Positions 1 to 37,763 of a stretch of 37,763 nucleotides of DNA are shown here, piece by piece (position 1 is the stretch's first letter; every line of letters starts with the position of its first letter). The stretch covers positions 16,616-54,378 of the forward strand of contig PAXN01000004.1 in the NCBI GenBank assembly GCA_002715005.1. The letters run 5' to 3'. The translations under genes were made by a program, and so were the position numbers. Source of the DNA: Rhodospirillaceae bacterium (GTDB taxonomy: Bacteria; Pseudomonadota; Alphaproteobacteria; UBA8366). The notes under the pieces were generated by a model. That model was not told where the DNA came from. It made no database searches and worked only from the letters and a program-made list of their open reading frames with translations.

Positions 1-106
1 TCGGTCATAAGATTGCCATAATGTTAACTAATGTGTATCTGCGCTTGGAGTTCGGCTTTCCTCGGTCCATATTGATGTAATAAATCGCGCTTTCTAGGGA
101 GCGGCA

Positions 107-2578
107 ATGCGGCGATTATTTAATCTTTTCTTTTTCCTATGCTCGGTGGGGCTATTTGGTTTGGTGATTGCGGCAGTGGGCGGTGCCTATATTCTGTGGT
201 CATTTGGCCGAGACTTACCCGATTACAAGCAACTTGCAGACTATAACCCTCCGACGGTAACGCGTGTCCATGCAGGGGATGGCCGGTTAATTAAGGAATT
301 TGCGACTGAGCGGCGTGTTTTTGTGCCCGTGCGTGTTATGCCGCGCCACATCATCAACGCGTTCTTGGCTGCGGAAGATCAGGATTTTTTCACTCACCCT
401 GGTGTTGATTTTAAAGCATTATTGCGAGCGAGTTTTCAAAATGTGCAGTACTATTTCCAAAAACGTCGCCCTGTTGGGGCTTCTACTATCACGCAGCAAG
501 TCGCAAAGAACTTTTTGCTCACTAACGAAGTATCGATTGAACGCAAAATTAAGGAAGCAATTTTGGCGTTTCGTATCGAGAAAACCTACGGCAAAGATCG
601 CATTCTTGAACTTTACTTGAACGAAATTTATTTAGGCTACGGATCATATGGCGTAGCGGCGGCAGCGCTAAACTATTTTAACAAATCGCTTGATGAATTA
701 TCGATTGCTGAAGCGGCCTACCTAGCAGCATTGCCAAAAGCACCTAATAACTATCATCCAATTCGTCGACATAAGGCTGCGGTAGATCGACGAAATTGGG
801 TAGTTGGGCGGATGCTTAAAGAGGGATTTATCGAACAGTCAACCGCGGATGCAGCACGGAATTCAAACCTAAAAGTTATACCGCGAGAAGCGGTTCAAAT
901 TGTCAAGGCAGAGTACTTTCTTGAAGAAGTTCGTCGGGAACTGACAAAGCGTTTCGGCGACAAAGGTCTTTATCGTGGAGGCTTATCTGTTCGAACGAGC
1001 CTTAATTCCGATATGCAAAAGATCGCCGAAAAAACCCTCCGCACTGGATTAATCAAATACGATCGACGACACGGTTACCGTGGTCCGATTAAGCAAATCC
1101 CTTTGCACCAAAATTGGCAGGATGTATTGCAAGCTGTTGCCCCCCCTCCCGGTGCCGGAAAATGGCCGCTTGGAGTAGTTTTGAGAGTCGAAGCTAAAGC
1201 GGCTATGGTTGGACTGCCAAGCGGGGCCGTAGGGGAAATACCTTTAGCCGAGTTAAAATGGGCACGCGAATGGAAGCCCGAGCAAAAGCTGGGAGCACAG
1301 GTTCAAAAACCCTCGGATATTCTCGATGTGGGTGATGTTATTTTGGTAGAGCGAATTACCGTGAATGCGAATGCTAAGAAGGGCGAAGCGAATACATATC
1401 CGCCTAATACATTTGGCTTGCGGCAGGTTCCGGCTATCAATGGTGCGATTATGGCGATTGACCCTCACACTGGCCGAATTTATGCCATGTCGGGTGGTTT
1501 TGACTATGAAATGAGTGAGTTTAACCGCGCGACCCAGGCACGACGTCAGCCTGGCTCAGCCTTTAAGCCATTCGTTTATTTAGCAGCGCTTGAGAGTGGG
1601 TTTACACCGTCGACTTATATTCTCGATGCGCCGTTTGTTATTGATCAGGGAGCCGGGCAAGGAAAGTGGAAGCCACATAATTACTCAAATAAGTTTTATG
1701 GCCCTAGTCCTATGCGTCTCGGCATTGAGAAATCGCGTAATTTAATGACCGTCCGCCTAGCCCAAAAAATAGGAATGGAGCCGATTGTTGCCATAGCTAG
1801 AAAATTTGGAATTGCTGATAACATACCACCGCATTTAGCGATGGCGCTGGGAGCGTCAGAAACCACATTGCTTCAGATTACTGCTGGTTATGCCATGTTA
1901 GTGAACGGCGGAAAACGCGTGGTGCCGTCGCTTATCGACCGCGTCCAGGATCGTAACGGTATAACGGTTTATCGTCATGATAAACGTCCCTGTGAAGGAT
2001 GCCGGACTAGGTCTTGGGAGAATCAGGTAGTGCCTATCATACCCGACAGTCGAGAAAAATTAGTAGATCCCGCAAGTGTCTATCAGGTTGTCTCTATGTT
2101 GGAAGGCGTCGTGCAGCGGGGTACGGGCCGTAAAATCAGGGTCATTAAGAAGCCGTTAGCTGGTAAAACCGGAACGAGTAATAATAGCCGTGAAACTTGG
2201 TTTGTAGGTTTCTCGCCTGATTTAGTAGCTGGTGTTTATGTCGGTTTTGATGATCGTGCGAAATTAGGTAAGCGTGAAACCGGTGGTTCGGTAGCAGCGC
2301 CCATTTTTAAGCAATTTATGGAAGAGGTGTTAAAAGGTAAGGCAGCGGTTCCCTTCCGTATTCCGACGGGAATACGGTTGGTGCGTGTAAATCCCCTGAC
2401 TGGAAAACTTTCAAAATCTTACGATAAGAACTTCATCCTCGAAGCTTATAAGGATGGTACGGTGCCGGATGAAAATACCCAATATACAGTGATTGACGGT
2501 TCGCAGAGCGTGCCGGGTGGAGCAAAAGGAGCATTGCCAGAGACATCAACCGTGCAGAGCCCTAGCGGGCTGTACTAA
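107..2578 (+). CDS. mrcA: Penicillin-binding protein 1A (bifunctional transglycosylase/transpeptidase)
   Basis: Class A PBP that polymerises lipid II into glycan strands and cross-links the peptides in the periplasm. The 823-residue protein has an N-terminal membrane anchor (about residues 8-32) and a GT51 transglycosylase domain with the EDQDFFTHPG motif (catalytic Glu90) and GASTITQQVAKNF at 124-136. The transpeptidase domain carries SAFK (nucleophile Ser484), SRN (543-545) and KTG (687-689). Length and motif order are normal for PBP1a. The ATG is preceded by AGGGAG at a good distance. In alphaproteobacteria this gene usually lies between an amidase gene and prfB, and prfB follows here. Confidence 0.97.
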   Translation: MRRLFNLFFFLCSVGLFGLVIAAVGGAYILWSFGRDLPDYKQLADYNPPTVTRVHAGDGRLIKEFATERRVFVPVRVMPRHIINAFLAAEDQDFFTHPGVDFKALLRASFQNVQYYFQKRRPVGASTITQQVAKNFLLTNEVSIERKIKEAILAFRIEKTYGKDRILELYLNEIYLGYGSYGVAAAALNYFNKSLDELSIAEAAYLAALPKAPNNYHPIRRHKAAVDRRNWVVGRMLKEGFIEQSTADAARNSNLKVIPREAVQIVKAEYFLEEVRRELTKRFGDKGLYRGGLSVRTSLNSDMQKIAEKTLRTGLIKYDRRHGYRGPIKQIPLHQNWQDVLQAVAPPPGAGKWPLGVVLRVEAKAAMVGLPSGAVGEIPLAELKWAREWKPEQKLGAQVQKPSDILDVGDVILVERITVNANAKKGEANTYPPNTFGLRQVPAINGAIMAIDPHTGRIYAMSGGFDYEMSEFNRATQARRQPGSAFKPFVYLAALESGFTPSTYILDAPFVIDQGAGQGKWKPHNYSNKFYGPSPMRLGIEKSRNLMTVRLAQKIGMEPIVAIARKFGIADNIPPHLAMALGASETTLLQITAGYAMLVNGGKRVVPSLIDRVQDRNGITVYRHDKRPCEGCRTRSWENQVVPIIPDSREKLVDPASVYQVVSMLEGVVQRGTGRKIRVIKKPLAGKTGTSNNSRETWFVGFSPDLVAGVYVGFDDRAKLGKRETGGSVAAPIFKQFMEEVLKGKAAVPFRIPTGIRLVRVNPLTGKLSKSYDKNFILEAYKDGTVPDENTQYTVIDGSQSVPGGAKGALPETSTVQSPSGLY

Positions 2579-2581
2579 ACG

Positions 2582-2595
2582 CCAGTTAAAACTGG
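2582..2595 (+). terminator. Weak hairpin after mrcA
   Basis: CCAGTT-AA-AACTGG inverted repeat starting three bases after the mrcA stop codon. It is followed by an AT-rich stretch but not by a true T-run, so it may only weakly end mrcA transcription. The rest of the gap to prfB shows nothing clear. Confidence 0.2.
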
Positions 2596-2780
2596 AATAA
2601 TAACACGGATTTTATTTAATTGTCATATTCTCGAAGAACAGGCTTACGAAAAGAGGGTTCAAAGCCAGAATTAGAAACGGTGTTTTGCCGATAAAGGTAA
2701 CGGTCGTTGACCTTTACGTCCTATTTGGTTGGCCGGCGGAACCTGTAAAATATTTGATCCTTACAATTCTAGAGGGTGAT

Positions 2781-3915
2781 GTGCGAGCGGAAATACAAAA
2801 TATTGTTGAAGAGTTTGAGCAGTCATTAGAACTGCTGAGGAGGCATCTTTGACCTTCATACGGCAGAAAAGAAACTTGAGAAACTGAATGAACAATCTGA
2901 GGATCCCAAGCTGTGGGACGATCCGACAAGGGCGCAAACTGTAATGCGGGCGCGGACCCGTTTGGAGGATGCGATATCCGGCTATCGCGCTCTCGAACAA
3001 GGTCTTGCCGATAACGTTGAACTCATTGAGTTAGCAGAAGCGGAAGGCGACGACGGGGTCATCGCTGAAGCAGAGTTAGCTCTATGCGAGCTGAAATCAC
3101 AAGCAGCAAAACAACAGCTTGAGAGCCTTTTATCAGGTGAAGCTGATGCTAATGATTGCTTTCTTGAAGCGCACGCTGGGGCAGGCGGCACTGAGTCCCA
3201 AGATTGGGCTGAGATGTTGGTGCGCATGTATGTGCGTTGGGCCGATCAACACAGTTATAAAGTAGAGCAAATAGAAGAAAGCCCTGGTGAAGAGGCAGGA
3301 ATAAAGTCGGTCACGCTCAAGATTAGCGGCATTAATGCTTATGGTTGGCTTAAGACCGAGAGCGGAGTGCATCGTCTCGTGAGGATTTCTCCATATGACT
3401 CAGCGTCAAGACGCCATACCAGCTTCGCGTCGGTCGGCGTATATCCAGTGATAGATGATGCGATTGAGGTCGAGATAAACGATGGAGAACTTAGGGTCGA
3501 TACTTACAGGGCGTCCGGTGCTGGCGGACAGCACGTAAATCGGACCGATAGCGCCGTGCGAATTACCCATGAACCAACTGGTATTGTCGTTCAATGTCAA
3601 AATGACAGGTCGCAACATAGAAATCGTGCAACAGCGCTGACGATGCTGAAAGCGCGCCTTTATGAACTTGAGTTGAAGAAGCGTGAGGATAAAGCGGCTG
3701 CGGAGCATGCTGCTAAGACGGATATTGGTTGGGGTCACCAAATTCGATCGTATGTTTTACATCCGTATAAAATGGTTAAGGACCTTCGCACCAACGTAGA
3801 AAATAGTAATGCAGAAGGTGTTCTGGATGGAAATTTGGATGAATTTCTTGAGGCGGCTTTAGCCGAACGGGCAATAGGTAAAGGGAGGCTCGTTGCGGAT
3901 CCTGGAAATGACTAG
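2781..3915 (+). CDS. prfB: Peptide chain release factor 2, with programmed +1 frameshift
   Basis: RF2 recognises UGA and UAA stop codons and triggers peptidyl-tRNA hydrolysis. Translation starts at GTG 2781 (AGAGGG just upstream) and reads 23 codons ([14 protein letters not shown]... to RRHL). It meets TGA at 2850-2852, shifts +1 and continues with [15 protein letters not shown] to the stop at 3913, giving about 377 residues, the normal RF2 length. Without the shift the N-terminal helical domain would be lost. The peptidyl-transferase motif GGQ is in [16 protein letters not shown]. The stop-recognition tripeptide reads SPY (in [12 protein letters not shown]) where the E. coli protein has SPF. 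The gene follows mrcA after about 200 bases. Confidence 0.96.
2838..2853 (+). promoter_or_regulatory. RF2 autoregulatory +1 frameshift site
   Basis: AGGAGG-CAT-CTT-TGA-C: an internal Shine-Dalgarno-like AGGAGG three bases before the slippery CTT, then in-frame TGA followed by C. This matches the geometry of the known RF2 site. When RF2 is scarce the ribosome pauses at TGA, shifts +1 on CTT-T and makes more RF2. The reading frame after TGA continues with conserved RF2 sequence. Confidence 0.95.
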
Positions 3916-4284
3916 ACAGATATTAAGTCGATCGCTGACCGTCTTGGGCTTTTGAGTTGGCTTAATTGGCGGTGCTTCCAATGCTAAATATGCAGATACC
4001 TTGTCGTTGCTGTTGCTTGATCAATTAAGTTAAAAGTCGTTTATCGTGGGCGTTTTATACTAGTGCAACTCTGATTAGGACACTTTAAAAGTTGGTGTTT
4101 GGAGTTACTAGGCATACGCGTAGAGGCACAGATAATACACAATTCTCCGCACAACCGGCTCAGGTGAATGCATTATGCTAGGTAATAAGCGTTGCGCATA
4201 GAGTACATCCCTATCTTTAGTCTCTCCTCAGTTTTATGCCCGTTGTGACCCTTGGGCATTCCCTTTCTTTATAGTCCACGCTGT
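3916..4284. other. Gene-free gap between convergent prfB and the DUF455 gene
   Basis: No convincing reading frame on either strand. The only structure seen is ATGCCC...GGGCAT at 4236-4259 (12-base loop) followed by a T-rich run (TCCCTTTCTTTAT). It could be an intrinsic terminator reading on the + strand, though it lies over 300 bases past prfB. Confidence 0.4.
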
Positions 4285-5112
4285 TTATTTTGCAGATAAA
4301 GGTTCGTAAAATTCAGCAGTAAAGCCTGCTCGATCGCGACTTTCCCGGTTGAATGGCGCTTTAAGCGTACCTTTATAATATCGACGTACTAGCATTTTGA
4401 ATGTAGCTACCGGGTCGGACTTAGATTCGCGACAGGCCCATTTAAACCATTTATGTCCAATCGCGACGTGTTTAATTTCATCGCGATGGATGATACGCAA
4501 AATTTCAGCGCTTTCAAAATCTTTGGATCCTTCGAGTTTTTCGATCATTATTGGGGTTACGTCTAAGCCTCGTGCTTCTAACACTAATGGTACGATTGCC
4601 AACCGTGCACTGAAATTATGTGCAGTTGCGATTGCAATTTCCCATAAACCATCATGGGCAGGAAGAGCCCCATAGTGCGAGCCGAGATCTTTTAATCGGT
4701 TATTCAGTAAAGCGAAGTGTTTTGCTTCCTCGTCAGCGACACTTACCCAGTCATTTATGAATGCTGATGGTAATTTTTGTGATTCAGTAAATCGAACAAG
4801 GATATCCCAAGCTAAATCAACTGCGTTTAATTCAATGTGTGCCAGCGCATGCAGTAAGGCGATTCGGCCAACGAGGCTTCTATTAATTCGTCTGCGCGGT
4901 ACACAGCGCGGGCGCACCAATACTGGAGCCAAAGGCCTGCCAGGCCGATCTGGTGCTTGCGAATGCCCAAGGTCAATAAGATCATAATTTTGCCAGGCAG
5001 AGGCGAGCTTTCTGCTGTTTAATGCTTTGGCATTCGCATCGGTAGTTTTTAGTATTTCCGTGGCCTGCGGCAGCAATGCTAACGCCCCTGTTGACCGGCA
5101 TATATCGGTCAT
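4285..5112 (-). CDS. DUF455-family ferritin-like protein
   Basis: A 275-residue helical protein with the metal-ligand pattern of ferritin-like di-iron proteins: Glu94 (AHIEL), Glu128-Glu129-His132 (DEEAKH), Glu179 (VLEARG) and Glu212-His215 (DEIKHV). This fits the DUF455 family, whose function is unknown; some members are labelled as related to the tRNA hydroxylase MiaE, and a redox role is inference only. The ATG overlaps the glnE stop codon as ATGA, so the two genes are probably translationally coupled and this gene is the distal one. No signal peptide is present, so it should be cytoplasmic. Confidence 0.85.
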   Translation of the reverse strand: MTDICRSTGALALLPQATEILKTTDANAKALNSRKLASAWQNYDLIDLGHSQAPDRPGRPLAPVLVRPRCVPRRRINRSLVGRIALLHALAHIELNAVDLAWDILVRFTESQKLPSAFINDWVSVADEEAKHFALLNNRLKDLGSHYGALPAHDGLWEIAIATAHNFSARLAIVPLVLEARGLDVTPIMIEKLEGSKDFESAEILRIIHRDEIKHVAIGHKWFKWACRESKSDPVATFKMLVRRYYKGTLKAPFNRESRDRAGFTAEFYEPLSAK

Positions 5113-8075
5113 ATCGCAGTTATTTCTTTTTCCGAAGGTTTAGCCAACAGCGCGTTAAATTGTGTGTGTATTATTTTCGCGTTGGCATCCATTTTAGTTA
5201 GTAGTTGGTCATAGGAATTTGCCAAAGCCGCCCGCATTAATACCTCGCGAGGTCCGGAACTTTGCGCCGAACTTCGTATCACCTGGTCCGTAGTAATGCG
5301 TAGTACTGATTGGAGGTCATACCAAAAACGTAAACTTTCACTCAAACCTTCTGCAGTTTTGGCCTCTACGAGCTCTGCGACGGAGAGCCGTTCCAGTGCG
5401 GTTGATGCGTTGGGTGATAGTATTTCCGGGTGCTTGGATCCATGGCGCAATTGCAGATATTGGGCAACAAATTCACCGTCAATAAGGCCACCGCGTCTAT
5501 GTTTAATATCCCACGGGCCAGTGCCAGGATTTTGCTCTGCCATGCGGCGGCGCATTTGGACGATATCAGAAATTAGTGTCTGGTCATCCCATCCGCGTGT
5601 AAGTGCTTCGCGGATCGTAGCGCGCAAACGCGTTTTTAATTTTCTTGGACCCGCCACTATACGGGCGCGGCTCAGAGCCATGTATTCCCAGGTCCAGGCA
5701 GATTCACGATAATAGCGCGCAAAACTACTAAAACTTGCTGCTATTGGCCCCTTGTCGCCGTTGGGCCGTAACCTTGCATCGATTTTGTAAAGCCGGCCCT
5801 CGCCGGTCAGCGCAGTCAGTGCGGTGATTATGCGCTGTGCAAGCCTCATAAAATAAATATTTAGTCCAACAGGCGTTTCGCCATCAGACAGTTCTCGTTC
5901 GTTAGAATCATCATAAACGAAGACCAAATCTAAGTCCGACCCGCGCATCAATTCACGGCCACCGAGTTTCCCAAACGCGATAATAGCAAGCCCATTTTCT
6001 TCAAATTGTCCGTGGGTCTTCTCAAACTCCGCGGTTACGCATTTTGCCATTTCGCGTAGGACGATTTCTGCGACGTCGGATAGCAATGGGCCGCTGTGTC
6101 GTCCTTTGATATTACCCAACATGAGCTGTACACCAATTTGAAACTTTTTATCGTTAGCCCATCGACGGCAAGCATCTAATTGGTCTTGAAAATCCCGGGC
6201 GCGCTCCATCTCGCCACGCAGTTCTTGGGTTTTTTGACCTACTGTGCGTAGCGGCTGTCCAAATTCCGGCGATAACACGTGGTCCAGCAAGCTTGGATTT
6301 CTGCTCAGCCAGTCCGCCAAAACTGGTGCGTCGCCCATTATTTCCGCCACTAGTTTCAAGATGAGTGGATTATTCACAAATAGGGAAAAGAGTTGGATGC
6401 CGCTTGGAAGTGCCGCCAAGAAGGCATCAAAATGCATGAGTGCGCGATCTGGGTGTGTACGGCCTCCAAAAGCGGATAGAAGATTCGGCATAAGTTCTGT
6501 CAGTATTTGGCGAGCGCGTTCCGTTCGTGTCGAACGGTAGCGCCCGCGATGCCAATTCCGGACCACCTCGGAAATTGACTGAGGGTCTGCAAAGCCCATC
6601 ACCCGCAAGCTCCTAAGCGTATCTGGATCATCTTCCACTCCGGTGAAAACTAAATTGCCTGCTGCTGAAAAGTTTTCTGATTCTTCGAAAAGTGCCGCGT
6701 AGTGGCGTTCTACCGTCTCAAGCGTTTCGAGTAATGCCTTCCGAAATCTACCTAATTGGTCGTAGCCCATAAAGACACCAATCGCCGCAACTTCCTTATC
6801 GGATTTCGGTAATGAGTGGGTTTGCCTGTCATCCACCATTTGAAGACGATGCTCGAGTTTTCTCAGAAACTCGTACGCTTCATTTAACTCGATCGCCGCG
6901 TTGGCGGAAATCCTTTCTTCCGCTGCTAGTGCGTTCAGCGTCTTAGATAATTTACATGTTCTTAGATCGGGAGACCGACCACCCCATATTAGCTGTTGGG
7001 TTTGGGTGAAGAACTCAATTTCACGAATGCCACCGCGACCTAGCTTGATATTATGTCCGTTAATAGCGATTTTGCGGCCGCCACGATGCGCGGCAATTTG
7101 ACGTTTAACCGAGTGAATATCGCGTATCGCTGCAAAATCCAGATTCTTTCGCCAAATAAAAGACTGAATAGCGTGTAAGAAATTTTGACCAACAGTCATA
7201 TCACCGGCAATTGCGCGTGCCCGAATAAGGGCAAGACGTTCCCAGTTTTGTCCGGTGGTTTCGTAATATCGAATTGCGCTCTCGATGGGAATGGCAAGCG
7301 GTGTTGATCCTGGGTCTGGTCTAACCCTAAAATCTACACGGAAAACGTAGCCGTCCGGGGAACGTTCCTCAATTAGTTTAACAATAAAGCGCGTCATACT
7401 TACCATTTCAGCGCTTAACATATCTTTGTCTGTTGTACAGATACGTTCAGGGTCATAAATCGCAATAAGATCAATATCGCTCGAGTAATTTAGCTCCCTC
7501 GCACCTAACTTACCGAGTGCGATCAGAGAGTAACCAGACTTATCTTCTAGCTTAATTCCTTTTGTGAGTTTTATGCGACCGTTGGCAGAAAATTGCCGCA
7601 GTGCGAACCGAACCGCTAAGTTCGTTACTTGATCAGCAAAGTGGCTGAGTTTCCCAGTCACCTGGTCCAGAGACCAAAGGCCTGCGATGTCCGAAAGGCC
7701 GACTAGAAGCGCAATACGTTTTTTTGCCTTCCGTAGGCCGGTCATAAAGGTGGAAAGACTCTCCTCTTGCTCCAATTCGCTGTGTAATGATCCTAAAACC
7801 ATACCGAAGGCGTAATCAGGGCCTTGTTCCATTATGGTTTTCATAAAAGAGCGTTCTTTGATGATACATTGCGTAAGAAAAGTACTATTACCAAAAACAG
7901 CACGTAGAAGCTGGCCGTCGTCTTGATATGCGATGGCATTGCAGAAGTTTCTGAGTTCCTGCGATTCCTCTCCGTAAGTGCGCCAGCGCTCAAGGCCTTT
8001 TTCCGCTTGGCTTGAGTGTCCAGGATTAGGGATTTTGCTTAAATTAACACAAAAATTGGGGAACTTGGTTTTCAA
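5109..8075 (-). CDS. glnE: Bifunctional glutamine synthetase adenylyltransferase/deadenylase
   Basis: Controls glutamine synthetase by adding AMP to, or phosphorolysing AMP from, a conserved tyrosine, under PII control. The 988-residue protein has two nucleotidyltransferase domains. The N-terminal one has LGKLGARELNYSSDID (Asp200 and Asp202; deadenylation), and the C-terminal one has FGKLGGRELMRGSDLDL (Asp714 and Asp716; adenylylation). The linking region matches the family, for example GRGGIREIEFF at 346-356. Length is typical of alphaproteobacterial GlnE. It is divergent from the gene at 8146 across 70 bases and overlaps the downstream DUF455 gene by 4 bases. Confidence 0.96.
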   Translation of the reverse strand: MKTKFPNFCVNLSKIPNPGHSSQAEKGLERWRTYGEESQELRNFCNAIAYQDDGQLLRAVFGNSTFLTQCIIKERSFMKTIMEQGPDYAFGMVLGSLHSELEQEESLSTFMTGLRKAKKRIALLVGLSDIAGLWSLDQVTGKLSHFADQVTNLAVRFALRQFSANGRIKLTKGIKLEDKSGYSLIALGKLGARELNYSSDIDLIAIYDPERICTTDKDMLSAEMVSMTRFIVKLIEERSPDGYVFRVDFRVRPDPGSTPLAIPIESAIRYYETTGQNWERLALIRARAIAGDMTVGQNFLHAIQSFIWRKNLDFAAIRDIHSVKRQIAAHRGGRKIAINGHNIKLGRGGIREIEFFTQTQQLIWGGRSPDLRTCKLSKTLNALAAEERISANAAIELNEAYEFLRKLEHRLQMVDDRQTHSLPKSDKEVAAIGVFMGYDQLGRFRKALLETLETVERHYAALFEESENFSAAGNLVFTGVEDDPDTLRSLRVMGFADPQSISEVVRNWHRGRYRSTRTERARQILTELMPNLLSAFGGRTHPDRALMHFDAFLAALPSGIQLFSLFVNNPLILKLVAEIMGDAPVLADWLSRNPSLLDHVLSPEFGQPLRTVGQKTQELRGEMERARDFQDQLDACRRWANDKKFQIGVQLMLGNIKGRHSGPLLSDVAEIVLREMAKCVTAEFEKTHGQFEENGLAIIAFGKLGGRELMRGSDLDLVFVYDDSNERELSDGETPVGLNIYFMRLAQRIITALTALTGEGRLYKIDARLRPNGDKGPIAASFSSFARYYRESAWTWEYMALSRARIVAGPRKLKTRLRATIREALTRGWDDQTLISDIVQMRRRMAEQNPGTGPWDIKHRRGGLIDGEFVAQYLQLRHGSKHPEILSPNASTALERLSVAELVEAKTAEGLSESLRFWYDLQSVLRITTDQVIRSSAQSSGPREVLMRAALANSYDQLLTKMDANAKIIHTQFNALLAKPSEKEITAI

Positions 8076-8145
8076 ATATTTGTTTCTCTATGCAATCGAT
8101 TGGCACGATGCTATTGGTCCCATCACAACAATTTAACGGAATGCT

Positions 8146-11058
8146 GTGTCCCGCCGGCGCTTAATCATATTTGTCAAAATCCTGTCCGGTCTATTATTCG
8201 GATGTGCAATATTATTTGCCATTCTTGCTTGGAGACTATCTAGCTCGCCGTTGTCGCTCAATTTTGTTACCCCAATTATCGAGCGGAATTTCAGTACGGA
8301 GGACAAGTCTTATGTGGTTCGTGTTGGCGATACTGTACTGATTTGGGATGGATGGCGTCATCCGGCTGACATTCGTGCTCGAAATATCAAGGTATTCAGT
8401 CGCGACGGTAAGCTAGTTGCGCAATTGCCGCAAGTTTCAATCGGCCTTTCCATGCGAGCTCTGCTTAGAGGACGCTTGGCTGTGTCATCTTTGGGGATTC
8501 GTCGTCTTAGTGCGTCGGTAGCGAGATATAAAGATGGCAGTTTTACGGTTGGCCTTTTGGCAAAAGGAGGGCGCGCGCAGAATGTCGATGTTTTGGTCAA
8601 GGGCATCACGAACGAATTATCACGACCACCCGGCCAGACTGGCGGTCCTTTGGGATACTTGAATCGTGTAGAGATTATCGAATCCAAACTCGTCTTCGAT
8701 GATCGGCAAGCGGGGATCGTTTGGCGTTCACCCCGCGCGGATATCGTGATGATTCGTGATAAGCCTGGACTGCGCGCTGATGTCGCGATTAGCATCGCGG
8801 CACAAAACCGCTTGTCGCAAATTTTTGCACAATTGGATTTCCAAAGACTAGCAGGGGTGTTTCTCGGACGTGTCCGGTTTGAAGGGCTAAATCCTTCATT
8901 GGTAGCACGCTCGATTAATGGTCTAGACGATTTAGTCAATTTTAGTATGCCCGTGACCGGCGAATTGGCCGTGAAGGCCACTCAAGGTGGGTCGTTACGA
9001 ATGCTGGCAGGGACGTTAAATACACCGGTTGGTAAAATTGAAGGGGATTTCGAGTTTGCATCCGATGGTGATGCGGTATCAGGCCTTGTTCGATTAGAGC
9101 GACTAAATATTTCCGAGGTAGCAAAACGTGTCCCAAGAATGCGGAAACTCGTCGGAGTAAACCTTTTTTTTAATGGTAATATCGGGGGTCAAGGTGGCCG
9201 AAATGGGCGAATTAAGGAATTAGAATTTAATCTGATTTCTGGCGAAGGAACCCTGGATTTTCCAATGCTTTGGAACGGGCCGCGTTCTGTAAAACAGGTA
9301 CGACTTAAGGGCGGGGTCTTGGACGATCTGGATAAGGTCGAACTTGCTGAGGCTGAAATAGACTTCGGCGGCCCTAGGATTGTAGCAGAAGCGCAAATTC
9401 AAAGGCTGGGGGACGAAGCACGTTTGCAATTAGATGCTACGCTTTTCGATATGCCCTTCAAAGAGCTCTCTGCATATTGGCCAAAAGCGCTCGGGTTAAG
9501 CGCTCGCCGATGGGTCACTACAAACATACATGATGGGTTTGCGCGTGAGACTAATTTGCGATTAATCGGATGGATGAATGCTAAAGATTTTAGTGAGTTA
9601 AAAGCATCTACACTTAACGGAACGATGCGCTATGACGGTTTAACCGTGGATTATTGGTCACCCTTGCCGGAGCTCAAAAACGTTAAGGGGACAGCGACTT
9701 TCACTGCAGATCGTTTTGATATGGTTATTTCCAGTGGCCTTTTAAATGAGATTACAGTCGATCAAGCACAAGTTAATATGTTTGACCTTGAAAGTGATAA
9801 TGAACAAATATCCATCGATATTTTGATGCAAGGCCCGCTCAAAACTGCCCTAAATGTTCTTGACCACAAGCCTTTAAGATATATTCAGAAACTCGGTATT
9901 TCCGAAGAAGTTGTCAGCGGGGCCGCGGCCATTCGGTTAAGAATGGACTTCCCACTCGATACCAATGTGGCACTTGATGCGCTGAAGGTTAGCTCGACTG
10001 CAACATTAAAGAATGTAGGTTTCGAGTCTGGTCCGTTCGGACTTATCGTCGAAGGAGGGCAATTTAACTTTAAAATGCAGAATGACAATATGAAGCTCGT
10101 CGGTCCGGCCAGGCTGAATGGAGTGCCGGCCAAGCTTGTTTGGCATGAACGTTTCGGCACCACAGGGAAAACTCGCAGTAAATATCGATTGCAGACAAAG
10201 TTGTCCAAACAGCAACGAGCATCGGTCGGATTAAAAGGAGTTGGTTTTTTGTCAGGGCCGGCCGATATAGATATGACTTACACGGTGCTGCGTAATAACG
10301 AAAGATTGCTTAAGGCAAAGGTAGATTTGACTGAGGCATCTATTTCTAAAAACGATTTAATATTTGAAAAGGAACGTGGTGAAAAAGCGTTTGCTAATCT
10401 TTCTATGAAATTTGACTCGACGGCCGAGGTAAAGTCTTGTGTCGCAAGTTTGTCCGGCACCGGATTATCAGGTGCTGCGCAGATTGATTTCTCCCCCACT
10501 AAAAAAGAGCATTGGCGCCTTCAGCTAAGAAATATTTCCCTTAAGGGAAACCAATTACATGGCACGATTGCTCACCGTATCGATAATGTCTATGAGGGGA
10601 ATTTAGATATTGGTCGGTACGATATTACTGGAGTAATAGGTCAAAATGAGCAAGGCAAAGTCGGAGAGAATTTGACGGGTTTAGCTATTGCCGCAAATGT
10701 TGGCGAGCTGACTTGGGGTGCAAAACGTAAATTGATGCAGGTAAAATTAACACTGCGTCACGATGGAAGCGATGTGCAAACCTTACGTTTGTCCGGCAAA
10801 GTGCGGCCTGAGGAGTCTCTTTTGATAGACTTTCTGCCTACGCCAGCTGGGTACAGTCTTAAGGTCGAGTCGGAAGATTTTGGTGGCGTGTTACAGGCTT
10901 TTGATATTGCGAGCAATGTAACCGGTGGCAAACTTAGGATCGAGGGGAAACGCGCATCACTATCTACAGCGATGGAAGGTACTATCCATGTTAGCGATTA
11001 CCGGCTGAACAAAGCGCCGGCGATTGCGCGGATTCTTCAGGTCGCATCTCTGACTTGA
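8146..11058 (+). CDS. YhdP/AsmA-like envelope protein, N-terminal 970 residues, cut by in-frame TGA
   Basis: A large envelope protein of the AsmA-like (DUF3971/YhdP) group, which are thought to bridge the envelope for lipid transport. One N-terminal membrane helix (about residues 6-29) anchors a long beta-rich periplasmic domain. The start of the domain (RVGDTVLIWDGWRHP at about 60-74; ALLRGRLAVSSLGIRRL) is typical. GTG 8146 is chosen because it gives the membrane anchor; the ribosome site is weak. The frame stops at TGA 11056-11058, immediately after ILQVASLT, in the middle of the conserved C-terminal AsmA-like region. The rest continues in the same frame to 11502. Either this is a genuine truncation or a single base is wrong. 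Confidence 0.85.
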   Translation: MSRRRLIIFVKILSGLLFGCAILFAILAWRLSSSPLSLNFVTPIIERNFSTEDKSYVVRVGDTVLIWDGWRHPADIRARNIKVFSRDGKLVAQLPQVSIGLSMRALLRGRLAVSSLGIRRLSASVARYKDGSFTVGLLAKGGRAQNVDVLVKGITNELSRPPGQTGGPLGYLNRVEIIESKLVFDDRQAGIVWRSPRADIVMIRDKPGLRADVAISIAAQNRLSQIFAQLDFQRLAGVFLGRVRFEGLNPSLVARSINGLDDLVNFSMPVTGELAVKATQGGSLRMLAGTLNTPVGKIEGDFEFASDGDAVSGLVRLERLNISEVAKRVPRMRKLVGVNLFFNGNIGGQGGRNGRIKELEFNLISGEGTLDFPMLWNGPRSVKQVRLKGGVLDDLDKVELAEAEIDFGGPRIVAEAQIQRLGDEARLQLDATLFDMPFKELSAYWPKALGLSARRWVTTNIHDGFARETNLRLIGWMNAKDFSELKASTLNGTMRYDGLTVDYWSPLPELKNVKGTATFTADRFDMVISSGLLNEITVDQAQVNMFDLESDNEQISIDILMQGPLKTALNVLDHKPLRYIQKLGISEEVVSGAAAIRLRMDFPLDTNVALDALKVSSTATLKNVGFESGPFGLIVEGGQFNFKMQNDNMKLVGPARLNGVPAKLVWHERFGTTGKTRSKYRLQTKLSKQQRASVGLKGVGFLSGPADIDMTYTVLRNNERLLKAKVDLTEASISKNDLIFEKERGEKAFANLSMKFDSTAEVKSCVASLSGTGLSGAAQIDFSPTKKEHWRLQLRNISLKGNQLHGTIAHRIDNVYEGNLDIGRYDITGVIGQNEQGKVGENLTGLAIAANVGELTWGAKRKLMQVKLTLRHDGSDVQTLRLSGKVRPEESLLIDFLPTPAGYSLKVESEDFGGVLQAFDIASNVTGGKLRIEGKRASLSTAMEGTIHVSDYRLNKAPAIARILQVASLT

Positions 11059-11502
11059 ATTGTCGATGCTGTCGGGCAGAAAGGGCTCGAATTGGATGTG
11101 TTGGAGGGGAAGTTTGCCTTTAAAGAAGGTTTATTGCGGTTAAGAGAAACTCGGACTTATGGGTCTTCCATCGGCATTACGATGGAAGGTACAGTGGATC
11201 ACGATAAGGACGTCGTAGTGCTGGGGGGGACGATAGTGCCAGCTTACACTATTAATCGAATCCTGGGGAAAATACCGCTGCTTGGTCAAATCCTGACTGG
11301 TGGCGACAATGAAGGCATGTTTGCCGCGAACTATTCTTTGGAAGGGCCAGTCTCAAACCCTGAGGTTTCTGTGAATCCGCTTTCTGCGCTCGCGCCGGGC
11401 TTTTTAAGAAAATTCTTTGGCGTTTTGACTGGCAAAACTCGTGATCCGAAGGCAGCAGAAATCTCCAAACCTAGCGAGACAACACAACCGGCTCAGCCCT
11501 AA
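11059..11502 (+). pseudogene. C-terminal remainder of the YhdP/AsmA-like gene, after the nonsense codon
   Basis: Continues the frame of the upstream gene without a gap: IVDAVGQKGLELDVLEG, then GTIVPAYTINRILGKIPLLG and VSVNPLSALAPGFLRKFFG, which are the characteristic C-terminal motifs of this family. The family normally reads ASLTGIVDA at the join, so the TGA sits where a glycine codon is expected; GGA to TGA is one base. No ribosome site is seen at the first possible internal start (TTG 11092), so this part is unlikely to be made separately. It ends 13 bases before the convergent tyrS stop. Confidence 0.85.
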
Positions 11503-11515
11503 AACTTAATTTTAA

Positions 11516-12769
11516 TTAGGTTGGTTGCACCACGGCATGACGTTTCTTGCCGGCTGATAATTTTATAATACCTTGATCATTGATATCTATTGATGAAATA
11601 GAATGATTTTCATCTTCAATCTTTTTGTCATTTAGACGTGCACCACCCCCTTTAATCAAACGTCTTGCATCGCTATTGCTTTTGGCGAGGTGAGTGCGAG
11701 CGATCAATACGAAAGCAGGTATCCCGTCGGCTAACTCTGTTGCCGGTATGGCGATTCGCGGCAAATCCTCTCCAAAGCGGCCTTCCGCAAAAGTTTTATG
11801 CGCGGTTTCTGAGGCTGAATGGGCAGCATCAACTCCGTGGCAAAGCGCTGTGGCCGCATCTGCGAGTGCAATTTTAGCGTCGTTAATTTCTGCTCCTTTA
11901 AGCGCTTCAAAGCGTTTGATTTCTGAATCTGGAAGTTCCGTGAACAGTTTTAGGAACCGCCCAACATCCGCATCTTCGGTATTCCGCCAAAACTGCCAAT
12001 AATCATATGATCGCAACCGGTCTTCGTTGAGCCAGATTGCGCCGTCAGCTGTTTTACCCATTTTAGCGCCACTGGACGTTGTTAGAAGTGGGGTGGTCAG
12101 GCCGAAAAGGTCCGTTCCATCGACGCGACGAGCGAGATCAATACCACTTACTATATTGCCCCATTGATCGGAACCGCCCATCTGTAGACGGCAATCAGCA
12201 CGCCGGGATAGCTCGAGAAAATCATATGCTTGCAAAACCATATAATTGAACTCGAGAAAACTAAGAGGTTGTTCCCGGTCGAGCCGTTGTTTGACGGACT
12301 CAAACCCGAGCATCCGGTTAATTGAAAAGTGTTGCCCAAAGTCGCGCAGAAACGGAATATACTCAAGTGGGTCTAGCCATTTAGAATTATTGAACAGTAT
12401 GGCGTCGGTCGGTCCGTCGCCAAAGTTCAGGAAGCGTTCAAAAATGCTTTTTATGCCGGCGATATTAGATGCAATTTTGTCTTCGGTCAGCAATTGACGG
12501 GATTCGTCTTTACCGGAAGGGTCGCCGACTTTTGTTGTGCCACCGCCCATCAAAACAATCGGCTTATGTCCGGTTCGTTGTAACAAGCGCAGCAACATTA
12601 TCGGAACAAGGCTGCCTACATGCAACGAGTTTGCAGTTGCATCGAATCCAATGTAGGCGGATATCGGTTTTTTTTCTGCTAAGGCATCCAGTCCAGCGAT
12701 ATCCGTGCATTGATGGATATATCCGCGGGCCTGAGCTTTTTGTAAGAATTCGGTTTTTGTATCTATCAT
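11516..12769 (-). CDS. tyrS: Tyrosyl-tRNA synthetase
   Basis: Charges tRNA-Tyr with tyrosine. The 417-residue class I enzyme has a HIGH-type motif HVGS (50-53), the tyrosine/ATP pocket [13 protein letters not shown] (75-87), the [11 protein letters not shown] signature (196-206), a KMSKS-type KMGKT (236-240) and a C-terminal S4-like RNA-binding domain ([15 protein letters not shown], 367-381). Length is normal. It is divergent from anmK across 66 bases and convergent with the AsmA-like gene. AAAGGG lies upstream of the ATG. Confidence 0.97.
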
Positions 12770-12790
12770 AGAGGCCCTTTAGCACAATCA

Positions 12791-12820
12791 CCTATAAGCA
12801 ACAACGAACTGTATTGGCAA
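12791..12820 (-). promoter_or_regulatory. Possible tyrS promoter
   Basis: On the minus strand, TTGCCA (12820-12815) and TATAGG (12796-12791) are 18 bases apart, about 20 bases upstream of the tyrS ATG. This is a plausible sigma-70-type promoter judged by eye only. Confidence 0.3.
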
Positions 12821-12829
12821 TGCTATAAT
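12821..12829 (+). promoter_or_regulatory. Extended -10 element at anmK, implying a leaderless transcript
   Basis: TGCTATAAT is a perfect extended -10 box. Transcription would begin about 7 bases after it, at or next to the anmK ATG at 12836. No Shine-Dalgarno sequence precedes that ATG, which agrees with leaderless translation. No good -35 is seen, as is usual for extended -10 promoters. Confidence 0.45.
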
Positions 12830-12835
12830 AATGAC

Positions 12836-13915
12836 ATGTTGGCAATAGGACTTATGAGCGGAACGTCGCTTGATGGTATCGATGCGGCGTTAATCGAAAG
12901 CGATGGCGAAATAGTTGCAGCGCGACTGGGTGGAATTACCACACCGTATGATATGCCGTTTCGCGATAGACTTCGAGCTTGCCTTGGTGCGCGTGAAAGG
13001 ACGACCGCAATCCATCTTGTCGAGATGGAGTTGACCGACCGTCATGCACAGGCCGTGGATCTCCTGCTAGATAAGCTTTCTATATCTCGGAGTACAGTGG
13101 ATCTAATCGGATTTCATGGTCATACAATTACTCACGATCCGGTCAATAAGTTTACTTGGCAATTGGGTACAGGTAGCTATTTGGCTGCATGTACGGGGCT
13201 TGACGTTATCGCTGACTTTAGGAAAGCCGACCTAGCTTTGGGTGGAGAAGGGGCGCCTTTAGCGCCAGCGTATCATTGTGCCCTTGCACGAGATTTACCC
13301 AGACCGGTTGTAATACTAAATCTGGGCGGCGTCGCAAATGTGACTTGGATCGGGGAAGAGGATCAGTTGGTAGCGTTCGATACCGGGCCGGCAAACGCAC
13401 TTATTGATGATTGGGTTGCTGAACGTACGGGTAGGGCTTTTGATAAAGATGGCAGAATTGCTGCAACGGGCAAGGTAGATGAGACCGTTTTGCACAGATT
13501 GCTCGAAAACAAATTTTTCTCTCGGCCTCCACCGAAATCGTTGGACCGTAATGAATTCAACATAATGGGGCTACAGGAACTCTCCTTAGAGGATGGTGCT
13601 GCGACCTTGAGTGCGTTCACTGCAGAATCCGTTGTATTGGCTTTACAACAGTTTCAATCCTTGCCGAGCCAAATAATTGTTACCGGTGGCGGTCGCCATA
13701 ATAGCCATATTATGGGACTACTCGCAAAGAGGATTAATTTACCCGTTGACCCGGTAGAAGTAGTCGGGTGGAACGGTGACCTTTTAGAGGCGGAAGCCTT
13801 TGGCTACCTGGCTATTCGGTCGGCCCTGAATTTGCCAATTAGTTGGCCAAAAACTACCGGGGTTAAAAAACCTCTTACCGGTGGTCAGCTTTTTCCTAAA
13901 GTCAGCCGCGATTAA
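12836..13915 (+). CDS. anmK: Anhydro-N-acetylmuramic acid kinase
   Basis: Phosphorylates and opens 1,6-anhydro-MurNAc during recycling of cell-wall fragments, giving MurNAc-6-phosphate. The 359-residue protein starts with the family motif IGLMSGTSLDGIDAAL (4-19). It has the sugar-binding GFHGHTI (92-98), GGVANVTW (164-171) and the catalytic Asp182 in FDTGPANALIDDW, and the late glycine motif VTGGGRHN. Length and motif spacing are normal. The next gene is convergent and overlaps its last 4 bases. The start at ATG 12836 gives the usual N-terminus but has no ribosome site (see the upstream element). Confidence 0.95.
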   Translation: MLAIGLMSGTSLDGIDAALIESDGEIVAARLGGITTPYDMPFRDRLRACLGARERTTAIHLVEMELTDRHAQAVDLLLDKLSISRSTVDLIGFHGHTITHDPVNKFTWQLGTGSYLAACTGLDVIADFRKADLALGGEGAPLAPAYHCALARDLPRPVVILNLGGVANVTWIGEEDQLVAFDTGPANALIDDWVAERTGRAFDKDGRIAATGKVDETVLHRLLENKFFSRPPPKSLDRNEFNIMGLQELSLEDGAATLSAFTAESVVLALQQFQSLPSQIIVTGGGRHNSHIMGLLAKRINLPVDPVEVVGWNGDLLEAEAFGYLAIRSALNLPISWPKTTGVKKPLTGGQLFPKVSRD

Positions 13916-14571
13916 CAATCTTTCTGTTTAGCAGGTATCAGGCGTTCGTCCACATAACCAGCAACTTCTTTTTCAAGTTGTTTCAATTTGTCGACAAAAA
14001 AGTGGTTTGCTCCAGGAATAGTAGAATGATCGATTCGAATGCCTCGTTGCTGACGAAGTTTTTCGACAAGTTTTTCAACAGAATCCGGAGGGACAATATC
14101 ATCTTTGGTCCCGGTTACCATTATACCTGATGATGGACACGGAGCGAGAAAACTGAAGTCGTACATGTTGGCTGGCGGTGCAATCGAGATAAAGCCAGCG
14201 ATTTCGGGTCGGCGCATTAGCAGCTGCATGCCAATCCAGGCGCCAAACGAAAACCCCGATATCCAACACTGACTGGCATTTTCATTGTATGCTTGGAGCC
14301 AATCAAGCGCTGCTGCGGCATCGGAGAGCTCACCTTCACCGCGAGAGAATGTTCCTTGTGAACGGCCTACCCCGCGAAAATTAAATCGCAAACATGAAAA
14401 GCCACGTCGGACGAACATGTAATAAAGCGTGTAAATCACCTTGTTATTCATGGTGCCACCATGCTGCGGATGAGGATGGAGGAATAAGGCGATAGGAGCA
14501 TTGGGCGCGTTGTTATGGTGATAGCGTCCTTCTATGCGGCCGGCAGGGCCGTTTATGATGACTTCTGGCAT
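13912..14571 (-). CDS. Alpha/beta hydrolase
   Basis: A 219-residue cytoplasmic serine hydrolase of the small dienelactone-hydrolase-like type. The oxyanion region is LHPHPQHGGTMNN (31-43), the nucleophile Ser108 lies in GFSFGA, the acid is Asp157 or Asp158 (TKDDIVPP) and the base is His190 (GANHFF). The substrate cannot be read from the sequence. The same kind of hydrolase often lies beside the Fe-S/cysteine desulfurase genes of alphaproteobacteria, and that order is kept here. Its stop overlaps the anmK stop by 4 bases on the opposite strand. Confidence 0.88.
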   Translation of the reverse strand: MPEVIINGPAGRIEGRYHHNNAPNAPIALFLHPHPQHGGTMNNKVIYTLYYMFVRRGFSCLRFNFRGVGRSQGTFSRGEGELSDAAAALDWLQAYNENASQCWISGFSFGAWIGMQLLMRRPEIAGFISIAPPANMYDFSFLAPCPSSGIMVTGTKDDIVPPDSVEKLVEKLRQQRGIRIDHSTIPGANHFFVDKLKQLEKEVAGYVDERLIPAKQKDC

Positions 14572-14601
14572 AATATTTTAACCATTTCTTCCTAAATTTC
14601 A

Positions 14602-14621
14602 TGGGGTTTTAATAAACCCCA
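14602..14621. repeat. Perfect 8-bp inverted repeat
   Basis: TGGGGTTT-TAAT-AAACCCCA, about 30 bases upstream of the hydrolase start and in the hydrolase-cysE divergent gap. Neither side has a T-run, so it does not look like a classic terminator. It could be an mRNA hairpin in the hydrolase leader or an operator. Confidence 0.45.
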
Positions 14622-14815
14622 CGAGAGGTTGTCATTGTAATGCGCCGCTTTTTTGCGTTTGGGCAAACTTGACCCGGTGAGTCGGGCATTCTATATCCAA
14701 ATGACTAAATAGGCATTAGCTGGTGCTGATTGTCGATTTTTCCGATGTTCATTAGCACGTTTGATCGTTTGTGTGAAAAATTAGTCAGCCACCGCTAAGT
14801 TTAAGGTCTGGCGAA

Positions 14816-15565
14816 ATGTTTAAAATAGTTCGAGAAGAAATCGATTCCATGATGCAACGCGACCCTGCGGCGCGGTCGCGGCTAGAAGTGTTGTTTTGCT
14901 ATTCTGGTTTTCATGCTTTGGTTTTGTACCGTTTGGCACACAAATGTTGGCGCCAGAGGTTTTTGTTCTTGGCAAGGTTAATCTCACAGTTTGCGCGGTT
15001 TGCGACAGGTGTCGAGATTCATCCTGGCGCTAAAATAGGCAAGCGACTTTTCATTGACCACGGGATGGGTGTAGTCATTGGCGAGACAGCAGAAATAGGC
15101 GATGACGTGACGCTTTATCATGACGTGACGCTTGGTGGCGTGACCCCGTCCATCGATTCTGACAGTCAGCGCGAACATAAAAGACATCCCACGCTAAAAG
15201 ACGGCGTGATAGTTGGCTCAGGAGCCCAGATTGTCGGCCCCATTACAGTTGGTGCCGGCGCTCGGGTTGGTGCTAATGCGGTAGCAACAAAAGACGTTCC
15301 CTCCTATGTTACGGTCGTTGGTATACCAGCTCAGGTTGTTGTGCGCGAAAGCACATCGGATTCTGATGAATTCTGCCCATACGGTACGCCTTTGGGTGAT
15401 TTACCAGATCCTGTGGCACGATCATTGGAAGGTTTAATCGACCACGTGACTTTGTTGCAGGCACGAATTGAAGAACTAGAGCAGCAGCTCACCGAGCGAC
15501 CAAAAAAGACATTAGACCCGGAATTTGCCGAAGAAGGTGATATCCAATCTAGCCCTGACGTTTAG
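14816..15565 (+). CDS. cysE: Serine O-acetyltransferase
   Basis: Makes O-acetylserine from serine and acetyl-CoA, the first step of cysteine synthesis. The 249-residue protein has the left-handed parallel beta-helix with hexapeptide repeats ([32 protein letters not shown]). Catalytic Asp81-His82 lie in FIDHGMG, and His102 in YHDVTLGG. The GGVT...H segment and the GIPAQVVV end of the helix are present, followed by a C-terminal helix (residues 195-226). Supplying cysteine fits the cysteine desulfurases just downstream. Confidence 0.95.
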
Positions 15566-15582
15566 GAGTAAGGCAGTACGTC

Positions 15583-15777
15583 GTGAAGCTAAGCACAAAA
15601 GGACGTGGATCAGACAGATGTATAGCAGACCTCGCGCTCTACTGCAAAGTTTGCTCGGTCCAAATCTGCGAATTAGCTCAGAATCAAAAGATTTGCTCGC
15701 CTTATATCGATAAATTTACCCTTGGCATTAGTGGCATGCGGAATAGAAATATAAATACCTTTTTGGCCGCTCAGTAG
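15583..15777 (+). pseudogene. Truncated Rrf2-family (IscR-type) regulator relic
   Basis: GTG 15583 opens a 64-codon frame beginning MKLSTKGRGSDRCIADLALY. It aligns without gaps to the winged-helix start of IscR ([20 protein letters not shown]..., then ...VPLADISERQGISLSYLEQ against SVQICELAQNQKICSPYID). The match fades after about residue 48, and the frame stops 12 bases before the desulfurase. The wing and the whole Fe-S-binding effector part with its three cysteines are missing; full-length family members have about 140-160 residues. AGGAG lies upstream but at a long distance. It sits exactly where iscR is expected. I read it as a decayed regulator; a short functional DNA-binding protein is less likely. 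Confidence 0.72.
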
Positions 15778-15789
15778 GCAGTAAACCGA

Positions 15790-16899
15790 ATGATATATCT
15801 CGACTGCAACGCATCTGCACCAATATCCGATCAAGTGATGGAGGCAGTCGTTCACGCAATGCGTACAACGGGCAACCCATCCTCAGTCCATGCGGATGGG
15901 CGTGCTGCAAGGGCGCTCGTTGAAGACGCGCGTGGCGCCGTCGCACAAATGGTAGATGCTACAGCGCAGAATGTAATTTTTACTAGTGGTGCGACGGAGG
16001 CAAACAATCTGGCGATAAGTGGCTCTGGGCGCAAGCGTGTTGTCGTCTCGCCAGTTGAGCACCCATCTGTACTACAAGCTCAATCCGAGACGGAAATGCT
16101 TACGGTAGACGAAAACGGCATTGTCGAACCAGAATCACTCGAAGCCTTGATGGGACACAGTGATGAGTCCGCTATTGTGTCTGTAATGCTCGCAAATAAT
16201 GAGACTGGTGTTGTCCAGCCTATCGCGGACCTCGCGGATATTGCCCATAGATACGGGGCGTTTTTTCATTGTGATGCGGTACAAGCGCCCGGCCGTTTGT
16301 CATTTTCTATGGCATCTTTGGGAGTCGATATGTTGACACTTTCCGCTCACAAAATCGGTGGTCCCAGAGGTGCGGGAGCGTTGATCCTCGCACCTGCAGT
16401 TGAAGTTAATGGGATGATAAAGGGTGGCGGACAAGAACGTCGTCGTCGTAGCGGTACGGAAAATGTTGGCGCTATCGTCGGCTTTGGTGAGGCTGCAAAG
16501 AGAATCTCGAAAACACTTGATGGCGCTGCTCATCTTCGGTCTTTACGAGATGAGTTGGAACAACGCGTATTAGCAACTGTACCCGACGCAATAATTTATG
16601 GTGCTAGGGTAAATCGTTTACCAAATACTAGTAATATTGGCGTAGTAGGAGTATCTGCGGAGACCCAGGTAATTGCAATGGATATGGCCGGTATCGCCAT
16701 CAGCGCGGGCTCGGCTTGTTCGTCGGGTAAAGTGGCATCTAGCCACGTCTTGAAGGCAATGGGCTTATCGGAAGTCGCCGCACAATCTGCTATTCGTGTC
16801 AGCTTATGTCCGGAAACGACTAAAAGCGACATTGACCATTTTCTTAATGTATGGCTCTCCCATATACAGGTTGTAAGGGACCGGACAAACGCGGCGTAA
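15790..16899 (+). CDS. Cysteine desulfurase (NifS/IscS-like, first copy)
   Basis: PLP enzyme that takes sulfur from cysteine. The 369-residue protein carries TSGATEANNLA (65-75), the PLP-binding lysine Lys188 (SAHKIGGP), GGGQERRRRSGTENV (212-226) and the persulfide cysteine Cys310 in SAGSACSSGK. This is the IscS-like paralogue that in alphaproteobacteria commonly precedes the main iscS. The downstream iscS copy follows after 5 bases. Role inferred: sulfur donor for Fe-S clusters or tRNA thiolation (mnmA lies nearby). Confidence 0.92.
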   Translation: MIYLDCNASAPISDQVMEAVVHAMRTTGNPSSVHADGRAARALVEDARGAVAQMVDATAQNVIFTSGATEANNLAISGSGRKRVVVSPVEHPSVLQAQSETEMLTVDENGIVEPESLEALMGHSDESAIVSVMLANNETGVVQPIADLADIAHRYGAFFHCDAVQAPGRLSFSMASLGVDMLTLSAHKIGGPRGAGALILAPAVEVNGMIKGGGQERRRRSGTENVGAIVGFGEAAKRISKTLDGAAHLRSLRDELEQRVLATVPDAIIYGARVNRLPNTSNIGVVGVSAETQVIAMDMAGIAISAGSACSSGKVASSHVLKAMGLSEVAAQSAIRVSLCPETTKSDIDHFLNVWLSHIQVVRDRTNAA

Positions 16900-16904
16900 G
16901 GATA

Positions 16905-18080
16905 ATGGCTGAAGATTCGGTATATCTTGACTATCAGGCTTCCACCCCGCTCGACCCAAGGGTACGGGAATCTATGCTCGTGTGGTTTGGTGAGAAGTTC
17001 GGTAACCCGCATTCGAATGACCATGTGTATGGATGGGCTGCCGAGGAAGCAGTTGAAACCGCGCGTACGCAAGTCGCATCACTAATTGGCGCTAAGCCAC
17101 GGGAAATTATTTTCACATCCGGCGCAACCGAATCTAATAATATTGCCGTCAAAGGCGTTGCGCGTGCGCTTCGGGGAAAGCGTGATCACGTTGTAACGAT
17201 TGTCACCGAGCATAAATGTGTGCTCGAGAGCTGCCAGCGGCTGGAACGAGAAGGGACGCAAGTGACCTATTTGCCAGTCGAGCGGAATGGCTTGCTTGAT
17301 CTTAATCGTCTGGAGGATACGCTCGATGAGCAGACGGCTTTGGTATCAATCATGGCTGCCAACAATGAAATCGGTGTTATTCAACCGATGGTTGACATTG
17401 CCGCGCTTTGCAAAAAAGTCGGCGCACGACTGCATTCGGATGCGGCGCAGGCTGTTGCAAAAATCCCTATCAATGTGAATGAAATAGGCTTGGATCTGCT
17501 GAGCATAAGTAGCCATAAGATATATGGGCCTATGGGTATCGGCGCACTCTATATGCGGCAGAAACCAAAAGTCCCGATTGAACCTTTGATGGACGGCGGT
17601 GGGCAGGAACGCGGCCTGAGGTCAGGCACTGTTCCAGTACCTCTTGCAGTTGGGTTTGGCGCTTGTTGTTCTATTGCAGCGGATGAGATGACTGGTGAGG
17701 CTAAACGGATTCTTGGCCTACGCACACGCTTTCTGGATCGTATAAAGAGAGCTATAAATGATATTCACCTTCACGGTGATTTGGAGCAGCGCATACCGGG
17801 TAACCTAAATCTTTCTTTTGCCAACATTGATGCTCAAGATTTAATGATGCGTTTATCCCGCGTCTCGGTTTCGACCGGATCAGCGTGTTCAACAGCCACG
17901 GTTCAGGCATCGCATGTTTTGCAGTCACTCGGCATTGAACAACATCTGTTGCATAATGCTATACGTATTGGGTTTGGCCGGTTTACGACGGAAGCTGAAG
18001 TAGATTTTGCGGTTGATGAGATGGCTCGTGCGGTGATGTCACTTCGTAAATCTGCGCAAGTATACGAGCGTGTGGATTGA
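16905..18080 (+). CDS. iscS: Cysteine desulfurase IscS
   Basis: The main group I cysteine desulfurase. ATG 16905 is chosen over an in-frame start at 16851 because AAGGA lies just upstream and the protein then starts with the usual YLDYQASTPLDPRV. PLP lysine is Lys205 (SSHKIYGP), with GGGQERGLRSGT (231-242); the persulfide cysteine is Cys328 (STGSACSTATVQASHVL). At 391 residues it is a little short. It ends LRKSAQVYERVD and lacks the extended C-terminal tail that E. coli IscS uses to dock the scaffold IscU. The stop codon overlaps the ferredoxin ATG by one base (TGATG). Confidence 0.93.
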   Translation: MAEDSVYLDYQASTPLDPRVRESMLVWFGEKFGNPHSNDHVYGWAAEEAVETARTQVASLIGAKPREIIFTSGATESNNIAVKGVARALRGKRDHVVTIVTEHKCVLESCQRLEREGTQVTYLPVERNGLLDLNRLEDTLDEQTALVSIMAANNEIGVIQPMVDIAALCKKVGARLHSDAAQAVAKIPINVNEIGLDLLSISSHKIYGPMGIGALYMRQKPKVPIEPLMDGGGQERGLRSGTVPVPLAVGFGACCSIAADEMTGEAKRILGLRTRFLDRIKRAINDIHLHGDLEQRIPGNLNLSFANIDAQDLMMRLSRVSVSTGSACSTATVQASHVLQSLGIEQHLLHNAIRIGFGRFTTEAEVDFAVDEMARAVMSLRKSAQVYERVD

Positions 18081-18415
18081 TGGCGAAAGTTGTGTTTATT
18101 ACCGCCGACGGCAGTCGAAGGGAAGTCAACGCTCCGACTGGTTTCTCTTTGCTAGATATAGCGCATCGCAATGATATCAATATTGAAGGCGCTTGTGAGG
18201 GACAGATGGCGTGTTCCACATGCCATGTTGTTATAGATTCTGATTGGCATGCCAAGCTTTCCCCACCCTCGGAGGAGGAAGAGGACTTGCTTGATTTGGT
18301 GTTTGGCTTGACTAGAACATCACGGCTTGCTTGCCAGGTGACGATGACCGATACGCTCGATGGCCTTACCGTTAAATTGCCACGTCGTACTCGTAATTTG
18401 CTTCTCGAAGATTAG
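18080..18415 (+). CDS. fdx: ISC-type [2Fe-2S] ferredoxin
   Basis: An adrenodoxin-like electron carrier of 111 residues. The cluster ligands are Cys39, Cys45, Cys48 (CEGQMACSTC) and Cys85 (SRLACQV), the spacing of the ISC ferredoxin. It supplies electrons for cluster assembly on the scaffold in known systems. The ATG at 18080 shares a base with the iscS stop, so the two are translationally coupled. The usual iscU, iscA, hscB and hscA genes are absent between iscS and fdx. Confidence 0.93.
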   Translation: MAKVVFITADGSRREVNAPTGFSLLDIAHRNDINIEGACEGQMACSTCHVVIDSDWHAKLSPPSEEEEDLLDLVFGLTRTSRLACQVTMTDTLDGLTVKLPRRTRNLLLED

Positions 18416-18550
18416 AAATATTCTCAAAGTTTTTGCATTTTCAATATTTAAACCCGAATTTTAAGAAGGTCGCGATTTGTCGCTCGTTATATATTACAGG
18501 TTTTATATCGAACGATTTACCGAGTTTAGGAATCGGAGGAGGAGCGTTTC

Positions 18551-19222
18551 ATGAAAGGGACAGGTTTGTTCGAAAGGTTAAAAGCATCCTGCGCCGACAG
18601 CTGGCAACGTTATATTCGCCATGATTTTATAAGGCAGCTTGGGGCCGGCACGCTGCCGAAAACTGCATTTCGACATTATTTATCTCAGGATTATGTTTTT
18701 TTAATTCACTTCTCGCGAGCCTATGCATTAGCGGCCTATAAGGCGGAAAATCTTAGTGAAATTCGTCAAGCCGCTGAGACAGTAACGGCACTAGCGTGTC
18801 ATGAAATGCAACTCCATATAAGCTATTGTAGTGAGTTGGGTATTAGCGAAGTAGAATTGGAGAAGACGCCCGAGGCGACGGCTAACTTGGCTTACACCAG
18901 GTTTGTGCTTGAGCGAGGCCAGGCTGGTGATCTACTCGATTTGCACGTGGCATTATCACCCTGCGTGATTGGTTATGCAGAGATTGGCCAATGGTTAGGG
19001 GAAGAGGTGCCAGCCACGCTTAGCGATCATCCTTATGGAAAATGGATCGAGATGTACTCTGGAGAGGAATATCAGGATGTCGCATCTGGTGCCGTTACGT
19101 TTTTAGACGAGCTAGGTAAAAGGCGAGGAGGCGATGCACGTTTTGATAGCTTAGCAAAGAATTTTAAGACTGCAACAGAGCTTGAAATTGGCTTTTGGCA
19201 AATGGGCCTCGACGCTACCTAA
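18551..19222 (+). CDS. tenA: TenA-family aminopyrimidine aminohydrolase/thiaminase II
   Basis: Salvages thiamin breakdown products by releasing hydroxymethylpyrimidine from aminopyrimidines, in the cytoplasm. The all-helical 223-residue protein has Asp47-Tyr48 (SQDYVFL), the catalytic Cys138 in LSPCVIGYAEIG and the late glutamate Glu212 (LEIGFWQMGL), in the positions typical of TenA. A strong GGAGGAGGAG ribosome site precedes ATG 18551. It stands 135 bases after fdx. I looked for a TPP riboswitch in that gap and saw none. Confidence 0.92.
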   Translation: MKGTGLFERLKASCADSWQRYIRHDFIRQLGAGTLPKTAFRHYLSQDYVFLIHFSRAYALAAYKAENLSEIRQAAETVTALACHEMQLHISYCSELGISEVELEKTPEATANLAYTRFVLERGQAGDLLDLHVALSPCVIGYAEIGQWLGEEVPATLSDHPYGKWIEMYSGEEYQDVASGAVTFLDELGKRRGGDARFDSLAKNFKTATELEIGFWQMGLDAT

Positions 19223-19615
19223 ATAAATTCTGAATGATTTCTGCCAAGTGCCGACAGAATGCATCTAGAATTAGCCAATTGGTTCGATCAGCGAAAAGGG
19301 CCACATTCGCTAGAAAGGGTCTGCCGCCTATAGAAATTGAAACTGCTTCACTTCCTATATCTTAGGACGAGACGTCAAACGTATTCCTGTGTGGCGAGAG
19401 AAAGACCTTACCGTTCGTCGCGAACGCAAAGGGACCGGGCGAAAAAATCATGGTGAGTACGTTCCCTATCGGGATAATATCATTGAAAGTACCTCGCCAG
19501 GATTCTTGTTTGAGAAACTTCGAATAAGGAGCTGATATTCGTTAAGCAGTGCCGTTTTTGGTTATTCGTGTGATCCTGCGATTGTCTTTGCTTTGGGAGG
19601 GATTATATTGCCGCT
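19223..19615. other. Gap between tenA and mnmA with a possible gene remnant
   Basis: One frame on the + strand is open from 19341 to 19535 (about 64 codons, including YILGRDVKRIPVWREKDL and later HGEYVPYRDNIIES). It looks protein-like but has no ATG or ribosome site; GTG 19389 is the only start. I do not recognise it. It contains a small inverted repeat CGTTCG-TCG-CGAACG at 19412-19426. Confidence 0.3.
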
Positions 19616-20749
19616 ATGGAAAAGCTTGTCACTCATAAAAAACCTGCAGATACGAAAGTGGTGGTTGCCATGTCGGGCGGGGTCGATTCATCGGTTACCG
19701 CGGCTCTTTTGGTAGAGGCTGGCTACGATGTAGTGGGGATTACGCTGCAGCTTTATGATCATGGTGCGGCAGTCACAAAGAAGGGTGCGTGTTGCGCAGG
19801 ACAAGATATTTACGACGCTCGAAATGTAGCGGATCAATTAGGAATCTCCCATTATGTACTCGATTACGAAAGCCGATTTCGAGACTCAGTGATAGAGGAG
19901 TTTGCCGATTCTTATCATGCGGGTGAAACACCGGTACCATGTATTCGTTGTAATCAAACGGTTAAATTCCGTGACCTTTTGTTGACGGCAAAAGACCTTA
20001 AAGCAGATGCCCTAGCGACAGGGCATTATATAAAGCGTGTGGAAGGTGAATCCGGGCCTGAGCTCCACCGAGCCGAAGATGCTCTTCGTGACCAAAGCTA
20101 TTTTCTTTTTGCCACAACAACTGAACAACTGGAATTTCTGCGGTTTCCCCTTGGTGGTTTGCCAAAATCAGACACTCGGGCACATGCAAGCCGCTTTGAC
20201 TTGCCCGTAGCAGACAAACCAGACAGCCAAGATATTTGCTTTGTGCCGAATGGTTCCTACGCCAACATTGTTGAAAAATTGCGGCCCGAGGCGATAGAAG
20301 CTGGAGAGATTGTTGACTTAGACGGCAATGTCATTGGCCATCACGAGGGTATTATTCGGTTTACTATCGGTCAACGTCGCGGTCTCGGTATCGGTGGTCG
20401 GGACGAGAATTCTGAGCCGCTTTATGTGATACGCTTGGAACCAAATCTAAAGCGCGTAGTTGTGGGGCCGCGTGAAGCACTTGCCGTAAATGCTATTTCT
20501 TTGAAAGAGGTTAATTGGCTAGGAGAAGGAAGCGAAGCAGTGTCGAACCCGGGAATATCAGTAAAATATCGTTCTATGATGGAACCTGTGCCAGCGATAA
20601 TTTGCCTTGAGGCTACTGGTAATGCCGCTCAAGTTTCGTTTGATGAACCACAGTACGGCATATCTTCGGGGCAAGCTTGTGTGTTTTATAAAGGTGAACG
20701 GGTGATGGGTGGAGGATGGATTGTCGGTAATCAACGATTTGCAGACTAG
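19616..20749 (+). CDS. mnmA: tRNA-specific 2-thiouridylase
   Basis: Puts the sulfur on U34 of tRNA-Lys, -Glu and -Gln, using sulfur that comes from IscS. The 377-residue protein has the PP-loop [15 protein letters not shown] (18-32), Cys109/Cys112 ([11 protein letters not shown]; Cys112 matches the E. coli nucleophile position) and the second catalytic cysteine Cys208 (SQDICFVP). The tRNA-binding part includes [13 protein letters not shown] (249-261) and the C-terminal barrel ends [18 protein letters not shown]. Encoding it near two cysteine desulfurases fits its sulfur need. Confidence 0.96.
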
Positions 20750-20870
20750 GCAAAATCCAAAACAATCCAAAAGATTAAGACTTATGACAATTTCATATTG
20801 TTTAGCTAAAACGTAAATGTTGGCCCATGTTAGACCCACTTTTTCTTTTAGTACGGTTCTTGCAGAATGC

Positions 20871-20899
20871 TTGACAGTAAAGATCCCGAGCAGTATCTG
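20871..20899 (+). promoter_or_regulatory. Sigma-70 promoter of the tRNA gene
   Basis: TTGACA at 20871-20876, a 17-base spacer, and TATCTG at 20894-20899. Predicted transcription start is near 20906, about 13 bases before the mature tRNA. Perfect -35 and good spacing. Confidence 0.65.
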
Positions 20900-20918
20900 C
20901 TACGGCCTTGAAGTGTGC

Positions 20919-20995
20919 GGCGGAGTAGCTCAGTTGGTTAGAGCAGTGGAATCATAATCCATGTGTCCGGGGTTCAAATCCCTGCTCCGCCACCA
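20919..20995 (+). tRNA. tRNA-Met (CAT), elongator
   Basis: A 77-base cloverleaf with encoded CCA. Acceptor stem GGCGGAG/CTCCGCC, D-arm GCTC...GAGC, anticodon stem GTGGA/TCCAT with loop ATCATAA (anticodon CAT at 20953-20955), T-arm CGGGG-TTCAAAT-CCCTG, discriminator A then CCA. The first acceptor base pair G-C argues against initiator tRNA. A tRNA-Ile with lysidine is less likely given its overall similarity to alphaproteobacterial elongator tRNA-Met. Confidence 0.95.
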
Positions 20996-21314
20996 AAAAC
21001 TCCAAGGAAAAACAGAGCTGAAACACTTGGATAATGTGTGCAGTAAGTCAGTTTCCGTAAAAATATGCTGTGTCTTGATGTTGTGTTTTCATGAATTTTT
21101 CCCACCGTTCTCCATCCTTAGTTGGGGTATCTTGCAACATTAACTAAAAAATGTTGGGTCTAATAAGGTCTCTGAGCAGCGGTTGGCTTTATGTTTGCCA
21201 AACTTGGTTAGTCTAGTTTCCACAGGTATAGCTTTCAAAGCCAACGCCTCTAACTAATATCTTCCTGGTCTATCCATTACTGCCCTGAAAGGGTTATCGA
21301 CGAGGAGATGGACT
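20996..21314. other. Gap before the envelope gene cluster, with a possible promoter
   Basis: No gene seen. TTGGTT (21204-21209) and TATAGC (21227-21232) with a 17-base spacer could be the promoter for the cluster that starts at 21315. No copy of the tRNA 3' end, as expected for an integration site, was seen here or at the end of the window. Confidence 0.35.
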
Positions 21315-21764
21315 ATGCTTCGGAAAGGCGGATATAGCGCTACGGACAATGCGATGACGGAGATCGCGCTGGCATTGGCTATGGGGTTTTTTGCGATAAT
21401 GGTGCTTGCCATAGTGTCGATGGGTGCCGGCGCAACAACGCCAAACGGGGCCGAGGAGATACCTAACAAGAAGCGAATTATGACTTCCGCCTTGGCATCT
21501 GCCTCTTCGCCCGATGCGATGGGTACGACAACAGTTTCCTCCAAAGATAGGCTCGTCATCTTCTATGACGGACGCTTTTACGACGATACTCTCAAGAAAA
21601 TTCTCCCTGAAAACTTAGGTCGGGGCGGTCGGGTCATCTTAGCCGTCCCGCCCACTCTTTCCATGTCGGAATCGCTCGGTGCTCGGGCGGAAGTAAGTAC
21701 AAGGGACCTCATCGTGACTACACTTGATCGTGCGTGGATGAAACGGCTGAAGGATTTGCGATAA
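21315..21764 (+). CDS. Small inner-membrane protein with MotB/TolR-like N-terminal helix
   Basis: 149 residues. The N-terminus DNAMTEIALALAMGFFAIMV (12-31) is a single membrane helix preceded by an aspartate in the pattern D-x-x-M-T. In MotB and its relatives this pattern (DFMT) carries the proton-binding Asp of a stator channel. A linker of about 30 residues follows, then a periplasmic domain (about 78-149: RLVIFYDGRFYDD and GGRVILAVPPTLS) reminiscent of ExbD/TolR in size and strand pattern. The family call is inference from this pattern; no known member is named. GAGGAG precedes the ATG. It starts the cluster and overlaps the next gene as TAATG. A MotA/TolQ-like partner lies at 28237. Confidence 0.6.
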   Translation: MLRKGGYSATDNAMTEIALALAMGFFAIMVLAIVSMGAGATTPNGAEEIPNKKRIMTSALASASSPDAMGTTTVSSKDRLVIFYDGRFYDDTLKKILPENLGRGGRVILAVPPTLSMSESLGARAEVSTRDLIVTTLDRAWMKRLKDLR

Positions 21765-22597
21765 TGATGAAGATAATTGTGCGTAGACTTACTGCGGTTT
21801 TCACTCTTGCGGTGGTGCTGGCTTGTTTTGGAGCGGTCCGTGATGCCACGGCGGAACGATCCGAAATGGGACCCAAGAAAATTCAACGGTTAGTCGCAAC
21901 GATAGCGGCGAGAAACGGCACCGTGCCACCGGCGCTAGCTCTCGCTGTTGCACAGGTGGAATCGAATTTTCGTGCCGATGCTAAAAGCCCTGTGGGTGCG
22001 CAAGGCGTGATGCAAATAATGCCTGCGACAGCAAAAGGGGTTTTCAATATTTCTGCTGACCATCTGCGAGATCCAAAAATAAACGTCCGCATTGGCGTTT
22101 CCTATTTGGAACGTCTTTATAGACAGTATGGCGGCCGTTGGGATTTGGCCCTTTCTCATTATAACGGCGGATCGCTGAAGCGCCAAAACGGTCGGTACGT
22201 TGCACATAGCTACACGCGAGGCTACGTGGCGAAGGTAATGCGTTACTGGCGCCAATTTCAACGGACATCAACGGCTATTTATCTTGCGCGCGTTGATCAA
22301 AAGGCACCTACTATCCGTTTCCTACCTACTGGTGGCAAGATGACAACGCAGCAGGCAAGGGCCATCAGCAATGGTTGGTGGGAGAGGAAACTTAGTTGGC
22401 GTCAATATTTAAATATTGCTGATCGGTTATTGAGTCGCGAGCTAACGAAAAGTCCGACTAGCCGGGTTCTAAAACCGCAGATGCGAGAGGTGGTTGGGAC
22501 CCAAAGCAAAGAGGTGCTGCATAACGACGCGCCTCTACGTTTTCACTCCGAAAGCTCTTTACCCGGTGATTTGTATAAAACTCCGCGATTTATGTAA
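21764..22597 (+). CDS. Secreted lytic transglycosylase (SLT family)
   Basis: Cuts peptidoglycan glycan strands, probably making room for an envelope complex. ATG 21764 overlaps the previous stop. The 277-residue protein has a signal peptide (1-30, ending DATA) and a lysozyme-like domain with catalytic Glu66 (AQVESNF), GAQGVMQIMPATA (78-90), INVRIGVSYLERLY (106-119) and LALSHYNGG (128-136). The C-terminal 110 residues are unlike known SLT extensions. Translational coupling to the MotB/TolR-like gene argues that both act together. Confidence 0.88.
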   Translation: MMKIIVRRLTAVFTLAVVLACFGAVRDATAERSEMGPKKIQRLVATIAARNGTVPPALALAVAQVESNFRADAKSPVGAQGVMQIMPATAKGVFNISADHLRDPKINVRIGVSYLERLYRQYGGRWDLALSHYNGGSLKRQNGRYVAHSYTRGYVAKVMRYWRQFQRTSTAIYLARVDQKAPTIRFLPTGGKMTTQQARAISNGWWERKLSWRQYLNIADRLLSRELTKSPTSRVLKPQMREVVGTQSKEVLHNDAPLRFHSESSLPGDLYKTPRFM

Positions 22598-22669
22598 CTA
22601 CATATAATAGTAGTAACAATGTTAAAGTCATCCAGTTACTCACGCGATCAAGGGACATAAATAGGGATC

Positions 22670-24184
22670 ATGAAGACTGAACTGTTTAAAGCACAGCAAA
22701 GTGATGCGTTGAGAGATGTATTTTCGTATTTGGCCGAGTCCTGTGAATTGGATAGCTCGGGTTACGGGGAACCAAGACGCAAATACGGTCCACGAACACT
22801 GCGATTTCTCTCCGCCGCAATTGTCTGTCGCTCCTATGATAAGATACTATACCGGCTATGCCATCTTACGCGTGCAGTAATGCTTGCCGATCGTCAGGGG
22901 CAGTACGATAAATTTTTTTTCGGGGACCGCAGTCCGGGCCGCGTTGACGGTGCAGCAGGATTTTTTCTCGACTATCAATCTGATACGAATAGAAAATCCG
23001 GTTTGCTCAGGGCTAATCCCGACGGAATTGTGATTGACTATGACGCTTCCGCGAAATCTGCGTTCGAAATTAGCTATAAACAAATACCACTCCTTGCGGC
23101 GATGCTCGAATTTCTCGTCTCCACTGTTGATTATGGTGAAATACACGAAATTTTTACTGGGTTAGATGAAGACAAAGTAACGCAAAAAGAGATCAGCGAA
23201 AGGAGCAAGCGATTATCAAAGGCGCTCTACGCTTATTTGGCAAAGCACCTAACGCCCGCCCAAAAACAGACAAAGTTTCAAAATATTTACAGGTACCTTG
23301 AAGGTAACTTGGGGTCATCTTTCGAGGAAGGAATGATCGACGATCAGTGCATAATCGATTTTTGGCTGAAAGAGTCGGTTGCGGGATCTACAAATATGTC
23401 TGACTTCAAGCAGTTCCGTACCGTATTTCTGGCATTTCTCCGATTTGTAGATCTTATGCGCGATGCAGAGGACCTAAGCTGTTTTGAGAACACACTTCCA
23501 TTCGGTACTGACCGCGATGCTGGTGAGTGGGAACCGGCCATGGAAGACGAATCCTATATGGCAACGAAGGTGGCGGACACCCAAGAGGATCCCCTGGACT
23601 TGCTTGCAATTGAACCGGCAAATGCGATTAAGTTTCTTAATGATACAGAAGCCAAATTGATAAAACTGCCAATTGAAGAAAAATTTGCCGGACGGTTTAT
23701 TCATTCCTACATGCGGTCCGAAATTTTCGGTCAGGCGCAGAACCGATTGACGCAGGTCTTGCGCTCCAATGCCAATGATTTGGGCCCATTGCTGAATAAC
23801 CCGACTTCTGAATCCTATAGCCAACGCATTGAGAAATTACGGCAGCTTGATAAGCATCTCGCTGATCTGTTGCTTGCGATTGCATTTGTTTTGCAGCGTG
23901 ACTGCCCGCGTGCTGAACAGGTTATCGTAAAGAGCTTAGATTTTAAAACGTTGTCCCAGGGCAAGCAGGTACTCGAAAAACTCAGTCGCAAAGGGTTCGA
24001 TGCTGCCAAGCGAGGTGATCCAGAGGCAACGGTCGCATTCGAGGTGGCATCCTCCCCATTAAGTGTAATTCGGGAGCGACTTAAGTCTTTGTTGCAAAGA
24101 TTTGCAGATGACGATTTTTGGCAGGGCATATTCGAGGCGGATCAGGAAGTTTTTATCGAACAATTCAAGCGTTTGTATGGGTGA
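22670..24184 (+). CDS. Conserved-looking cytoplasmic protein of unknown function, 504 residues
   Basis: No family recognised. No signal peptide or membrane helix, so probably cytoplasmic. Predominantly helical and charged, with an acidic middle (about 280-315, rich in Asp and Glu) that may separate two helical halves. ATG follows AGGG at good spacing. It lies 72 bases after the transglycosylase gene and 6 bases before the next gene, so it belongs to the cluster. A soluble regulator or cytoplasmic base of the proposed envelope complex would fit, as inference only. Confidence 0.8.
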   Translation: MKTELFKAQQSDALRDVFSYLAESCELDSSGYGEPRRKYGPRTLRFLSAAIVCRSYDKILYRLCHLTRAVMLADRQGQYDKFFFGDRSPGRVDGAAGFFLDYQSDTNRKSGLLRANPDGIVIDYDASAKSAFEISYKQIPLLAAMLEFLVSTVDYGEIHEIFTGLDEDKVTQKEISERSKRLSKALYAYLAKHLTPAQKQTKFQNIYRYLEGNLGSSFEEGMIDDQCIIDFWLKESVAGSTNMSDFKQFRTVFLAFLRFVDLMRDAEDLSCFENTLPFGTDRDAGEWEPAMEDESYMATKVADTQEDPLDLLAIEPANAIKFLNDTEAKLIKLPIEEKFAGRFIHSYMRSEIFGQAQNRLTQVLRSNANDLGPLLNNPTSESYSQRIEKLRQLDKHLADLLLAIAFVLQRDCPRAEQVIVKSLDFKTLSQGKQVLEKLSRKGFDAAKRGDPEATVAFEVASSPLSVIRERLKSLLQRFADDDFWQGIFEADQEVFIEQFKRLYG

Positions 24185-24190
24185 TTTGGT

Positions 24191-24754
24191 ATGAGTATAA
24201 CATGGAATAAAATCTCTAAAGAGCGTAAAGAGCGCATGGAACTAGCTTTCGAGCAGTTACACCTTGTTGACCTTATGGTCGACCAGCAATTAAATGCAAT
24301 CGACGCTGCAGATGAGCGTCCTGTTGGGTTTCAGGACCTCTATTCGGCCGCGGTTCAGCCCGAGGTGGCGATAAATGGCCGTATTGCAGATGCACTTGAG
24401 AATAATCCAAAATTGCGGCGGGATTTTGAGACGTTGCTGCAACAGACCGGCATTGCATGGTTTCCTGTTGCGGCCGCTGCCGAGACGGCAACGCTCGACG
24501 AGCGTGATGAAGCGTCTTTCCTCATTCGTATCCGTCCTTCGAAGGCAAATGAGGATCAGGTTTATGTTTTGGTTCGCCTGAAGGAACCGTCGGCAGTACA
24601 GCCACATGCTATTATTGCCTTGCCGCCAGAGGGTGTTCCGATAAAGAAAACTTTGCCGGTAGCGGTAGATAGCATGTTTCAATTATTGATGCAGCGGGAT
24701 GAACCTCTGGTGCGTGCGATACAAGACCGCAGATCAAAGCTGTCGCTCCAATAG
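24191..24754 (+). CDS. Unknown cytoplasmic protein, 187 residues
   Basis: No family recognised with confidence. Residues 55-85 (PEVAINGRIADALENNPKLR...FETLLQQ) resemble the helical segment seen at the start of anti-sigma-factor-like proteins, but no zinc ligands are present. The second half is a mixed sheet region (ASFLIRIRPSK, QVYVLVRLKEP). No signal peptide or membrane helix. It starts 6 bases after its neighbour and is followed after 23 bases by the Lon-like membrane protein, so all three were probably co-transcribed. Confidence 0.75.
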   Translation: MSITWNKISKERKERMELAFEQLHLVDLMVDQQLNAIDAADERPVGFQDLYSAAVQPEVAINGRIADALENNPKLRRDFETLLQQTGIAWFPVAAAAETATLDERDEASFLIRIRPSKANEDQVYVLVRLKEPSAVQPHAIIALPPEGVPIKKTLPVAVDSMFQLLMQRDEPLVRAIQDRRSKLSLQ

Positions 24755-24777
24755 TATAGTTAGTAGGTAAGATCGCC

Positions 24778-26151
24778 ATGACTGCGGTTCGTGTCCATAT
24801 TCTGACTACGGAAGGCCCGGCTACGGTCCAAGGGTTGGTGGTAGAGAGCTATGATAATGATGTGTTGGCGACGATCTGTCTTGATGGCACGACCGAACAA
24901 TTACCGATTTGCCGCGATTACCACATGTTCGTCGATCAGTTCATTCGTCCGCTTACCGGCGAACGGCGTTATCGGATGGATATCGATAATCGGATCGATG
25001 GAGGAAAAAGTTGGCACCTTGGCGTTTTGATTGCGCATTTACTCGCCGAGGATGGAAGGTTAGCGACCGATGGGCAGTCGTCGGTATATGCACTATTTGT
25101 GACCGGTCGTATTCGGAGGCAGCCCAGTGTTGATGAGCGCGTTTACGAGGTATTGCCTGTTGACGGCATCGCGGAAAAAATCGCAGCGTCGAGGGCTCAT
25201 ATAGAAGCCGAACAGGAGGCTGGCCGCAAAGTAGTGGTCCTTTTGCCTACTGGGAATATGAGTGCGGAATCCGATCGGCTAAAGGCTTTGCTACCCTCTG
25301 GGAACAATGATGAAGAACTCATTTTTGTTTCTGATGCGGATGAAGCATTGAGGGCATTAGAGCTGTCGCCTCTAAAAAGCGACCCTTCGTTACCGCCGGC
25401 ATCCACTCGTATGGATAAGGGGTCGTGGTTTCGTTACCTCCTGCAGCCAGCCGTTTTGGCAATGATCACGGTTCTTTTCATCGTTGGTTTGGCCGCTGGG
25501 TGCTATGCTGCTTGGCAACATTACAGTTCTGATTGGCAACGCTTATGGGATAAAGGTCGTTACGTATCGTTAACACAATCATTGGCATCCTCGCCGGTTC
25601 CGGTGTTGGCAGGTTTGTTCCGTTGGCAAGTAAGAGGGCAAAGTGGGCGCGGTGGCCTGCCGTTCGTACTAAGTGCAATGCGGCCGGCAGATGGCGGCTC
25701 TTGCGTCGGCCGTCGTTTTCGCGGTGGTGGTTTAGTTTCAAAGAAATTTAGTAGCAGTTCGGATGGGGAGCTTATCGCAGAAAACCCCGGGTCGCTGTGC
25801 GGTCTCGCTTTCCTTGTGACGAACAAGACTGCGGCGAGTTTGAATGTTCGCTTCGCAGCGGCCAGAAATATAATTCGAAAGGGACGTTCGGGTGACGTAT
25901 GGCAGACCGCCGTACTTGCGCCTGGGAAAGTGATGGCCGTGGATATTCCATTGTCGCTCTACGGCCAGGATAATGAGGCTTGGCGTATCATTATTGTTGG
26001 ATCGCCAGTGCCTTCTGAAGATTTAGATAAATTGGTACGGGCGGAGATTAGAAATTCGAAATCCCCCGCGGGATCGAGTGTATCTATCCCAGAAGACCTT
26101 TGGTCGCTCGGTCTCGCCTTCACCGAAGCTATGGTTCGAATTCGCCGTTAG
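24778..26151 (+). CDS. Membrane protein with cytoplasmic Lon-protease-like (S16) domain
   Basis: 457 residues. Residues 1-195 follow the order of a Lon proteolytic domain: DGGKSWHLGVLIAHLL (74-89) takes the place of DGPSAG, YALFVTGRI (104-112) of the VTGEI strand, VLPVDGIAEKIAAS (125-138) of the LP-GG-KEK helix, VVVLLPTGN (152-160) and LIFVSDADEAL (181-191). The catalytic pair would be Ser78 and Lys134. One membrane helix at about 220-243 follows, then a periplasmic domain (to 457) with a sheet pattern loosely like DUF4384. No ATPase domain is present. Whether it cleaves anything or only uses the fold is unknown. It is the most unusual protein of the cluster. Confidence 0.75.
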   Translation: MTAVRVHILTTEGPATVQGLVVESYDNDVLATICLDGTTEQLPICRDYHMFVDQFIRPLTGERRYRMDIDNRIDGGKSWHLGVLIAHLLAEDGRLATDGQSSVYALFVTGRIRRQPSVDERVYEVLPVDGIAEKIAASRAHIEAEQEAGRKVVVLLPTGNMSAESDRLKALLPSGNNDEELIFVSDADEALRALELSPLKSDPSLPPASTRMDKGSWFRYLLQPAVLAMITVLFIVGLAAGCYAAWQHYSSDWQRLWDKGRYVSLTQSLASSPVPVLAGLFRWQVRGQSGRGGLPFVLSAMRPADGGSCVGRRFRGGGLVSKKFSSSSDGELIAENPGSLCGLAFLVTNKTAASLNVRFAAARNIIRKGRSGDVWQTAVLAPGKVMAVDIPLSLYGQDNEAWRIIIVGSPVPSEDLDKLVRAEIRNSKSPAGSSVSIPEDLWSLGLAFTEAMVRIRR

Positions 26152-26152
26152 A

Positions 26153-26168
26153 CCCACGATCCAGTGGG
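26153..26168 (+). terminator. Hairpin between two cluster genes
   Basis: CCCAC-GATCCA-GTGGG immediately after the stop codon at 26149-26151, followed by CGTTTCTGTTTG. It could weakly end or attenuate transcription, splitting the cluster into two units, or protect the upstream message. The following gap (to 26260) is the longest inside the cluster. Confidence 0.35.
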
Positions 26169-26259
26169 CGTTTCTGTTTGCTGGTTATTTAGCGCCACAA
26201 TTTATCGCCTGATCCTTCCATTACCGTCGATAACGAAAAACTTTTCGACGGAGATTATC

Positions 26260-26844
26260 ATGAAGGTTAATGGAATTGTAAGCGGAGCGGCCAGGTGCTT
26301 GGTACTTCGAGTGGTTGGGGCGGCAGGATTAATGTTTGCGCTTGCCGCATGTCAGACAGGCGGTGGTAGCGGGTTTGCAGAGGAAGGCATTGGATACAGA
26401 GAAGCCCGGTTCGCTGAGATTACCGCGCTTCGGGGTTATCGTTCCTGTGCCGAGGAGGCACAGGCGCTTGATGTTAAAGCGCGTGAGACACGCTCGCCTG
26501 CCCGTTATCTCGCAAGCGCTCGACTGATCGAGCGTTGTGAAACGGAACTTGGAATGGGCGGCGCGGGCCTCGCACCCGAAGAGCGGATGCGAAATTACGC
26601 CTTGGCAGTTCATAATTATGTCCGCGGCGGCGATCTCAAAAGAGCTCGTGAAACTTTCGAGCGGTTTCAGACGGCATTCCCAAAGCAAGACCTTTATTAC
26701 ACCGATGGTTCGTCTTTCGTCGACACTACGCGGGCCCTACTTGGCCAAGCTAACGATCAGGAAATGGCGCGTTTTTCGATGCTTAATATAAGCAGTGCGT
26801 TGAAGGCGGAAATGAACCGTATTTCTCATTGGACAAACAATTGA
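26260..26844 (+). CDS. Lipoprotein, helical-repeat-like
   Basis: 194 residues from ATG 26260, preceded by CGGAG. The signal peptide ends in a lipobox, ALAAC, with Cys31 as the lipidated residue. The mature part is helical (ALRGYRSCAEEAQAL, YLASARLIERCETELG, YALAVHNYVRGGDLKRARET), resembling TPR-type repeats, so it may be a scaffold at the outer membrane. Longer in-frame starts upstream (26164) are rejected because they bury the signal peptide. It belongs to the cluster, 35 bases before the next gene. Confidence 0.82.
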   Translation: MKVNGIVSGAARCLVLRVVGAAGLMFALAACQTGGGSGFAEEGIGYREARFAEITALRGYRSCAEEAQALDVKARETRSPARYLASARLIERCETELGMGGAGLAPEERMRNYALAVHNYVRGGDLKRARETFERFQTAFPKQDLYYTDGSSFVDTTRALLGQANDQEMARFSMLNISSALKAEMNRISHWTNN

Positions 26845-26879
26845 TGGCGGCGGCCAAGCGCCGAAAAGGAGCAAAAACT

Positions 26880-27785
26880 ATGACCAATATATTGAGCCCC
26901 GCTTCTCTAACCAGAAGCAATTCCTACCGGACGATATTGGCCGGTGGGTTGGCGTTAGCTTTACTGTCTGTACCTATGACAGGACATGCGGGTGGCAAGG
27001 CTAGCTGGAGTCCGCAGGCCAGCGAACGCCTAGTCCGGCTGCCGTCTACTTATATTCAGCGATCGGTCGACCGCGACTTTGCTGGATCGAATCTAGCCGC
27101 TGCGATTGGTGATCAAGCCAAACAGATTGCTTCTAAAGAACAGAGTATTCGAGACCTGATGGCGGCTGTCCCGATGTCGGAAGGGAAGGTGCGTACGGAA
27201 TTGCAACACCAAGTCCTCGTCGAAAAGCGGGCTCTAGTGCAGCTCATGGGCGAGCGGATTGAATTGCAGCGACGGGCGACGAAGACCCGAATTGATCTTT
27301 ATAATAGCCTTCTGTCACGAGTGGTGAGCCAAGGCGATCTGGAAATGCCGAATGAAGCCGCATTAAGCCAGGCTCAGGATAATGCTCGAAAACGCCTTGC
27401 CCGCATAGCTACTAAGGTTGATACGACGATCTTTGGAAGCCAAGCGCGTCAAAGTAAATACGCAAAGGAATCTGCCAAATACGAGATGGCAATCCAAAAG
27501 CTGGCCCAAAAGATTAACAAGCATCCCATGAACCGGCTACCCAATATCGACGGTGAAAAAGTAGACCGTAAAACATATTTGCGACGCCTGATACAGGATC
27601 AGGAAACAGAATTTGCCTTCTATACCCAACAAGAAGAGGTGCTGGGTTACATGGGTAAGCTCGTAGCGCTCGATGCGATGGCGCTCAATGAGAAAATCGA
27701 ACAAGCCGATACGGGACCAGGTGGCGGTGGGGTAAAACCGCCATCCAACGTGGTCGCCGAAGCGGTCAAGCTATTCTTGGATTGA
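26880..27785 (+). CDS. Secreted coiled-coil protein
   Basis: 301 residues from ATG 26880, which has AAAAGGAG upstream; an earlier in-frame start is rejected because it lacks a ribosome site. A signal peptide of about 37 residues ends near MTGHAGG. The mature protein is almost entirely helical, with long charged coiled-coil-like stretches (AKQIASKEQSIRDL, LVEKRALVQLMGERIELQRR) and a Gly/Pro tail (TGPGGGGVKPP) before a last helix. No family recognised. A periplasmic rod or scaffold is a reasonable inference. Confidence 0.8.
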   Translation: MTNILSPASLTRSNSYRTILAGGLALALLSVPMTGHAGGKASWSPQASERLVRLPSTYIQRSVDRDFAGSNLAAAIGDQAKQIASKEQSIRDLMAAVPMSEGKVRTELQHQVLVEKRALVQLMGERIELQRRATKTRIDLYNSLLSRVVSQGDLEMPNEAALSQAQDNARKRLARIATKVDTTIFGSQARQSKYAKESAKYEMAIQKLAQKINKHPMNRLPNIDGEKVDRKTYLRRLIQDQETEFAFYTQQEEVLGYMGKLVALDAMALNEKIEQADTGPGGGGVKPPSNVVAEAVKLFLD

Positions 27786-27838
27786 AACTTAAACGCCTGT
27801 CCTAACGAAGGGGCAAGCATATGAAAAAAGGAGTTATA

Positions 27839-28237
27839 ATGATGAATAAGACAACTTTAGCCAAGGCGGTCATCCTGGGGGGTGCGCTTTCGTTCCTTTC
27901 CATGATGGCCATGGCGGGACCATTGGAAAATTTAGAACGCGAACGTGCGCATTTAGTCCGCGTAATGATAGATCCGTCGCTAGTACCCGCGGAACGCCAA
28001 AGTCGATTGGAACAGGCAACGCGCCGGTTGGTCGATATGGAGCGAATGGTTATCCGCGATAAGGACCTTGCCAAGACAAGCTCACCGGCAGCGGGTAGTG
28101 CGCTCACAAATTACGATTTGACATTTCTTGCCCACGCTTCTGTAGAAAAAGGCGTATCGGTGACCGACCATTGGCTAAATGGTGTAGGACTATCCACGCC
28201 CGCCTTGATGAGCACGCGGATGGGGAGACGGTGGTGA
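27839..28237 (+). CDS. Small secreted protein of unknown function
   Basis: 132 residues from ATG 27839, placed after AAAAAAGGAG; the in-frame ATG at 27821 lies before that ribosome site and is rejected. The signal peptide ends at MAMA (about residue 26). Mature residues 28-78 form an amphipathic helical pair (LENLERERAHLVRVM, RLEQATRRLVDMERMV), similar in style to the preceding coiled-coil protein. The stop codon overlaps the next ATG (TGATG), so it is coupled to the MotA/TolQ-like gene. Confidence 0.75.
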   Translation: MMNKTTLAKAVILGGALSFLSMMAMAGPLENLERERAHLVRVMIDPSLVPAERQSRLEQATRRLVDMERMVIRDKDLAKTSSPAAGSALTNYDLTFLAHASVEKGVSVTDHWLNGVGLSTPALMSTRMGRRW

Positions 28238-28734
28238 TGCGCTCCCAAGTCATGCAAATGGTTGGTACGGTTTCGCGGTCGGCCAACTACGTGTTCGGGG
28301 GCGCAGTCATAGCCCTTGCCATCGCGGTAGCGATATCCGCTGTAGGGCCTATGGATGTTCTTAGCTGGCTTCACGGTACCGTCGGCATGGCGTTTATCCT
28401 GTTATTCTCTGTGTTGGCTATAGTGACAATTTTTTGCTGGACGAACATCCTGACTAGGTCCGTTCATACAGAATTTTGGCTCGAAGCCGGGTTGCACGCG
28501 GCATCCGGGATAGCCACCGCCGCGCTGACATTTACTTTGCTTGGAATTAGTTTGGGGATAGGTGTACTTGCTGAACAAACGCTTACGCCAGAATCCGTCC
28601 AGCCCATCATTTCAGATCTTACGCACCGGTTTAGTCTTGCGTTTTTTACAACAGTCATCGGGCTACCCGTTTCAGCCGCGCTGCGAGCATTGCTTCTTAT
28701 TACTTATGCCCAGAAACAACCTACGCAATCCTAA
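28237..28734 (+). CDS. MotA/TolQ/ExbB-like proton-channel membrane protein
   Basis: 165 residues from ATG 28237, chosen because it overlaps the upstream stop and starts right before the first helix. Four membrane helices at about 17-37, 48-71, 88-113 and 131-157. Helices 3 and 4 carry the signatures of the stator family: AALTFTLLGISLGIG (95-109), matching the TolQ/ExbB LLG-T-LGI turn, and FSLAFFTTVIGLPVSAALR (132-150), matching the A-x-x-TT-x-x-G-L-x-x-x-x-P pattern with conserved threonines facing the pore. It lacks the large cytoplasmic loop of TolQ and MotA. Family assignment is by motif reading; a structure prediction would settle it. Confidence 0.65.
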   Translation: MRSQVMQMVGTVSRSANYVFGGAVIALAIAVAISAVGPMDVLSWLHGTVGMAFILLFSVLAIVTIFCWTNILTRSVHTEFWLEAGLHAASGIATAALTFTLLGISLGIGVLAEQTLTPESVQPIISDLTHRFSLAFFTTVIGLPVSAALRALLLITYAQKQPTQS

Positions 28735-28757
28735 CCTAGCAAATCCGGAGTCACTTC

Positions 28758-29273
28758 ATGAAATATATAGCCTTTAATATCATTGTGATTTTTTCGTTAG
28801 GGTACCTCTTCCTAGCTCCCTCTAGCATACCGACGGTAGGACAAACCGGTGGAGAAATGGCCTCGGTTGGACGCTCTGTACAGTCCAATGTACCTGTGTC
28901 GGCATCGACGGTGACGCCATCGCCGATGCCGCCAAAGGCTGCCCCCGATACGTCTGAAAACAAGTTATGGCAACCCGACAGCGGATCCTTGGGAAAAGAA
29001 AAAAAAGAGGCTTTAGCAAAAGGTACCCCTGAGACCGCGCGGCAGGATGAACCAGTTCGGCAAGACCCCGACATACCAGCACGGCCAAAGGCAAACCCTG
29101 AAAGTAGGCACGAGCAGAAACCTATGAATGACCCTGCTCCATCCAATGCAAATCGTAACGTAATAGCCGTTGCGAAGGGCGAACAGTTGATGCGGCCAAA
29201 CGTGCGTCGCAACGAACTCCACAAGCTTGCCGAAGAGATGGAGTTATTTTTTCTGAATCGAACAATACGGTAA
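28758..29273 (+). CDS. Membrane-anchored proline-rich linker protein
   Basis: 171 residues with one N-terminal membrane helix (MKYIAFNIIVIFSLGYLFLA) and then about 110 residues of Pro/Ala/Ser/Lys-rich, probably extended periplasmic chain. A short helical end follows (RRNELHKLAEEMELFFLNRT). This is the layout of TonB/TolA-type energy transducers, but no TonB motif is visible. GGAG precedes the ATG. It follows the proton-channel gene by 23 bases, where TolA/TonB-like genes often lie. Confidence 0.7.
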   Translation: MKYIAFNIIVIFSLGYLFLAPSSIPTVGQTGGEMASVGRSVQSNVPVSASTVTPSPMPPKAAPDTSENKLWQPDSGSLGKEKKEALAKGTPETARQDEPVRQDPDIPARPKANPESRHEQKPMNDPAPSNANRNVIAVAKGEQLMRPNVRRNELHKLAEEMELFFLNRTIR

Positions 29274-29284
29274 GGAGAGTGCTT

Positions 29285-30391
29285 ATGTTCAAAGGAGCCG
29301 GAACAGCCTATGCAGGCGCCATCCTAGGGTTGCTGTTGATAGCGACTACGGGAAAGCCCCAACAGAATGAGGTTAGTAATTCCTCGTCTGAAGAAACGCC
29401 TAGTGCGGCACCAACAAAGATGCCGGAGACCCGACAGATGAAACCGGTACAGGGGAAACCTGTCGCAATGGACAAAATCGTATTACCGCCTCCGCCGATA
29501 GCAAATCGGGAGCTGAAGTCTAGCAAGAAAATTCAGCGCCAGGTCAAGACAAGTAAGTTGAATGCTCTACAGCGGCCGGCGATGCCGACGTCGAGTGCAG
29601 TTGTTCAAGAGATAGAACCTTTGAAAATTAAACCTATGCCGAGCACCGTAGCTCATGCTCATCGCACAATTCAGCCGCTAAAGGAAATAGCGCCGAAGCC
29701 GGTAGCGAAGGATGGTAGTGCGTCTGTCAAACACAACGCTTTGAACAACCTGGAGTTGACAGACTACCGTAAAAAGCGCGTTGCCCAGGAGTCATCAAAA
29801 GAAGAACGGGCTATCAGTAATATCGTTGAACCGATTGAAAATGGCGCCGCAGAACGTAGCGATATTAATGGAAGGGCGCTTGTCCGGATGCTGGAACATG
29901 GTTCTGGGCCGAATATTCGCCTTGCTTGGCCGGATGGGCGGCGTAACCGTGAAGTTCTATTTCAGATGCTCACTACCTGCTTTGGTATGAAGACGGGTGT
30001 GATGGATAGTAATGGTTCAGTTTTCAACGAGGGTACGGCACCTGGTACACCCTGGCCTATAGACCTGGATAAATATAGCGGGTTTTTGCGCCATGCTGAC
30101 GGAGTACTCGCGCCGAGCGAGGCGAAATTAGTATATCGTATAGTGGGGCGCCATCGTCTCTCACCACAAAGCAAGGTGGTGAGAATTTTCCCTCGGGCCT
30201 TTGATGCTTCACTTCTAGCGGGAATTAGCAGAATTGCTAGTCGCAACCTTAAAGAGGGATCAAATGTCAGAGCACGCTACGAAATGATGGGTGGTAGTCT
30301 CAATGTGTCCCAAGTTGTGGTGAACGAAAAGTCGAAGTCAGGGAAAATAAAGTTCTCCACGCACTCAAAACCTTGCTCAATATCTGGATAG
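29285..30391 (+). CDS. N-anchored linker protein with unknown periplasmic C-terminal domain
   Basis: 368 residues from ATG 29285, seven bases after AAGGAG; a GTG at 29279 is too close to it. A weak N-terminal hydrophobic helix (about 5-22) is followed by some 170 residues of Pro/Lys-rich linker (VLPPPPIANRELK, EPLKIKPMPS, KEIAPKPVAK). A globular C-terminal domain (about 193-368) contains two cysteines (232 and 364) that could form a disulfide. The plan, anchor-linker-globule, is that of TolA or TonB, but the globular domain is not one I recognise. Confidence 0.75.
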   Translation: MFKGAGTAYAGAILGLLLIATTGKPQQNEVSNSSSEETPSAAPTKMPETRQMKPVQGKPVAMDKIVLPPPPIANRELKSSKKIQRQVKTSKLNALQRPAMPTSSAVVQEIEPLKIKPMPSTVAHAHRTIQPLKEIAPKPVAKDGSASVKHNALNNLELTDYRKKRVAQESSKEERAISNIVEPIENGAAERSDINGRALVRMLEHGSGPNIRLAWPDGRRNREVLFQMLTTCFGMKTGVMDSNGSVFNEGTAPGTPWPIDLDKYSGFLRHADGVLAPSEAKLVYRIVGRHRLSPQSKVVRIFPRAFDASLLAGISRIASRNLKEGSNVRARYEMMGGSLNVSQVVVNEKSKSGKIKFSTHSKPCSISG

Positions 30392-30396
30392 GAAAA

Positions 30397-31116
30397 ATGG
30401 GTTCGAATTCAACGATAACGGCTATCGTGATATGTTTTGGTCTCATAGTCGGCGCCTGCTCCACGCAGCACACAGGCTATAAAAATGAAAAAACGCCGGA
30501 GGACCTATTCCAGCGTCGCATCGAGTCTGAAATTAAGGATGCATTCTATCGGCAGCCACCGAATTGCGTGACGGTGCTTCCCGTCGAGGATTCGGGTGGT
30601 AAGAAGTTTGGCGACCCGCTCATTGAAAATGCAATAGCTAGGCATGCACGCGATCGGTTCGATCGAGTGATAGGGCATGCCGAACGTGAGCACTTGGTAA
30701 GGCGGCTTGGCTTTGATCTTAATAATTCTATTGATCGTCAGAGGTACGCCGATAAAAGTAAGTGCGGCAATTTCCTCGAATTCGTTCCTTGGGGTGGTCG
30801 GTCGGCATATTTGGTAGTTTGGAGCCGCCGTGCTTTCGGTATCGAAGCGCGGTTGATAGATCCTGCGAGAAAGACGATCCTCTGGCGTGCGCGCCATGAG
30901 GCGAAGCGAAGTGCAGGAGGATTAGCGATATCCCCACTTGGCGCTGTAATGCAGGTAGTAGACACAACTGCTCAGCAGAGTGATAATGATATAATGGCAT
31001 CTTTGGCGGATGATGTGGCAAGACGCTTGATGACAAGTCTGCCAGACCTTCGGTCATCCAGGATGGCGATACCTGGTATTTCTTCGGCTAATTTTGGCTT
31101 GCCGCATACAAAATAA
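30397..31116 (+). CDS. Lipoprotein, GNA1162/DUF799-like
   Basis: 239 residues from ATG 30397, preceded by AGGAAAA, 5 bases after the previous stop. Lipobox LIVGAC with lipidated Cys21. The mature protein has the alternating sheet-helix pattern of CsgG/GNA1162-type periplasmic domains: VTVLPVEDSGGKKFGDPLIENA, then YLVVWSRRAFGIEARLIDP and TILWRARHEAKRSAGG, then LADDVARRLMTSLPD. These lipoproteins act as outer-membrane accessory parts in several envelope machines. The family placement is tentative. Confidence 0.7.
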   Translation: MGSNSTITAIVICFGLIVGACSTQHTGYKNEKTPEDLFQRRIESEIKDAFYRQPPNCVTVLPVEDSGGKKFGDPLIENAIARHARDRFDRVIGHAEREHLVRRLGFDLNNSIDRQRYADKSKCGNFLEFVPWGGRSAYLVVWSRRAFGIEARLIDPARKTILWRARHEAKRSAGGLAISPLGAVMQVVDTTAQQSDNDIMASLADDVARRLMTSLPDLRSSRMAIPGISSANFGLPHTK

Positions 31117-31131
31117 TGGGGGCAGACTTCA

Positions 31132-31677
31132 ATGATCAGCAGGCTTATTTTATCTTTACCTGCCTTTATGGTTGTTGGTTTTATAGCGGTGGCGGCGCAC
31201 GCAACCGAAATCATTGGTCGCGACATACTAATCGGCAAACTTTATCCTATCACGGGTGAACCGATAAAGACGGTCCATTTCGCAATCCCCTTCGTCTTCG
31301 ACTCTGCAAGGTTGGAGCCTGCTGCATACAAACAGCTAGATGAATTGGGCGCTGCGCTAGCGTCCGAGAAGATGGCGGGACTGGTTATCGGGGTCTATGG
31401 CCACACGGATGCGTTTGGTCCGTCAGCCCACAATGCTAAACTCTCTTTGGCGCGCGCGAAGAGCGTTGTCAGTTATATGGTTGGGCGGTTTAAGTTGATA
31501 GAAAACGAGATTACACTTGCTGGCTTTGGCGAAAGCAAGCCGCTCGACCCTGCAGACCCCTATGCGGCGATCAATCGTCGTGTGGAGGTGACAGTGCGGT
31601 TGCCAGGGGCAAAATCCCCAAAGCCGGATAATGAAGCTAAGCCAAGTCTTGACGGATCATTTATTATCAATAAATGA
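31132..31677 (+). CDS. OmpA-family peptidoglycan-binding protein (Pal/MotB C-terminal type)
   Basis: 181 residues with a cleavable signal peptide (to about residue 24, AAHA). The OmpA-like domain (about 46-157) has FVFDSARLEPAAYKQLDEL, VIGVYGHTDAFG with the diaminopimelate-binding Asp93, LSLARAKSVVSYM with the matching arginine, ITLAGFGESKPL and AAINRRVEVTV. It lacks a lipobox, so it is soluble in the periplasm or held by partners. It should anchor the cluster's complex to the cell wall. The stop overlaps the next ATG (ATGA). Confidence 0.9.
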   Translation: MISRLILSLPAFMVVGFIAVAAHATEIIGRDILIGKLYPITGEPIKTVHFAIPFVFDSARLEPAAYKQLDELGAALASEKMAGLVIGVYGHTDAFGPSAHNAKLSLARAKSVVSYMVGRFKLIENEITLAGFGESKPLDPADPYAAINRRVEVTVRLPGAKSPKPDNEAKPSLDGSFIINK

Positions 31678-33449
31678 GTTTGTATCATCAGAATGAAAGC
31701 AACCTGAACAAGCGTCTGAGATTACTTTCGATGAAACGGTCGAAACCTTGTCTGAGAACACCAATCTGCGGAATTTCATTTATGCACTTGCGCGGTTCTA
31801 TCCCTCTATTTGTGGCAGTCGCGTTTTTGGCTGGAATTATCCCAATGTCCGCTTGGGCATTTTGGGGGAACGAAAAATCCCAAGATAAAGCGTGTTCTGA
31901 GAGCCCAGCGCTTTGTTTGGCGATCGATTTGCTGCGCAATGTAGAAAAGGGAAATCGAGTGGCACTTCGTCCCTTAATACCGCGCGAAACGGGATTGCCT
32001 GCTGCGATTAGTAGACGGTTATATGAGGATATCTTGCAAGCTCTATCCAAGGTGTCGAAGGGCAGACAGGAAATTATCGCGCGCTCTCGTCTCGGCAAGA
32101 TTTGGGATAGTTGGGAAAATCAATATGAAACGGATATACAACGATTCATTAAGGAAACGCGCGCCGATGTAGAGATAATCTGCGAAAGAACCGCAAGACC
32201 GGAAGCGGTCGGTCTATCCTGCACCTCAACCGCGCTTTCGAGCGGAAAGCATGTCGGCGAAGGCCGCGCTGTCTTCCCGCAAAAGGATATTTTCACACCG
32301 GAAATATTGGATATTGCGGTTACTGCATTGGCAAAAAATTTACTGGTGGATCTGGAAGCTGCTAAGCCTGCTAAATTGGGTGTGCTTTTAGATATGAACT
32401 CTGGGTCCTCTAGTGAACTCGCCAATTTTCTTGGGAAACGACTACTGGCTGCGCTTAATCCAATGCTCATTGCCGAACAAAGGACCAAGAGAAAACAAAA
32501 GGAATTGAACCAGGCGGTGAAGGGCGATAGTTCAATTCTTGTTTCGTCGGGAGGCGAATTTACGCTCAATTGTGAAATTTTGCCGGAGAAAAACCGTGTG
32601 ACATTGGACGCCAGGCTATCGGATGGCGCCCGCCGAATATCCTATCGGTCTGTTACGATCGATCCCAAAAGTATTCCTGCTAGATATCTTAGCTCCCCGG
32701 GAGGTTTGGCAAAACAATATGTCGCGACGGGCGTGGCAATTATCTCCAAAAAATTAGACCGGCAAAGCGCAATTCGCGCCGCCCGTAACCTTGCGCGCGC
32801 GCGCGTTGTGGCGCAAGCGTTGGCAATCCAAGCGCCGGCCATTCGGGAGGTTCGAACTGAAGCGCATGGCATGCGAGTTTTACAAGGAACTCTAGACAAG
32901 GGGGTGCCGTTGCACGAGCAATTTCGCCGTCTTGATGACGGCGGCGCCAACCGACTGACTTATGAGCTTCGGGCTACGGTGAAGTATGTGGGAAGCAAGG
33001 CGCATCCGAATATTTCCGCTCACCTCAACAAAAAAGTCTATCGTGCTGGGCTCGACCCTATTTCGATCAGGCTCAGTGCTAAAACCGCAGCACGAATTGC
33101 CGTTTTTGGATGGGGCGCTGATAATAAAGTAATCCGCCTATATCCTAATAGGCTTGATCCCGACTTATTTTTGCCTGCGGGAGGCGTTTTGGCGTTGCCA
33201 AGGAAGGACGAAGCAAGAATTTTGTCTGCGCCGATGCCGGGTAATAATAATCAACAGGATCATGAAGCCTTGATCCTTGTGGCGGCCAATGGAGTGGTAC
33301 CATTTTCAAAGATCGTGCCGCTGGCCGGGATAAGCGTTGGTGGAACCATGGATGTGGCAATTGGTATTGGTACGTTTTTCGAGAGGCTTGCGGAGTACGA
33401 TTTAGCACAAATGACGATCCGAATTTTACCCTACCAGGTGGTCGATTAG
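31674..33449 (+). CDS. Secreted protein with DUF4384-like C-terminal domain
   Basis: 591 residues from the coupled ATG 31674. A classical signal peptide begins only at Met37 (MHLRGSIPLFVAVAFLAGII), so translation may really start at 31782. Residues about 95-330 look like a CsgG/FlgO-type periplasmic fold (LPAAISRRLYEDILQALSKV, EIIARSRLGKIWDSW, ADVEIICERTA). A helical segment at 362-390 (RAARNLARARVVAQALAI) is LPP20/FlgT-like. The DUF4384-like part spans about 455-560 (VYRAGLDPISIRLSAKT, IAVFGWGADNKVIRLYPN, LPAGGVLALP). It is the last gene of the cluster. Domain names other than DUF4384 are tentative. Confidence 0.75.
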   Translation: MSLYHQNESNLNKRLRLLSMKRSKPCLRTPICGISFMHLRGSIPLFVAVAFLAGIIPMSAWAFWGNEKSQDKACSESPALCLAIDLLRNVEKGNRVALRPLIPRETGLPAAISRRLYEDILQALSKVSKGRQEIIARSRLGKIWDSWENQYETDIQRFIKETRADVEIICERTARPEAVGLSCTSTALSSGKHVGEGRAVFPQKDIFTPEILDIAVTALAKNLLVDLEAAKPAKLGVLLDMNSGSSSELANFLGKRLLAALNPMLIAEQRTKRKQKELNQAVKGDSSILVSSGGEFTLNCEILPEKNRVTLDARLSDGARRISYRSVTIDPKSIPARYLSSPGGLAKQYVATGVAIISKKLDRQSAIRAARNLARARVVAQALAIQAPAIREVRTEAHGMRVLQGTLDKGVPLHEQFRRLDDGGANRLTYELRATVKYVGSKAHPNISAHLNKKVYRAGLDPISIRLSAKTAARIAVFGWGADNKVIRLYPNRLDPDLFLPAGGVLALPRKDEARILSAPMPGNNNQQDHEALILVAANGVVPFSKIVPLAGISVGGTMDVAIGIGTFFERLAEYDLAQMTIRILPYQVVD

Positions 33450-33461
33450 GCTTTAAAGCGT

Positions 33462-33485
33462 GACCGCCAAATCTCCATCGCGGTC
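33462..33485 (+). terminator. Hairpin at the end of the envelope cluster
   Basis: GACCGC...GCGGTC with a 12-base loop, 12 bases past the stop of the DUF4384 gene. There is no T-run after it, so it may end the transcript only with Rho or protect its 3' end. The remaining bases to 33700 show no gene. Confidence 0.3.
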
Positions 33486-33700
33486 TGCGCCGGAATAAAT
33501 TATCTCTGCTCATCTTATACGACCTGGTTACAGCATTGATGCTGATGGCTGTTCTGACTACTTTATATTTCTAGTGGATGAGGGCTGAAGAGGGATCAGA
33601 TGCCCATTAAGGATTATAAACCACCATTACGCTCTGGTTCTTTGCGATCTGTACGAGTTCCTTTTAGGATTTCCATTCAGTTCCACTAGGTCACTCCGCC

Positions 33701-33889
33701 CTAATTATATGGCGAATACCCAGAAGATTTTCGGGACCAGTAATTACCGGGTTCATATGACTGATCCAGAGACATGAGATTTGATACAATCCTATCTCTC
33801 CAACCGGATTCAACGAATTTAAATTTTATTTCATCTGAGTAGATCATCAATCCAATCGCGACGCAGACTCCTAATAATATTTTTGTCAT
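33701..33889 (-). CDS. Small secreted or membrane-anchored protein, 62 residues
   Basis: ATG 33889 with an AGGAT ribosome-site-like sequence just upstream. MTKILLGVCVAIGLMIYSDE is an N-terminal hydrophobic segment, either a signal peptide or an anchor. The rest is polar and aromatic (SGWRDRIVSNLMSLDQSY, GNYWSRKSSGYSPYN). No family recognised. It stands alone in an AT-rich gap, on the opposite strand to the preceding cluster. Confidence 0.45.
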   Translation of the reverse strand: MTKILLGVCVAIGLMIYSDEIKFKFVESGWRDRIVSNLMSLDQSYEPGNYWSRKSSGYSPYN

Positions 33890-34104
33890 CACCACATCCT
33901 ATTTAAGTACTCTATTTGAAGATATGGAAGGAATAGACGAAGAATTGGATTACCCTAGCAGCCGATCCGTCTATGATTTCGCTCTATGCAGGGCTTGGCG
34001 ACGTGCGCCAAACAGATGGAAAACGCTAATTCTCGATCAAATTCGGTCTCGACCGTTTCAATAGTAAACCAATGACCTGCCTAGATTTTGATCGCTTTTC
34101 CAAT

Positions 34105-34293
34105 TTAAAGGCACATCGCTTGGGCATCATATCCATTTTCTGAAATCGTCAGGACGGCGGTGTCACTGTTCGTTAAACGAACACAGAATTCATCATCTGA
34201 GGAGCGCCAAGATAAATATTTATCAAGATCTAAGGTCACGGTTTTCACAGATGTTGCTTCGTATAAAGCAGATATTATTTCCAACCGTTCCAA
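34105..34293 (-). CDS. Small open frame overlapping the end of the large secreted protein gene
   Basis: About 62 codons, only TTG starts (34293 or 34284), no ribosome site. It overlaps the upstream gene's last 19 bases in another frame. The peptide (KTVTLDLDKYLSWRSSDD, FCVRLTNSDTAVLTISENG) looks protein-like. It could be a coupled small gene, or the end of a formerly longer protein separated by a frameshift. Evidence is weak. Confidence 0.3.
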   Translation of the reverse strand: MERLEIISALYEATSVKTVTLDLDKYLSWRSSDDEFCVRLTNSDTAVLTISENGYDAQAMCL

Positions 34294-36428
34294 TCATCAG
34301 AAGCGCCGCTTCCGCAATAATTCCAAGAACCTTTAAATTTATTATTTGCATCATTTACCTCACCCCAGAGGTTACCCCAACATTGAGTCTTTACTCCATT
34401 ACGCGAGGTTTTGGTGCTTCCACAACCTGGCTCTTCTTGACCACAATTTCTTGCCCAGTAGCCTTTGTAAAAAATTCCATCACTAGAGGACAATGAAACC
34501 CAGCCCATCGCCCTATCATTATAACGGGCCGTAAACCTACCATCTGCATCTACCGCTACCACAACCGGGCCCCAAGTGCTTTGCCATACTTCGCCTCCTG
34601 ACGTATCGCCAACCGTTCCATTTTGAAGTGTTGCTATGCGAGCCCGAAGACGCTTCTCAGCTTCTGCTTTCTTTCGCGCTTCGGCTTCAGCTGCACGAAG
34701 GCGCTCTATCTCCTCAGCTTCAGCTCGGCGACGTTTTTCTGCCTCTATTTCTGCAGCGCGGCGAAGGCGCTCTTCCTCTTTGGCCCGCCGTGCTTGTATC
34801 TCCGCAAGCTCGCGGCGTTTTCGCTCAAGTTCAGGATCTAGAGAACCCATTGACGCCGTAAATTCATATGCTTGGCCAACGCCACACTCTTTTATGTACC
34901 CGTTAAATGTTCCGTTTAAGGGTTTTTTAAATGCCACGATTGATCCCCAGCACGATGACGGTTGCCCATCTAATGTCTGGTATTGGGCAGACCAACCATT
35001 TTTCTTATAAGTACGGGCCTTCTTTGAGCTCCGACAAGTTTGGTAATCTCTAGTGTTGTCTGTATTATTGGTCTTACTCCACCACTGATCAAATGCTGTA
35101 TACCCCCGGCATTTCCTAGCCCAATGCCCAGTATATTTTTTTCCATCTTTCGTCCACATTCTAATGACGCCATTAGCATGTGCAGAAAATTTTGCAGCGA
35201 AATGGCTTTTGGCATTATTATTTCCTGGATTATCGCGCAATACAGCAATTGGACCTAAAGTGGTTTTCCAAATTGGAAAACTTTCTGCGTTTTTTAACAC
35301 AGAAAATGTTCCTCTTTTAAGCGACCCAAAACTTCCATCAGGCATTTTCTTTTGTGGCTTTAGTCTTTTGATATTGGTTATTGCTGCGTAATCGTGCTGC
35401 GGTCGCATTATTGGGCGGCCGCATTCAGTGAAGTAAAATGTATCCCCGTTTTCCTGAATTTGGCACTGAGCTTTGATCAGGCCAGGACGATCACCTTTCC
35501 AGTAGGATACGAGAACAAGATACTGCTCGTTTCCTAATGATTTCAGATATTCAATTGTGCCGTGCCACCTTCCATTATTGTGATGCACGAAATTATAGAT
35601 TGGTTTGGATTTCAATTCTAATGACTGAGTGAATGCTGCTTCCTTAATATCCAGTAGACCTTGCTTTTCATGACTAAATAGGCGGTAATCTGGATCTTGG
35701 TTTGGGTCACCTTCAGAACCTATTTTTGGCTTTTCAAAGACTGCGTTTCTGCCTACGACTACACGCCAGTCGAAACCATCAATTTTTTGCACCCAGATAC
35801 AATGCTGACGCATAACAGCGTGTGCCATGCCTTTTATGTTGCCGCCTTCACTATATCGCGGGTGGTGTTTTGCGAAGTCTTTGTTATAAACTTTTGTGCC
35901 GGGTTTCCATTTCTCTGGAATAGGCTTGCATGTATTAAAGTCAGATGGGATGAGGCCTGGTGTCTTGGCGATGGTTTCTGGCTTTGCAGATATTTTTTGC
36001 TTCGCTGTGCCCGCTCGGACATAACTTAGTGTATTTCCTAGACCAACAAGAGATAAGTTTAATTCAGTTTTAGATAGTTTAACGATTGCCAGACACATCT
36101 CCTCATCATCGGGGAAGACCACAAATTTTCCATTTGCGTCAATATTGCCTCCATGATTCAAACAATTGTTTGCAACTGCAAAATTGTTTGATTCTTGGAT
36201 TTTATTTTCATACTTACCAATCCACTTTTGTCCAGCTACCGTTAGTGATGCTTTTTGATCATTAACGCTTGTCCAATTACCCTGGAGTTGAGCAACGTTG
36301 TCAGCGTTTGCTGTGCCGGCACTGGTCAAAATTAGTAGCGCGAAGGTAGCGAAAAATTTTGTGACATGAAAAATGTCGGTATCATCCGCGAAGAAACAGC
36401 ATATTAGTCGCGGCATCAAACGGTTCAT
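34275..36428 (-). CDS. Large secreted protein with duplicated Cys/Trp-rich domain around a charged helix
   Basis: 717 residues from ATG 36428, preceded by GAAGGT; a longer in-frame start at 36563 has no ribosome site. The signal peptide ends near SAGTANA (about residue 42). An N-terminal small beta domain follows (QGNWTSVND ... LSLVGLGNTLSYVRAG). Repeat A is at about 383-522 (WKTTLGPIAVL, YTGHWARKCRG, CWGSIVAF, GTFNGYIKECGVGQ). A highly charged Arg/Glu/Ala single helix lies at 532-603. Repeat B is at about 612-711 (WQSTWGPVVVA, YKGYWARNCGQ, CWGNLWGEV, FKGSWNYCGSG). Conserved cysteines in both repeats suggest disulfides in the periplasm or outside. No family name is known to me. Confidence 0.8.
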   Translation of the reverse strand: MNRLMPRLICCFFADDTDIFHVTKFFATFALLILTSAGTANADNVAQLQGNWTSVNDQKASLTVAGQKWIGKYENKIQESNNFAVANNCLNHGGNIDANGKFVVFPDDEEMCLAIVKLSKTELNLSLVGLGNTLSYVRAGTAKQKISAKPETIAKTPGLIPSDFNTCKPIPEKWKPGTKVYNKDFAKHHPRYSEGGNIKGMAHAVMRQHCIWVQKIDGFDWRVVVGRNAVFEKPKIGSEGDPNQDPDYRLFSHEKQGLLDIKEAAFTQSLELKSKPIYNFVHHNNGRWHGTIEYLKSLGNEQYLVLVSYWKGDRPGLIKAQCQIQENGDTFYFTECGRPIMRPQHDYAAITNIKRLKPQKKMPDGSFGSLKRGTFSVLKNAESFPIWKTTLGPIAVLRDNPGNNNAKSHFAAKFSAHANGVIRMWTKDGKKYTGHWARKCRGYTAFDQWWSKTNNTDNTRDYQTCRSSKKARTYKKNGWSAQYQTLDGQPSSCWGSIVAFKKPLNGTFNGYIKECGVGQAYEFTASMGSLDPELERKRRELAEIQARRAKEEERLRRAAEIEAEKRRRAEAEEIERLRAAEAEARKKAEAEKRLRARIATLQNGTVGDTSGGEVWQSTWGPVVVAVDADGRFTARYNDRAMGWVSLSSSDGIFYKGYWARNCGQEEPGCGSTKTSRNGVKTQCWGNLWGEVNDANNKFKGSWNYCGSGASDDWNGWK

Positions 36429-36914
36429 GTCTGAGCGACCTTCACTTGTTGCCGGGTCCTTGTTGTCTCTTAACAACTCGACGTAGAGATTGTTCAGACG
36501 GCTGCTCGTATTGATAAAAAACAACTTCCTAACAAGTTTATTACTAATCATTTGGCTGTCCATAAGTCAGGCATCGGTTAGGAACCATTGTAAATTAATA
36601 ATCCATTTGATTTCACCCGAGAATCCATTTCCCAAACAAAAAACTTAGCGACTACTAAAACCACTCTTTCGTGAAAGTATAAAGTCCCGTTATACAAATA
36701 AATGTAAATTAAGTTTATCCAATTAAAAATTGTTATTAAAAAATGGTAAAATAATTATAATATAATATAAATAAAAGTACCTTAGAATTATTTTTACCAT
36801 TATTTTGTACGTTATACCCCCAAACTTTACTAAACTCATTTCTATGAAAACCCGAGTATAACATTCTGCCAGATAATTATTTTGCTTCTTTGAGGCGCTT
36901 GCGCCAAGGAAAAA
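36429..36914. other. AT-rich gap upstream of the large secreted protein
   Basis: Very AT-rich, with no supported gene. It probably contains the promoter of the minus-strand gene. Apart from the palindrome listed next, only a small CTTTC-GT-GAAAG repeat near 36666 is seen. Confidence 0.5.
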
Positions 36915-36920
36915 TAATTA
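36874..36920. repeat. 47-nt near-palindrome with perfect 10-bp outer arms
   Basis: Outer arms TAATTATTTT (36874-36883) and AAAATAATTA (36911-36920) are perfect inverted repeats. The core GGCGC-TT-GCGCC is also perfect, with a few mismatches between. It can fold into one long hairpin on either strand. Its right arm touches the 5' end of the Sel1 pseudogene. The GC core inside very AT-rich DNA suggests a palindromic repeat element; a terminator is less likely because both sides lack a downstream T-run. Confidence 0.7.
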
Positions 36921-37253
36921 GTCCCATTTTGCCTAACTCTCTTCATCTTAATCGGGAGTGTAGGGGTAAGTGAAAGTACTGCTTTCAAAAAGGGTTGGAC
37001 CGCATTCTAAAATAAGGACTAAGCAACTGCTGTGCGTGAATGGACACCTCTTGCGGAACAGGGACATTTACTTGCCTAGGTCAATCTGGATAGGATTTAC
37101 TATAAAGGAATAGGTGTTTCTCAAAACCATAAGATTGCGTTGAAGTTTCACAGACTTATTTTGAAAAATGATGCTGCCAACAAAAAACAAAAAGAACTTG
37201 CAAGGGGCTATATTAAAAATAGTGAGCAAGAAAAAAAATTAAAAGGTAAATAA
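36918..37253 (+). pseudogene. Sel1-repeat secreted protein, inactivated by nonsense codons
   Basis: One frame reads LVPFCLTLFILIGSVGVSES (a signal-peptide-like start), then AFKKGWTAF-stop-NKD-stop-ATAVREWTPLAEQG, then HLLA-stop-VNLDRIYYKGIGVSQNH and KIALKFHRL. It ends at TAA 37251. These are the standard pieces of a Sel1 protein (GDYATALREW-PLAEQG, NLG-MY-GQGV-QD). The stops at 37008 (TAA for a Gln codon), 37020 (TAA for Tyr) and 37077 (TAG for Gln) are each one base from the expected codon, and no start codon remains. Sel1 proteins are helical-repeat scaffolds. Confidence 0.82.
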
Positions 37254-37308
37254 AAAATAATATCAATAAGTAATATAAAATTATTATTTTATAAAAGGAT
37301 TGTATGTT

Positions 37309-37578
37309 ATGGTTGATACGAAAATGGAAAGAAGTATATTTGGAAAAATAGCGAAATATATTTTTATAATTTTTAATATAATAATGTTTATAGCGTTAAT
37401 TTCTATTTTTCTATCAATAGATTCATTTGATGTGTCTTCTCCAGGATTATATGAAGATAAAGAGAAAATGTCCGAGTTTATGATGAAAGGTACATTTTTG
37501 TGGTTTCTCTTTTTTGCGTGGGCAGTAGGAGATTTGATACTAGGGGTTTGGGTTTTATGCACTCGCCCAAAAAAATAA
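37309..37578 (+). CDS. Small two-helix inner-membrane protein
   Basis: 89 residues from ATG 37309, about 10 bases after AAAGG; an in-frame TTG at 37300 is less likely. Two membrane helices at about 10-33 (KIAKYIFIIFNIIMFIALIS) and 59-82 (FLWFLFFAWAVGDLILGVWV), ending in CTRPKK. The end pattern GD-x-ILG-x-x-VL-x-TRPK is shared by a family of small uncharacterised proteobacterial membrane proteins. The gene body is very AT-rich, unlike the housekeeping genes. Confidence 0.7.
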   Translation: MVDTKMERSIFGKIAKYIFIIFNIIMFIALISIFLSIDSFDVSSPGLYEDKEKMSEFMMKGTFLWFLFFAWAVGDLILGVWVLCTRPKK

Positions 37579-37763
37579 AAGAGGCGTCATCATGAATTGT
37601 CATACTGCTGTCTGAGCAGGGTAGTGCCTTTGCCGATATGTGGGAAAATCTTGGTGGCTCCAATGGGAATGATATAGATGCCAAGGTGTGAGACCTCGCT
37701 ACCACTCATATAAACCCATCCCAACTGACCCTATTAAACTTGTCAAAATCACCAGTGTTTTAA
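37579..37763. other. Window end, possible short gene remnant
   Basis: A + strand stretch reading LSEQGSAFADMWENLGGSNG and ending at TGA near 37690 faintly resembles a Sel1 repeat (AEQGxAxAxxNLG). It may be another decayed copy. Too short to assign. Confidence 0.2.

Follow-up and report, generated by a model that had tools for sequence, protein, structure and literature searches.

The ion-driven envelope motors known so far are few, and those of the 5:2 rotary type that have been surveyed comprise MotAB, ExbBD, TolQR, GldLM, AglRQS, and ZorAB (PMC9389320; PMC12204202). A 2025 survey states that further motor-driven trans-envelope systems await discovery, and in it Williams-Jones et al. (2025) describe vWA force transducers encoded beside TolQ-like genes (PMC12204202). 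This article describes a gene cluster of a Rhodospirillaceae bacterium that most likely encodes a new system of this kind, driven by the proton motive force and distinct from the Tol, Ton, Zorya, Gld, and Agl systems. The likeness to 5:2 motors lies in the combination of a four-helix A-subunit candidate (Q) with a single-helix B-subunit candidate (R) that carries a conserved acidic residue. A search of the open-licence literature found no published description of this gene set, although such an absence is not proof.

Gene content and conservation of the cluster

The window, that is, the whole stretch of DNA analysed, comprises 37,763 nucleotides of contig PAXN01000004.1 and contains 14 tightly packed genes on one strand at positions 21315-33449. 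They are listed below, each with the number of loci at which iterated profile searches detected it, out of 40 homologous loci whose flanks are complete.

R, 21315..21764, + strand: TolR/MotB-like B-subunit candidate with one transmembrane (TM) helix (10-37), a disordered linker, and a small periplasmic bb-b-a-b-a domain; 30 of 40 loci
slt, 21764..22597, + strand: lytic transglycosylase (SLT) whose start overlaps the R stop; 29 of 40
cyt, 22670..24184, + strand: soluble protein of 504 aa without known family, with invariant D225, W232, R349, Q357, and Y383; 25 of 40
c2, 24191..24754, + strand: soluble protein without known family, always adjoined by cyt; 25 of 40
lon, 24778..26151, + strand: N-terminal Lon/S16-type domain, TM segment at about 217-247, and C-terminal domain with two conserved Cys, without AAA+ domain; 25 of 40
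LpA, 26260..26844, + strand: lipoprotein with lipobox LAAC and invariant Cys63 and Cys93; 39 of 40
CC, 26880..27785, + strand: secreted, periplasmic, helix-rich protein; core, 40 of 40
cc2, 27821..28237, + strand: small, secreted, helix-rich protein; core, 40 of 40
Q, 28237..28734, + strand: MotA/TolQ/ExbB-like A-subunit candidate with four hydrophobic segments; core, 40 of 40
x, 28758..29273, + strand: N-anchored protein with a Pro-rich linker and a conserved C-terminal helix motif; 31 of 40
A, 29279..30391, + strand: N-anchored protein with a Pro-rich linker and a conserved C-terminal domain of about 165 aa, no known family; core, 40 of 40
LpB, 30397..31116, + strand: lipoprotein with lipobox VGAC, weakly GNA1162-like; 25 of 40
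omp, 31132..31677, + strand: secreted OmpA-domain protein (Pfam OmpA, E 1e-17); accessory, 4 of 40
D4384, 31674..33449, + strand: secreted protein with a C-terminal DUF4384 (Pfam, E 2e-8); accessory, 14 of 40

The sequence-only reading had described a same-strand operon with at least three stop/start overlaps, and its coordinates and strand were reproduced, as were the overlaps, which number exactly three with the likeliest starts: R/slt (TAATG, 21764), cc2/Q (28237), and omp/D4384 (31674). The protein types that it assigned also match those listed here, save that the 31132 product has a Sec-type signal without a lipobox, and so is not a Pal. Pfam names just three cluster proteins, namely those encoded at 31132 and 31674 and the transglycosylase, whose SLT domain (PF01464) is recognized at E 3e-26 and 91.7 bits against a cut-off of 21.3. 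Searches of NCBIfam and PADLOC with the submitted proteins gave nothing credible beyond the OmpA domain, and the 22670 and 24191 products have neither TM segments nor family assignments. A tRNA-Met gene lies directly upstream of the cluster, and in some relatives extra secreted proteins are encoded upstream of R.

In 12 loci of related genomes compared by tblastn, these genes again occur as a group, with identities of 25-60%. A scan of the genome collection with the Q alignment returned 139 relatives, 80 of which were retained; their hosts belong to the Rhodospirillales, Kiloniellales, Sneathiellales, SAR116, and marine Alteromonadales. A set of about 12 neighbours, most of them without known family, is maintained in more than 100 mainly marine bacteria, with a gene order that is conserved across about 90 loci and with core neighbours on the strand of Q in all 190 of 190 scored cases. 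Dispersal of these genes in related genomes had been named beforehand as grounds for abandoning the idea of a joint system, but the core stays together at every one of the 40 loci, and LpA at all except one. The genes for the OmpA-like and DUF4384 proteins, present at only 4 and 14 loci, respectively, are accessories outside the conserved core; the OmpA-like protein, earlier cast as the wall anchor, therefore cannot be a defining part. At the D4384 position, some relatives encode a protein in which a C-terminal PG_binding_1 domain replaces DUF4384. For x, the gammaproteobacterial counterpart may be a small protein of similar type (cluster 4; present at 9 loci, e.g., in Paraglaciecola).

The cluster consists of two modules, R-slt-cyt-c2-lon (21315-26151) and LpA-CC-cc2-Q-x-A-(LpB), whose order and orientation vary between genomes. 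The former can move separately from the latter: in two genomes of one genus (G020 and G038), about 300 kb separate Q from the R-cyt module, and four other genomes of that genus (G012, G026, G040, and G041) have neither Q nor the R-cyt module. The profiles of Q, R, and cyt match the identical 10 of 28 near-complete genomes of the order, G020 and G038 among them; for independent genomes, which these are not, the odds of such a coincidence would be one in 13,123,110. Locus L194 of genome G019 is a second version of the cluster, highly diverged, that carries R, slt, cyt, lon, LpA, CC, cc2, Q, x, A, and LpB on one strand. The cluster is an evolutionary unit, both conserved and co-inherited. It is also patchy, as a clear Q was found in only 7 of 397 Pseudomonadota genomes, with an eighth match that was marginal (E 1e-4). 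In the CC tree, 15 of 16 gammaproteobacterial rows fall in one strongly supported group, a topology that fits a presumed history of one main transfer between classes followed by vertical descent.

Q and R as candidate motor subunits

The sequence-only reading had proposed that Q and R form a channel pair. Each independently resembles its expected subunit of a 5:2 motor, A for Q and B for R, and to this extent the proposal stands; the match of Q to PF01618 is below threshold by single-sequence statistics, and no significant sequence similarity connects R with TolR/ExbD. None of the 11 members of Q alignment A1, the Q of the window included, reaches the PF01618 cut-off in Pfam, and none of the six members of R alignment A2 matches the ExbD or MotB families. 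Single-sequence searches with Q were not used as evidence, since false matches to AzlC-like proteins (L022/L023) reached E about 1e-4.

Q was also compared at the profile level with hhalign. A Q profile to which the divergent copy from L194 contributed matched a cleaned MotA_ExbB set (MotA/TolQ/ExbB) at P=0.00096, and an uncharacterized PF01618 subgroup (L021/L141/L142) at P=0.00012; in neither comparison did any of 60 block-shuffled profiles reach such a score. The alignment places TM3 and the conserved 'TT..GL' of TM4 in register, and the Gly/Thr pore motifs that mark the last two helices of MotA/TolQ/ExbB (PF01618) were detected in Q by this means. The AlphaFold (AF2) model of Q has a pLDDT of 92 and a pTM of 0.83, and its 16 best Foldseek matches among 350,542 PDB chains are all TolQ, MotA, or ExbB, none of them individually significant (best E 0.15, TM below 0.4). 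Together, the profile and fold matches point to an A-subunit of a 5:2 motor.

R has a short N-terminal tail ahead of its single TM helix, and that helix contains a glutamate, Glu16, which is invariant in 45 of 45 aligned homologues and kept in the divergent L194 copy; the TolR, ExbD, and MotB B-subunits have an invariant Asp instead. The periplasmic domain was modelled confidently, and the highest Foldseek probability among the matches listed is that to E. coli TolR 5by4 (0.66, E 0.28). For Q and R alike, Foldseek E-values exceed 0.1 and TM-scores are low (about 0.2-0.5). The R profile did not score above shuffles against the cleaned ExbD/TolR profile, where 11 of 40 shuffles were as high, or against the B-subunits of L021/L141/L142. 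On these sequence and model comparisons, a 5:2-type motor in the cluster is likely but not proven.

Partner proteins and alternative readings

Machines that cross the cell wall typically have an SLT enzyme dedicated to them, and the cluster encodes its own. This would suit an envelope-spanning apparatus for secretion or for the assembly of a surface structure, in which Q and R would be structural parts, slt would open the wall, A, x, CC, and cc2 would form a conduit, and LpA and LpB would be the outer-membrane part. The helix-rich CC, which faintly resembles a T3SS stalk protein (EscO, E 0.44), and the weakness of the motor homology by single-sequence statistics lend themselves to the same reading. 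Against it, the top or most probable matches of Q and of R, each searched on its own, are A and B subunits, respectively, of one and the same motor type, the acidic residue of the R helix is invariant, and the family searches of the cluster turned up no secretion ATPase, secretin, or pilin. An assembly or secretion apparatus is accordingly considered unlikely, though worth keeping in view. PDB profile searches with cyt, A, LpA, LpB, and CC gave nothing credible. The N-terminal domain of the 24778 product did match Lon structures (profile E 7e-6), and its Ser78 and Lys134 are invariant in 22 sequences; this is a genuine Lon-type domain, and the Ser-Lys pair is its predicted catalytic site.

The plan of the cluster is shared in part with Tol-Pal: Q and R are probably TolQ-like and TolR-like in predicted fold and layout, and there are N-anchored linker proteins, lipoproteins and, at some loci, an OmpA-domain protein, so that a diverged paralogue serving parallel outer-membrane tethering might be envisaged. 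However, the cluster contains no TolB propeller, no Pal lipoprotein, and no TolA, and the OmpA gene is missing at 36 of the 40 loci. Both x and A share the anchor-linker layout of TolA and TonB without sequence similarity to them, the C-terminal domain of A in particular having no TolA/TonB match. The SLT enzyme, the Lon-type domain protein, cyt, c2, CC, and cc2 are additions to the Tol-Pal gene set, and for cyt, c2, lon, CC, and cc2 there is no Tol counterpart. The ordinary tol-pal genes, which the sequence-only reading had advised locating separately, were found elsewhere in the same genome as a ybgC-tolQ-tolR-(tolA position)-tolB-pal-ybgF operon; the cluster is thus not the housekeeping Tol system, and descent as a Tol-Pal paralogue is quite improbable.

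Weak ZorA matches for Q (E 0.1) and ZorB matches for the OmpA domain of the 31132 product (E 8e-8) bring to mind a Zorya-like anti-phage defence system, which combines ZorA and ZorB with ZorCD or ZorE. The ZorB match reflects the shared OmpA domain alone, in an accessory gene, and the ten proteins scanned included no PADLOC effector, whether ZorC, ZorD, ZorE, or another. The cluster is dominated by periplasmic proteins and lipoproteins, and neither plasmids (queried with Q) nor phages (queried with CC) yielded any relatives, which leaves a defence role very improbable indeed. Chance clustering of unrelated envelope genes, among which generic anchors and linkers are common, is refuted by the conserved order, by co-occurrence without linkage, and by the recurrence of the gene set at the identities given above across many distant genomes.

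Proposed machine and comparison with known systems

The reading that we favour, and hold to be rather probable, is that of a distinct and undescribed trans-envelope machine built on a 5:2-type ion-driven motor. Every envelope layer is represented among the cluster products. A pentameric channel of Q would enclose an R dimer, with Glu16 of the R helix as the putative ion-binding residue, and ion flow would turn or stroke this motor. A and/or x, anchored in the inner membrane and equipped with Pro-rich linkers, could transmit the motion through a peptidoglycan gap made by slt, and it might thereby reach CC and cc2 and the lipoproteins LpA and LpB, presumed to reside in the outer membrane. From inside, cyt and c2 together with the membrane-tethered Lon-type domain may dock to, gate, or regulate the motor. 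Candidate purposes of the motion include surface movement, adhesin transport, export, and outer-membrane upkeep.

The strict gene set is present in the cultivable Terasakiella pusilla, Aestuariispira insulae, Paraglaciecola, Colwellia, and Pseudoalteromonas denitrificans, and is open to deletion tests. Such a machine would extend the known repertoire by a motor in which Glu replaces Asp and by an envelope machine that includes a Lon-type domain, and about ten unnamed protein families would gain functions to look for.

Compared with the known 5:2 motors, Q and R fall below Pfam cut-offs, Glu replaces Asp, the partners are different, and the two genes belong to separate modules, unlike most motor pairs, which are adjacent. 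With a glutamate in R, homology below threshold, and genes in different modules, Q and R would be a strongly diverged pair of the 5:2 type. With the vWA transducer systems the cluster shares the manner of its detection, through the gene neighbourhood of previously undescribed motor-driven systems (PMC12204202), but it lacks a vWA domain, has a TolR-like gene, and differs in its further gene set and in the taxa that carry it. The 24778 product resembles non-AAA forms of the Lon (S16) protease in the Ser-Lys pair and surrounding motifs of its N-terminal domain, whereas it is without the AAA+ unfoldase, and its Lon-type part is joined to a TM segment and to a C-terminal domain that bears Cys residues. 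It is a tentative proposal, to which we give somewhat less than an even chance, that the cluster represents a categorically new class of energized trans-envelope system, of the rank of Tol, Ton, or the gliding motors, in which a highly diverged Glu-type 5:2 motor of its own, encoded in two modules, would be combined with a membrane-tethered Lon-type peptidase and a cytoplasmic complex that couple the state of the cell interior to force at the outer membrane.

Release factor 2 gene in the upstream part of the window

2944-3915: prfB as listed
2787-2860: site of the prfB frameshift

Upstream of the listed prfB start, one frame terminates as ...LLRRHL-TGA at CTTTGA (2847), which is preceded by a GAGGAGG motif, and a second reading frame carries on past this TGA. 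Region 2787-2860 thus has the well-known +1 programmed frameshift that is typical of release factor 2 genes, and the real prfB start is farther upstream than the listed 2944.

Borders of the cluster

20919-20995: tRNA-Met gene, between mnmA and the cluster
34275-36563 (-): gene for a 762-aa protein, facing the cluster

GC content reaches 0.516 within the cluster, a little more than in its flanks (0.45-0.50), and the tRNA-Met gene may mark an insertion site. For the 762-aa protein no family scored over the cut-off; the protein is conserved in a same-genus genome.

Additional copies and a database record

Three genomes apparently carry two clusters with Q, the candidate A-subunit (loci L039 and L058, L048 and L054, and L045 and L065). 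A second, strongly divergent form of the system is present in a genome of the window's order (L194, G019:C11:56000-75000), in which Q has a canonical-looking VSTIIGV and R, the candidate B-subunit, retains its Glu. The record of locus L089 (CP051228.1) is titled Mesoflavibacter (Bacteroidota) and contains an alphaproteobacterial genome of the same order as the window; it is likely a mislabelled MAG.

A further motor-like gene pair

L021:955-2404 (-): uncharacterised motor-like gene pair, also found at L141 and L142

In this pair, an A-subunit of family PF01618 precedes a single-helix protein that bears an Asp and has a large C-terminal domain (FRDVIMLALLGFV...). Among the PF01618 relatives compared, this A-subunit is the closest to Q.

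Follow-up and report, generated by a model that had tools for sequence, protein, structure and literature searches.

A Lon-type proteolytic domain without an AAA+ module, joined to a membrane helix and a predicted periplasmic domain in a recurrent operon of a Rhodospirillaceae bacterium

In a genomic stretch of 37,763 nucleotides from a Rhodospirillaceae bacterium (the window) we found a gene for a protein whose N-terminal half has the predicted fold of the Lon proteolytic domain (P-domain) and is followed by one transmembrane (TM) helix and a predicted periplasmic domain. This protein is probably an ATP-independent, membrane-tethered Ser-Lys peptidase and a subunit of a trans-envelope signalling complex encoded by the surrounding operon. 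An AAA+ motor normally delivers substrates to the Lon proteolytic domain. The Lon fold would be put to a new use in a family that has the catalytic dyad but no motor, an altered serine motif and an anchor in the inner membrane. The gene and its parts are the following.

24778..26151, plus strand: Lon-like gene, 457 aa, with Lon-like P-domain, one TM helix and periplasmic domain
24778..25365, plus strand: predicted cytoplasmic Lon-like proteolytic domain, residues 1-196 (VIA-align Z 14.2 to 2x36; Foldseek E 1.2e-5; hhalign against Lon E 9.3e-7)
25009..25011, plus strand: codon of Ser78, putative catalytic serine in the motif GxSW, invariant in 41/41 domains and aligned to E. coli Lon S679
25102..25104, plus strand: codon of Thr109, aligned to Lon T704 (36 Thr, 5 Ser)
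25177..25179, plus strand: codon of Lys134, putative catalytic lysine, invariant in 41/41 domains and aligned to Lon K722
25450..25506, plus strand: TM helix, residues 225-243 (hydropathy 2.35; AlphaFold2 helix 223-258)
25663..26004, plus strand: predicted periplasmic Ig/PapD-like beta-sandwich, residues 296-409 (AlphaFold2, Foldseek), with conserved Cys309 and Cys341

The reading frame starts with ATG at 24778 and ends with the stop codon at 26149-26151. It was intact in a sister genome at 98% identity, the two copies differing by 27 synonymous and 11 non-synonymous codon changes (dN 0.011, dS 0.085), and we therefore regard it as a real gene.

Fold, architecture and topology

A sequence-only reading had recognised the elements of Lon in their Lon order, and all five were indeed present: DGGKS (residues 74-78), VTGRI (108-112), LPVDGIAEK (126-134), LLPTGN (155-160) and FVSDADEAL (182-190). 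The Lon-like fold that it proposed was borne out by structure prediction. An AlphaFold2 model built on an 11-sequence alignment had pLDDT values mostly between 75 and 94 over residues 1-190, and its residues 1-196 matched the P-domain of human Lon (LONP1, 2x36) with a VIA-align Z of 14.2 and an rmsd of 3.6 Å over 169 residues. RadA was matched at Z 14.3, and the 50 best VIA-align matches were Lon, LonC and RadA throughout. Foldseek matched the domain model to Lon P-domains at E 1.2e-5.

Profile comparisons gave the same assignment. Alignment of the profile of 41 Lon-like domains to that of 11 Lon sequences (hhalign) covered residues 17-203 with E 9.3e-7 and a probability of 91%, and placed S78, T109 and K134 at the positions of S679, T704 and K722 of Lon (E. 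coli numbering). In a search of 385 genomes of the class the family profile picked up Lon proteases in many of them, over the region TGxx...VxxIxxK (E 2e-5 to 8e-4); these ORFs were of ~780-950 aa and the inspected examples were true Lon. Against the PDB the family profile reached Lon at E 0.0075, which is weak on its own. Searches of Pfam, NCBIfam, PADLOC and, with the single sequence, the PDB gave no match to the Lon-like protein, and neither did a tblastn search against plasmids. The pfam domain PF05362 (Lon_C) did not match the Lon-like ORF; it matched only RadA in the Rhodospirillaceae genome studied, and in relatives it matched other ORFs but never the Lon-like locus. As single-sequence searches of Pfam, NCBIfam and the PDB were empty, the Lon assignment rests on profiles and structure. 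By predicted fold and profile, residues 1-196 were confirmed as a Lon/RadA-type proteolytic domain.

The absence of an AAA+ module from the chain, also part of the earlier reading, was upheld: the P-domain starts at residue 1 and a Walker A motif is absent, nor did a scan of six window proteins, the Lon-like protein included, find one. That the chain crosses the membrane was likewise supported by three agreeing features, namely a sole TM helix (225-243), a positive-inside topology with three Lys/Arg flanking the helix on its N-side and one on its C-side, and an outer domain with conserved cysteines. Most of the 41 ORFs carrying the domain, some of them truncated, showed by a simple hydropathy rule a hydrophobic segment beyond it, and Lys/Arg were usually more numerous on the side facing the domain. 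Because of this excess the Lon-like domain is predicted to be cytoplasmic, and we infer the same topology in vivo.

Between the domain and the helix lies a long, variable linker (residues 201-222) with pLDDT under 50. The C-terminal half was modelled as an Ig/PapD-like beta-sandwich with similarity to a pilus chaperone (Foldseek E 6e-4). Its Cys309 and Cys341 were invariant in the 11-member alignment of the order-level family and probably form a disulfide, as expected for a periplasmic domain. Conservation was far lower in the periplasmic domain than in the Lon-like domain, which keeps the idea of a sensor generic. Pfam found no PDZ domain in the protein, and there is no N-terminal TM helix, helix 225-243 being the only one.

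The putative active site and known Lon-type proteins

Conservation of the proposed Ser-Lys dyad was striking. Ser78 and Lys134, which the sequence-only reading had found in place, did not vary among the 41 distinct domains and aligned to the dyad of Lon; together with Trp79 and Gly110 they were the only fully invariant columns, and Thr109 was Thr in 36 domains and Ser in five. Four further homologs inspected by eye also kept both residues. The chance of both dyad positions falling among four invariant columns placed at random in ~196 is about 3 in 10,000, a rough figure because it treats the columns as independent, which they are not strictly. RadA of the studied genome (L045), read directly from its sequence, has neither the serine motif nor the lysine. 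The dyad is thus under strong selection, being invariant in 41 domains while RadA lacks both residues.

The serine motif itself differs from that of Lon. Across the family it reads GxSW instead of GPSAG, with Trp79 directly after Ser78 in all members. Lon has a small residue at this place, and the tryptophan could obstruct the normal substrate path. Columns 74 and 75, which correspond to the place of Lon Asp676 two to three residues ahead of the serine, vary in the family. Lon peptidases are moreover usually hexamers stabilised by their AAA+ rings, which counts against our main reading.

We therefore kept a pseudo-protease in play, since an invariant Trp adjoins the serine, and consider it unlikely but the most serious of the alternatives. 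As in RadA, the retained Lon fold would then serve for binding or assembly, and Ser, Trp and Lys would line a pocket for a peptide or small ligand. It is consistent with this that RadA, with a Lon-like domain lacking the catalytic serine, was as close in fold as Lon, and that GxSW departs from GPSAG. Loss of catalysis, however, usually frees catalytic positions to vary, and here Ser78 and Lys134 are invariant and position 109 is confined to Thr or Ser, while the RadA of the same genome has lost the serine motif and the lysine. Given the invariant dyad and Thr/Ser109, we favour a putative protease over a pseudo-protease.

Lon-type domains occur in several known architectures. With the Lon P-domain (MEROPS S16; LonA/LonB; 2x36, E. 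coli Lon 1rr9) the protein shares the fold, the motif order, the Ser and Lys, and the T-G before a strand. Unlike Lon it has neither an AAA+ module nor an N-terminal LON domain, is anchored in the membrane C-terminally of the domain, and carries GxSW in place of GPSAG; PF05362 does not detect it. LonC (MtaLonC, 4fwd; fold match Z 13.4) shares an S16 peptidase domain without ATPase activity, and its Lon-type domain cleaves unfolded proteins without ATP (PMC3391209). LonC is soluble and has a large N-terminal part without canonical AAA+ motifs, whereas our protein lacks such a part, begins with the P-domain and possesses a TM helix and a periplasmic domain.

YlbL of Bacillus subtilis shares the Lon-type domain, one TM helix, the lack of AAA+ and a putative Ser-Lys dyad (PMC6051672). 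This membrane protein needs its putative catalytic residues in order to function, and it is an example of a Lon-type domain that is anchored in the membrane, lacks AAA+ and regulates a membrane process. Purified without its TM helix, YlbL was inactive in vitro (PMC6051672). Its TM helix is N-terminal, and it has a PDZ domain and a Lon domain thought to lie outside the cell (PMC6051672), in contrast to the N-terminal, predicted cytoplasmic domain and external beta-sandwich described here. The Lon-like domains of RadA/Sms and ComM also share the Lon fold without the function of an AAA+ protease (RadA Z 14.3), and RadA of the studied genome differs from our protein by its lack of the dyad. The Lon-like domain of ComM lacks the dyad as well, and RadA/Sms and ComM are soluble DNA helicases. 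Fold and dyad are already known; the combination of an N-terminal cytoplasmic P-domain with no AAA+, a TM helix, a beta-sandwich, GxSW and this operon was not found in the papers searched.

The operon and its distribution

The Lon-like gene lies within a compact module of genes in the same orientation, with two less constant neighbours at its end. The sequence-only reading had overlooked this conserved module.

21315..21764, plus strand: 149-aa small membrane protein, first gene of the module, conserved, with an invariant T-E before a hydrophobic stretch
21734..22597, plus strand: lytic transglycosylase (SLT; PF01464 E 3.1e-26)
22670..24184, plus strand: 504-aa predicted cytoplasmic protein of no known family, upstream partner (14/16 loci)
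24191..24754, plus strand: 187-aa predicted cytoplasmic protein, immediately upstream of the Lon-like gene (13/16 loci)
26260..26844, plus strand: lipoprotein with weak TPR similarity
26829..27785, plus strand: 318-aa exported helical protein, start uncertain
27821..28237, plus strand: 138-aa exported protein
28237..28734, plus strand: 165-aa membrane protein, possibly MotA/TolQ/ExbB-like (weak; ZorA E 0.08, MotA_ExbB E 0.081)
28758..29273, plus strand: 171-aa membrane-anchored protein
29279..30391, plus strand: 370-aa protein of TonB/TolA-like layout (by inspection, no family match)
30373..31116, plus strand: 247-aa lipoprotein
31132..31677, plus strand: OmpA-family protein, less constant neighbour (PF00691 E 1e-17)
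31674..33449, plus strand: 591-aa protein ending in DUF4384 (E 1.9e-8), less constant neighbour

Among 16 loci compared, the core of the operon (149-aa protein, transglycosylase, 504-aa, 187-aa and Lon-like proteins) recurred in 12-16. The second part (lipoprotein, 318-aa, 138-aa, MotA-like and 370-aa proteins, lipoprotein) was mostly recurrent, in 6-7 of the 16, with the 171-aa protein diverging faster than the others. Both parts were found together in relatives from other classes of the phylum. PDB profile searches with the 504-aa and 149-aa partners gave no match. The 187-aa partner was modelled with a pLDDT of 90 as a helical N-terminal and a beta C-terminal half, and a fold search with this model found nothing above Z 5.4 and no solved fold of weight.

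The 165-aa protein carries the near-invariant motifs TLLGISLGIG (TLLGIxLGIG) and FMTTVVGLP, which resemble the core of MotA/TolQ/ExbB. Pfam MotA_ExbB matched three of 13 members, weakly and at best with E 0.081, PADLOC ZorA matched at E 0.08, and a PDB profile search gave no match to a channel of the MotA/TolQ/ExbB type. On its motifs it is possibly a minimal relative of these proteins, too diverged for Pfam. PDB profile matches to elastase at E 0.04 were taken as chance, and we do not claim a Zorya-like anti-phage defence, for which PADLOC support was no better than E 0.08. The 370-aa protein consists, by inspection, of an N-terminal TM segment, a Pro/Lys-rich linker and a C-terminal domain.

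The distribution of the operon is patchy. Members of the Lon-like family occurred in 13/43 genomes of the order, in ~19/385 of the class (counting only matches other than Lon itself), in 14/398 of the phylum sample and in 6/98 genomes of one family of another class. Canonical Lon was present in nine of 10 genomes carrying the family, the sister genome included. We rejected the idea that the protein substitutes for Lon: Lon was not found in the studied genome (G000, ~94% complete) but was present in the sister genome and all other tested relatives, and with canonical Lon coexisting the family is no replacement for it. Second copies of the operon core were observed in genomes G427 and G321 (L075:7991-9910 and L080:9272-10840), so that paralogous systems coexist there.

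In a relative from another class a single chain (L070:9624-12245) joins the Lon-like domain, a Ser/Thr kinase (PF00069, 3.8e-35), a TM helix and a periplasmic TonB_C domain (PF03544, 2.5e-18), and a gene with a marginal FHA match adjoins it. The operon of another relative encodes a kinase-PEGA-FGE-sulfatase protein, and a caspase-type peptidase (PF00656, 1.9e-13) is encoded near the operon at L054:2058-3461. These kinase, TonB_C, FHA-like and caspase-type fusions and neighbours point to envelope regulation rather than bulk protein degradation. Caspase-type peptidases (PF00656) and DUF4384 proteins were also seen to recur near the operon at several loci.

Proposed function and other features of the window

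We suggest that the cytoplasmic half would act as an ATP-independent Ser-Lys peptidase of the Lon (S16) type. The periplasmic half, a beta-sandwich that is probably disulfide-bonded, would bind other envelope components and most likely sense the condition of the cell wall or outer membrane, thereby controlling how accessible or how active the cytoplasmic site is. This active site would act locally and selectively, making one or few limited cuts in a cytoplasmic partner. The 187-aa and 504-aa products of the two preceding genes are the first candidates for substrate or adaptor. The sequence-only reading had proposed signalling across the membrane; we infer the same, and this is strengthened by the L070 relative, where the same domain shares a chain with Ser/Thr kinase and TonB_C domains. 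In this way the bacterium may respond to the condition of its envelope with the cleavage of a cytoplasmic protein.

We considered two further alternatives. In the first, which we regard as improbable, the dyad would cut only its own chain and only once, for example beside the TM helix, so as to free the Lon-like domain or mature the complex. That no scanned operon partner supplies an ATPase or unfoldase would fit such self-processing, as would the long, variable and low-confidence linker, but this linker has no conserved cut-site motif and in the L070 relative a kinase domain stands in its place. Very improbable is an ATP-dependent protease in trans, in which the tethered P-domain would pair with an AAA+ protein (such as ClpA/X or FtsH) whose gene lies elsewhere. 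Lon P-domains of other proteins do receive their substrates from AAA+ rings, but the genes recurring around the 16 clustered loci included none recognised as AAA+, and LonC acts on unfolded substrates without ATP (PMC3391209).

Returning to the ATP-independent, membrane-tethered peptidase, the operon is alike in layout to the Tol-Pal, TonB-ExbBD and Zorya ZorAB motors, with a possible MotA/ExbB-like protein, a TonB/TolA-shaped protein, lipoproteins, OmpA and a muralytic enzyme, and with TonB_C in the L070 fusion as a further likeness, although its channel-like protein is only weakly similar (E 0.08). We know of no Lon-like peptidase in any of these three systems. A wider reading, which we put forward only tentatively, is an undescribed trans-envelope machine (channel/TonB-like transducer, transglycosylase, lipoproteins) with an ATP-independent Lon-type peptidase bearing a new GxSW signature as its cytoplasmic output, in some bacteria coupled within one chain to a Ser/Thr kinase, so that intracellular proteolysis or phosphorylation would report on the envelope state. 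A description of the family or operon was not found in the open-access literature searched, which is weak evidence of absence. The compact, recurrent operon, barely annotated by standard domain libraries, offers a handle on an apparently unstudied envelope system carried by Alphaproteobacteria and some other Pseudomonadota.

Outside the operon, a 762-aa ORF on the minus strand (34275-36563) contains a charged, coiled-coil-like stretch and had a marginal Pfam match below cut-off. Programmed +1 frameshifting is the classical mechanism of prfB (release factor 2). Upstream of its ORF (2944-3915) we observed the corresponding site CTT TGA C at 2847-2852 behind AGGAGG, the short leader ORF ending in LELLRRHL*. 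Two adjacent, overlapping genes (15790-16899 and 16851-18080) both look on reading like NifS/IscS-like cysteine desulfurases, and the true start of the second likely lies inside the listed ORF.
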